Of a DNA stretch of 64,000 nucleotides, positions 1-64,000 are shown one piece after another. The notes beneath the pieces are model-generated. The model was given only the letters and a program-made list of their open reading frames with translations, was not told where the DNA came from and did not search any database. Origin of the DNA: Owenia fusiformis. Taxonomy: Eukaryota; Annelida; Polychaeta; Sabellida; Oweniidae. The DNA is taken from assembly GCA_903813345.2 (NCBI GenBank), contig CAIIXF020000002.1:20102455-20166454 (forward strand). The letters run 5' to 3'. The translations under genes and the position numbers were made by a program. How positions within the stretch are numbered: position 1 is the first letter of the stretch; each line of letters opens with the position of its first letter.

Positions 1-130
1 TGATGTTCATGATTTGGATAGGACAGCAATTTTTTTGATTTGTGATATCGCAACATTAAACAAAATGGAAAGTGTTACTATTAAATGGCTTAAAGATTTA
101 GAAAAACAAGCACTTGCAATGAATGGTGAG

Positions 131-215
131 ATGGATAGTCATGAATCACAAGAAATGAATAGTCATGAATCTCAAGAAATGAGTAGTCATGAATCTCAAG
201 AAAGGAATAGTCATG
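131..215. repeat. 24-bp tandem repeat, about 4 copies
   Basis: Units of the type agtcatgaatctcaagaaat recur at 24-bp spacing. Because 24 is a multiple of 3, the frame stays open and reads as SHESQEM repeats. Confidence 0.8.
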
Positions 216-302
216 ACACACTTGCAGATAATACTTCTAAAAGTGTTCATGATAACAACAATACTAGGCAAGTTTTAGAGAGTTCATTATCACTTGGCGT
301 AT

Positions 303-430
303 ACCATTACTTGGCATTTATCATAAATTGGTATTTTCAAATGGCATTTATCATAAATTGGTATTATCACGTGGCACTCATCATAAATTGGTATTATCAC
401 ATGGCACTTGTCATCACTCGGCATTACATC
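303..430. repeat. about 30-bp tandem repeat, 4-5 copies
   Basis: Units contain tggcatttatcataaattgg and ggtattatcac, with drift in the last copies. Confidence 0.75.
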
Positions 431-756
431 ATTTGTAATCATAACTTGTTATTGTGGATTATAAACAAATATTGGAAAGTATGGTATGGTGAACTTTACA
501 CATTACAATTAACATGGATGTTAGGGGAATTTAGTTATTTTTCTTATTGTATATTTTGCAACTTTTTGGTTAACGATCGTTTTGACTTTGAATCGCTTCT
601 ACAGCCTCTATAACACAACCTTGTTGATATCTGCAAGAGGATACTAAACCTCAGACTTCATTACTGTTCAAGGCTGTATGGAAATACAGTTTACTGGTAC
701 TTGGGACTTTAGTGAAGTGAAACTTAAAGTAAAACCAGAGTGCAGTAGACAACCTT

Positions 757-975
757 GGGCGATCATTATCTGCTTGGGATCATTATTTTTAAAGCCTCAC
801 ACTTGCATTTTACTTAAACCAACAGAAAATAGCTACATGAGAAGCTCATTATTTTTAAAGCCTCACGCTTGCATTTTACCTAAACCAACAGAAAAAAAAC
901 TACATGAGATCATTATTTTTAAAGGCTCATTTTGACATGCCACACGAATCAGCAGTATTAGAGCATTATCCTTAA
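757..975. repeat. about 66-bp degenerate tandem repeat, 3 copies
   Basis: The block tcattatttttaaagcctca followed by cttgcattttac.taaacc recurs near 778, 847 and 910, with a further degenerate copy near 963. Confidence 0.7.
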
Positions 976-2001
976 AGCCTCAACCTTGCACCTGGCTCAA
1001 TCAATAGCCATGAAGGATACTTTAATGGGATAACATCATTTTTAAGGCCACCATGCACTCATAGAAATCTCTAAAGAGAGTATTAAGTTACTCAAATGGT
1101 CATTCAGTGCATTCAGCATCTGTTGTCAAGGCTACCCAATGTAAAAATATATGTAGTCAATGGACACTTATCAAATACTTGAAAAATTGAGGGTGGGGGA
1201 GAGGTAGAGGAGGCTGGGGAAAAGCACTAGGGTGTGTAGGGTTGGGGAGGGGGTATACGAGGGATGGATTCTTCCCAAAATATTTTAATAATTTGGATAA
1301 AGAATCCTAAATCAATAATCATTTCACTGTAAATGCACTAGCAGAAGACCTTCAATCCATTCATTTGCTAGAATACTGGCAGTTTTACAGCATCATAAAG
1401 GCAAATCCTGTTGATTTATCTTTTGGCTCTTTGAAACAGTATATATGAGATCATGGTCTTTCTCCACTATATGATAAGATATACTAGTAAGTTATGAGCA
1501 GTGCCTGGTCAGATACAAGGTTTTCTCATCATGTTGTTTTGAAATGTATTTGTTCCTAGCTCACAGTTGGAGTATTGGCCGAAATATCAACATGGCTAAT
1601 TAACATACAGTGATCTCTCCAGCATTTGTTGGTCCATTGATTGGTCCGTTGAAAATCTGAAAATTACATGCTTCCCTCTTGAAAAAAAATGACATGCCAC
1701 CTTGATGAAAATCTTTTTGCATTCTAGGACTGAAATATGAAGATATTTTGACCAATCCTTGTAAATTAGGAATAGCTCCCTGCTGACAAAAAAATTCTTG
1801 GGAAATTCATGCACTGATAGATGTTTACAGGTTGCAAACAAGTTGTCAAAATGTAACCCACTAATTGTTAAGAGCAACATAGTCCTCCAAAGAGGAATGG
1901 GATATCTGATTATGTACTTCACTAGTCAGAATTGATGAGCACTTCATGTAATTCATGGATTCAAAACCCTGAATTAAGAGTATAAATATGTTCTTTTACA
2001 G

Positions 2002-5000
2002 CCTGGATGAAAAGGCCCGTATGATCAACTCCCCCGATTCCAATGACTCTGGCATCCAAGCAGACGACACTCACCTACGTGGACCCATCAATGAGAATAT
2101 CTACGCCACGGTTGACAAGACCAAGAAGACCAACAATGTCAAAAAGGCAACTACACAAGAGAAAGCATCTGATGAGGTAAGTGTTGTACTGTTTTAAAGT
2201 TTTTGCCCAAAATGACGCTATTTCTGAAGAGTCCTCACATGTTTTGGCAAAACACTTGACCTGAGGTCTGTGCCCAGTGACCCCAGATTTGACCCCATTG
2301 TTTAGTTGGAAGACTTAAGTTGGTTGTTGCATTTTGCATCAGACCATGCTTTTTAGTGCAACTTAACTGTTTGAGGTTTCACCTTCAGCTAAAGATTCAC
2401 TGTTTAGCTGAAGAAACTCTTTTAGACAGAAAAGTCAGAGAAACATTTTAGACAGAGAGTCTTGTATTTGTGAATGCAACTAACGCCTATCAGCTACCAC
2501 TCATTTAAATATGAATGGAATAGTGGCAGGTACAATTCATATTTAGATGAGTTGCCAATAAAATGGTAGGTTAATCTGGTAGCCAACGGCATTAGTCGCA
2601 TTTGCGAATACAAGCTCAGAAATGAAACCTGTTAGTCAAAGAGTCTTAGAAACCTCCTAGACAAAAACTCAAAGAAAACCCTTATTAAACAAAGAGTCAC
2701 ACAAAAAGTCATAAAAATTCTTTTGACAAAGAGCCATACAAACCCTTTAGACAAAGAGTCATAGAAACCTACTAGACAAAGAGTCATAGAAACCCTTTAG
2801 ACAAAGAGTCAAAGAAACCCTTTAGACAAAGAGTCATAGAAACCTACTAGACAAAGAGTCATAGAAACCCACTAGACAAGGAGTTATGAAAACCTTCTAG
2901 ACAAAAAGTCAAAGAAACCTTTTAAACAGAGTCACAGAAACATTTTAGATGAAAAGTCAACGAAACCCTCTAAAACAGGCCATGGATATAATTTGGTTGT
3001 ATAATTTGAAGAGTCATTGGCAAATGTCACGTTGGACTAAATAATCAATCAAGATATATTTCTCTGGACAGGGCAACCTCATTTGTTTTGGTTTTTTTTT
3101 CTTTTTTTTCTGTTTTTTTTTATCAAAAAACATATTGACTTCTGTAATATATTCTTACATAGTATAAACCTCATTTGTGCTAAGAAATAGAAAATTCATC
3201 ATGGATTCTGTGAGCTATTTCTTTCGTTGACCAATTAAATCTTTTGTTTTGAGTTATGTTCTGGATACTGAATATACACATACTAGCGTGACATTTATTA
3301 GAGTTATGTAATAAGATGAATTAGGCAAATATCCAACATAAATCAACGATTTTTTGACTTATATCTTCCTGGTCCCTTAGCTCCTACCTTGCACAAAATT
3401 TGTAATCTAGTCCAGTTTTTCTTCAAAGATATTGTTGAACGGAGAGAACTAAACAAGGAATATTCTGAATATGTTGAAGTTCATGATCTGGATTACATCG
3501 AAATGTCACATCATCCTGTATGATCTCGCCGTTATCTAATGAAAAAGATCATGAAATTGTGTGAGTCTCAATTAGATATTTTGGACAGTTGAGTGCTTAG
3601 TGTCAGTGGGAAATTAGATGTTGGCATCCTGGGTGTAAAATATCACTCCGTTCATGCATATTTCACATATTTCCTCCCAACTTCCTCTCTGATATTCAAC
3701 TAAAGTCTGTTTTTTCGTAAATTACTATATAATTTTTTGGAATATCAAGCTTCGTTTTTGAATATTCATTTCACGCGTATTTTGCCCATTTTACTTCGTT
3801 ATTCACTTTATAACATTATCGTTGTGATATTTCATTCATGGGCTACTGTCTGAATATCGTCCTCTGTCTGTTAGTGTTTAGATATTGCCACTGAGTCTAC
3901 ATGAAGGTGAGAGACCGATGGACATTCCAGAATTACGCATAGAATTATTTATTTCATAGTCTTGAATATTTCGGCTTTAAAAAACGAATCTATTTATAGG
4001 TATAGGCATGAAATATTATACCAGGGGACCAGATGGCATGGACTTTATTGTTACTTCAGGCTTTGGATGAAACATGAAACATTGTTTTTGTAGATGTATC
4101 TTTATATTCAGGCAATGGCTGGAGATCTTACTTTACAATGTATAGCAGGATATTAATTTTAAGATACGATATATACTCTGTTGAAAATTTACCTTATGGT
4201 GTCAGTACTACTATACTACATGTCGGATCTCACCACTTTGTTATATGTTCAACATAAGAGATGAATATACTATATTCGAGTTTTTTGGCAGATCAAAAAG
4301 TGGGACCAAAAAGTGTTCACATTGAAAGGTGTTCAGATTAGAGAGGTGTTTGGATATACAAGTTTTACTGGATTTAATATTTATACATATATCATATTAT
4401 ATGTATATTGGTTTTGTTGAAATAAATATCAACATTTGGTAATAAATCTGCCATTGATTAGGATGGCCTTATGGTATATAATATGTATGATATATATGTT
4501 TTTCAGATTGATGCCCTGCCCCCACCGGAAGCCCCGCCCAAACTAACTGATCTACCCCCAGGCTGGGAGAAACATGAGGGTAAGATATGTTGTTACTTTA
4601 GATGTGTTTGTACCTTAGATTACGGAAACTAGATTGATCTTATTAAAAATGGTAAGAGGGTCTTATTTCTTGTGCTGGCATAAGGGTCACTTCAGGGCCA
4701 CTTTTACAAAAATTGAGTCCTAATTTTAAAAGAGACCTCTTTTTGAAAATCAAAAATTAGGACATTTTTAGGCCAACCTCAGGAAGGACCTGACCTCCTG
4801 TTACTCTCCAGAATCTAACAGTGATATTAGCACTAGGATGGATTTGGGAAGGAATAAAATTATATACCTATAAGATCACTACCTCCCTTTTATTCTTCCC
4901 TCTTCTAGTTCTTATGTTCATTTGTCAGTTTCATGGCTTGGCCTAATGATTTTCATTTGCTGTATTCTCTAGCATTCCCTTGAGCTTTGATTGGCTGCAA

Positions 5001-8000
5001 GATAAGTCATAACTCTCGGCGGACAACGCAGATTAATAATTTTAAGTGTTCCAAGAGATTTTGACCCTTGATATGTCAATTCGTTAGTTAAATTCTCCAC
5101 TTCAATATTTCCTTTGTTTTTGCGAGGTGAACTATGATCATGATGTCTTAAATACTTTTTGAAAGAACTCCCAAAAATTTAAGATGTTTACGGGATTAAG
5201 TGTGAATCATCTAAACTCCATTTGGTCTTCGTATCGCCATTAATCAGTCCCATTTGTCAAAATTATTAAATCAAATGTTTTTAACATGGGATTAATCAAT
5301 ATGGCCTCAGAATGATTGGCCTTCGGGGAATCGGGGAATTCAGATAAATGTTATTGAAATCTGATTTACACTCCCCTCCATAAATTTGGCAACTTGAAAT
5401 CACCTTTTGGATCACTCATCAAAGCTTGTTTATGTTTTTGTGATTTAAATAAATCATCAGTTTGTCATAGATTTGGACTATTGTAATTAAGGAACAAAAT
5501 TAAGATCCAATCATGGACAGACTTTGATGTGCTATCAAATGAAGACTCAGTTGCCAGACTTATGGAGGGGAGTGTATATTGTATGAAAGTGACATTGAGA
5601 GGAATCAGCAAGGACTAAAGCAATCCTAAAGCAGTTCCGTAATTTGGGCTCACTTGATCAGTGTTAATTAACGAAAAACTACAAAATCAATGAATTGATG
5701 AGAGTTCAACGAGAAATTACTTGGAGGAGAGATAGACTCCGGCGATAGACATTCAGCATCTGCAACAAATGGCAGTTGGTGACATTTTGCATGTTAGTGC
5801 CTTGTTTTCAGCATGGACTTTCAATTAGTTATGGAACCCAATATGACACAAAATAGAAAATGAAATATTTCACATTTTGCGATGTATTTTCAGATGAGAA
5901 TGGGGCATACTACTGGCATATAAAGAGTGGTACAATCCAGCGGGATCCACCGCCACCCCCTCCCCCAGAGACACAAAGACAGACATCCAACAGCAGCCAG
6001 GTAATCACTTATTATTGCAAAATGTCAAGTCAAGACTGACATCAAGTCAAGACTTATATTATGTCAAGACTTATTTTGTGTCTCGAGTAATATCATGGCA
6101 AGGCTAATTTTATATGTCAAAGCTAACGAGTCAAAACCATACCATGGTGAGGTTAGAATCATATCAAGACTGCATATTGAGTTTATGCAAGTCTGATATA
6201 GGTCTTGACATGACAATAGTCTTGAGATATTAGCATTGTTTGAATTAGCCTTGCCATGACAGGCCCGTAGCCTGCTTTTGCCAAGGGGTTCACTGTTCAA
6301 AAAATTCCAGGAGGGTTCAAAGACAACTTTGGCCCAAAATGACTTGAAAAGCGAAAAACTGCATGATTTTCAAAGAATTTTGATGGCTACAGGCCTGCAT
6401 GATATTGGTAATTTCAGGTTGCAACTATTGGCATAAAGTTAGGCTTTATATGTTAGCCTTTGTATGATACCTTACATATACAATAAATTATTCAGACAAA
6501 ATATATTCATGTCCGAAAGAAAGAATGTCAATATCTCTCTTTATCAATGGCCCTTTAGTAAATTATATGGTCTGTGTGTGTAAATTAAACTCTTTGTTAC
6601 AGAGTTCCAATGGTTCTATTCCCACTACCCCTGGCAATGGGCAGAACTTCCTACAAGAGTTTGAGGGCCATGCTTTGAAGTATGCAGCTGAATCAGTCAA
6701 GTCTCTGTAAGTTATTGAATCCAGTCAAAAAAAGTCACAAATAGTTGGCTAATACAGAGTATTCAAAAAGTATTGATATAAAGGATGTTAGGTTTTTGAT
6801 GTTTTGCATATCTGAATAATTTTGATGTCACAACCAACTTTTTGCGGATGGTGTTCAGCGTTTGGCAGTTGATGTCTAACAAATGGTGTTGAGTGTCTGT
6901 AACAAATGGCAGATGTTAATGCCTTGTTTAATATGAGTTGATGTACAATGAAAAATATTTTGTGCTTAGTTTTGTTTGATCCTGTCATTCCAATTTTCCA
7001 ATCTGTTAATTATTCATCCCAGAAATCTCCTGAGGGATATTTCACATATCTACACACATTCTCATTACCCTAGGTCGAAAGCATCAACACAAGAGTCATT
7101 GTCCAACACAAGTTCTCCCGAGGCCGAGAAAAAGATTCGGTTCGCTGTTCGTTCCCTTGGCTGGGTCAGAATCGCAGAAGAGGACCTTACACCTGATAAG
7201 AGTAGCAAAGCTGTCAATAAATGTATTGTTGACCTGTCTCTAGGGAGGAATGATATTAATGATGTTGTCGGAAGATGGGGTGATGTAAGTAATGATGTTT
7301 TAAGTAAACGTTTTAATGTAAGGGATGAGGTCCAATTATCAACAGTTGAGGAATAACGAAGTTAGTTTGGTTAGGGGGAGGAGATAAATTATCATGATGG
7401 TTTCATTTGCAAATAGTGATTTTTAATATTTTTGATATTCAAGCTAAAGACAAATGAACATTTTAAAATCTTGTTAGATGAGGAGAGGCTCAAACCATAA
7501 CAGAATTATTTTTGTTTTCCATAAATTGATAATTCGACACCATCCCTACCATCCCTAACTTAATAAATTCCTTTACATTGGCATATTGATGTAAAACTCT
7601 GGTTTACATATTTTTAAACATTAATTTAGTTTTAGCCAGATCATGGCGGAAGGCCAAACGACATTTAATTATTATGTTTTTAAAATGGTCAGATTTTGAA
7701 AATTGGCCTGATTCAATGAGTTTTTTAAAGAATTTGCTTTGTAACCATGCACAGTGTATGGTTGGTATTTAATTTGTAGGGTAAGGATTTATACATGGAG
7801 CTTGATAATGAGCACCTCACCCTGTTTGACCCCACAGACATGACTCTATTGAATCGTCAGCCAATACAGTCCATCCGTGTGTGGGGAGTAGGTAGAGATA
7901 ATGGAAGGTCAGTTGAACAAATGGCTATTGAATTTGAGTGACATACCCACAGATGAAATGTCATGTGGCCATTTTGCAGAATGTAAAATTTTATGAAATT

Positions 8001-11000
8001 GACTTGGAATCAACAACAGGCAGGCATTCAACATTCTTCTTAGATGCCCAAAATTCAAAATTGTTTTATAAAACCTTTTTTCAAGAGATTTCGTTGAACA
8101 AACATTATGGCCAAAGTGACATTTCAAAAAGGGGCATGCATTTAGGGCATGTTTATATTTCTAAATTAATATGTAATTTGAATGTTTCTCATAACAAGCT
8201 CTTTCACAGGGATGCCGATATAATAAGTGGTGCAATCTCTCTAACTACAGCATTATGGGAAATGCTTACAATTTTTCATTTCTCTTGGAGGCCCTTATTC
8301 TCACGCAACATTTGTAAATTCTTGAGCTAATGTTGCAAATTTTGCCTAAAATGCACCCTTTTATCTTTCTCTACATAGCCAATACTCAAACATGTTACAA
8401 TACAAAGCCCCTTGAGAGCCTAACCAATTTGGTTAATGACTCAGGCCTGTAGCCAGGAGGATTTGGGGAAGTCAAAATTTTTTCAAAATCATGTATTTTT
8501 CACCACTCTGAGCATTTTTCAAGCCAGAGTTATCAAATGTGAACCCCCTGGAATTTTAAGAAAAGTGAACCCTCCCCAGACCCGTAGCCAGGATTTGCCA
8601 AGGGGGGTTCAGTTTTCAGATATTTCCAGGGGGGTTCACATTTGACAATTTTGGCCCAAATATGGCTAAAATCTCTTAAGAAGTGCTCAAAATGGTGAAA
8701 AACTGCATGATTTTGAAAGAATTTTTGGCCTGGGGGGAGGTTCGCCCAAACCCTGCGAATCCCCCTGGCTATGGGCCTGCTCCCCCTTGACAAAAGCTGG
8801 CTATGGGCCTGCCACTCTTTTAAAACTAATTGAGTGTAAATGAAACCTAACATCGAGGCATCTCATGGGACTGAGTCTTGGACAGAAAAAACAACAGTAG
8901 TATGTATTTAAGATATTTTAAAATATTCAAAACTGATTATTCTGAATTGCTTGCAACAGGGAAAGGTATAGGCCAATTATGATACATACATTTATTCACT
9001 CATCCAGCATGTCTTTTGCTTTCATATATATACATGTATTTTATTTGCTTATCATGAAAAAGGGGTGCCTAAAATGTTCCTTGAAAGATAGATTTGCAAA
9101 TTAAGGTGACAACACCGGATGCTTATAAATCTCAACATGTTGTCAAAAATCGATGTAATTAATTAGTCGGATTCAGTCATGTGACTTGTTTTGGATGAGG
9201 TAATCACAGATGGGCCATTAGTCTTCTGTATATGTTTCATTTGATAGGGGGCAGGTCATTGGCGGCAGCGTCTCGCTTTACTTATCTGTGCATTTCCATT
9301 GATTGATTTAAAATTTTCAGGGATTTTTCTTGGTATAAAAATCTCAAACTGATTTGATTTTGGGCCATTTATGATTTTTAGGTTCAATATTGTTCATTGT
9401 GTCTAATTTTTCTTTAAGGGTTTATTTGGGTAGTATACGCCACTGGAAATTCTGCATGCAAATTGTATAAAAAAATAAAAAATTTTAACCCAAAGTTGTT
9501 AGAGCTTATAAAATATTAAGTTGCATAGATTACTTGAATATTGTAAAGTAAAGTAAAGCTTTGTTCCAACTCAGAATTGAACATCATTTAATCATTCAAA
9601 TTTTTATTTTGGTTTTTGGTTAAAATTTCCCTTTTTAAACTAGAGTTGGTATTTGTCAATGCATCATATTTTTGTGTAAAATTAATTTTGAAAATGGTTA
9701 TTTTATTTACAGCTTTCTAATGGTAAATGTTTCAATTACAGTTCTTATTAGAAAATCAAATTTCTTAATTTAGAAATGAACATTACATTTTTATTGTTAT
9801 TTGTAATTTTAAGTGTACCTACAGTACATTATTAACTGTAGAGGGAGCTACTGGTATTTTGCATAAAATGATGGTACATTCAGATACACAATAATTTGAA
9901 GAGTATATCTGTCTCAATGTTATCAATATCACTTTATCCAGTATTTATTGAACATTCCTCTAATTTATAAAAAAAATATTTTAGCGAAAATAAATTGGTA
10001 ACATTAATGACATGATGTCTGATATCTGAAGTTATATATCATACTTTCTTGCTAGATAGGGCTAATAACCCTAATATTTATATAAGTGCATACGAGGGCT
10101 GTTCAATAAATTTTAACAAAAATGCTCTAATTTCCATGTTTATAGAGAAATCAGGTTTGAACTTTTGAAATTTACTCGGAGAAATATCATTGACATTTAC
10201 TGTGAAATGAATAAGTTTGAGGCTATACGTTTTTTTCATATTTTAGGGATTTTGCCTACGTGGCGCGTGACAGAAGTACCCGAAAGCACATGTGTCATGT
10301 GTTCAGATGCGACACACCTGCGAGGCAGATCGCTAATACGTTGAGAGACATCTGTAAGAAAATAATGCTAGAGCGAAGCATGCAACAACAGGTGAGATTA
10401 TCAAGAAATATAATAAAACAAAAATTCAAAAAAATATTCCAAGGAAGCAGCTCGTCCTCCGATCACAAGGCTTCAAAACCCAGAATATCTTCTTTCTTTT
10501 TACCCCCTGCGATAAGCAGTTAGCATTTCCTTGATTAAGAACTCGCAATTCGATGCGCTGTCGCAACACAGCAATCATTTATATGTCATCGGCGCATAAT
10601 TAGATCACGTGATTCAGTTTTATCGGGCGCTTCCAAATTGATTATAGCAGGGGGAAAGAAGGAGGTATGGAGTCTGGATACCTGCTAAGGAGGATGAAGC
10701 AGCTAACATCATTGAAGATAAAATCTAGAGTGATCGAATTGCGAGTTAGATTTCCAAGCTACAAATATTCAGTTAGCTTCTGAAATGGCCTTATTTGTTA
10801 TGTTTGTTGTTTCTTTATGATTTGTTTATTAGTGTCAGTTATGTTCAATATTGGTGTATAGAGGTGTTCTGATGTAAATGTCTATGATGTAAATATCACA
10901 AAATCAAATTCAAAATGACTGTTAATATCCGCACTTTGCGCTCATAATATCCGCACCACTTGTTTTCGTATAGCACAGTCTGCATAGGGTGAATATGAGC

Positions 11001-14000
11001 GAGGCAAATAAATAGATCTGAAACTACCTTTACTAATTTATCATAATTGTATGTATTTATGATATGTCTATTCCCGTTCCTGTCATCCATTTGAAATATA
11101 CCAATTTGTACAGGTTCTGCAGATTGATCCATCTTATATGTACCACTTTGTCCATGTTCTGCAGATTGCCAAGCAGACGGAAAGTAACACTGGAGCCATA
11201 CAGAGAATGGCAGTCAGTCGACCAAACAACTTGCCAAACTTAGAAAAAGCAGGAGAAGCGAATGGAAAAAAGATAACCTTTGAACAACTTTATAAAAGTA
11301 AATATTACCAAATTGAGATAATAAACTAGACGTATTTGGAGATGAATTTATGTTTTTGAATTTAATTTGATTTAAATTGTAGATGGTACTTATATGAATT
11401 ATTGGATTCCTAGTCAAATTATGATAAATACATGGACCATCTTGCGAAACAAATTACAACAATTCTAGTTCTCTATTTTAAACATATTTTGACTGCTGTA
11501 TACATTATTGTGATACCTATTGTGTTGCATTTGCAGATACATCATTCCCGACCCCCATGGAGGAACCAAAGAAGGTGCTTCGCTGTCATTACCTTGGGAC
11601 AGCACAGGTTCCAAAGTCAACAGGTATATGCTCATACGACACTTTACATATCCAATTGTTTCCTGCTCACGGGCACAAACCAGACTTGAACATAATGAGA
11701 GCATTTAAGGATCCGCGTTAAGCTGAACATACCACCAAGTAATATGTATAGCCCTGTCCCAGTGTTTTAGACATAGAACCCCCAAGCAAGCTTACAATAT
11801 CATGAGGTCTGGTTAACTCCCGTGATTTAATACCTTCAGAAAATCCATATGCAATAATGGAAAGTGTCTCTCAACAGCTTTTTAGTGGAGAGAAAATCAT
11901 TGTCGAGATTTTTTTAAGTTAATGAATTAGGATCATATCATCTACAGCTACACTTATGAATATGAACAATTTTATGCAAGGAGGGAGGACTGGCTCCCAG
12001 AGTGCAACATTGATATTCTGTCCCATATATGGGCATGTCATTATACAAAATTGGAATTCAAACAGCCGCCATTTTGTTCACTTCAACATTTGAATCATGA
12101 ATTTTGGTCTTATTTCCCTCCGAAAAATTCCAAAACTCACAAGAAATGATCGAGATATTGGTTCGAATCTTTTTAACTGTTTATTCTCAATTTACAGTCA
12201 GTTTTAATTTCAGAAAATAACAACATTTCGACATTTTCATTGTTGGAAAATATCAAGTTTCGATCAAGGGAGCCAATCCTCCTTGAGTTCTATGACAAGC
12301 TTTCGTTAGCTAGTTAATGATTATTTTCCCACACAAGCAAAAACTAATCCAATGTTATCTTTTCATTGTTTACAAAAAGTTGAATCTATAACAAGAAAGT
12401 AGGGGATATTCTTGGACCGTGGAAATTATCTAATTGAGTCTGTGGATTAAACTGTATTATTTCTGTTATATTGTAGGGGTTGATGTTCTAAATGCTGCCC
12501 TGGAGACTGTGCATCGAACTGTACCAGAACAGAATTGGGTTGAATGTAACATTGGCATTGCCCCTTCCACCATTACTGTATGCGACTGTGAGGTAGGTGT
12601 TCCTGAGGAGAATATATTGAAAAGTCAAGTTAGATTGATATGATGAGAATTTTATGATCACTCATTGTTTAACTTCAGTCATTTAGCAATTATGTTTTGA
12701 GGGGAAATCGTATAACGAAACTGATTAATTTGACTCTACAAAGATCAAGACATTAAATACAGTTATATTGTGTGAAAAAATTATGTGGAAAGGGTAAATA
12801 TTGATGAAATTAGAGCCAATGGTCCATTACTTTCTGATCACCCCTCGTATATATCTCAGTGTTTTTATTCCTTTTCAGAATGAAGATAACATTCTTGCTG
12901 AGTGCAGAGTGCGTTTCTTGTCTTTCATGGGGATAGCAATGTCCAATGTCAAGTAAGTCAAAAACATATTTTATGGCATTATTTAAGGATTAAACCTTCA
13001 ATAAAAAGTCTAAATACAAATAAATGATGTGTCATAGATTTTCGGCAGACCAAGCGAAACATCATCCTTATCACTTGTTCACATATGGCATTCATTAGTT
13101 CATAGATAAGCTGTTCATGTAAAATTCAAGTTGATATAATAAGCCTGAAGTGCTCTTCAAAAACATCATGCATTAAAATCTCATGTGATCCCTCATTGAT
13201 TAGAATTATTTTGGAATAGCATTATTTTTTTCACCACCAGAAGTGGTGACATATTGTTAATATGAGTGTCATCTCCAACTTTTTTTGTGGATAGTGTTCA
13301 GCGGTTGATGTTAAGGAGCATCTGTAACAAATGGCAGGTGCTGAGTTTTTGCATGTTGATGCTTTATTATTTAATTAAAATATGATAAAAGTCCAATTTT
13401 ACATGAGCGACTTTGTATAAATATATACAGCCACCTTTGTATATCTGTTCTATTTATTTTTAGACTTGGTGGCTTTATAATGCACAGTGCAGAGGATCAG
13501 TATGTGGCCCATGTTTTCCATTGTGACCCTTCTGCAGGTGCCCTGTGTAAAACTATAGAAGCAGCATGTAAGGTATGGGGGATATACTCATATAGATCAT
13601 ATTTGTGTTTGTTTTGGTATTTTGGTTTTGCTTGAGGTATTAGAAATGTTGTAAAAAAGTTATAACTCTTGTTATGATTATGGCACTGACCATACTGCCC
13701 ATAGAAAACTGGGATATGCTGTACTAGTGGCAGTAATGCAACCAACCATACATATATATACTGTATTCTATGGGCATTGTAGTATTTCTTGATTTTCGAG
13801 GAAATGCTGTCACTCCAGGTTGCCATAGAGCAAATGTTGAGGCATACTTGTGTTTTTTCAATCAAGATAAAACAAAGCTGAAATATTTGCTTTTTTCTTC
13901 AGTTGAGGTATCAGAAATGCCTAGATGCCCACCCTACAGCTGGAGAAAGACACAAACAAATGCAGAACCAAGGTCAAAAGGTATGAGAACTTTCTGGAAC

Positions 14001-17000
14001 CTTCTTTTCACAGAAATATTCTTATAACAGCCTTGTCCCTCTGTTATTCTGTAATGAATGTAAAAATAAAAAAGTTATTATAAGTACAATATCAGGGTGA
14101 TTGTTCTTAACACAAAATATAGTGGAACTAGCTGAATTTGCGGGAACCATCCTCCTCCCCTCATCTGGCCAAAAATTCTTTCAAAATCATACAGTTTTTC
14201 ACCATTCTAAGCACTTTACAACTGATTTTTGCCATTTTTGGACCAAAATTGTCAAAAGTGAACCCCCTTGGAATTTTTTAAAAAGTGAACCCCCTTTGCG
14301 AAAACTGGCAACTGGCTCGAACAATGTCCTGAGAATTATATGAAAACACATAAAATCAGGCCCTTTTTTCAAATCACTGGAAATGAACTAGAACCACAAA
14401 CAACACTGAACTCTCTCTCTGTGTACATACACAGACAAATTAAAATCAATGATTTGATTGCTTGTTTCAGAAAAGGCAAATCAGAAACTGGCGTTGTTTT
14501 CCATAAGACAGATTGACAAGGCTGCTATGACTTATTTACACTGGTAAACTGCTCAATCAATGTAATGCTAATATAAGGCTTTAACTATTGTCGCCAACAG
14601 ACTGAATTTTGCATGAGATTATTTATGAATTTGTATATTATTTTTCCTCATTTTTACATAGATGGATTTATTGCAATACCTGTAATGGATAATGAGGCCT
14701 GTGGTCTTATAGTACAGTATTCTGCATTTGACAAAAATACATTTGTTTCATTTTTAGTGCTACAGACTAGATAATCTACAGCCTATTTATGTTGTTTATA
14801 CAAGAATATTTCCACTAGGGGACTTCTGCTCAATGTCGACCATTGTCATTGTTCATCTTGGGGTTATTTCAACCATGGCTTATTTATAAAGTTCTAGAGA
14901 GTCTACCATTTTTAAATTATGATAAATTAAAAATATTGAAATATCCGATTGAAGAGATCTAAATACAAAATAGCTAACTTCAGAAATTTCAGTTGTCAGC
15001 CAAGGTCAATGTAACCCCATAGCCAAAGAGCCCCAGCATGAAATAACCCCATGGATCAAAATTTGATGGAAGACCCCTAGTAAACCCCAGCAGTCTGTAT
15101 GGTTGTGTATACTGCATGTCTTATTGTATCCTAGCATGGTTGTATTATTTGCTTTCTATATTTTAGGCAGGCCTAACTGCTTCCCTTAAGTCTGGTGTAC
15201 AGAGAGGTGTGAGCAATGTGATGGGCATGTTCAAAAAGAGGGGGTCTTGATAGTTGAGGTAACTATCGTGTTCAAAAAGAGGGGTCTTGATAGTTAAGCT
15301 AACTATCGTGTTCAAAAAGAGGGGGATCTTGATAGTTAAGGTAACCATCATGTTCAAAAAGAGGGGATCTTGATAGTTAAGGTAACCATCATGTTCAAAA
15401 AGAGGAAGTCGTGACAGTTAAGGTAACTGTCATGTTCAAAAAGAGGAGGTCTTGATAGTTAAAGTAACTTTCTTGTTCAAAAAGAGGAGATCTTGATAGT
15501 TAAGGTAACTGTCATGTTCAAAAAGAGGAGGTCTTGATAGTTAAGGTAACTGTCATGTTCAAAAAGAGGAGATCTTGATAGTTAAGGTAACTGTCATGTT
15601 CAAAAAGAGGAGGTCTTGATAGTTAAGGTAACTGCCATGAATAAAAAGAGGAGGTCTTGATAATCAATGTAACCGTCATGTTCAAAAAGAGGAGGTCTTG
15701 ATAGTTAAGGTAACCATCATGTTCAAAAAGAGGAGATCTTGATAGTTAAGGTAACCGTCATGTTCAAAAAGAGGAGGTCTTGATAGTTAAGGTAACTGTC
15801 ATGTTCAAAAAGAGGAGATCTTGATAGTTAAGGTAACTGTCATGTTCAAAAAGAGGAGGTCTTGATAGTTAAGGTAACTGCCATGAATAAAAAGAGGAGG
15901 TCTTGATAATCAATGTAACCGTCATGTTCAAAAAGAGGAGGTCTTGATAGTTAAGGTAACCATCATGTTCAAAAAGAGGAGGTCTTGATAGTTAAGGTAA
16001 CTGTCATGTTCAAAAAGAGGAGGTCTTGATAGTTAAGGTAACTGTCATGTTCAAAAAGAGGAGATCTTGATAGTTAAGGTAACTGTCATGTTCAAAAAGA
16101 GGAGGTCTTGATAGTTAAGGTAACTGCCATGAATAAAAAGAGGAGGTCTTGATAATCAATGTAACCGTCATGTTCAAAAAGAGGAGATCTTGATAGTTAA
16201 GGTAACCATCATGTTCAAAAAGAGGAGATCTTGATAGTTAAGGTAACCGTCATGTTCAAATGGAGGAGGTCTTGGTAGTTAAGGTAACCGTCATGTTCAA
16301 AAAGAGGAGGTCTTGATAATCAATGTAACCGTCATGTTCAAAAAGAGGAGGTCTTGATAGTTAAGGTAACCGCCATGAATAAAAAGAGGAGGTCTTGATA
16401 ATCAATGTAACCGTCATGTTCAAAAAGAGGAGGTCTTGATAGTTAAGGTAACCATCATGTTCAAAAAGAGGAGATCTTGATAGTTAAGGTAACCGTCATG
16501 TTCAAATGGGGGAGGTCTTGATAGTTAAGGTAACCGTCATGTTCAAAAAGAGGAGGTCTTGATAATCAATGTAACCGTCATGTTCAAAAAGAGGAGGTCT
16601 TGATAGTTAAGATAACCATCATGTTCAAAAAGAGGAGATCTTGATTGTTAAGGTAAATGTCATGTGTAAAATGAGGAGGTCTTGATAGTTAAGGTAACCA
16701 TCATGTTCAAAATGAGGAAGTCTTGATATTTAAGGTAACCGTCATATTCAAAAAGAGGAGGTCTTAATAGTTAAGGTAATCGTCATATTCAAAAAGAGGG
16801 AACGGTGATAGTTAAGGTAACCGTCATGTATAAAAGCGGAGGTCTTGATAGTTAAAGTAACCATCATGTTCAAAAAGAGGAGCTCTTGATAGTTAAGGTA
16901 ACCGTCATGTTCAAATGGAGGAGGTCTTGATAGTTAAGGTAACCGTCATGTTCAAAAAGAGGAGGTCTTGATAGTTAAGGTACTAACCAACATGTTCAAT

Positions 17001-17817
17001 AGAGGATTAGATCGGTCGAAAAAATATCATTAGAGTCTGTTTAATGCGAGTAAGCTCAGATTTGGGACTGAAACCATTTTTTGTTGTTGGTGTTCTCATT
17101 ATTGTAGTTAAAGAATTTTTTTATTGTCTAGCAAAATCTGTGTGCTTCCATAAACAATAATTAAGAGGAGGTGGAATCGAGAATGAAACAAAAAATTGAT
17201 TTGCCTACTGCAAGTCACATTGCACATGTATTTAAGAATTTTCAATAGAGAGAAACTCCAAAAGGGCGTTGGACAGTGGCAATTTTCAGTAAATAAAAGA
17301 ATTATGAATGTTTTGTAATGGTTGAAAACATAAGTAACAGGATCTTTTTGAAATAATTAAAATCATCATTAATTATATTCCTGATGAATGTATCATGTTC
17401 TCAACACAAATCTATGATGAATGAATTCGTACTTTTGATCTTGCCTTTTCAAATGTTCCATACATGTGAAACCTAGAATGCAAACATAAATAAAACCAGT
17501 GTATAGGGAGTGACTGAGGTCAAAAAATGAACACTATTCATTGCATGTTAAAAATTCCGAGCAAACCGAAGAGATTTTGGACAACCTTTGTGGACGAATC
17601 CTAGAATAAATGCAAATTATCTGAATATATAATACTGTAGTGTTAATTTACTAGTTTATCAAATTGAATACTGTACATAAAACTGTACACTAATACAGTA
17701 CTAGATACTCAACAGAATTTTTTAACTGCTTTAATTTTTTTATTTCAGAGTTTACGCAGCAGTATCAAACTTGGAGTACAGAGCATGTTTGGAGGTATAC
17801 GCAAGTCAAAGAGCTAG
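2002..17817 (+). CDS. APBB: Fe65/APBB-family adaptor (WW + two PTB domains), 3' part of gene
   Basis: Cytoplasmic/nuclear adaptor; known Fe65 proteins bind the APP tail through PTB2. Exons, all with AG/GT borders and matching phase: 2002-2176, 4507-4579, 5894-6000, 6603-6706, 7074-7284, 7780-7907, 10247-10391, 11165-11297, 11537-11623, 12477-12592, 12879-12952, 13464-13572, 13903-13980, then either 15167-15250 or 17749-17817. The visible part is about 540 or 535 residues. The WW domain spans exons 2-3 (LPPGWEKHED, then YYWHIKSGTIQRDPP). PTB1 runs over 7074-10391 (VRSLGWVRI, IRVWGVGRD, DFAYVARD, CHVFRC). PTB2 runs over 11537-13980 (CHYLGTAQV, CRVRFLSFMG, RYQKCLDAH). The N-terminal exons lie upstream of the window, since the first exon seen starts inside a codon. 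Oddity: the usual second WW tryptophan position reads Arg (IQRDPP). I cannot assign the gene to APBB1, 2 or 3. Confidence 0.93.
2177..4506. other. APBB intron
   Basis: Apart from the 25-bp repeat and T-rich runs near 3090-3120, I see no coding signal. Near 4290-4370 there is a short stretch resembling the pogo-like repeat at 23874-24054 (gtgttcacattgaaaggtgt, then caagttttactgg). Confidence 0.6.
2630..2965. repeat. 25-bp tandem repeat in APBB intron
   Basis: About a dozen degenerate copies of a unit containing agacaaagagtcatagaaac. The clearest copies are at 2745-2880 with 25-bp spacing. Confidence 0.85.
6261..6400. repeat. Dispersed short repeat ('gcccgtagcc' family) in APBB intron
   Basis: Starts caggcccgtagcctgctttt, includes gggttcactgttcaaa and ends in gatggctacaggcctg, so its ends form an inverted pair. 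Related copies lie at 8441-8815, 14131-14325, 57421-57590 and 60145-60215. Confidence 0.75.
7908..10246. other. APBB intron
   Basis: Contains the repeat pair at 8441-8815 and otherwise AT-rich sequence. At about 10091, tacgagggctgttcaataaa looks like a single mariner-type end with no partner found. No extra exon is recognised. Confidence 0.55.
8441..8815. repeat. Two back-to-back copies of the 'gcccgtagcc' repeat
   Basis: One copy covers about 8441-8575 and a second, in the opposite orientation, about 8578-8815. Shared pieces are cgtagccaggatttgccaag, aaaactgcatgattttgaaa and their complements. The open frames here are repeat-derived. Confidence 0.75.
11981..12283. mobile_element. MITE-like element with 'ggctccc' inverted ends
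   Basis: Left end gaggactggctcccag and right end gggagccaatcctccttg are inverted partners. A shorter relative lies at 35731-35883. No coding capacity; it lies in an APBB intron. Confidence 0.6.
14131..14325. repeat. Dispersed 'gcccgtagcc' family repeat
   Basis: Shares ttctttcaaaatcatacagt, gtcaaaagtgaaccccct and aaaagtgaaccccctttgcg with the copies at 8441-8815 and 57421-57590. Confidence 0.7.
15167..15250 (+). CDS. APBB: APBB alternative last exon A (27 codons + stop)
   Basis: Begins after a tttag acceptor in phase 0, directly compatible with the phase-0 donor at 13981. It encodes a basic C-terminus containing SLKSGVQRGVSNVMG and ending MFKKRGS, then TGA at 15248-15250. This matches the basic, amphipathic end of known Fe65 proteins (RRGVQSLWG-like). 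The final codons and the stop form the first unit of the minisatellite at 15227-17010. Exon B at 17749 encodes a similar peptide in the same phase, so the two look like duplicated, mutually exclusive last exons. Confidence 0.8.
   Translation, partial: AGLTASLKSGVQRGVSNVMGMFKKRGS
15227..17010 (+). repeat. 41-bp minisatellite grown from the APBB last exon
   Basis: About 43 copies of a 41-bp unit (atgttcaaaaagaggaggtc, then ttgatagttaaggtaaccgtc). The first unit is the final codons and stop of APBB exon A. A variant unit (atgaataaaaagagg and gataatcaatgtaacc) recurs at 15661, 15907 and 16153, exactly 246 bp (six units) apart. This shows a higher-order duplication; later copies are at multiples of 41. 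Each standard unit carries aaggtaac, which resembles a 5' splice site. Confidence 0.97.
17011..17748. other. APBB intron between minisatellite and last exon B
   Basis: AT-rich, no repeat or coding signal recognised. It ends in a pyrimidine tract and cag acceptor at 17748. Confidence 0.5.
17749..17817 (+). CDS. APBB: APBB alternative last exon B (22 codons + stop)
   Basis: Begins after a pyrimidine-rich tract and cag acceptor in phase 0. It encodes SLRSSIKLGVQSMFGG and a KSKS end, then TAG. The peptide aligns residue by residue with the end of exon A (SLKSGVQRGVSNVMG...), so one derives from the other by duplication. Splicing from the donor at 13981 would skip exon A and the whole minisatellite. 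It looks more like the ancestral Fe65 end (GVQSMFGG compared with GVQSLWG), which is an inference from memory of the family. Confidence 0.78.
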   Translation, partial: SLRSSIKLGVQSMFGGIRKSKS

Positions 17818-18379
17818 TACTCAATGAGCTTAGTAGTCAATGAGCTAGAAGAAGTCAATGAGCTAGAAGAAGTCAATGAGCTGTTATGCTGTATTTCACG
17901 CTTACCTTAATCATTCCTTACTATATGTACAGGTGAATATGATAGAACTGGAAACAATGGATATGTTTATATGATGTTGACATTATAATATGATACGATA
18001 TGATGTGATATGATAGTTAATGGAAATACAGAAGGAAATCCTGTGCTAAGGGCTGACGATAGCAAATCCAGTCCACCCCAGTGAGGATGATTTGAACTGG
18101 ACATGTTTGCTAACTGGCAACGTCTCTGTTACTTGCATTAAACATGTTACCATGATATTAATTGGTTGTATAATGATATTTATGGTATTAACTGAACTGG
18201 CCATGTGCTTCTTATATGTGTCAAGTATGTTTACATGATGGGAACTCGTGAAATAAGGAAGGATGTCAGTATAAGACCAGTGTGTACAACTGAATATAGT
18301 GGTTGAGAATTTACACATAATTATGACTTAAGTGCAATTCTGAAATGTTTCCAGATTGGAAGACGCATATACATTAATA

Positions 18380-18581
18380 TACAGGGTGTCAAATAAATAT
18401 GTTCTCCCCTCAACTTTAACATCCACAAAATGTTGCATAACTTTTTTTCTGTATGATATCCAAATTATTCTTTAGTACCTTAAAACAAGGCTCCATGGAG
18501 CAACTCTAATTTGTGCACTTTTATGCACAAAAGTTTATACTCTTGAAATGAAGGGGGGACATATTTATTTGACACCCTGTA
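18380..18581. mobile_element. Tc1/mariner-type MITE, 202 bp
   Basis: Flanked by TA on both sides. The inverted ends are at least 22 bp: cagggtgtcaaataaatatg on the left and its complement on the right. No coding capacity. The left end contains an AATAAA about 570 bp after the APBB stop, which could act as a poly(A) signal (inference). Confidence 0.88.
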
Positions 18582-19286
18582 CATAACACTGGCATGTAGC
18601 GATTATAGCGGTCCTGTCTTGGCTTATTGAATTGTTACGAAGTTACGTATGCGGTGCGGAAGTTAGAGAGGAAATGACCATCATTTCAATGTTATAGTTT
18701 ATGCAGGAAAATTGAGATTAGGCCACTGGAGTATTTGTTTCATGCATTTGTAAAACATTACCCACTCATAGGTCATACTTATCATTAAACCAATAACTCA
18801 AATATATGCCCTTGTACACCGATCACCTGTTGAAATTAATACAGGCCGATTTCAACAAATGTAAACGGCGATATAATTAAAATCGTATTCAAGCATGACC
18901 ACGTCCCAACTTCTTTTGTTTTCTTTACAACTAAGCTATGCCTGCAGTCTATTCAGTGTTGCGTATCGATCCTTGTTTATTATAAAAATAGTGCAACAAC
19001 AAGCAGAATTCACACATTCACCTTATACTTATTCTCAACTGAAGACATTGAATTTATCTCTTAAGTTTTACATTATAAATATCTTAACATGCAGAATACG
19101 CAAATAGAGGCTTAGGCCCAACTTTGTATGAATTTTATGAGAATAATCTGATTTTAGAGAAATGAAAAGAAAAATGTCCACACCCTACACAAAATATTTA
19201 TGGTTCCCCGGGAATACGTATGTGTTGCTTGTATATTAGAATCGTATTCCAGTTACAGAAAGAAGTACATATCATGCTAAACTTTA

Positions 19287-19440
19287 TATAGGGGTTATGC
19301 ACTGGGAGGTTTTGGATACAGGGAATATCCCAAGGGATATACAATTTATCTTCCCGAGGGACTGAAGGGACCAAGGGAAGATGTATTGTATATCCCAAGA
19401 TATATTTCCTGTATCCAAACCGACCGTGCATAACTGTTGT
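19287..19440. mobile_element. Palindromic MITE, about 150 bp
   Basis: Left arm gttatgcactgggaggtttt followed by ggatacaggg; right arm cctgtatccaaaccgaccgt followed by gcataac. A second copy in the opposite orientation lies at 45886-46010. Confidence 0.8.
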
Positions 19441-19499
19441 GTTCCATACCTGATGAGGTAAGCATGTATCCCATATGCTCTGGTGTGTTTACTTGCAAA

Positions 19500-19690
19500 A
19501 TATGTTATCATTTTCAAAAAAAATTCAAATTTTTTCCAAATTTGTTTTCAATTTTTTTCAAAAATGAATTTTTTTCCCAAATTTTTTTCACATTTTTTTC
19601 CAAATTTTTTTTTCAAATTTTTTTTCACATAATTTTCTTCCACAATTTTTTTTCAAATTTTTATTTTCAAATTTTCGTTTAAAAAAATAT
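19500..19690. repeat. T-rich low-complexity tract
   Basis: Degenerate repeats of tttttttccaaattt. The open frame across it (poly-Phe) is not a gene. Confidence 0.85.
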
Positions 19691-19769
19691 CATATTTTAC
19701 CACTGATTTCAAAAATACCGTTTTTATTTTGACATGTTATCCTATGGATATCATGCTAAGTATGGAATA

Positions 19770-20290
19770 AATACAGAATATCACATCATTTTGAGTGATA
19801 TCATTTTTATCGCCGAGTTGATATCAAATATCAACACGAGTGAGCGAAGCGAATGAGTGTTGATATTTGATATCTACGAGGCGATAAAATGATATCACGA
19901 GAAATTATGTGATATTTGGTTTATCCCATGATTACGATCACCTTGTGATATAGTTCGTCATAAATACAATTTTTTAATCGTTATTTAGCAGCCTTCTAAT
20001 CAAATTATATACACAATCGTAATTTAATACACCAATGAAACTTAAAGAGAATAAATTAACGGACCTATTTTCTCAAAAGAGAATAAATTATCTGACCTAA
20101 TTTCCAACAATATTGTGGCGCGAAATGCAAATGTGATATCACACGGATATGCGTGAGATAAACGATATCACGCGCATATGAGTATGATAAACGAAATTTA
20201 TGGAAAATTTCACACGAATTTCAATGATATCAGAAATATCAAGAGCTGTTATTGTACAGATAACACATTAATCGTGGGATAAAAAGTGAT
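19770..20290. repeat. Palindrome-rich gatatc block
   Basis: Contains gttgatatcaaatatcaaca facing tgttgatatttgatatctac, and inverted copies of tgatatcatttttatcgccg. A fragment with the same atatcatttttatc.acgag motif lies at about 59668-59700. Confidence 0.65.
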
Positions 20291-20339
20291 ATTCGATGGT
20301 TTGAAAAGTGATATTCTTTTTACATTTTTTAATTATTTT

Positions 20340-20493
20340 CAAAAATATTTAAAAAAGATTTTCAAAGTTGATAAACAATTTCCGAAACCATATTTTTAGA
20401 TGTATTTATACATGTAGATTTCAAATATGACATCACTTTGACTGAATTTTGAATATTTGATGACGTAAATCAAGATAATTTGTACTCGCATCT
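20340..20493. mobile_element. Truncated copy of the 423-bp 'catctagtctatt' MITE
   Basis: Matches the right half of the element at 22423-22845: tacatgtagatttcaaatat, gacatcactttgactgaatt and tactcgcatctagtctattc. Confidence 0.8.
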
Positions 20494-20639
20494 AGTCTAT
20501 TCCACAGGTTTGGGACAAGTGTACAGGAAAATCTCCATGTTCAATTGATGTATGATCAATATACGAATCGAATGTATTCTCTTGTGCATTACAATATCCA
20601 CATTGAAACATTTTTGGCCTGCAATGGACGTATAATGAA

Positions 20640-21140
20640 TAGTATAGTTTCTAAATAGCTAAATAAAGCTGAATAAAGCTGACATAATAGATGTCATGTT
20701 TGTTCATCTTGGGCCAGCCTTCCTTTGAGTGCTATGCTAAAAGCTTGCAATAGTCACTTAATTTCATGATTTATCAAAGAGTGTTAGTCAAATCTGTCTG
20801 AAACCTGAATGATATACTATTAAATGACCCTGTCAATGAACATATTGTGATTAAACATGAAAATGTTGCTTGTCATACGATTAAACCATGGTTTTAAAGA
20901 ATTTTAGCATAACATCAATAGAGATTTAGCCCAAGTTTTTTTAAAATGTCATGGAGAATGATTTAAATGACATATATGTGTAAATCAAAGCTATTATTGT
21001 AGGAAATATACCACTGAATTCAAATATGCTATTCAAAAGAGAGAAAAGTAAGTCATTAGAGGTAAAACGTGCAAATCTCTTAAAATCTCATGAAAAACGA
21101 GAATTAGCGAGATTTCAAAATCATTTAGAAACTCCTCTAT
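20640..21140. repeat. Dispersed ~500-bp repeat, copy 1
   Basis: Long similarity to 33345-33820: atagtttctaaatag, atttcatgatttatcaaag, gattaaacatg.aaatgtt, actgaattcaaatatgc, cattagaggt and acgagat.tagcgagatttc. The open frame at 21026 lies in its tail and is not called a gene. Confidence 0.8.
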
Positions 21141-22422
21141 TAGAATATGAGGCCGTGTTATCATTCAAATGTAAAGTCACGGTATTGGGTTGCAAGTTAA
21201 TATCAGATTCAATGCAAATTAATCATTTAATATCAGATGCGCGATCAGTCCAATAATGTAATTTCAGGTCATCAGTTCGATATCTAGCAGTTGTTCTAAC
21301 GACACGGTATTACTAGTCTATCATATTATAAATACACACACATATAAATTAATCAAACTGGTACACGATATAAGCACGACTGCTCTTTCAATTGAGTATA
21401 AATGTTGATAAACTCACCCGGAAGCCAACACATACATGTTTAGACGATGCTATTTTCAGTTCAGTGTAAGAGTAAATGCCCGGATATAGAGGCTTTTCGT
21501 GTAAAGTTTTAACCAAGCATTTAGAATCGGGTTATATTGCGTGTAGAATTTATCGATATCAGGGCCGCTACATGCCAGTGACATAAATGTACTGTATATT
21601 GACATCGACTTTTACTTCAAGAGTAATAAATACACAATACGATGCTATATGAAATACATCATATTATGTGAAAGCTTTTGAACTCTCTAAACTTTCAACC
21701 ATCTCATAACTTGAATCTTTCTAACTTAAGACCAGAGCTGTTGTGCCTCAGTTACATTTGATCTAAAGCAACCAGACAGTACCGCGAACATAGCTTCCTA
21801 AAATCAAGAGAAATATGCAGCATAAACTATAAGGATAAGCAGAATGATGTAGATTTTCTTTATTGTTTTTGTGAAGCCACAGCCGTTGTATGCCCGCCTT
21901 AGAGCAAATGTAACGGAGGCTTTATTCAATATGAAAGGTTGTTTGATATGTATAAATACAAATGCTCTCTTTTTTCTTTAAAATATATGTTGGTCAAATG
22001 TTTGTAGAAATTCTGTTTGGTTAAAAAAGATTATGCCAACATTCATGATATTTAGTGCAAAGATATGCCCACTTGAACACAAAACACAAAATAAAAATTA
22101 ATAGAATTCACAAAAATGAGTATTTGTTACATTACACAGCTGACATATTATTCTAAAATGACATCAATTACCGTATAAAATGACATCAACTACAGTATGT
22201 ATTAATCTAAAATGACATCCTTTATATACCAGAATGGAAACATTATATGTATTGGGTTTTCAATAATTATATAACCCTGTATGTTTTTGAGCAGAAAGAT
22301 ATTCTCTATGTTTCTGTTAATGCTAATGTTCATAAGTAGCATTCCTTGAAGTATGAGTCTTTTGAGGAGGCATATTGCTTCATGATTTGAACAGTTTGGG
22401 TTAAGATCCGCCTAAATAACGC

Positions 22423-22845
22423 AGATGCGAGTAAGTAGTTACCAGTTTCACCACCAGGTGGCTCGTTCGGGTCAGATAGCATGGCGGGTATAGTAGAATG
22501 TTCCCTTTAACTTAAATTACATCTGTTTTAGTTGTTCAATTTTCATATAACCCTTATGTATCTAATTGTTATGTGAATTAAAATATGTCCAGTAAAAGAA
22601 AATTTTATCTGTCCAATACAAGAAAAGATATTTCTCTTTTTGTGATTTTGTAACATTGGGTCTATGGGGAATCAACCCGAGCTAGAAGTCACATTTTCAA
22701 AAAAATTAAATTTTCAAAGTTAATTAACAATTTTCGAAATCATATTTGTAGATGTACTTTTACATGTAGATTTCAAATATGATATCACTTTGACTGAATT
22801 TTGAATATTTAATGACGTAAATCAAGATTTTTTCTACTCGCATCT
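22423..22845. mobile_element. MITE, 423 bp, uninterrupted copy
   Basis: Inverted ends agatgcgagta..gtag and ctactcgcatct. It includes ccaggtggctcgttcgggtc and gggtctatggggaatc. This copy is the empty-site version of the interrupted element at 46587-47387. Confidence 0.85.
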
Positions 22846-22854
22846 AGTCTATTC

Positions 22855-23215
22855 CAAATGATTTTAATACACCCCTCCCCAAGTAATCCTAAAGCACCCC
22901 TCCTCAAATGATCCTAAAACACTGCTCCCCAAGTGATCCTAATGCACCCATCCCCAAATGATCCTGATACACTGCTCCCCAAATGATCCTAATTAAACCC
23001 TCCCCAAGTGATCATAATACACCACTTTCAAAATGATCCTTCCAAACACACCCCTTCCCTAAATTTCTAATACACCCCTCCCCAAGTGATCATTATACAT
23101 CCCTTTACTAATGATCCTAATAACACCCCTCCCCTTGTGATCCTAATACACCCATCCCCAAATGATCCTTATACACTCCTCAAGACTCCACAAATGATCC
23201 TTATACACCCAGTTT
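22855..23215. repeat. Degenerate ~23-bp tandem repeat
   Basis: Many copies of acaccctccccaaatgatcctaat-type units with strong drift. Confidence 0.8.
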
Positions 23216-23279
23216 TAGTTTTTCTCCAAATCAAATCAAGTAAGTTTATTATGAGAATTTTAATATGAAGCACATAGTG

Positions 23280-23590
23280 CATAGGAATTAACACATAATA
23301 CTAGCACTATGGTTCACATCATGGAAAAGCACTATGGTTTGCACCATGTGGACTAGCACTATGATATACATTATGAACACTTCCTATAGTTTATAACATA
23401 TAGACTAGCACTAAGGTTTACATCATGCATCGGCACTATGGTTAACATCATTTAGACTTACACTCTGGATTACCTTATGCATCAGCACTATGGTTTACAT
23501 CATTTAGACTAGCTTTCTGATTTACATCATGCATCAGCACTATGGTTTATATCATCAAGGCCAGCACTATGGTTAACAGTACCATAGTTT
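23280..23590. repeat. Degenerate ~30-60-bp tandem repeat
   Basis: Units of agcactatggtttacatcat recur about ten times, some alternating with gcatc and tttagact. Confidence 0.75.
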
Positions 23591-23873
23591 GTATATAAAC
23601 CATAGTTTGTATATTCACAAAGTAGACTTGCTGTTCTGTAAATTTCATGACTTTTTATATTATCAGTTTGTAAATAACTTTGAGTAATTTATATTTTTAT
23701 ATGTTTATTCTGTTTTTTCATGATGTACACATTTAGGCCCGTTCCATAATGATATTAAAATTCTTGATAATCATAACATATAAAGGCATTTTTGTTTTAT
23801 ATAATTTGATACAGTGTGCTGATCTTGTATTTAAGTTTGTGCAAAAATGCGCATTCATTTGAGTCATTGAGGT

Positions 23874-24054
23874 ACAGTGAAACCAGTAAAGTGGAACACC
23901 TCTTAAAGTCGAACACCTCGGCTAGTGGAACACTTTTCAGAGTCCCAAGTCTAACTGACTTAGTGTTAAATGAACCTCTATAAGTGGAACACCTCCCAAG
24001 TGGAACATATTTTAGAGGTACCAAAGGTGTTCACTTAGACAGGTTTTACTGTAT
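23874..24054. mobile_element. Pogo/Tigger-like MITE, about 180 bp
   Basis: Left end tacagtgaaaccagtaaagt and right end caggttttactgta are inverted partners with TA at both ends. Internal repeats of agtggaacacctc are typical of pogo-type ends. Related fragments are near 4290-4370 and 27205-27290. Confidence 0.75.
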
Positions 24055-24439
24055 ATTTTTGCAGTGTTACGACTTTCACAATCGATCTCAAATGGATGAT
24101 TTGAATACATCAGCCAACATAAAGATTACATTTTCATTCATTTAGGACTAATTGTGAATGCCTTGTTTATTTATGCTATTATATTATAAATTTGTAAATG
24201 CTCAACTTGTATCAAGTCCAGTTAGGTATCAGCAGATATAGTCCATTGGGTAATACACATATTAAAAATGAACAATCAGTTAATGTTTATAACATACAAT
24301 GTATCTGATATTACAAACACTTACATGTAATGAACAATGAATAAAAATGTATCTATTATTAAACATGGATTTTGTCCGTAAATTTACAACCCCACCCCTC
24401 AGTGACCTCAACGGCATTTTTCAAAGTCTCAGGAGTTCA

Positions 24440-25092
24440 AATCTGACCTTATATTTGGGATTTGACCTTTGGTTGACCTTGAGTGACCTAAATGCTAAAA
24501 AGTTGATTTTTCAACTTGACTATTTGGATTCAAATTAAGGTCACAAAACATAATCACAAAAAAACGACTGAGGTCTGAAAATGTGAAATTGTCAAGGTCA
24601 TAAAACTTGGAGTTTGTTACAAACTGTGCTATCATAAGTTTCTTAAAGTTTGGAACTACAAATCAATATTTTTGACTGAAATAATGTATACAGATAGATA
24701 TTAGTATTCTTTTAGTGATAGCATTTTGCTGTATAGAGACATTTTCCCCAGATTTTTGAGATATTGAAGATAAAAAAGAATTGACCAAATTTGTTTTTCA
24801 AAATCGTCTACAATGTCTCAGAAGCTCAAATCTGACTTTTGATTTGAGATTTGACCTTCAGTGACCTTGTCAACTTGCTTCCGAATTAACCAATTTTTTC
24901 AAAATGAACTCCCAACTTCAAATCTGACTTCTCATTTAAGCAACTAGGTGGTGACATTTTGTCATGTTAATGCCTTTTTTCAACTTGCTCAAATCGAACA
25001 ATTTCTTTTAAAACATCATCCACAAAGTGTCAGGACCTCAAATGTGACCTCAGATTTGAGACTTAACCTTTGGTTGACCTTCAGTGACCTTC
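24440..25092. promoter_or_regulatory. Repeated blocks of TGACCT (nuclear-receptor-type) half-sites
   Basis: Direct repeats of TGACCT: at 24463, 24474 and 24484 (spacings 5 then 4), at 24852 and 24862 (spacing 4), and at 25075 and 25085 (spacing 4), plus single sites at 24444 and 25045. DR4 and DR5 spacings are those used by known nuclear receptor dimers. The blocks are diverged copies of one repeat (aggtcaaa.ggttgacct type), so they may be only a repeat family. They lie 0.6-1.3 kb upstream of the gene at 25697. Confidence 0.35.
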
Positions 25093-25696
25093 GAAAGTTC
25101 AAAAATTGAACAAATCCTTTTTATCCACAATTTGCCATTAGTTCATATGTTTTTAACCTTTAAGTCCCATTTATTGTTTAAACTTATTCAGCTTGCTAGA
25201 AATCGAATTGGGAAAGTCTTTTTTTTTAAATTGAATATATTACTATTAGCATATTGCTCTGATAGGTCTCAAAATGTCATTTGCATCAGTTTTCTCTACC
25301 ATGTAGCTTTTTTTAAAATGATAAACAGCACATCGTCGGTTCCCACATCACAGGCCCGAAGCTTGATGAAGCAAAAAGAAACAGCAAGTGATTATGAAAT
25401 ACTTATTCCATGTAGGCTTATTCTCGGAGTATAAGCACGCACAACAATTATATACCAATGTGTGTTGTGAGAGATATATCACATTTACAAATATATGTTT
25501 AAAATATATTATCAGTTTTAATCGGTTTAGTATAACATATGTGGTTATGTGTCAAGTATGTTTTTAACCTTTATTGAAAGCCACATTGGCAGATAAATCT
25601 TCCTACCAGACAGGAAGTCTGTTGGAAATAGGCCACAGTGATTTAAAAGGACTAAATATATGCTGTGAATATCATCATCATCATTATATTGAGATC

Positions 25697-26926
25697 ATGT
25701 TGGAGGGTGTAAAGAGATTAAAGACTTACTTTGCAACAATCATCATCTTATCAATCTTACTAGTATATTTATTTGTTTCATATCAAAGGAACATTTCAGA
25801 AGATGTTCATCTTCGTCCATCCAATACCCGTCTGATGGAAATAAAGACAGATCGCGAGATGATGGAAGATGTAAAGGAACAACCTGATTTTGAACGCACT
25901 ACTAGGTGCCGTAAACCATGCACAGCGAAATATGACACCGCCAAAGGCTATCCACCTGTTGCTAATTCAAGACTATATCGGGATTACCTATGTCCGACCA
26001 TGTTTCGAGATATGGCAGACTATGTTTATGCATGGCCATACCGTCATTTTGATGAAAATATCAATACACCAAATGTGAGAAAAGTTCTGGATTGCCTTCC
26101 TCCGATTCCAATATTATACTCTAAAGGCGATCCAAAAATTGTAAAGAGTTTTATCAAACAGCTAGGACACCACCTTAAACCTGGGTATATTCTTCTAACT
26201 GGACAAACTGATTACGAAAGTCCAGGTAATAATACAAGATCACTAGATAATTTTATGATATTAAGATGGTACGGATCAAACCCCGACATAGCTCATCCAA
26301 AGTTCCGACCAATACCCCTTGGTTTAAACTGTTATGAGCACGGTGAGGCGATGCAGCGTTATAACAACAAATATGGAGACAATATTAAAGAAAAGATGCA
26401 AAATAACAGAAAACGCATGGAAAATGGAGATATACAAAAATTAGCCGTGGTTAATTTCGGATTTACTCATCCAACTCGACAATCAGTTAAGACCCAACTG
26501 TGTACTGAAAAGTATCCTTTTGTAGAATGTCAGGATAAATTATGGGCGAACAATATTACGGGAAATAAGAAACTCACTTTGCTTTACGAGCGTCTGTCCA
26601 AGTATCCATTTTGGGTAGCACCCAGGGGCAATGGGCTTGACACCCACAGGATCTGGGAGGCCTTATATGTTGGCTCTATACCTATCGTGCAAAGATCTTT
26701 ACTGGATCCACTATTCAAAGACCTGCCTGTACTTCTAATCGACAACTATGAAGATCTTACCGAAAAACTACTTAAAGAAACCTTAATCAAATTTTCAGAT
26801 ATGGATATTGATACGAAGACACTACATAGAAACTACTGGTGGAGGGAAATAGAAAAATTCAGAATAGAAATGCTTAGTAAATTTAATCTTGTAGAATCTA
26901 ATAGGTCAAGATGTTGGGCAACGTGA
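25697..26926 (+). CDS. Type II membrane glycosyltransferase-like protein (GT47/exostosin-like motif), single exon
   Basis: 409 residues if started at ATG 25697; an in-frame ATG at 25574 would add 41. I prefer 25697 because it gives a short basic cytosolic tail (MLEGVKRLKT) followed by a hydrophobic segment at residues 11-28, the type II layout of Golgi enzymes. The lumenal part has potential N-glycosylation sites (NNTRS, NNIT) and a C-terminal block FWVAPRGNGLDTHRIWEALY, then VGSIPIV, resembling the nucleotide-sugar-binding region of exostosin-like (GT47-type) proteins. Two motifs, PIPLGLNCYEHG and GYILLTGQTDY, are not assigned to a family. Poly(A) signal AATAAA at 26955-26960 is 29 nt after the stop. 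No intron is seen, unlike every neighbouring gene, so it could be an old retrocopy or an intronless family member. Substrate unknown. Confidence 0.72.
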   Translation: MLEGVKRLKTYFATIIILSILLVYLFVSYQRNISEDVHLRPSNTRLMEIKTDREMMEDVKEQPDFERTTRCRKPCTAKYDTAKGYPPVANSRLYRDYLCPTMFRDMADYVYAWPYRHFDENINTPNVRKVLDCLPPIPILYSKGDPKIVKSFIKQLGHHLKPGYILLTGQTDYESPGNNTRSLDNFMILRWYGSNPDIAHPKFRPIPLGLNCYEHGEAMQRYNNKYGDNIKEKMQNNRKRMENGDIQKLAVVNFGFTHPTRQSVKTQLCTEKYPFVECQDKLWANNITGNKKLTLLYERLSKYPFWVAPRGNGLDTHRIWEALYVGSIPIVQRSLLDPLFKDLPVLLIDNYEDLTEKLLKETLIKFSDMDIDTKTLHRNYWWREIEKFRIEMLSKFNLVESNRSRCWAT

Positions 26927-26954
26927 GGCGAACGAAAAATAATGACTTGAACAT

Positions 26955-26960
26955 AATAAA
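26955..26960 (+). terminator. Poly(A) signal of the glycosyltransferase-like gene
   Basis: AATAAA shortly after the TGA at 26924-26926; a second AATAAA lies at 27029-27034. Confidence 0.6.
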
Positions 26961-27482
26961 AACAGTTTTCTTCAATTCGGAACCGTTATATATTTATTTT
27001 TGAATACTTGAACGTATGACTTGAACGTAATAAAATTCTAATAGGCAAATGTATAAAAATGTACGCAGTGTATCTTAATGTTTGTTTCTACTTTATTTTG
27101 TCAATTAAGTTTTATAAAGTTGTGCATGAAACACGGAAATGTAATATGAATTTATTTTTTAGTGGATGATAAGTTTAAAACAATGTATGTATATATATAG
27201 TAAATATGTACTGTACATCTGAACATCTGAACACCTCACTAATCTGAACATGCCTCAATGTGAACACTTTTTAATCTCACTTTTGTTATGCCATTGGAAT
27301 GTTGAGTGCCAATCTGAGTATTTTGAATATTATATTTATATCTGATTTATTCATTTTAACTTATATTGAATATGCTATAATGGAATTGAATTTTTGCCTA
27401 AAGTGAAAGACTTTTGTCACCATTACCGTGAAAATGGCGATTACAACATGTGCAATCAATCTTTCGATTTAATATATACTTT

Positions 27483-28498
27483 ATTTGATAATGTCTTAGA
27501 GTATGTTTGATAATGTTTAGAGTATGTTTGGTAATGTCTTAGAGTATGTTTGATAATGTTTAGAGTATGTTTGGTAATGTTTTAGAGTATGTTTGATAAT
27601 GTTTAGAGTATGTTTGGTAATGTTTTAGAGTATGTTTGATAATGTTTAGAGTATGTTTGGTAATGTTTTAGAGTATGTTTGATAATGTTTAGAGTATGTT
27701 TGATAATGTTTAGAGTATGTTTGATAATGTTTTAGAGTATGTTTGATAATGTTTAGAGTATGTTTGATAATGTTTAGAGTATGTTTGGTAATGTTTTAGA
27801 GTATGTTTGATAATGTTTAGAGTATGTTTGGTAATGTTTTAGAGTATGTTTGATAATGTTTAGAGTATGTTTGGTAATGTTTTAGAGTATGTTTGATAAT
27901 GTTTAGAGTATGTTTGGTAATGTTTTAGAGTATGTTTGATAATGTTTAAAGTATGTCTGGTAATGTTTTAGAGTATGTTTGATAATGTTTAGAGTATGTT
28001 CGGTAATGTTTTAGAGTATGTTTGATAATGTTTAGAGTATGTTTGGTAATGATTTAGAGGATGTTTGATAATGTTTAGAGTATGTTTGGTAATGTTTTAG
28101 AGTATGTTTGATAATGTTTAGAGTATGTTTGGTAATGTCTTAGAGTATGTTTGATAATGTTTAGAGTATGTTTGGTAATGTTTTAGGGTATGTTTGATAA
28201 TGTTAAGAGTATGTTTGGTAATGTTTTAGAGTATGTTTGATAATGTTTAGAGTATGTTTGGTAATGTTTTAGAGTATGTTTGATAATGTTTAGAGTATGT
28301 TTGGTAATGTCTTAGAGTTTGTTTGATAATGTTTAGAGTATGTTTGGTAATGTTTTAGGGTATGTTTGATAATGTTAAGAGTATGTTTGGTAATGTTTTA
28401 GAGTATGTTTGATAATGTTTAGAGTATGTTTGGTAATGTTTTAGAGTATGTTTGATAATGTTTAGAGTATGTTTGGTAATTACATACTCTAAACATTA
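27483..28498. repeat. 43-bp dimeric satellite array, about 23 dimers
   Basis: Alternating units tagagtatgtttgataatgtt (21 bp) and a 22-bp version with ggtaatgttt give a 43-bp period. The array ends abruptly in the inverted piece tacatactctaaacatta (28481-28498), which can pair with any unit. Confidence 0.97.
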
Positions 28499-28754
28499 GA
28501 CAGTATATTATACTTGGATACGTCGCAAATTCAAACATCTGCATTCCATTCTTGTAATAAATACGAACTGAACCATTGTAATAATTCGAATTTACTACAA
28601 GGGTGGGATGTCTATAAGCAAAATTATTTTATCAGAGTATTAAAACATATGGTTATTGGCCATATAATTCGATTCTTATTTCATTTTGAAAAGTTGCAAA
28701 TTCACAATGACGCATCGGGGTATCTTTTAGAATCAATATTTTATAGGCTAATGA

Positions 28755-28915
28755 AGTGTATTTTTTAAATTTAAATCCCAATAAATAAGATTTGCGTCAA
28801 AATGAAAGTGATAAAATGATCAATATCAAAAATTTAAATCTCAAATAAAATAAGATTAGTGTCAGAATGAAATGGAATTCTAATATCAAAATTTAAACTT
28901 TTCATTAAAGTTATC
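28755..28915. repeat. ~85-bp repeat, two tandem copies; further copies at 30415-30600
   Basis: The piece atttaaatctcaaataaaat, then aagattagtgtcagaatgaa, recurs at both places. Confidence 0.7.
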
Positions 28916-29524
28916 TCGCAACATTGTTAAGACAAAAGGCCACGTAGGTTAGGTTATCGCAGGCATATCTTTTAGAATTAGGTTGCGCATGCGTGCAAGT
29001 GCTCATGGAAAAGCAAAAATTGAACCCCCGGTTGAGAAATCCTGGCTACAGGCCTGCAACATGGTGACAATGGGGGGGGGGTTAGGGGGGTACCCAGTCT
29101 TGGCTGTCACAGATGCTCTGATATTACGTGTGGGGACATAGCAAAGTATGAACTAGTGTCACTCGGTGTTAATTGTTCATCTTTATATATTATATTATTT
29201 GCCTCAAAACTCCTGTTTCGGAATTCGGTTTATCTGATTCATTTAAATATGCATTCTTCGAGATTAACGCTTGTTAGTTTGTACATTTTGAAATGTCGCA
29301 TGTCTTTACATGGTGGCAGCAGGGAGAGATCAATACCATCGTCAAGATCGTATGATATGTATACGTCGCTTGTTTGGGACAGCGTTGTTGGATCTAGTTT
29401 GTTTATTTCTGTCAGTCATGTCTTTCGATCATACATCAACAAGACAAAATGCTGTGCTTTGTTCACTTGAGTCTGTTAATTCTAATGAATTTCCCAAGGT
29501 CGTAAATAGATTCACGAACATGCT

Positions 29525-29700
29525 CACTGGCGGATCCCAGTGGCCCGCCTTGGGTGGGCCCAGAAAAAATCGACCCAAAAAGTTTGGGCCAAAAAAGTGG
29601 GCCTTCTTGGTCATTACTGGGCCTTTTGAGGCCTTATTTTCTAATTTTAGGCCAAATTCTGTCGGAAATTGGCCTCAAATTTTCCAAATTTGGGCTCACT
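29525..29700. repeat. Fragment of a gggcc-rich dispersed element
   Basis: Contains actggcggatcccagtggcc and repeated tgggcc words. The reading frame over it is open by chance. Family not identified. Confidence 0.4.
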
Positions 29701-30649
29701 CTTTGGTTTTAGTGGCAGGAAATTATTTTTGGAGTTTCACCCTGCGAACAAAAGTACTTGTTGAGTCAAATATTTGATTGATATTTATCCAGAAATATCA
29801 TAGCCCTTTGATATCGTTTATCCTCGACAGTCGTGTGAATGCAAAGCAAAAGGTTATGACAAACTTAGGACTTTGTGAAGACTATAGCTGATCTGTAGTC
29901 CTGTCCTAAAAGAATTCAATAAGATATAACTCCATGAGAGTTGCGAAGTCGCAATTGCGAACATCACTTGACATTCTCTTCCAGGTCCTTAAGGATTGCA
30001 GAACATATAAAAACATGTATTTTTTCTTTAACATAACAATAAATTGAAAATAGATTTATATATTGTGCTGTTATTGATAAATGTGACTATGATTAATTTC
30101 AAAATAGAATGTCAGCAAATATTATGTTCTTGACGAGTCTAGAAGATCTGCATATTCTTGGTCTTAGTTCAGGGCCTTACCATCGGGAAACAGAAATCTA
30201 GCCTTAAAAATCTGATGGTATACTTCCAAGTATGTTGCATACGCTATTTATATTTCGTGGTGTTTGGTGAGGTCTGAGGGTACCTGATGTATTTCGAGTC
30301 CATGGCACTATAGTTTTCATTAATAAAATAACATTATTCAATTCTAATAAAAAAAATTCTTGAAAAGTTATAAATTCACAATTATGAAAGGGTGAATCTT
30401 TTAGAATCTATTTTGTAATGATGAAGAGTATTTTCAAATTTAAATCTCAAATAAAATAAGATTTTTGTCAATTTGAGAGGAATTAAGCCTTTTACAAATC
30501 CACAAGGACACAGGTGTGTATCTTAAAATCAAATTTTATCAGGAAGTATATTTTTAGATTTTAAGATTAGTGTCAGAAAGAGAGAATTACAAAAACAATG
30601 AATAGTACCGTGGGTACTGGGCTTACATGGTGTTGTGTTACTAGTTTTC

Positions 30650-32010
30650 TAGACAAAAAATCCAAACTGAGAACCTTAAAATTTACCCCAAATGCCCCAA
30701 AACTAATCAGTTAATAGTTTTAACTTCATAGACAAGATTTTAGAACTGAAAATCCAAAAATGGCTGACAATAATTTGTTTCTGTATAGATAGATGTTAAA
30801 CAAAAATAACTTCTTAATCCCATCAACAGAGGTTTTAAAACATTCTGCATATTGTGGACAGACAGACAAAAAGTGAATTTCCCTCGACAAAAAAATGGCA
30901 GCCATTTTTAGAATAGGCGAACTTTTGAAACAGGAGCCATAGGGGGCTATATTGTTAATTAACAAATGTAATCTAAAACCAGAATCATGTCGACAGAGGT
31001 TTGACTTAAAACATGTACACTGTAGATAAGACTTCAAAGACAATATTTAAGGTTGGAAAACCCAAAAATGGTCGACAATAAAAAAAATGGACATCTGTTT
31101 TTCCCATTTTTTACAAAATTATCGCATAAAAGTACTTTTTGCAGTAACATGGGTTTTTGCTATGCAATACACCTGAAATCTTTTATAAACCTAGCAAATG
31201 AACAAAAAGTAAACTTTGTGCGACAAAAATGGTTGCCATTTTGAAAATAGGCGAGCTTTTGAAACCAGGAGTCATGGGGAGTTTTCTCTGTTGATTTTGA
31301 ACAAAAATAACTTAAAACACGAATCCTATTGACAAAGGTTTTAAAAAATGGTCCAAATGTGGATTTCGCGAGACAAAAATGGCGGCCATTTTGAAGACAG
31401 TCGAGCTTTTGAACAAGGAGTCACAGGCGGGTTTTCTGTATTGATGTTGAACAAAATTAACTTAAAACGGGAATCCTATCGACAGAGGTTTTAAAGCAAT
31501 TGGTCCAAAAGTGGATTTTGCGAGACAGATGGACAAATCAATGTTAACTAAAATGGCTGAAAATAAAAAAAAAGAACGAATACAATTTTTGCCAATTTTT
31601 GTAACAAAATTATTGAGTCATACAACTACTCTTTACAGTGATATGGTATTTTACTATGCAGGAGACTTGAAATTATTTACAAAGTAGGAAAACCCCAAAA
31701 TGGCCGACATTAAAAAAATGGACATACGTTTTTGCCATTTTTACAAAATTATTGCATAAGACTACTTTTTTACAGTAACATGCATATGGGTTCTTACTAT
31801 GCAAGACACCTGCAATCATTTATAAACCTAGCAAATGGTGGCCATTCTGAAAATAGGCGAGTTTTTGATCAGAAGTCATATGGGTGTTTTTTGGTATTGA
31901 TTCTGAACAAAAATAACTTAAAATAAGAATCCTATCGACAGAGGTTTTAAAATGTGCCACTATTGTTGACGGACGGACGGACAGGCGGACAGACGGACAA
32001 GTGAGTGAAA
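30650..32010. repeat. Degenerate ~300-bp tandem repeats ending in a ggacggac run
   Basis: Blocks recur in order: aaaatggccgacaataaaaa, ttttacaaaattattgcata, ctatgcaa.acacctg, gcgagacaaaaatggcggcc, aataggcgagcttttgaa and aatcctatcgacagaggttt. At least three diverged copies are present, ending in ggacggacggacaggcggac and agctcaccatgtgagctaa, an arrangement seen at the ends of some invertebrate retroposons (inference). Confidence 0.7.
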
Positions 32011-32204
32011 AGCTCACCATGTGAGCTAACAATTTAGAAAATGAAAAATGTAGGAGCTACATACTCTTTTAGGATGAATATTTGATTGTTTTGAATTTTG
32101 GCACATATGGACAAACTAGTGACAAAAAACAAATGCCAACTTGACATAAAAGATGATCTTGCAACATTAGTAAAACAAAGAATACGTAGATCATTATGAT
32201 ATTA

Positions 32205-32315
32205 GGTAGTTTAAAATAGCATACAAAATCGAAACGCCAACCTATTCGTATGACCATACAAAATATTTTCCGTTCGCGTTTAGGTTGTGAAAAACATTGC
32301 AAGCTTAAACTCCCT
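32205..32315. mobile_element. Palindromic MITE ('aagcttaaactccct' family), copy 1
   Basis: Contains aaaatcgaaacgccaaccta and tttaggttgtgaaaaacatt, then gcaagcttaaactccct. Other copies: 38560-38680, 50207-50285 (partial) and 52993-53130. Confidence 0.75.
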
Positions 32316-33344
32316 CTTATACCATACGAGTAGTTTATCAATATAATAGGCATATTTGCCCACCCTTCATTGGTCAGTATCAAGCGAAGGAGACGGACGT
32401 TACCTTGCATCTAAGATGGCGGACGGTAATTGTCGATTTCAGTATTTTTAGTTTTCATCGAATTAAACTACTTTATAGTTGACGTTAGGCTTTGACATTT
32501 GAACCAAATCAGGCGTATATGACATGGGAACTATGCTGTATGAAAATTCGTTCATATCGTGCGTGGGCGCTACAGTTGAATAATTTCTTCTACCGCTTAA
32601 TAAGGGAAGGTAACTGGGATTTTGGGAGATATAGATACTATTTCAACAACCTTACAGCCCCCAAAACATGGACTGACACAATATTATACGATGGTATTGA
32701 TATTTGAGCATTTTTTATATTGTTCACATTTTTAGTCAGTTGTGATTTTATATCTAATGAAAACGAAATTGTGTTCTTCTACTAAAGAACTAATAAAACA
32801 TGACCTATCCAATATTTGAGCATTTTGTATTGGATTGTGACAGCGGACTGTGACATCGACCGACATTTGAATACTTGAATTTTGCTCTATTAACAAAAGT
32901 GATGCCATCTATTCATCAATTCATGTAGTACCCGGTCAATTCAGATAAATCGTGTTTTAGAATGAGTGTCTATTTTCATTATGTTTACTCAATAAGACAT
33001 CACAGATTATTAAAGCAAGATTAGGGTATACATTGTCAAAAACGTATTTGCTTTAAGTCAGGAAAGTGGGATTATCCCCAGGGCGTTTTTATACTTTTTA
33101 AAGACAGTGTATCATTAATTCATAAGCTCCAAGTTATTGTACTGGAATAAATTTTAATAAAGTTTGAAAGCTCCCCTTTTCGTCATTCTTCAAATGTTAG
33201 GCCCTAACTGTTTAGAAATAAAATTGGTATTTACTAATTAAGCTAAATAGACATTTTAACAGGAAATCCCCGTACGCATGCGTCTGATTCTCAACTTTCA
33301 AATAGTTTATTGGAATCTTCGGACAAAATTTTTCACTATTGGAG

Positions 33345-33820
33345 AATAGGATAGTTTCTAAATAGCAGAAAAATCAATGAAATCTCGTGCTGCCATCTTT
33401 TATTCAGCTTTTAACTTGGGCTAGAGCTCCATTCATCTTGGAAAATTGGCTTAATTTCATGATTTATCAAAGTGTGTTTGTTGAATCTGTATAAAACTTG
33501 AATGACATACCACATGATGACCCTGTTTATGTACATGATGTGATTAAACATGCAAATGTTGATTGACATACAAATAATCCACGGATTTGAAGAATTTTAG
33601 CATTGCATCTATGGACATTTGGCCCAAGTTTTTTTAAATTGTTATAGAAAATTATTCAAATTACATAACTGTATCAATCAAAGCTATTAAAGGAGAAAAC
33701 ATTTCACTGAATTCAAATATGCCATTTAAAAGAAGGTAATGTAAGTCATTAGAGGTCTAATATGCAAGTCTCTTAAAATCTCACGAAAAACGAGATTTAG
33801 CGAGATTTCAAAAGCTATAT
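33345..33820. repeat. Dispersed ~500-bp repeat, copy 2
   Basis: Diverged copy of 20640-21140 in the same orientation. Confidence 0.8.
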
Positions 33821-34348
33821 GGAAACTATACTATTTGCTCAGAAACTGAGCTTGGATAAAAACACGAAACTGCCAATACAATTTTCGGGTTCTCGTGACC
33901 TGAATTGCCATTCAAACTTTATCCGCTTTGTTTACACTCAAATACAGAAAAACATTCACAATACAAAGAGAGTTATATTTAAATGTACTTGGCCTGAGCC
34001 ATAACAAATGTAGTCACGAGTTTATGAGAGATGTATATCTTGAGTTAAATATCGGGGTTCATTACTCTTTCTGATTCGGATTACTCAGAGAACCATTGGC
34101 ACTGTTTGGTGTTGAGACACAGTGTACATACATCGCCTTGGAGTAACTTTTCAAAACTTACAACAAGATTCTACAAGTGTCTCAGGAAACAGGTACAGTA
34201 CTGATTTGGCTAACCTCACTAATGTAGACTATATCCTAGACATTATTGGAAATTAGCTGAAAATTTAGGGTTGACTTTTCGATGATCATTTCCATTCTTT
34301 CATTTTGAAGCAGAGCTTTACATATGTCTTATGTTTTTTCCAGCTAAC

Positions 34349-37300
34349 ATGGTTCTAAGAGTTATATTAGCATATGCAATGATCGCTCCCATGCAAGCAT
34401 CGTCTTTGAAGTTTGTTCCACGAGTGCTCAGAGACCAGACATTCTGTGACCCCAGAGAACTGATCAAACAACACGAGCCAAACATGATGTGCATGTTTCT
34501 AGATTCATCTGGTGGGTGCCATGCCTTTTGTTTGTGTAAAATTATAAATATGTCTAAAGTGTATACATGTAGTCTGAGTTACCGTTTAGAACTGATAGAG
34601 CGTGATCGCTGTTCCACAGCTGGATGACGCTAACTGCAGTTAGCGTCATTCAAGATGGTTGTCGAAATTCTTTCGTTTTCGACAAACCTCCGATTTCAGC
34701 TAAACCATTATGCTCAGTTGAATCTGCATTCCAAAAGTTTCGTCATCTAAACTAATAAATTCACGATTGGAACAACCACAGATAAATACTCTAACAACCA
34801 CGATATGGGTGAATTTTAAAGAAAACAGCTTCACTTAGAATGACTCTAACTGAAGTTGTCATCATCAACTTAAGTTAGAGTCATTCTAAGTGAAGCCGTT
34901 TTCTTTCACATTCTCTAATATTGCAGGTGTTTTGTCATTTATTTGTGTTTTTTACAATTATAGTCTTATTAGTTTGCATGGCGAAACTTTTTGAATAAAA
35001 ATTCAGCTTAGTTAAGCTGAAATCGAAGGTTTGTCAAAAACGAGATTAGAATTTGGGAAACCATCTTGAATGACGCTAACTGCAGTTAGAGTCATCCAGC
35101 TGTGGAACAGTGGTGATAGGGACAGAGACACTAAGGATGAAATGTTCTATTTTAGTTTTTTATTTAAAATTTTTTAATGATTAATTTTACCCACGAACTT
35201 TTAAAATGAATAAACTTGATGATGATTATCACCAGGAATAGTTTTTGTTTTAACTATATCCAGCACTGAATGTATCTGGGCATAGATAGATGCCTCCAAG
35301 CTCTGCGTTCCCGATTGTATAAATTACCAATTGTGGGTAAACACGTAAAGAAAAAAATGTGAATTATCATATGTTTCAGGTGTTATGCGTATTGGTAGGG
35401 GATTTAACTTACAATCAACTGGTGCTGAGCTAGCCTTTGATTCGGTTGGCGGACTTTATCAACATACAATCAAGGGACAAAGTACGAAACTAGGAGATAA
35501 ATGTGACTGTAGTTCCGTAGCTTGTATCAATCAAACTCAAGCAGACGAGTTATTCGTAATCTCACTGATACAGTCTATTGATATCTCAAAGACAGTGTTC
35601 TCAAACTTTGAGCTGATGTGTTGCGATGTACAGAATGCAGTAGTTGATATCACGTTCAGTATGGGAGAGGATCTTCTTGAACAATACGTAGACTTTAACT
35701 CGTAAGCATTTCATCACGGTTTCACCTATGGGATTGGCTCCAAGGGTTCCAATTTTTGTTTGGAAATAAAACCAAAACTCGCGATTTAAATTCTGAAGTG
35801 AAAAATGGCGGCTATTTGAATTTCAATTTTGTAATTACGACATATAAGGCAGAATATCGAGTTTGAACCCTGGGAGCCAATCCACCTTTGTTTTACATAG
35901 TAAATAAATCACCCGGTTCTTTGGATGTGCTTCACACTGACGCATCGTTCTCCCAAGCAAAAGCTATCTTTGATGATCATACGAAATGTTGAGTAATGAA
36001 GGATATCTTTATGTTTATTTTTCAATAACTTGTACAAGTTGTGCAAAGTTTCAAAATCCAGCGGTGTCCCTGAAAAAAGATACAATGTGTCAAAGTTTGC
36101 GGGTATGGTGTCTGGGTATGGTGATTTGTTTACTTTTCTCATAACCTATATTTGGTGATATATAAGTCGCACCAGGGTCCCTAACCTCCCTATAAGCCAC
36201 TGCATGAATCCTATCTAAATATCTTTGTGCATAACTGCATTCATGTGCACTGAACTCTGCCATGATGACAATTAACTGCTAGAAATGTGCAATACAGAAA
36301 CGAATTTTTTCCTAAAAATTCCACTTGGGCACCACGAGATTCTGAAACTTTAGAATCTTATGTAAATTTCCATTGGAAACAATGATATATAACAGGATAG
36401 GGTTGCAATGCTACATGTATGGGTTTACGGGAGGGGGGTGCATAACCCTGTATATGAGAAAATGTGTCATGTTTGACGTTAAATAGAAGCTTTTTTAAAA
36501 TACGGAAAAGCTCCACAATTTATTTACAGAAAATACAAATCATGACCCTAAAGAGATGAAATTCTATGATACTTGGTAGTATGATAGTTTTCGCTTTTGA
36601 ATTTCCCCCAATTTAAATTTGCTTCTCCTATCCTGCCTACGCCTTTTGTTACAAATTCAAATAATATTATCGTGCTATCAGGCAAAAGAAGTGTGTCAGC
36701 TTTATCTGAAACAATTATTTGAGGACGTACACGAAATACCATTGGGTATCATCACTAATCTCGTGTAATCTTTTCTATTTAGATATGTAACGGGGTCAAA
36801 TTGGGATGCGGCCTCGGACTACATGTCCTTATCAAAATTCTGTTTTGACGAATCAACCTCAAAACGCTGTCAAGATGACGTAGGTCTACTCAAGAATGGC
36901 TGCCCGTGTAACCAACAAGAGCAAAAATGTTCAGGTCATAATGCCTGTTGTGATGGAGAGGCGGCTACCTGCTGCGAAGCTGAAATTAGTTTCCATGGTG
37001 AGCGGGGCGCGCGTTTTTAAGAACGCTTGGACAAACTCAAAAAATTGATTTTGGTGAATTTGTGTTTCTATATGTGAAGAATTGAAACCAGGAGTTATCC
37101 ATTCGGGTTTCAAATCTCTTTAAATTGAACTGTTTTCGACCGTCATCAGATTGTACTGAAAAATATTAACTCTACAAACTGCCAAATAATACATTAACAT
37201 TGCACCCAAGCAATATTCAGTAGCTTTTGTTTATTGCATTTCACCTAAAGTTGTGACCTTGACCTTTATTTATTACTTAGACAACAAATCATAACAAAAA

Positions 37301-37626
37301 TCATCATGTATATTTTTCTAGGAGTGAAAACCAAGAATATCACAGAAGCTTGGTGCTGTGGATTGAAAGACGCAATATGCTGTCCAGTTCCGAACAAAAA
37401 TAGCTGCTGTTCAAAAGGTTTTCCCCATTGTTGTCACGACAACGGTGGCGTCTACACATGCTGTTCCGACAAATGGCCTGTGTGTTGCCCCCGAGGGTTG
37501 AACTTCTGTTGCAATAGTGAATACCCCATATGCAAGCCAGGGGGATGCCATAAAACTTCAGGAGAGAGGATGCCAAGTTTCCTACAGGGTAATGGAATGA
37601 TGCGGTCGGGTGCAGCGTGGCCTTGA
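34349..37626 (+). CDS. Secreted cysteine-pair-rich granulin-like protein, four exons
   Basis: Exons 34349-34511, 35380-35701, 36783-36997 and 37322-37626 join in frame to 334 residues. The N-terminus (MVLRVILAYAMIAPMQASS) is a plausible signal peptide. A middle region of about 130 residues has no domain I recognise (CDCSS, ELMCCD). The C-terminal half carries many CC pairs: CPCNQQEQKC, NACCDGEAATCCE, WCCGLKDAICCPVP, NSCCSKGFPHCC, VYTCCSDKWPVCCPRG and FCCNSEYPIC. The CC...CCSD..P.CCPRG..C spacing resembles granulin repeats, although the standard granulin cysteine order is not kept exactly. The protein is likely extracellular. The first intron contains the fold-back element 34609-35110. Start choice: the coding ATG at 34349 follows a ttttttccag acceptor, so an upstream non-coding exon is likely. 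Confidence 0.75.
34609..35110. mobile_element. Fold-back element, 502 bp, in intron 1 of granulin-like gene
   Basis: Outer ends ctgttccacagctggatgac and its complement at 35091-35110. The arms continue through cgctaactgcagttagcg (itself a perfect 18-bp palindrome) and aagatggtt. A second nested inverted pair lies at its centre (cttcacttagaatgactcta and its complement, 34829-34898). Confidence 0.88.
35731..35883. mobile_element. MITE-like element with 'ggctcc' inverted ends, copy 2
   Basis: Left ggattggctccaaggg and right ctgggagccaatcc are inverted partners. Related to 11981-12283. It lies directly after the splice donor at 35702. Confidence 0.65.
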
Positions 37627-37983
37627 TCTTTGAACTTTTTGTGGCCTTGAACTGCTGTTCCAATACCTTCTCTATCGATTAGAACATAGAAGCACATAAC
37701 AAACAACTTCAATATTTCGATAAATACCTACACGATATTTATTAAAATATCATAAATCCATATATACATTTACAAGTTCCATAGATGGATTATTGTAGAT
37801 AAACAATATATATCTATGTCTGCATTTTTGAAATCTCAAGTACATGTAATGACAGTATCTAAATTATGTTATATACATGTATTTATCTCAACAACTAATT
37901 TAATATATTATCATTTATTTCGCATGCGGTATGACAGTATGAGGCACATTCCACAACAGCATACATGACATGATGTACAAGTC

Positions 37984-38305
37984 CACCCGTGTAGCTCAGC
38001 GGTAGCGCAGGTACCTCTTACGCAATAGGTCCCGGATTCGATCCCCGGTTCAGGCAAGACTAAATTTGCTTGTTTGCGTGAAGTACTTCAGGGTGTTTGA
38101 CTGAGTGGTCCGCAACTCTTACAAAAGGCTGTGGTGTGTACGTGTATGTCTATGTATAAGTGCACATAAAATAACACAGGGCTCCTTCAAGGAGGGGTTT
38201 CTGGGTCTATCTTCCAGGATAATTACGTAAAATTACGACCGAATAGATACCCAAGAGGTATTGCTCACCTTCATTGGTGGTAAACAAAATACAATACAAT
38301 ACAAT
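37984..38305 (+). mobile_element. tRNA-derived SINE
   Basis: The head carries Pol III box A TAGCTCAGCGG (37992-38002) and box B GGATTCGATCC (38034-38044) at tRNA-like spacing. The body is about 240 bp and the tail is a short (aatac)n repeat at 38284-38305. The head does not form a proper acceptor stem, so this is a retroposon and not a tRNA gene. No clean target duplication seen. Confidence 0.82.
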
Positions 38306-38559
38306 GACGCATTTGAACACTTTCGATGTTAAACTGAAATTAATTGACTGGGATAAGTCCATAAGTTTTGCTTTATAGTCCTATAAAAAAGCAATTTAAC
38401 AATTCTCTCGTATCCTTGTTACACAATAATTATTTTTGTCACGTTTCTAAAAAAAGTGAAAGTCGAAGGGTCGAGATGACAGCAAAATAAACGACAGAAA
38501 GGTAGTTCCGTGCCCGAAACCCATTTCCTTACAGACATCTTGCCTCATTATGAGGGGGT

Positions 38560-38680
38560 TTAAGCTTGCATATAAAATCGAAACGCCAACCTATACGTAT
38601 GACCAATCGCCCATATAGATACATCGCTTAAGTATTTTCCGTTCACGTTTAGGTTGTGAAAAACATTGCAAGCTTAAAAT
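38560..38680. mobile_element. Palindromic MITE ('aagcttaaactccct' family), copy 2
   Basis: Starts gggggtttaagcttgcatat and ends acattgcaagctt, with the same inner sequence as 32205-32315 and 52993-53130. Confidence 0.75.
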
Positions 38681-39277
38681 TAATATACAGCTGCCGATAC
38701 TTGGTACCCGTGCTAAATCGATAATAAAACTGTATTTAGAATTCAGTTTGGGGCACTCCCTGTGGAACAAACAAACATCCACATCTCATTAATTAACCAT
38801 AGGGGACAAACTTTTTGTCACTGCTAGAAAATGAATAGTCTGACAATAAACACTACAGCACAGCACCTGCCTAAATATTTGATATCAATTGGCAGATGCT
38901 GGATTTTTTTCAATTGCGGAAGGATACCATATAACACTGGGTTAAACATCTGAGACTTGGCAAAATGTCAAACGAGGCATACACCTGTAAGTATTCCAAA
39001 TGGCAATCAAAACGAAAGTAAAAGATAACAAAACAACCCTGTTGACACAATTACCAGGGTTGAAATATGAACTATGAAATATAACACATTTCATCTTTGA
39101 AATGCATAAAGCTTCTCAAAATAAAATAACTGAACACAATGCTTGGGATGAAGACAAGGATTTAAAGTAGCAGACTTTTTGGTTCCCTTCAGCTGCATAC
39201 ATACCCAACCCAATCATCCCTGACATGATGTATTAGACAGGCATACTTGGTTTAAACACATTTAGTGGAAATACATC

Positions 39278-41432
39278 TCATACTGCAAAGGCACCAAAAT
39301 AACAAAGTGACTTGTCCAGCTCAATTGCTTTCTCTTTGTTTATATTCAGATTAACGTCAATTGCGAGTCGGATGGTGGATCCTTTTTGTAAATACACAAC
39401 GCCACCTATATAGTTCGTATTCACATTTTGTACTTTTGCGATAGTCTCGGGGTGTCCCGGTGCTGATCGGGAACACATCACTTTCCGGTCGTCACATGTA
39501 ATTTCCGAACAAGGCTTGTATGTATCAGCTACGTGCAAACAATGGGCCATCTCATGATTTTCTCCATGGAAGAAAACTTGCCCATATATGAAATACTGCC
39601 CGGCTCTTTTCACCTGGATGTATGCCGCATTGTAGGACGAGGGGTCTTTTGGAGAGTCGATTATTAAACCCATTTTTGTATTTGTGTTTGATTCTACGAC
39701 CCATTTACCGTTGATGTTTCCTGACAAAAATAAATGTTATTAGTTTTATAGTAGACAGTGGTAGAGAGACTATCTGTTAGCCTTGATATATAAAACAGCT
39801 TATATTAGCTCATATATATAGTGGAGTGGCAAATAGTACTACCTATTCTAGTGGTCCGGCAAATCTCTGGGTTGTGTCTGTAGTACAACACAGGAGATAC
39901 AAGAGATATTTCACGCAATGACAGTTGATATTAGTCGAGCATAGTTTACAGGTGATTCGATTACTATATATAGTCTTTTTGCCACAGTGTTAATGCTCAT
40001 TCATTTTGAACAAGGCATTAACATAGATCGTCAAAGACGTCATTCGATTCATCAGCTAATTTTCCCATCATTAAATATTCAATATCCAAAACCGGTGGTT
40101 TGATCAGGGCTCCATTTTGGGGATCCGCTTTTTCATTGATGGGTCACTATGTTCACTTCAAAATTGTGACTCGGTCAACGTATTAGACAACTAGAATTCC
40201 TGCTGCATAGTATCGTTTATGTTTTGGAAGTTGTGTGTTTGATACTACCTCAATCAATTCATGCACATTATGGCATTTAAAAAATATACTGAATTGTTTT
40301 TTCAAAGTCGATAACTAAAGCGATGGAACCTTATTTTCGAAAGTATAAAGCACATATTTCATTCTATGGAGAGCAATGCCTGTTTATCATTGCAGTATGT
40401 TTTGCCCGCAGTCCATAGAGCGAGGAAAATACATGCTGCAAAAATCATTGAAAGTGCAACAGGTATTGCCCGAACGTAGAATGAAATATTTGTTTTATTA
40501 TGTCATTGCTAGAAATATAGAACATTTATTTTGATCAATATATATATCATAAACCCATATAAAGTTAACATTATTATGTACACGTATCATTATAAAGTAC
40601 TATTATTTTCGTCCAAAGCAATTGTCAGAATTCAGGGAGCTGTGACATACGCTATGGTATTTTTGATCACATGGTACTGAATCAGCCAATCAAATCACAC
40701 GATTTATAGCAATGATATAATAATAGAAGTTATATGCTAATTCTACAAGACAGGTAAGGAATATGAAGTATTTAGACCTCTAAAATGAGTATAAATGAGC
40801 AACGATCTACAAATCTTACCATGTTTATCAAAAGACCCCGGAAGTGGGTATTCGGATTGAATGTCAGGTATAACATGAATTGATGCTCTCTAAAAACATA
40901 AAAAAATAAGTTTACATAAAAGAATACTAAAAAACAAATACCACATTTTAACGCCGTTTTATTTCAATGTGAAATTTATTATTAATTTGTTGGCAAGTGA
41001 GCCATTATCTTAGATAATGATTTAAATACTTACCCTTCCTTTCTTTTTGCGCTTTACTGAACGTGGCCTCTGCGAGGTGCTCCTCGGTCTTATTCTTCTC
41101 GTATCAATGTCATTTGTTTCGGATTCGGATGTTCTTCGTTGGAATGTCGTGGTCTCAAACAACCGTTCTCCAGTTGACCTCGTCAGAATTTCATTCGGGT
41201 AAATACCGGGACTCCCCTCATGTTCGGTTCTATATTTGATTGCATTTATTGGCGGTACTTTGTATTCAATGTCCCGCTCAGTTGTGGGATTCCCCTCGAC
41301 TGTTGATTGTTTTTGTTCATCATGCGCGTCTACTTCATTGTCTTCTGTATGGCTCCAAAAGCCACTCGTGAAACAACTATGTACCGAACCGAAGATAAGA
41401 ATTGTCAAAGAAACACTGACCATCGAATTCAT
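39278..41432 (-). CDS. TNF-superfamily ligand, three exons
   Basis: Exons (on the minus strand) 41432-41034, 40889-40820 and 39720-39278 join in frame to 303 residues. The last exon is a TNF homology domain, roughly residues 158-303: WVVESNTNT, AAYIQVKRAGQYFIYGQVFF, GGVVYLQKGSTIRLAI, and the terminal CYFGAFAV, which matches the FGAF-type last strand of TNF ligands. The N-terminus is a short hydrophobic stretch (residues 3-20) followed by a polar 110-residue stalk, so it is either a cleaved signal peptide or a very short-tailed signal anchor; classic TNF ligands have a clearer type II anchor. A polybasic run, KRKKKGRR, at the exon 1/2 junction is a candidate proprotein-convertase site that would release the TNF domain. 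Divergent neighbour: a TNF receptor gene starting at 42321. Confidence 0.88.
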
Positions 41433-42320
41433 TTTTAATAATATCTATATCTACTTTCGTTTTCTCTCTAAATTTGTTTTTATATCGACACACACACACA
41501 TCAAACACCAAATCTACAAAGTCAGAGGTAGATCTCTAAATTTCAATCGGAATATCAAATAATTGTTTCCCTAAATTGAATAACTTTAACCCATTGCAAA
41601 GAAGTTATCCATGTTTGTACTAATATTTATCTTTATATGCTTAAAAAAGGAAATCTAGGGGTGAGTTCGACGAAATTGTTGCATTGAAATGCAAATAATT
41701 TAACCTTGACACTTAGCCCAGATCTTATCAAAATACTCGAATACAAATCAAATTGACTGAGGGCCACTTAAAAGTTTTGTTATTAGTCCCCCAATACAAC
41801 AATTAGTCGATGGCGTCAATAAAAAATACAGCAATTAAATTGCATATTAACAATTATATACAGTATGTATTTTTGATTCGTATGATTATTCGATTGTGAG
41901 AAAAAAAGACCAGGAAGTCTAGATGCAAGTGATATGGATCAGGAATCTTTTTTTATACTGATGTGTGTTTGTTCTGTTTTTGCAATGTGAAACGACGCTT
42001 TGTATGTTTTATTATGGCATATCTTATAAGTAAAACAAGGTTAAAGTGACATTTCTTTGTTATAGGCACCTGGATTCTTAGTCTAAATATACTTAAATCC
42101 ATAGAAAATAGTCCCGCGTATTGGGTAAATATTTTGATTTTGGCGGATGTCGGTTATCAGCTTTCCAGAGGACAGATGCTGCTACCGTTCGAAGAATGTT
42201 ATAATTAATCCAACGATCAATTCCTGGATGTTATATCAGTATATGCAAATCCTATAAAGCCGTAAACGCTATATTCTGGAAAGACTAGCATTTTCAACTA
42301 GGTTAGGATTATGTGATAAA
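41433..42320. promoter_or_regulatory. Shared 888-bp region between divergent TNF ligand and TNF receptor genes
   Basis: Lies between the two start codons and must hold the 5' UTRs and promoters of both genes unless there are distant non-coding exons. AT-rich, includes a short (ca)n run near 41490. I see no clear TATA box or CpG-rich core by eye. A shared or overlapping promoter is an inference from the layout. Confidence 0.5.
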
Positions 42321-43835
42321 ATGTGCAGAGACATAAAAGTGTCTGTTGTTGTTGCTATGGTCACAGTGACCGGAATTCGTGGGGAATATCAACAAAACTG
42401 GTTTCTCCCTTTAACAATGGCCTTCAAATATATGGTGAGTTAATACTTTTATGCATAATATGTATTGTATGTATATTGTATAATATTGTATGATAATGCA
42501 TATACAATAATATGCTCTTCAGGCATCAATGGAATGTGCACCTTCTTTACAAGATCCACCTTGCCATGAACTGAAAGAATATAAGGTGAAATACCAGGAT
42601 GGCACAAGTAGCTGCGTTCCTTGCTCAAAGTGCCAAAAAGGACAGTGTGTTGCCAGCCATTGTTTTGAATACACGGACACCACATGTAGAACGCCCCGTC
42701 AGAACGAATACATCGAAAGACACATCTGTATAGTTTGCAGTGATTGTGGAAATAATAGGATCGTGATTCGAAACTGCACAAAACATGCTGATACAGATTG
42801 CGGGGACTGCAAATCAGGTACATAGTTTACGATTTTGAATTATTGTGAAAAATCATTATTCAAAAATGCACTGAATAATGTTTTTGATTAGCTCTTGAAA
42901 ATTATACATTTTAAAGTCATAAATATATAGATACTATAACACGGATCTGGTCAGGTCAATCATTTTCCCTCCTGGATGCTGTATGAATCCCGCGTTCAGA
43001 GGATGAACAATGATTACTTTGAATTTGTGTCTAGGCTATACATGGGACCCAATGGTTGAAGATTGCGTGTTATCGAAGAACAAGGTCGTATCTTCACTGT
43101 CAAGAGTACCCATTGCATTTATAGCGGAACCATCTGGGTATTTCACAACGCTAAAACCAGAGCAAAGGGTAACTCCTCAGGAAGGAATACATGGTAAACC
43201 ATTCGATGACTCTTGAATTCATAGGTTGCCATATAGCAAACAAACCCACACCATCCCAAACTTAAACGCACGAAGAAACAATGTACATGTATATCACTTC
43301 AAACCATTCAGGAATGAATAAGTTCATGTGTCAAAAGAGAGAAGAGCAAAGACCATTTCAAAATACAGTTAAAAGCAAGAATTGAAACAACAGAATAACA
43401 ACTATGCATGCTATACATCAAAAATATGAAGATTACTTGGAGATACCAAAGTATAGATTCGAACTTACACGAATATGTCTTGCAATTTCAGGTGTACCTT
43501 GGATATATGTCATCGGAGGGCTAGTGGTACTGGTAGTCTTAGGCCTCGCAATTGTATTGGCCTGTGTCAAAGTTAAAAAGTGTCAAAGGCAAAGATATAC
43601 CCACAGGGGTGAGAATGAAAGAAGAGACAACAATGAAAGTTCAGCTACGTTATTAGAGGACAAACACGATGACAAAGGAGTAGAAAATGCATCGTCAACT
43701 GATTGCCAACAAAGTAAAAAGTCTGAACAATACCATTCGGCCTCAAATGATACAGAGGGCATCAACCTGTATACAAACGGCCATGCATCGTGCAACATGG
43801 ATGGAAAGCAGGGCATGCGTGGCACCCCATTCTGA
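42321..43835 (+). CDS. TNF-receptor-superfamily protein, four exons
   Basis: Exons 42321-42434, 42523-42817, 43035-43193 and 43492-43835 join in frame to 303 residues. Signal peptide MCRDIKVSVVVAMVTVTG. Two TNFR cysteine-rich domains follow: residues 43-93 (CVPCSKCQKGQC, then YTDTTC) and 94-134 (CIVCSDC, then HADTDC), with the typical CxxC and DTxC landmarks. A 55-residue stalk leads to one transmembrane segment (about residues 193-214: WIYVIGGLVVLVVLGLAI). The cytoplasmic tail is about 90 residues, polar and Ser/Asp-rich, with no death domain and no TRAF-binding motif I can name. Type I membrane receptor. Poly(A) signals AATAAA at 44027-44032 and 44110-44115. It sits head-to-head with the TNF ligand at 39278-41432. 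Confidence 0.88.
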
Positions 43836-44026
43836 TACTGTTCACATCTTTCTGCCTTCAACTATTCTATACTAGAAAGAAGTCAATAGAACAAAGCCCA
43901 TGATTTCTACATTAACCTCTGCAACTACTATCTGTGATATTCAAACGTGTGATAATCAAACCATGACATGCATGTGTTCATACTTTTAAAGATGTCATTT
44001 TAAAAGCAAAAAAGGCTCCAAAACGT

Positions 44027-44115
44027 AATAAAATATGTAGTTTGGATGTTCATTTATGTCTGTGGATTATATTTTATACCACAAACACTTATAAATACCT
44101 GAAATTTGCAATAAA
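44027..44115 (+). terminator. Candidate poly(A) signals of the TNF receptor gene
   Basis: AATAAA at 44027-44032 and at 44110-44115, about 190 and 275 nt after the stop. Confidence 0.5.
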
Positions 44116-44339
44116 AGTGCCCAAAAATTGTTGTTTCGAAATTCCCCATTTTTCCTGTATCGCGCTAGTCACGTGACCCTTACGCGTAGCAGGCAATGCC
44201 TAGTATTACAGATATTACAGTACATATTTCAACATGTTCAATATGGCAAACATCAGCGATTCTGACTCCCGGGTTCTGGGAAATGGCTATATATAAATCG
44301 GCGAGAGGGTGTTATTTAAGGAGGACAATTTAAGGAGGG

Positions 44340-44860
44340 GAAATATGTCCAAGTATGCCAGTAAAAGAGCAGATATGGACTTTAGACAAGTACTATGACG
44401 GAGAATCAACTAAAAAAATGTGCGTTCTGGAATGAAGACCCGTTGCCATTGACTGAGAATCCCAGCGATCCTATAATCCTACTCAGTTTGAATTTAGACG
44501 CGGAAAACAGGTTATGAAAACGGGCTCTCTGCAAAGTTATCAAATTTAGAAAATATGGATCTTGTTTTTGAGTGGCTTAACAAGCATTCGGATACAAGAC
44601 TTGGCGCTATCTCTTGTCAAATACACGCAGACTTGCAGTAAATTGGCCATTGCAAATTGCAAAATCAGATCGTCAAATTAATCGCTTCGTTTTTAAACGT
44701 ATGCTTCATATCTTCATCCAAAACTTTAGGATTCGATAGAGATAAGTTAAAACTTGTACAGGAAGAAATGGGAGATCCTACCTTAATATAGAATCGCTGA
44801 TTTCTCTGGACAAATTCCGAGAAGAAATTGTTCAACATCGCGATCAGCTCAGACTAAACT
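44340..44860 (+). pseudogene. Possible degenerate coding fragment, family unknown
   Basis: Short stretches read like protein (for example FEFRRGKQVMKTGS, then LVFEWLNKHSDTRLGAI, then GFDRDKLKLVQEEMGDPT) but in changing frames with stops between. It may be a decayed transposon or gene remnant. No domain recognised. Confidence 0.22.
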
Positions 44861-45562
44861 TACATGTCGTGCATGTCACTCTGAACTCACGTGATAAAAT
44901 ACGGCATTTTGATTGGTTACTACTCGTGTTGTCATGACGCGAAAAACAATAGTAAACACTGAATATGTTAATGAACTGTCATATATGGAGCAATTGTCTT
45001 TCTGATTGGTTAACTTTACACGCCTCCTAAATGAATATAGTAGTCGTAGTAAATGATTCATTGATAACTCTGAAAGTGGGCGTGACCAGCTTTATTTTGA
45101 CACCAAATTCAAGATGTTTCAAATAAAAATGGCCTCGCAAGACGAGGTTGAAATATCGGCAGTTTGATACTGATATGGTCTACGATAGATCAAAATTGAC
45201 TGCCCCGCGTCATATGTCACGTGAGCCTATATTTGTTGAAAAATGAAAGAGATAGTGACACTTTTTAATCTTAAGTTAATACCAATATTACAAACACATA
45301 TCTATTTTTTTCATTAAATATTTATTTCTTCATTATACATACATTTGTTTTACACTGCATTGATTTATTTTTGCAAAACCTTTGCTATTAGATCTTTAAT
45401 GAAGTTGACTTGAGACATTTTATTTTACACCTAGGCCTTTTTATATGTACATAGTACGCAATTGTAGATATCGCATAATTGCACATAGATGCTTTAGAAA
45501 CATTGTAAACACAACTAGAAATAACTGTCATCATATTTGCATATAATAAATAGAGTTGTATT

Positions 45563-45879
45563 TCATACTTGAGTGGGTTTTGGGGTAGATATCACCCGGG
45601 AATATATATCATATCTGAGGAGCGGGCATGATATATTGTATATGTCCGGCCCCGCTCTAGGCCAAATGCGGGCAGATATAATATATCAATCCCGCTCCCG
45701 GGAATTCTTCAAAAGTTTAAAAAAGTTTAAATATCAAAAGTTTTAATTTTTTAATTTTAAAATTTAATTTTTTTAAGTTTAAATGTTACAATTTCATTGT
45801 ATTGAACAAAAAGAATATTACGAGAATGTTTGAAAAAGGTGGAAAAGGTTATATCTTCCCTAAACCCACTCAAGTATGA
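45563..45879. mobile_element. MITE with 'catacttgagtgggttt' inverted ends, 317 bp
   Basis: Left tcatacttgagtgggttttg and right ctaaacccactcaagtatga are inverted partners. The inside is rich in atatatca and cccggga. It directly abuts the palindromic MITE at 45886. Confidence 0.8.
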
Positions 45880-45885
45880 GATACA

Positions 45886-46010
45886 CCAGTTATGCACGGT
45901 AGGTTTGGATACATGAAATATCCCTTCGGTCCCTCGGGAAGATATATTGTATATACTGTACCTCGGGATTTTCCTTGTATCCAAAACCTCCCAGTGCATA
46001 ACCCCTATAT
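45886..46010. mobile_element. Palindromic MITE, second copy of the 19287-19440 family
   Basis: Left agttatgcacggtaggtttg followed by gatacatg; right ttgtatccaaaacctcccag followed by tgcataac. Opposite orientation to the first copy. Confidence 0.8.
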
Positions 46011-46586
46011 ATATACTTTAAAGCCTTATGAAGGCCCAAGGTCCAATATTTCACTATATTGCCCGCAGAAATGAACGATATCTAGTTTCCCGGGGAAAAT
46101 TGGCGGTCGTTAAATGCATTCTCGACCGGTCTGAAATGCATTCTTGACCACCACTATGACGTCACATATTGATCAGGTCGATATAGTAAAATGAACGCTT
46201 TCTAAACTAGCAGTAAAACCCCTAGAACTGGCCTGGCAAGGTATAATTTTAATTCATGAAGGTTATTACAAGAGTCTACAAATATATTCAAGAATAATAA
46301 CTAAGCAAAATTCCGATGTTACGCTTATTTTCCCAAACGTTAATGAAAAATCAGCCTCCTCAGTGAGCTTACAGTTGATATTAAAAACAAAAGAAAATTA
46401 CAATCTTTTTCCACATTATCTAAATTCTAGTGACATCCAGTTGAAGACATACATATCAAATCTTCGTTGAAATACATCCAAATTAAACGGTAGCCTTAAC
46501 AAGAAATTTGGTGGCAATTATAAATGTCCATTTTGTACGACCTTACCTGTTGCAGAAGACTTATCCCATTTTATTTTGAATGACGC

Positions 46587-47387
46587 AGATGCAAGTAGGT
46601 AGTTTCCAGTTTCACCGCCAGGTGGCTCGTTCGGGTCAGACAGCATGGCGGGTATAGCAGAAAGTCCCCGTTAACTTAAATTACATCTGTTTTAGTAGTT
46701 CAATTTTGATATAACCCTTATGTATCTAGTAGTTGTGCAAATTAAAAGATGTCCAGTAAAAGAAAATGATATCTGTCCAATACAAGAAAAGATATATCAC
46801 TTTTTGTGATTTTGTAACATTGGGTCTATGGAAGAGGAGGGAAAGCCCCAGAGTTTAAAGATGACAGACATAATTACCTCTCTTGCTTACCACCTTCGTT
46901 CGTTCGAATTTTCATCGGCTAGTTATCAAATATTACACTTCGATGGGATGTTTTAATTGACATATGCATATTCCGTACACCTTTCCTTATCTTGATGTGA
47001 AATGAGAAGCTATGACATTGGTTAACACGCCAGAAATGAACATAATATTATTCGAAGCGTATTTCGAAAATTTTGAAACCGCCATTGATGACGTCATTTG
47101 TTTGTCGACTTTTGACCAATCAGCGACGATGTCATCTCAATACAGATTTACATTATAAGCGTATGTCATATTTGAACCCTGGTGTTTCTCCCCCTCTGGG
47201 TCTATGGGGAATCGACCCGAACGAGAAGTCAAACTTTCAAAAAACAATTTAATTTTCAAAGTTAATAAACATTTTTCGAAACCATATTTCTAGATGTACT
47301 TTTATATGTAGATTTCAAATATGACATCACTTTGACTGAATTTTGAATATTTAATGACGTAAATCAAGATTATGTCTACTCGCATCT
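46587..47387. mobile_element. 423-bp-family MITE interrupted by a 366-bp MITE
   Basis: The outer element matches 22423-22845 and is split at gggtctatgg. Removing the insert (366 bp) and one target copy (10 bp) leaves 425 bp, against 423 bp in the uninterrupted copy. Confidence 0.9.
46832..47197. mobile_element. 366-bp MITE with 10-bp target duplication, copy 1
   Basis: Flanked by gggtctatgg at 46822-46831 and 47198-47207. Inverted ends agaggagggaaagccccag and, on the complement of the right end, agagggggagaaacaccagg. A 9-10-bp duplication suggests a Mutator-like (MULE) source, which is an inference. Confidence 0.92.
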
Positions 47388-47613
47388 AGTCTATTGTGCT
47401 TCCTTTACAAAAGAAAGAGCAGAAGTGCTCAAATATTATTAGTTCTAATATACCGTGCTTCAACAACCTAAGTACTATTGTTGACCTTAAAGTTCAAAAA
47501 TATTTAACAATGACTGTCTTTATAGGTATATAAAGACAGCGTATTACCACAACTTGAAAGGTCTACACTTATACGATGTATATACTTTTCCTACTATTAT
47601 TGATAATGTACGT

Positions 47614-48152
47614 TACACTGGTGATCCACTCGATTACGCTGGTTACCGAAACGGTTCGTTTTAGTAACAAAATCTCGGAACATCGAAGGTACGATTTTTT
47701 TTTTCCTTAATTCACACGTTGTAGGCAGAATTCTCATGACATTTTTTACACAAACGTGTATCAGTATCATATGTTTAAGAAAATGTACATATTTGCGAAC
47801 AAATAGTTCAGAAGACAACAGAATCGTCGATTTAATTCCTCACTTAAGTTACATAAACGGTTTTTCGAAAAACAGTTAAGATCTGCACTTTTAACCCAAA
47901 CCGTTTATGTAACTTAAGTGAGGAATTTTAAATCGACGATTCTGTTGTCTTCTGAGCTATTTTCCGCAAACATGTACATTTTCTAAAACATATGATGTTG
48001 ATACCCGTTTGTGAGAAAAAACGTCGTGGGGATTCTGCCTACAACGCGTGAAATAAGGAAAAAAGAAAAAATCGTACCTTCGACGTTCCGACATTTTGTT
48101 ACCAAAACGAACCGTTTCGGGAACCAGCGTTATCGAGCGGATCACCAGTGTT
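47614..48152. repeat. Long inverted repeat, ~250-bp arms, 40-bp loop
   Basis: Left arm 47614-47860 and right arm 47901-48152 pair almost throughout: acactggtgatccactcg, gttaccgaaacggttcgttt, aggtacgattttttt, atcgtcgattt and cctcacttaagttacataaa are all mirrored. A transcript would form a long hairpin. No gene in it; the open frames on both arms are the same sequence. Confidence 0.92.
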
Positions 48153-48502
48153 ATATGCATACAAATGTTAGCTTGTACTTGATAAGACCAATAAAATCTT
48201 TGAAAAAGAAGTTCTGATTTTTACTATTATTATCAACAAAAAGGTGATGGTAACCAACAGTGATGTCGCAGAAGAAATTGTTTTGGTGTATATCATCGTT
48301 TAAATATCTTAACTTATTAAAGTACTCTAGTGTTCTGTGTAATTAGGAAACACCGAATATGATGCATTCGAATACCAAAACTCCGCCTGAAAGTTAAATG
48401 ACCCGAATGGTTGATCGTGTTCATAAAATCACTTATTTGTAATAAATGAACATAACGCAATGGCTAATTTATTTTTTCATGCAATTCTAAAATGTTATTT
48501 TT

Positions 48503-51500
48503 TTATTTTCTGTATACTCGCGCATATTTTTCACATTCTTCTGGAATGTTCGAACATGGCGTAGTGTCGAGCGCATTCAGCAATACTTCGCACTGCATCC
48601 TTTTGTCATTCTGAGTGTTGAAATAACCGGCAACACATGCGCTATATCTGAACTCCAATATGTTCGGACATAGGGCTCTACAATGGGCTGATGCTTCATC
48701 AAACAACGCTTTGTTGATCTCATCAAGTCTTGGCAAATCTGGCAAATTGTTATCTATACAAGCATCAGAACTAAAATTAGAAAAGTGGTAAATGTTAAAG
48801 TGAAAGTCAAAGACCGTCCTTCAAATATTTGAATTGGCGGGGCATAACACATACAGTTTATGACAAACTTATCTCTCGATGTGTGTCTATTATATTATGC
48901 CCAGTGCGTACCATATTATTTCTTGACAATTTGTCCGCATAAAGGAGTGAAAGATAAGTCAGGAAATGGTTCAGGATATAGACGTAAATATCCATTCCTT
49001 CTGAGAGATCAAAAGTATTCATCATAAAATGGTGAAAGTACGTTGCATATTTCCAACTCATCATTTCTCGTAAAAAGAACATTAGCAATTAAATACAATC
49101 TACAGAAATTGACGAATTTATCAGGCAGATATGCTTTGAGTAAAATTGTGTGCAAATGAGTGTTTTTCATCTTCAGTAGTTTTTATAATGCTAATACATA
49201 CTCTTCATCATATAATGGTAGTGACTCAGTATTCTTCCAGCTTGTACCAATCAATGTTCCTTTGTTGTCTTTGGTTTTAACCCTGGTGCCTTTCTTGGTA
49301 ACGTAATCGTCATCAACAACACCATTGTAGTTGCCACACATACCTGCAATTATTAGGTGTATATGTTTGTGAATAACATTTAATTTAGCAAGATCAAATT
49401 AACTCGTACTTTAACATCAAAATGGCAAATTGAAAATCAATTAATACTTTAACAGACTCTGGTCCAGAGTAACTTGAAAAGAAATGTCTGAAAATATTAC
49501 ACTACAACAACTTCCATGTCATGCAAAATTTAGCTTTGTGGTAATTATGACTAAAATTATTTATAAGTTTCCTACTTATAATTCAAAATGATTGTTCAGA
49601 AGAAACAACTGCATCTATAGATATAATGCATAATATGGAAGTCAAAGTAACAATCCCATTCGGATAGGAGTCTGCAGCACTCCGAAGTTGAGAGACCTGC
49701 TCCTCAGATCCTGAGGTCAACCTATGTCGAATTTCAGCGAACTTTTACATTTTACAGGCCATGTGGTTGTCATAGATAGGCGCTTTTAATTACTGTCAAT
49801 AATGATGTTGAACTGAATTGCACTAATTTTATATTTGTATTGTAAAAAATGTAACTAATGTAAAATGTGTCTCATAAGCCCAGGTAGGGCTGGCTATCTT
49901 AGATAGGTGACACTTAAATAAATGAATGAATGAATAAATAAATAAATACTATTAACTTTTGATCTTACCCTTGACTTTCCCTTTCCAATATTCATCTAGG
50001 TATATTCTTGCTTCAAAGGCAGATTTAAACTGTATTTTTATTGCCATCGGAACTATTTCTACAGTAACACTGCGATAATTCTCATGAGCTATTTCAGCAG
50101 TGACGGCTGTGTTCGTTCCTTGTATGGTCCCTATTAATATTGTCTTTGGCAAATTTGTAATCTGAGTTATCCGCGTAATTTCTTGGTTTACAATGTCAAC
50201 TATCTACAAGTGCGAACGTAAGTTATGTAAGCGATGCATTTGTATGGGTGATTGGTGATTTTACATGTCAGCTTAAACTCCCTATTGTGTATTCAAATTA
50301 CCTAAACTCCATACAAGCATTGAAAGATAACCAACAAAAGTAAAATCGCAATGATACCCGGGGAAAAGTACATTTGAGTGATCAATAAAATTGCCAAAAT
50401 ATTCAAGTCTGTATTCAGCGGCAACTCCAAAATCTGGAGCATATTCTATAAACGGTGCCAAATCTAAACTGTCAAGTGAAATTCCATGAAACCTTTCCCA
50501 AGTGTCGTCCATAGAATAAACTATAATTCAATTAAATCAGAAGGTATACTTTGAAGGATCACGCAAGTTAATAAAGATTGTTTGGGGTTCTGATTTTGTT
50601 ATGGTCACCCTGTATACATGTATACAATATGATAAAAATCGTTGTCTGGTATTTGAATTATCGAAGACTATAAAATGACGGCCATTTCGAATTGAACGAT
50701 CAAAAATTTCAAGAGCAGCGGTTCTGTGCCCATAAGCCATCAGCTTATACAATTTGAACCAAATCTGTCTATGTTCGTTTGGATAATGGTGACGTTACCC
50801 AAAAATTTTAAACGAGTCGAGGAATGTTCTGCACCTGTAGTTTAAACTTTAGAAGTTCAACCTACCCGAACATCAATAGAATCATCAACAGTAACAATGC
50901 CCATTTGTCCAATAAATATGTCGACCTTGTTTAAGATTCGTATCACAATATATAATATGATGGCCATGAAACTCCTTCAATTCCGCCAAATCCTCTTATC
51001 GCATTACGAACTGATATAGTGAACAAAGGATCCAATCCTTCGGGAACAACTTCCTCTGACATGCTGTACAGGCAGTGACCTTGAAAATTAAACTCTGCGC
51101 CATCGAATGTTTGGTAATACGGGTCACCTACTATTGTGCACCATCGTCCACCAATATTTCCTTAAAATAGATTTCGTAGTTGAATTTCTCTTCTTTTATA
51201 CGAAAAGTTTCTATGAATTAAGAATAAATCACACAATTGTGAACTTACTAGAAGTATCATATGGAGTGGATGGAAGCTCTTTTCTTGTATCACAATTTTG
51301 GCCTGTAAACAATGGATGGCATTCGCATTTACATGTGTCTGCTTCACAATTACACACTCCCCCATCGCCACAGCCACACTCATCCCCTGCAAAATTTATT
51401 ACTTACTGATATACAGATGTCATTCAATTAATGTATTTCATTGTTGCTTGAATTTAAATGTCGAGCCATTCACCATCTTTTGTTTGATTCCCCAAAGTTC

Positions 51501-54500
51501 CATTTTTATATTTGTTATAACTCAAGCTTTTTAGTGTATGGAAAGAAACACTGGAACAAGTGTATACTAACGTAGTGAACATCCGGCTCCATTGAAACCA
51601 GTTTTACATCTACAATACCGTGTACCATCTGGTAGTTCGTCATATATCCCATTGAGACAAGTCTCTTCCACCGAGTCTTGAAGAGAAATAAAAGAAACCA
51701 TTACAATACAATCAAACGAAGAGTTTGGTACATAAAGCACAGCTCAGTTTGAACTAACATATTCAAATTGTCCACATTGATTAAACAACATTCTTACCGC
51801 ATTGAAACGCTGCTTTTGGTACTCCACATTTGGCCGCCACCTGGCCAAGAACTGTACATCTATCATCTATCATGTGATAATAGTCAACTATACATGACTC
51901 TATAATCATGTCTCTCTGATCTGTTTCTGCACTGCAAACTTCTCCAAAACATGGTGGATCTTGACCTTGGTCACATGCTGCATTACACTGATCGCTGGCT
52001 TTAGCCACTAATGTGTTATCTGGTATTGGAGGCGTGTCACTATTTGTCTCTGCTTTACATCTAAAAAGGCATTGGATAATATAGTTCAACAAGTTAAACC
52101 CAATACCACGGCTTTCATTTATTAATCTGACTGTTCTTGTTGCCGTGATTGGGTTTAACTTCCGTGCTATGCTTTCATTGGTATACCAAAATTCACACAA
52201 TCAGTACTGTTATAACTTAAACGCGCATAGAATTCAATGCGCTGCGATAGGCCACTATTGAATTTTTTGCATTAAGGGCCGAACAGGCACGGACGTTAAA
52301 CCTAGGGCGAGCCACAAGATATGTCAGATAAGAAATAAGGCCCAGACTCGGTTTAACTTGTTGAATTATGGATAATGCAGCAAGTATGGTGAAAATGGTT
52401 TTTCTTTTTCATTACATGAAAAGGTCTCACTTGAACACAGAAATTTAATTGAAAATATACATCTGTACTGGTGCACCTCAGACACATTTGAGTCAGACGC
52501 CGGATGATAAGTAGGATTTGGCCGGCTTCCTGGACACATTATGGTCACATTAGATATGGCCATGCATTGTATAGTACGGCGCCCGCAAACAGTTTATCAG
52601 ATTAAATAAGACATGTCTGAGTGATACAGTTGGGAACTCGACCAGGACTATCGCAAGGATACCACAAGGCTATGACGGTGACCGGGCTGTCGTTCGATAG
52701 CCGGAAGATATTCGTGCAGCTACAGTACCTTACGATTGCTGAACGACGTACCGTCCTTACATCGGGCGGTCTACAGGACACCCAGGGCGTGTAAAATTGT
52801 ACAAAAGTATCAAGATGACCATACAATTAATACCACGAGGTGATCTTCTGGGTATGTTCCAACATGGACCTATGGATATAGGTCCATGGTTCCAACGAGT
52901 TTTGGTCAGAAAAAATAGATGCGACATCTGTAACTTTTATCTCCGTGACAAATCATGCACTGCCTTTATGTTATACAATGGAAAGAGACATTAGGGAGTT
53001 TAAGCTTGCACTGTTTTTCACAACCTAAACGCGAACGTAAGTTATTTAGCGATGCATTTGTATGGGCGATTGGTCATACGAATAGGTTGGCGTTTCGATT
53101 TTAAATGCATAGGCAAGCTTAACTCCCTATTACCTGTGATTAGCGACTTGACAACTGTTTCCTATCAATGTGCCATAATTAGGTAGGTTAGATACATCTT
53201 TCTTCCTGAAACCACATGTCGTTAGATCATCGTGTCTATCTGCATTAAGATTCTGACACAGTCCTTCTAGTTCCCCACCCCACGCTTCACTGTCTAAATG
53301 AACTTGAACCTCTTGGTCGCCGTCAAAAATTAGACGTAGTCTCAATGTTGGGACGCTGATCTCAATGAAATCTTTATATAAGTCTGAGGGTCGATCACAT
53401 CCGCCGTAAAGACACGCCTTCACTTCCTCAATCCGTACCAAGTGATATGTGTAGTAGTCTGTCAACTGAATTGGCCTATCCAGGTTTAACCTTTTCCCGT
53501 TCCACTACAAAGTATTATGTCATTCTGCGTTACTTACGTTACTATGTTGAACATATACCCAACTAACGTACACATAAGGTAGATTATGATGATGGTAAAT
53601 AAAACTCATATTTTTGCTTTCTTGACAATGTATTATTATATAGTGACAACATTAAACCTACCGTTACAATTTTACCCTGGCCGATTCTGAAGACGTCTTT
53701 AGTCAAGTGAAGCTCAACATAATCGGTGGTAGAAACTGTCGCACCAACGTGTGATTTTTTGTTTTTGGCCTGGATGCTAAATTTTAGCTCACTTTTCAGC
53801 ATTTTTGTAGTGGGCTTTACGAGATAGTATTTACAGTCACCCTGCATGTCGTATTTCCTCTTGTCGAATGTTATATAATGAACGTCTCCCCATCCTCGAC
53901 ACATCACCATATCTAGTGGATGGATATGTTTTCAATTGAAGTGAAGTTCAAATCATGTTCAAAAAGTCAGATACATTATGCCCATGAAGCACAAATAGTT
54001 CTATTTGCGATAAGAAAATACATGGTCATTTACATAAATATCTCCCAGAATGCATCGCGTTGAGAAGGATAGATTTCATTGGTCTGTCGATCGGTTGTTG
54101 CTATAGAGCAACATGGCAGAAGAAGGTTGGGAGAATTTAAACTGGCATAATCAATGGATAGACTCAATATCGAGAATCCCCGGTGTACTATGTAGGTCTA
54201 TAAGGACCCCACATTTTTGTTGTTTCATTTTTTCCTGGTCTTTTTTGTCTCCAAGTCTGACAAAAATCTGAGTGAAATGTTACCTTTTTGTGTCATGATA
54301 ACACATATGTAAACTCTCGAAAACATCCAAGACCATTTATGAAAACATAAGATTAATAGAGTGAGTAATAAAATGTGTATGTATCACGTATTCAGTATAC
54401 AGCGTACCTTCGTTCTCACCCTTCTTTCTGGAACAATCGCTTCCAGTATATCCAGGCGCACAACTGCATCCGCATACTGTTTTCTTGCCATTGTAATATC

Positions 54501-57500
54501 TTTTGTGCCAGCCTCCATTATAACATATGCTACCGATACAGCTTCCTGAATAAGATACAGCATTATAGCATCAAATCATTATTTTTGAATTATATGCTAG
54601 CATTAGCGAATGCAACCACCGGCTGTCGGTAGACAGATTAACCGCGTTTTATGGGGAAACTCATTGAAATATGAATATGAATATGTGCGTATAGTAGTAG
54701 ATACTTCATATTTAAATGAGTGGGCTATAGAAATAGCGGTTAAACCATCAGCCGTTAGTAGAACTCGTGAATGCTTCATAAGTTTTGTATACTACGTCAA
54801 CCATCCCTAAAAATATATTTCCGTTATTCTAAAAATCTCTGAAGGATTGTACATACATACAAGAGGGAGAGAAACCCCAGGGTTCAAAGATGACATACGC
54901 TTATAATGTAAATCTGTATTGAGATGACATCGTCGCTGATTGGTTTAGCGAGTCGGTCGTTGATTGGCTTAAAACTAGGTCAATTTGAAAACTTTGAAAG
55001 CCAAGATGGAGGGTAAACAAATATACGTACTGTACAGGGTGATCACTAAGTTCTGGGAATTCATCTGTCATTTCATTATTTTTTAACCAATTTACTTGAA
55101 ATTTTCAAGGTAAATGGGAAATGTAATTTTGGGTTGGATAAAACAGTCTCATTGTCATCTGATGTCACAATAGATAATTGTTGTTACTATAGCAACATGA
55201 CAAGTGGCGTAGCGGGTCAAGTAAAATAAAAATGAATTCAAATTTTGCTTGATCTAAAAGTATGGTTAATAAATATCTATTTGGTGGACATATTTCTGTG
55301 ATTTTTTATATTTTAAATACTTCTAACTTAAGTTTCTAAAGTAACATCTTTATTGTTATATAAGAGTGTACTTTGCTCTATTTTTGTATCATTCATCATT
55401 CATCAGCATCTCAAAGTAACAATCATGACTAAAAATAGCGGGGAGTTATCTTCCATTATGACTGTGCTCCTTCCGATTACTAAAGCTGCCCATACTACTC
55501 TTGAAGAATTAGGGTTCACTCAAGTTATTACTGCCCCATATTCACCAGACAATATTCACTGGATAAAGCACCATTAGGCTTCACTACATTTTGGGTGCTA
55601 AAGCATTATATGAGAGGTCATAAGTTTGATTCCAATAAGGGACTGATTTCAACGGCTTGAGCAAATCTTCAAGGGATACCAAAGGGAGGACTGGAACATA
55701 TCTTTATGGACTAAGTTTGTCAACAACGGATGTGCGTCCAAGGCTAATGGAAACAATCATAAATGAAATGATCCTCTCAGCAATGAAGAATACTTCTGAA
55801 TAAATGACTTCAAGAGTACTGTTCTGCCTCTAGTACAGGTAGTTTGAAGCAACTATCTAAGCAAGATGAATATGTTTTGGCAGGAAATTTTCAAATTAAC
55901 ATCAGTCAAAATTTGCTGACCCGCAAACCACTTTTACTTTTTTTATAATTACAATAAAATAAATTGTAGATGTGATATGTATATGAAACATTGCTTGTCA
56001 ATTCAGAATTATACAATGACCACCTGCTGAAAATTTCAACTCAAATGGTTGAGAAATCTTGAAATGGCAGACCAATTCCCAGAACTTAATGATCACCCTG
56101 TACTTCCGGGAAAGGAGGTGCGCGAAGGAGGAAATCGTATGTCATCAATTGAATCATGGGGTTTTCCCTCCTCTAACACATACCTTCTATATGACAATGC
56201 TTCATTGTTTTTCCACACGCCTTTGCAACATCAGCCCTTGCTTCGCATTTTGTATCTACCGTCGGTGCACTGTATATATCCATAACACAACTTCTTGTTT
56301 TGAATTGTTTGTGGTCGATTCTTTTACCAAAGCATAGGTCGTACAGGTTACATGCCATCCGCGCTGTCATAAAAGCACCAGCGTCGAATTTATGATCTGG
56401 ATTATTCCAAGGGATATCCCAATTGTCTGTTCCCGGACAGTCGCAGTCATCGCTAAGACAGAACAATAAGACCATGGATCATTTAGAGCAAGACACATGT
56501 TTACGTTTTTAGTAAAGAGTTGAACTATTCCATAGATTTGGACAATTTGTGAATCCTTTTTCGATACACAATGGCACATTTATTTAAGGTTTTAATTGCA
56601 GAAAAAATGTTCATGATCACCCATTGGATTTGAACCAAACTACATATAGAAATACTAGTGCCCTTAGAACATTAGGAAACTCTGATATCCAGATAGATCA
56701 TTAAATACCAAAGCGTCTTGTTCAAACAGTTATCACATTTTAAAAAACTGGAATTTCGGGATTGATTGAATGCTACTGCTTTTTGAAGAATTTCCTGACA
56801 CAATTCGAAAAATGTACATGACCAACTAATAGATTGGAACTACATTATAAGAGAGAAGTTTCCACATGTCTTGTTTCCACCTAACCGTCTGTTGTGAAAA
56901 TTAATTAACGTATACATAAAAATAACTTCTGAGACTTGAGAATTGGCACCAAATGTCACTCAAAATTGAAACTTCTTATTGTGTTTAATTTGGAGGCGAA
57001 ATCTCGTTTAAAATAAAAAATAATTCACTTACTTCCAATCTTCCTCTTTATCAGCTAACAAAACACCACAACCACCATGGATCATTGCAAATATTCTTCC
57101 TGGGTTAACATAATCCCTTATATCTTCCCAGAAGTCATCGTCGGGATCACCGTTAAAGTTTCCGCACATTCCATCCACATCTTTCGAGCTTTTGAAGCTC
57201 CGAGGAATCTTAATATGAACTCTACCTGTACCCCTTCCGTTAAACGACAGTTGAAGGCCAACGGGCAATACGGTTATTATGACTGTTTCATCCTTTTCTT
57301 CAAAGCTTATCGTCCAAGGTCCTTCACCAGGAACAAATTCATTCTCTTCGTAGTAAGGAAGTGTTAAATATTCTCCGGACTGAAACAGCATATCAATTAT
57401 CAAACCAATACCATGACAAATTCAATGCTACTGAATCATTTTTAAAAGGGTGGCTCACTTTTGACACCTTTGCCCCCAAATTGGCCAAAATCACTTGAAA

Positions 57501-59892
57501 AGCCCTCAGAATGGTAAAAAATGCATGGTTTTGAAAGAATTTTTGGCCAGGTGGGGAGAGGGTTCGCTCGAACATCATGCGTGCCTACTCTTCGAAACCG
57601 CGTACCTATTATTGATGCCTAGTATGCACGCAGTTTTGGCACCGCGCCGTGTATGAGCTTTAACGTTTTATAGATATAAAGGACTAGGTATAGTATGGTT
57701 AGTGATAAGTTCTTTCTCAATTTAAATATGACAAAACCCATTAACACTATATGTTATCTTTCAAGTAAGTTCTCAAGGATAATAAAAAATATCAATCGAG
57801 CAATTCGAAAAATTATGAATGGGGACCCCATGTCAACATTTTTAAATGTTGGACCTATATCAAAACTGTCCAAAGCCATACTATACGTCCTTTTGAAAAC
57901 AGACACAGAAAGCGAAAAACGCTGCAGACAATCAATTAATTCAGACATTTCAAGCGTCATCTAAATATCTGATTTAAATTCCTACCGAATCAGAGACTCT
58001 TCTGTCTCTTTCTATCTCGTACTCATATTCACCCAATTGAAATTCCACCCTTTGTATATAGGAAACATAACCAGGCCATTCCGGCTCTCCTGCCAACTCA
58101 TCGTCCCCTGTTGAAATGTGAGCAATGACTTCGAAGATGGAATTGATTTGGTCATTAAAGTAAAAATAAGCTAAACGTTGGTAGCAGCCAGTCTGGACAT
58201 CGTAAATGTGGCCATCGAATGTTATATAGTGAGAAGCACCCCATACTCGGCATTCTGCAGAATCTATAATAAGCAGATGTATATTTACATGCAGAATGTG
58301 TTTTTGCCTTAATTCTAAAACCATCAGGCCATAATTGGGGCAATTGGTACTCCAATATACATTAGCTCATCTAAAGTGATAAGTGTATCACCCTTGTCGA
58401 ACAAATAAACATGAACCACCTCTTCATTACTATAGACAATATTTCTACTTGCATGTTTGTCCATGTTATCATGATTATGAGTCATGCATCTTGTTCAATT
58501 CAATCAAAATTATCATGAAGATTTTATGTATTGAGGAAATAAGGAATCCTATAGGCTGCATGCCAATATTAGCAAATTAAACATATTTGCAAACAACAAA
58601 GAATTAATTCTCGTTAATTACCTTCGAGTTCACATGATGCGCAACGGCAGGAGCACTGAACGCCATTTGCAGTTTCACTACAAACTGGATCAAAATTAGT
58701 TGGACATTCTAGTGGTCCTTGTTTTGTTGTTGCTGTTGGTGGCAGTGTCGTTCGCCTCGTCGTCGTTGGTCTCGGTGTTGTTCGTCTTGGTGTTGTCCGC
58801 CTCGTCGTCGTTGGTCTCGGTGTTGCCCGTCTTGGTGTGGTAGGTCTTCGCGTCGTTGGTCTTCTAGTAGTTCGACGAGTGGTTGGTTGTACAGTAGTGG
58901 TATCTATGACTGCGTTTTCACATTCATAACCGTCTTTGAAATCATTTGCTTTCTTCAGAAGTGACTTTAACATCGATTCTATTTTAGAAAATACCTTAGA
59001 CACTTTAAGCAGTTGTTTATTAAAAGGCTTAAAAATCTTATTTAGAGAGGTCAATGTCGTCTTTTCCGAACCATCAACACGTTTTTTTAGTGCACTGGCT
59101 ATATCTTTACCCCATCTTTTACCAAGTGAGGACAAAGTATCAATTTGCGATCTTTTTTGTTCCCATGTTAGTGAATCAAACGAGACCAAATAGTCATCGG
59201 CTTGTCTCATTAGATTGTCTCCTAATATTCTGATGTAATTATTTTGGTCCAATTCTATGTACTTTGATTTGATGCGGGGTGAGCCTGAACTCGTTGCCGC
59301 TATTCCCTTTTGGATAAGTTTTATCTGCTTTGGCATAGGCTTTAGACTTTTAAGAATTGCTTTAAGTGACCTCTTTTCTACAGAGGTCAACGTGTCGTCA
59401 GTTTTACTCTCTCCGAGTATGTCTTTATAAATATCATTTAAGTTTTTAACTAAGTCAGCCATTGTTTTAGTTTTGTAGGAGCTCGTTAAGTGAATTATAT
59501 CTTGAATTCCATTGCATATGGCCACTGATTGACCTCCCACATTTTTGTAGACTAGGGCCACAACGACAAAACGCAAGATAAATAAATCTAAAATGCAAAA
59601 TACCCACCGTCAATATATTATACAGAACTCATCGAATAAATGTAGGATATCCTATGATTTTGAGGGATATCATTTTTATCCACGAGTTGATATCAATATT
59701 TAAAAAAATATCAAATATACTCGAATTATTATTGTCTCGTAAATAAAAGGAAGTCAATGAAGTTGATACAACGTTTAAATAATTCTAGATCATGAACGAG
59801 TCAACTTATCTACTTACCCATATTCCAGCAAAGATGAAATACTATTTGAAAATCTACTTTATATATACAAACATACCATCGGGAAGCTCCAT
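48503..59892 (-). CDS. Secreted multi-domain protein: Thr/Pro/Arg linker, three vWD-C8 modules, three EGF-like domains
   Basis: 15 exons on the minus strand: 59892-59877 (tentative start), 59587-58622, 58263-57986, 57379-57033, 56452-56184, 54545-54408, 53912-53662, 53504-53134, 52060-51798, 51676-51572, 51386-51249, 51160-50866, 50203-49969, 49343-49202 and 48770-48503, about 1360 residues. Order: signal peptide (MELPDD then [13 protein letters not shown]), ~220-residue helical Lys/Leu-rich region, TTRR/PTTRR-type linker (58730-58890), small Cys-rich piece, vWD1 ([20 protein letters not shown]), C8, EGF ([14 protein letters not shown]), vWD2 ([29 protein letters not shown]), C8, two EGF ([24 protein letters not shown]), vWD3 ([24 protein letters not shown]), C8. 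Module-border phases repeat in all three modules, which supports the model. Likely secreted or gel-forming/adhesive, as in other vWD-C8 proteins (inference). vWD3 carries an apparent frameshift. AATAAA on the minus strand at 48473-48468. Confidence 0.85.
49344..50202. other. Gene-free introns within vWD3
   Basis: The introns at 49344-49968 and 50204-50865 flank the exon at 49969-50203. A partial palindromic MITE lies at 50207-50285. A 76-residue open frame at 50282-50512 (minus) has no recognised domain and no matching phase. Confidence 0.4.
50207..50285. mobile_element. Partial palindromic MITE ('aagcttaaactccct' family)
   Basis: Shares gcgaacgtaagtta, gcgatgcatttgtatgggtg and cttaaactccctatt with 52993-53130. 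It abuts the acceptor of the exon at 50203. Confidence 0.7.
50866..51160 (-). pseudogene. vWD3 first exon with apparent 1-base deletion
   Basis: Reads in frame as [19 protein letters not shown] through GGIEGVS, then hits a stop. Continuing in the next frame gives an expected vWD strand pattern ([25 protein letters not shown]) to the donor. The equivalent exons in vWD1 and vWD2 are 2 + 3n bases long (278, 251); this one is 295, one base short of that rule. The shift lies near 50965-50972. It could be a true mutation, a sequencing error or a rare 47-bp intron, so the gene as a whole is not called a pseudogene. Confidence 0.65.
52993..53130. mobile_element. Palindromic MITE ('aagcttaaactccct' family), full copy
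   Basis: Starts agggagtttaagcttgcact and ends gcaagcttaactccctatt. It lies immediately downstream of the donor of the exon at 53134. Confidence 0.8.
54861..56174. mobile_element. Deleted copy of the 366-bp MITE, split by a mariner-type MITE
   Basis: Left part from 54861 (aagagggagagaaaccccag, ggttcaaagatgacatacgc) and right part to 56174 (gtcatcaattgaatcatggg, gttttccctcctct). About 243 bp remain without the insert. The right end lies about 10 nt from the splice donor of the exon at 56184. No clean target duplication seen. Confidence 0.75.
55033..56102. mobile_element. Tc1/mariner-type element, 1070 bp, nested
   Basis: TA on both sides. Inverted ends cagggtgatcactaagttct, then gggaatt, and their complement. 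An internal open frame (55353-55577) shows no transposase signature I can name, so it is probably non-autonomous. It lies in an intron of the vWD gene. Confidence 0.82.
57421..57590. repeat. Dispersed 'gcccgtagcc' family repeat in vWD gene intron
   Basis: Contains tttttaaaagggtggctcac, ttgaaagaatttttggccag and gggttcgctcgaac, as in the copies at 8578-8815 and 14131-14325. It abuts the vWD1 second exon. Confidence 0.7.
58614..59587 (-). CDS. N-terminal exon of the vWD/C8/EGF gene (helical region + Thr/Arg linker)
   Basis: A single 966-bp exon (59587-58622) gives most of the N-terminal third. After the hydrophobic start it is rich in Lys, Leu, Ser and Asp, without cysteines for about 200 residues, and likely helical. 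It then has about 55 residues of [11 protein letters not shown]-type repeats, coded by a short GC-richer minisatellite, and a Cys-rich tail ([21 protein letters not shown]). The helical region matches nothing I recognise and may be lineage-specific. Confidence 0.8.
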
Positions 59893-60794
59893 GACATTAA
59901 AAGTGGACAAAAAAAGAAACAATTAGATTTCAGAATAATAAATCAATCCACCTGTTTAACATCCAGTGTCCCATTCTCACAAAGACAATGACTTTTTATT
60001 AATTCAAGTACGTAAACCATGACTGACCTTTACGGGAATACTCAGTTGACATTTCCAAGTGGTAATTAAAACAAGGCATGGCTCTGGTTGAACATAGGAC
60101 AATACGATAAACTCCAGGCATGAACTGAACAAACATTTTCCAAAAGGCAACTTTGTACCGGGGGGGGGGGGTTCACTGTATACAAACCTTGACGGGGATC
60201 CTCGGCTCATGTGGGGTACTTATTTTACATTTGATATGGCAATGGACCCAAATTTTAGGATCTGGTATGGGAATCCCCCCCCCCACATTATGACTTTTGA
60301 AGTATGGCAATTGTCACTTTTCCGCTTTCTGATATGAGAATGTGTCCGATGGCTCTGAGAAGATATTGTGCCTACTGTGAGGTAGGGACGATACAGACTC
60401 ATATCTGTGCTATAATGCATGATTGTTTGAAAGTCATTCATTGATAGTTTTATGACTTTGGCATTTTCGTTGAGCCGAAGTTTGTATTCGTGCATTGCAT
60501 GATGACGTTAAAATACATGTGTGATTTCTAAATCATCAGATGAATATTTTTCAATAGATTTTAATATGCTTCTTTTGTGTATTTGGCTTGTTATATTATC
60601 ATGTTATTAATTCATGATTTATCCATTATATATGAATGAATGAACTTAATAACTCTGATAATAAAAAACGTACTTTGTTTCCCACATCAACCTATGTATT
60701 TAGATTGGCCAAAGTGCCGTCTACACAGCCTCTCCTTCGGATTTATAACAAAAACATTGACTTTTGTACGCTTGGGACGTTGCGCCTTTTTATA

Positions 60795-61829
60795 TACGAG
60801 GGGGGATTCATAAGTAGTGGGACTTTTCTGAGGCAGCAAGTCCCTGTGTACATATCTCAACCAAATTTGGCACATGAACGGACTAGGATATAAGGCATTG
60901 TTTGATGAAATTTCAATTTAATTCATTTTGTTCCCTAGCAACAATGGTTGCTATGGTAACCAAAAGTAGGGTTTAACGGAGCATTTAAAAATGAAGGGCT
61001 TGATCAACATAAATATGCTCATAAATATCTCAAAATGACACTTATTTTCAAATATGTGGTTTCAAATTGTCTCAAGCCTTGTAGTCGTGACAACTGTAAC
61101 ATATATTACATCATCATGCTATTGTGATGTCACACAAAGCAGTGACACCAGGACACTGCCATTTTCAGTCCTTCTTGAATGGAGCAAAATTTGATTAAAA
61201 TAGCAATGAAAAAGCAAAAATCGTGTATAAACATCAGTGCTGTGATTAAATTTAATGCTTTGAAGAGGTTTTCAGTATTAGAGACCTTTAGAGGTTTGTT
61301 GGAAGACAATAGGAAAGAAGAAGTAAAAACATCTACAGTTTATAGGTGGTATTCTGTATATGTATTCTGAATATGCTGTGAGAGCCGAGATTACCAATCT
61401 TGGAAAATATTGTTTTGAGGGTGCATACCTAGAATGGTTGAGGAGATGCCAAAAATGCATTGATTGTCATGGTGAATACTTTGAGAAAGAGTGAGATTGC
61501 CCCAGAAGGATAAGGAATCAATAGTCTTGCACAGAATTGATGTGCTCCACAAAAGGACTCGCTAGAAGTCACGGATTAGATCACGTCCTGAATATCAGTT
61601 GGGACTTGTATATTTAACTAGCAATTAGTGACAAACAATGTGCTCCGTGGACCCCGTTGTGACGTCATGATTGGAACTCTCACTTTACTGAAGTTGGGTG
61701 TAACTTTTTGAAATTTTCACACAATGATTATTACATGTTTGTGGTTCTGTGTTGCAAGTTTGAATAAAAACTGGTTGATATAAGTGAAGTTATAGCATTT
61801 GTCCCACTACTTATGAATCCCCCCTCGTA
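60795..61829 (+). mobile_element. Degenerate mariner element, 1035 bp
   Basis: TA on both sides and a perfect inverted end of about 27 bp (cgaggggggattcataagta, then gtgggac). Inside are remnants of a mariner transposase on the + strand: an N-terminal piece (MEQNLIKIAMK, STVYRWYS) and a C-terminal piece (LEWLRRCQKCIDCHGEYFEK). The catalytic middle is missing, so it is a dead, internally deleted copy. Confidence 0.85.
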
Positions 61830-62159
61830 GATCTCTGACACCCTAAAAACGTATCAATTAAGAAGAAATCAGAGAAACCCTTATAGATTTCTTAAAACCC
61901 TGAACCTATTTAGCTAGCGATTTATTTGTAAACTTTTTCGAATGAATCTTGTAGATTTGTTGAATTTTCTAGCAGAAATCGGCTACCCTCCTCCCTCCCC
62001 CTCTTCATTTTTTCGATAACCAGGGGTGATTCTGAGTTAATTTACTATCTAAAGGAATTAGTCTGGGAGCAAAAGTCCAAATAAGAGGTTCCGTGTCCTT
62101 TTTAGAGGCGAGCTATGCGACATACATTTTAATGAACTATATGTGATACTTACCAAGAA

Positions 62160-62510
62160 AAATGATGTTGGCAATTCTGGATCCGCGACGGCGTTGCTAT
62201 GGTAACCAAGTGATTAAGCCACACCCACTTTTAGGGGCTCTTTTCAGTGTATGGCCCCTATCTCCTTCATTATTGCTCAGATTTCGATGAAATTCACACC
62301 AAATGGAAGGTAATAGATAATGCAATCAAAATATATTAAGTTGGCAACTCTGAATCCGCAGCAGCGTCACTATGGTAACAAAGTAAATATGCCACACCCA
62401 CTTTTAGGGGCTCTTTTCATTGTTTGGCCCATATCTTTGTCATTATTGCTCAGATTTAGATGAAATTTGCACCAAATGAAAGGTAATAGATAAAGCAATC
62501 ATATATTTTA
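62160..62510. repeat. ~172-bp tandem duplication, two copies
   Basis: ttggcaattctggatccgc, ccacacccacttttaggggc, cattattgctcagattt and accaaatg.aaggtaatagat recur in both copies, the second starting near 62339. Each copy carries an X-box-like ctatggtaac. Confidence 0.88.
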
Positions 62511-63348
62511 CAAAAAATGCAATTAGGGTGATTTGCATCTTAATTATGATGTCATAACTGTTTGTTCTTGCATATTTTTCTTAATCATGATGTATAACTC
62601 AGTGAAATTACTGTCTTTAAAATGGTTAGTAATGCTTTCAACTAGTTTATTTCTTTTAGTTGAGTTTATAAGTTTATTACATTCATACATTTATGGTCAT
62701 AGAAAAATTGAATAAATGTAATGAAAGATGTCTAAGTCAAATAAAAAATGTTCAATTCACACTGTTGCTATGGTAACATCATGTAGCAAAACTGTCCGCT
62801 GTAAACAAGAATTATTTAGGAAATGTTACATTTTGACCATTTGACTGACATGTATTCTTTTTAAAATTTGATGACAAAATAATCTAATAACTATAGAAAA
62901 TTATTTAATTTGGAGTGTGTTGTATTATTATGTCATTAGGGCAATTATTAATCAGGGGTGCAGCCAGCTTTCAGTCGGGTGGCATAAGCGTCCCAAAAAT
63001 GTTTTAAGATGAACTATACAAAAATTTATGCAACTTCCTTCAAAATTGAGCTAGAAGCTTCAAGTCAAAAGCATTTTAACCCAATAATGACAACTGATTG
63101 AATGCATTATTATTTTTTAAATAATTTTTATGTTTTTCTAACCTGGGTAGCATAACTAAGAAAAAATTTGTTTTTGTTCTAGAGGCATCCCAAATACGGG
63201 ACATAGACACAAGTGCCCATGATAAAATTTTGGGTTAAGAGGTAATGATTTCGTGATTGTAAAACCTATTTATAATATCATAACATTAACAAACATGTAA
63301 TTTTACACTGTCATTAACTTCTCTGTTTGTTATAATTCAATACTAAAT

Positions 63349-63440
63349 AGTAGAGGTGTCAAGTATTAACCGGTTAACCGGTTAACCGCCGATAATGCCT
63401 TGACCGGTCTGAGTTTTTATGGGCGGTTAGTTGACCGTGT
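63349..63440. mobile_element. Possible hAT-type transposon end
   Basis: tagaggtgtcaagtattaac followed by two ccggttaaccggtt palindromes resembles hAT ends. The other end was not found, and the window stops at 64000. Confidence 0.35.
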
Positions 63441-63596
63441 ATAATTCTGTTATTTCCCGCACTTATTTTGCATGCTAATCCGTTTGGTTTTATGGTGTCA
63501 GTTTCACGTAAGCTACTCATACATGTCATAAGTCCCATAACTCCTTACAAACATCCAATCAGCAACTTTAATCCCTGCCACATTGCTTTCCCGCGC

Positions 63597-63962
63597 AGAG
63601 GGGGAGAAACACCAGGGTTCAAAGATGACATACGCTTATAATGTAAATCTTTATTGAGATGACACGGTCGCTGATTGGTCAAAAGTCGACAAACAAATGA
63701 CGTCATCAATGGCGGTTTCAAAATTTTCGAAATACACTTCGAATAATATTATGTTCATTTCTGGCGTGTTAACCAATATCATAGCTTCCCATTTCACATC
63801 AAGATAAAGAAAGGTGTACGGAATATGCCTATATCAATTATAACATCCCATCAAAGTGTAGTATTTGATAACTAGCCGATGAAAATTCGAACGAACGAAG
63901 GTGGTAAGCAAGAGAGGTAATTATGTCTGTCATCTTGAAACTCTGGGGCTTTCCCTCCTCTT
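63597..63962. mobile_element. 366-bp MITE with 10-bp target duplication, copy 2
   Basis: Flanked by tttcccgcgc at 63587-63596 and 63963-63972. Same length and ends as 46832-47197 in the opposite orientation, high similarity throughout. Confidence 0.93.
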
Positions 63963-64000
63963 TTTCCCGCGCTTACTTTGCATTTTAATCTGTTTGTTTT

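Follow-up and report, generated by a model that had tools for sequence, protein, structure and literature searches.

Why the genes for a ligand and a receptor are sometimes neighbours has long been asked, and the known cases are weak. Hurst and Lercher (2005) put forward the idea that ligand and receptor genes in linkage undergo joint duplication since their titres must balance, and found in human no close ligand-receptor proximity and only an excess of pairs on the same chromosome, so that human linkage is at most of chromosome scale (PMC1309615). In the NK gene complex the NKR-P1:Clr (KLRB1:CLEC2) genes form linked receptor-ligand pairs that were duplicated within one cluster and whose linked partners recognise each other (PMC4041007). 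Genes of the TNF family have expanded by tandem duplication in the oyster (PMC4346834) as well as in amphioxus and tunicates (PMC12843592). A search of the open-access literature turned up no account of TNF and TNFR genes paired head to head in cassettes. Such a cassette lies in the window, i.e., the whole stretch of 64,000 nucleotides of Owenia fusiformis DNA that was analysed, and the same unit is found elsewhere in the genome. The reading that we favour, and hold to be fairly probable, is that an ancestral pair of TNF ligand and receptor genes was repeatedly co-duplicated and retained under shared control, probably because its products act together.

The ligand and receptor genes of the window

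The sequence-only reading described a TNF ligand on the minus strand and a TNF receptor with two cysteine-rich domains (CRDs) on the plus strand, diverging from starts 888 bp apart, and this layout is borne out by the exons and Pfam matches of both genes (Table 1), whose models combine open frames and splice signals with conservation among paralogues. The ligand gene has three exons, the last closed by a TGA stop when read with the splice signals. Its first exon encodes an N-terminal hydrophobic stretch, which would be a signal peptide or a signal anchor, and ends in the polybasic, furin-like sequence RSVKRKKKGR. The C-terminal TNF homology domain is matched by PF00229 with 40.3 bits (cut-off 23), and its closest solved structures are those of BAFF, APRIL and TL1A. 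Single-sequence AlphaFold models of window exons reached pLDDT values of 41 and 32 (32 for the TNF exon), which is too low for use.

The receptor gene has four exons and encodes a single-pass type I layout, with a signal-like first exon and, beyond the CRDs, a single hydrophobic segment. The CRDs are of the TNFR_c6 type, matched by PF00020 in two stretches with 29.5 bits (cut-off 29.4), and the exon that encodes them has cysteines that are invariant across 10 paralogues. No Death domain match was obtained across the full window receptor, and the tails of most other paired receptors are too short for one. The tails, of about 24-80 residues, differ from one another and hold no shared recognised signalling or adaptor motif. 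As they are short and dissimilar, without a death domain or recognised adaptor motif, a linked decoy has to be taken as a serious alternative, in which the receptor would be a membrane sink and ligand and sink would be co-induced as a self-limiting unit. This is a variant of the favoured reading, with which its confidence overlaps, and we consider it rather unlikely, as short adaptor-binding or phosphorylation motifs in the tails could be missed.

Other features of the window were seen around the two genes. Granulin-like cysteine-rich exons (36781-37626, plus strand; weak Pfam match) adjoin the 3' end of the ligand gene, and a large secreted VWD/mucin-like gene, in which a Thr/Arg/Pro-rich repeat accompanies several VWD domains, occupies 48503-59609 on the minus strand. 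The stretch 37981-38056 is tRNA-like with a B-box-like GGATTCGATCC, received no ARAGORN call, and is possibly a tRNA-derived SINE.

Table 1. Positions of the ligand and receptor genes, of the motifs between them and of the cassettes found in the genome (positions without a contig name are those of the window)
Feature	Position	Strand	Remarks
Ligand exon 3	39278..39720	-	TNF domain and stop; PF00229 match
Ligand exon 2	40820..40889	-	Short, conserved xASIHVxPK...FDxxG; splice signals, present in all paralogues
Ligand exon 1	41034..41432	-	ATG, N-terminal hydrophobic stretch, spacer, polybasic C-terminus; open frame and GT donor, paralogues alike
Divergent intergenic gap	41433..42320		888 bp between the two ATGs; presumed shared control region; partly conserved with C92
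TTCN3GAA site TTCGACGAA	41666..41674		STAT/GAS type; site also in the C92 copy
TTCN3GAA site TTCGAAGAA	42188..42196		STAT/GAS type
Receptor exon 1	42321..42434	+	38 residues, signal-peptide-like; equivalent exon in P2, P3, C92
Receptor exon 2	42523..42817	+	Two cysteine-rich domains; PF00020 in two stretches, invariant cysteines
Receptor exon 3	43035..43193	+	Membrane-proximal stalk; C92 counterpart 85% identical
Receptor exon 4	43492..43835	+	Transmembrane segment, tail of ~80 residues, stop; no death domain
Cassettes W (window), P2, P3, P4	C2:20.14-20.19 Mb		Head to head
Cassette B	C2, 17.18 Mb		Head to head
Cassette C	C2, 17.73 Mb		Head to head
Cassette D	C2, 29.28 Mb		Head to head
Cassette copy E	Small contig C483		Collinearity with C2:17.72-17.74 Mb extends past the genes, 88-96% identity
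Cassette copy F	Small contig C92		Collinear with window 38860-46333 only

Recurrence, age and duplication history of the cassettes

In the whole 498 Mb genome PF00229 identifies 14 intact one-exon TNF domains, each related to the window ligand at 52-88% identity and each within ~15 kb of a receptor of the same family as that of the window. The ectodomain of the window receptor has relatives at 13 places genome-wide; weaker matches, below the one on contig C12, are more distant TNF receptors. Divergent ligand/receptor cassettes were found in seven non-allelic copies, located at four places on a single scaffold, C2 (Table 1). The short second exon and the TNF exon are common to the cassette ligands, and the hydrophobic and polybasic first exon is present in W, P2, P3, P4, B, C and D, in the copies on C483 and C92, and in the ligands B4 and B5. 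Receptor exon 1 has exactly 38 residues in W, P2, P3 and C92, with a final M followed by a GTGAGT donor; it is tentative for B, and was sought but not placed for C, D, A2, D2 and G. The start codons of the two genes are separated by 888 bp in W, 486 bp in P2, 436 bp in P3, ~1.3 kb in P4 (tentative) and 2.1 kb in C92, and by at most ~2.3 kb in B, C and D, where receptor exon 1 is tentative (B) or unplaced (C, D), so that the gaps span 0.4 to ~2.3 kb overall. If a ligand were placed at random in the 498 Mb, which hold about 11 family receptors, the probability of a receptor lying within 5 kb of it would be ~2e-4, and chance is excluded as the origin of the layout because divergent pairs of this form are seen at seven places that are not allelic.

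Two further copies reside on small contigs. From its collinearity beyond the genes, the C483 cassette is taken as the other haplotype of the C locus, and its standing as an extra locus was rejected on the same ground. The C92 cassette may be an allele or a recent duplicate of the window pair and looks allelic. Intron 1 of its receptor is 2.8 kb long because of a retroelement insertion, seen as a reverse-transcriptase-like open frame (C92:2359-5154). On the same contig 4.7 kb including the ligand TNF exon occur twice with 99.9% identity (C92:8539-13263 and 15277-20000), which may reflect a very recent tandem duplication or an assembly artefact. A MITE-like repeat of ~510 bp with ~46 bp terminal inverted repeats is present at C483:261222-261731, with copies of 88-97% identity on large scaffolds.

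Synonymous divergence between paralogous cassettes is ~1 or saturated and dN/dS mostly 0.1-0.3 (for W/P2, ligand 0.30 and receptor 0.22; for the ligands of B/D, 0.11). The cassettes are therefore old, and both genes are maintained by purifying selection. The divergence of the seven non-allelic cassettes also led to rejection of a recent segmental duplication of one block as their source. The ligand and the receptor tree agree in their best supported deep split, which separates B and D, together with unpaired relatives, from the rest (98/95 for ligands, 97/97 for receptors). The distances in the two trees are correlated over nine pairs (Mantel r 0.60, 118/50,000 permutations), and also when the two small-contig copies are left out (r 0.46, 196/5,040). 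When all 945 unrooted topologies for the seven non-allelic pairs were scored, the receptor data placed the ligand tree 18th and the ligand data placed the receptor tree 19th, i.e., each inside the best 2%, and the groups {B,D} and {P3,C} are shared by the best topologies of both partners. One pair, P4, is discordant, its ligand grouping with P3/C and its receptor with P2/W, which would be explained by partner exchange or gene conversion. According to the trees, the history of duplication is for the most part common to ligand and receptor, which is read as repeated co-duplication of one ancestral pair. Since linked duplication alone predicts such congruence, the agreement of the trees shows co-duplication and not cognate recognition.

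The proposal of the sequence-only reading that the pair has been kept together is thus strengthened in so far as the cassettes were duplicated as units and the trees largely agree, an agreement that is also expected from linkage alone. It is conceivable that linkage is purely historical, i.e., that the ancestral genes were neighbours by accident, that the block was copied without selection, and that the products bind freely across pairs or have other partners. This would account for the congruent trees as well as for the discordance of P4, and is in line with the modest dispersal indicated by paired loci that are all on one scaffold. It also agrees with the survival of unpaired family members, namely four ligands around pair B (B1, B2, B4 and B5) and the receptors A2 and D2, which are near paired ones, G on C4 and H on C12. 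On the other hand, orientation and short gap have outlasted the saturation of synonymous sites at four separate places, and the genome's other TNF-like exons, three weak and split matches on C4, have no adjoining receptor of the cassette family. A history of linkage without selection seems to us rather unlikely.

The sequence-only reading had also likened the pair to some self-recognition or co-evolving signalling systems. A self-recognition or allorecognition role, with polymorphic alleles of ligand and receptor that co-evolve, found no support in the allelic pair C/E, whose collinearity reaches past the genes, whose TNF domains are 97% identical and whose dN/dS values are 0.15 and 0.24. What could speak for it is the comparison of W with C92, in which 12-14% of residues differ and the ligand has a dN/dS of 0.74 (receptor: 0.32), but C92, collinear over window 38860-46333 only, is not proven to be allelic. 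No dN/dS value is significantly above 1 in any comparison, and high allelic polymorphism under diversifying selection was not seen in the one or two allelic comparisons among them. We consider allorecognition very improbable. Between W and C92 the synonymous divergence of receptor exon 2 (window 42523-42817 against C92:2058-2354) is 0.36 and that of the other receptor exons ~0.1, which hints at gene conversion between cassettes.

A GAS-type motif in the divergent gaps

The GAS-type site recognised by STAT proteins is TTCN3GAA, and a STAT gene was found in the genome. Twelve known consensus sites were scanned for, of which TTCNNNGAA alone stood out consistently in the cassette gaps, and no consistent enrichment was observed there for NF-kB, AP-1, ETS, ISRE or the other consensus sites. 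The three-base spacing is favoured, neighbouring spacings being much less so. Because this signal was first seen post hoc, all spaced trinucleotide dyads were ranked and further flanks were counted. TTCN3GAA ranked first of 18,720 dyads in the seven cassette gaps, where it occurs 24 times with 4.7 occurrences expected (p 1.2e-9), against a background of 203 kb of surrounding sequence and not of other promoters, so that general promoter enrichment may contribute; the dyads ranked second and third overlap the TTCN3GAA site. In 1,000 dinucleotide shuffles the motif occurred 4.1 +/- 2.0 times, with a maximum of 12. Upstream of the paired receptors and of B4/B5, in flanks outside the first scan, there are 11 sites in ~6 kb, part of which is also inside the gaps used for the dyad ranking, so that the two checks overlap, and none was found in 3 kb upstream of the unpaired receptors A2, D2 and G.

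The motif is absent from the P2 gap, and several sites are preserved in allelic copies. The enrichment is carried by gap sequence that no longer aligns, which speaks against linkage of purely historical origin. The shared control that the sequence-only reading had suggested for the pair thereby gains support from an approximately five-fold enrichment in the divergent gaps, with the check on other flanks, and STAT proteins would be the candidate regulators.

Possible joint action and comparison with known systems

On the favoured reading of repeated co-duplication under shared control, a STAT-type signal would open the divergent gap, and STAT bound to the GAS-type sites would switch on ligand and receptor together. 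Cleavage of the precursor at the polybasic site would set the ligand free as a TNF-type trimer, which would bind the two-CRD receptor encoded alongside, or the subfamily to which that receptor belongs. Joint induction would keep signal and receptor in step, and a need for such balance would account for the two genes having been copied and kept together. Counting against this reading are the discordance of P4, the P2 gap without a TTCN3GAA site, the unpaired ligands around pair B and receptors A2, D2 and G, and the short tails without a shared motif. It is tempting to go further and regard each cassette as self-contained, with a cognate ligand and receptor around one STAT-controlled region, so that every copied unit founds a private channel with occasional exchange of partners as in P4. 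This stronger version is offered tentatively, as a possibility that we would not yet bet on. If it is true, the TNF signalling repertoire can grow by whole channels and not by single genes. The seven non-allelic cassettes constitute natural replicates, and with the unpaired family members as controls co-duplication, shared control and pair specificity become directly testable.

The proteins share features with the TNF and TNFR superfamilies: the ligand has a TNF homology domain of the BAFF, APRIL and TL1A type, and the receptor has CRDs of the TNFR2/p75NTR type in a type I layout. The difference is in the genes, as the accounts of oyster, amphioxus and tunicates describe ligand genes expanded in tandem, whereas here a divergent ligand-receptor unit was duplicated whole. 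The human linkage of Hurst and Lercher is of chromosome scale, whereas the partners described here are ~0.4-2.3 kb apart in seven non-allelic copies. A parallel is NKR-P1:Clr, where receptor and ligand genes are likewise linked and were duplicated within their cluster. Both partners of NKR-P1:Clr are C-type-lectin-like, whereas here a ligand and a receptor of two unrelated folds have stayed in a fixed head-to-head unit through repeated, old duplications.
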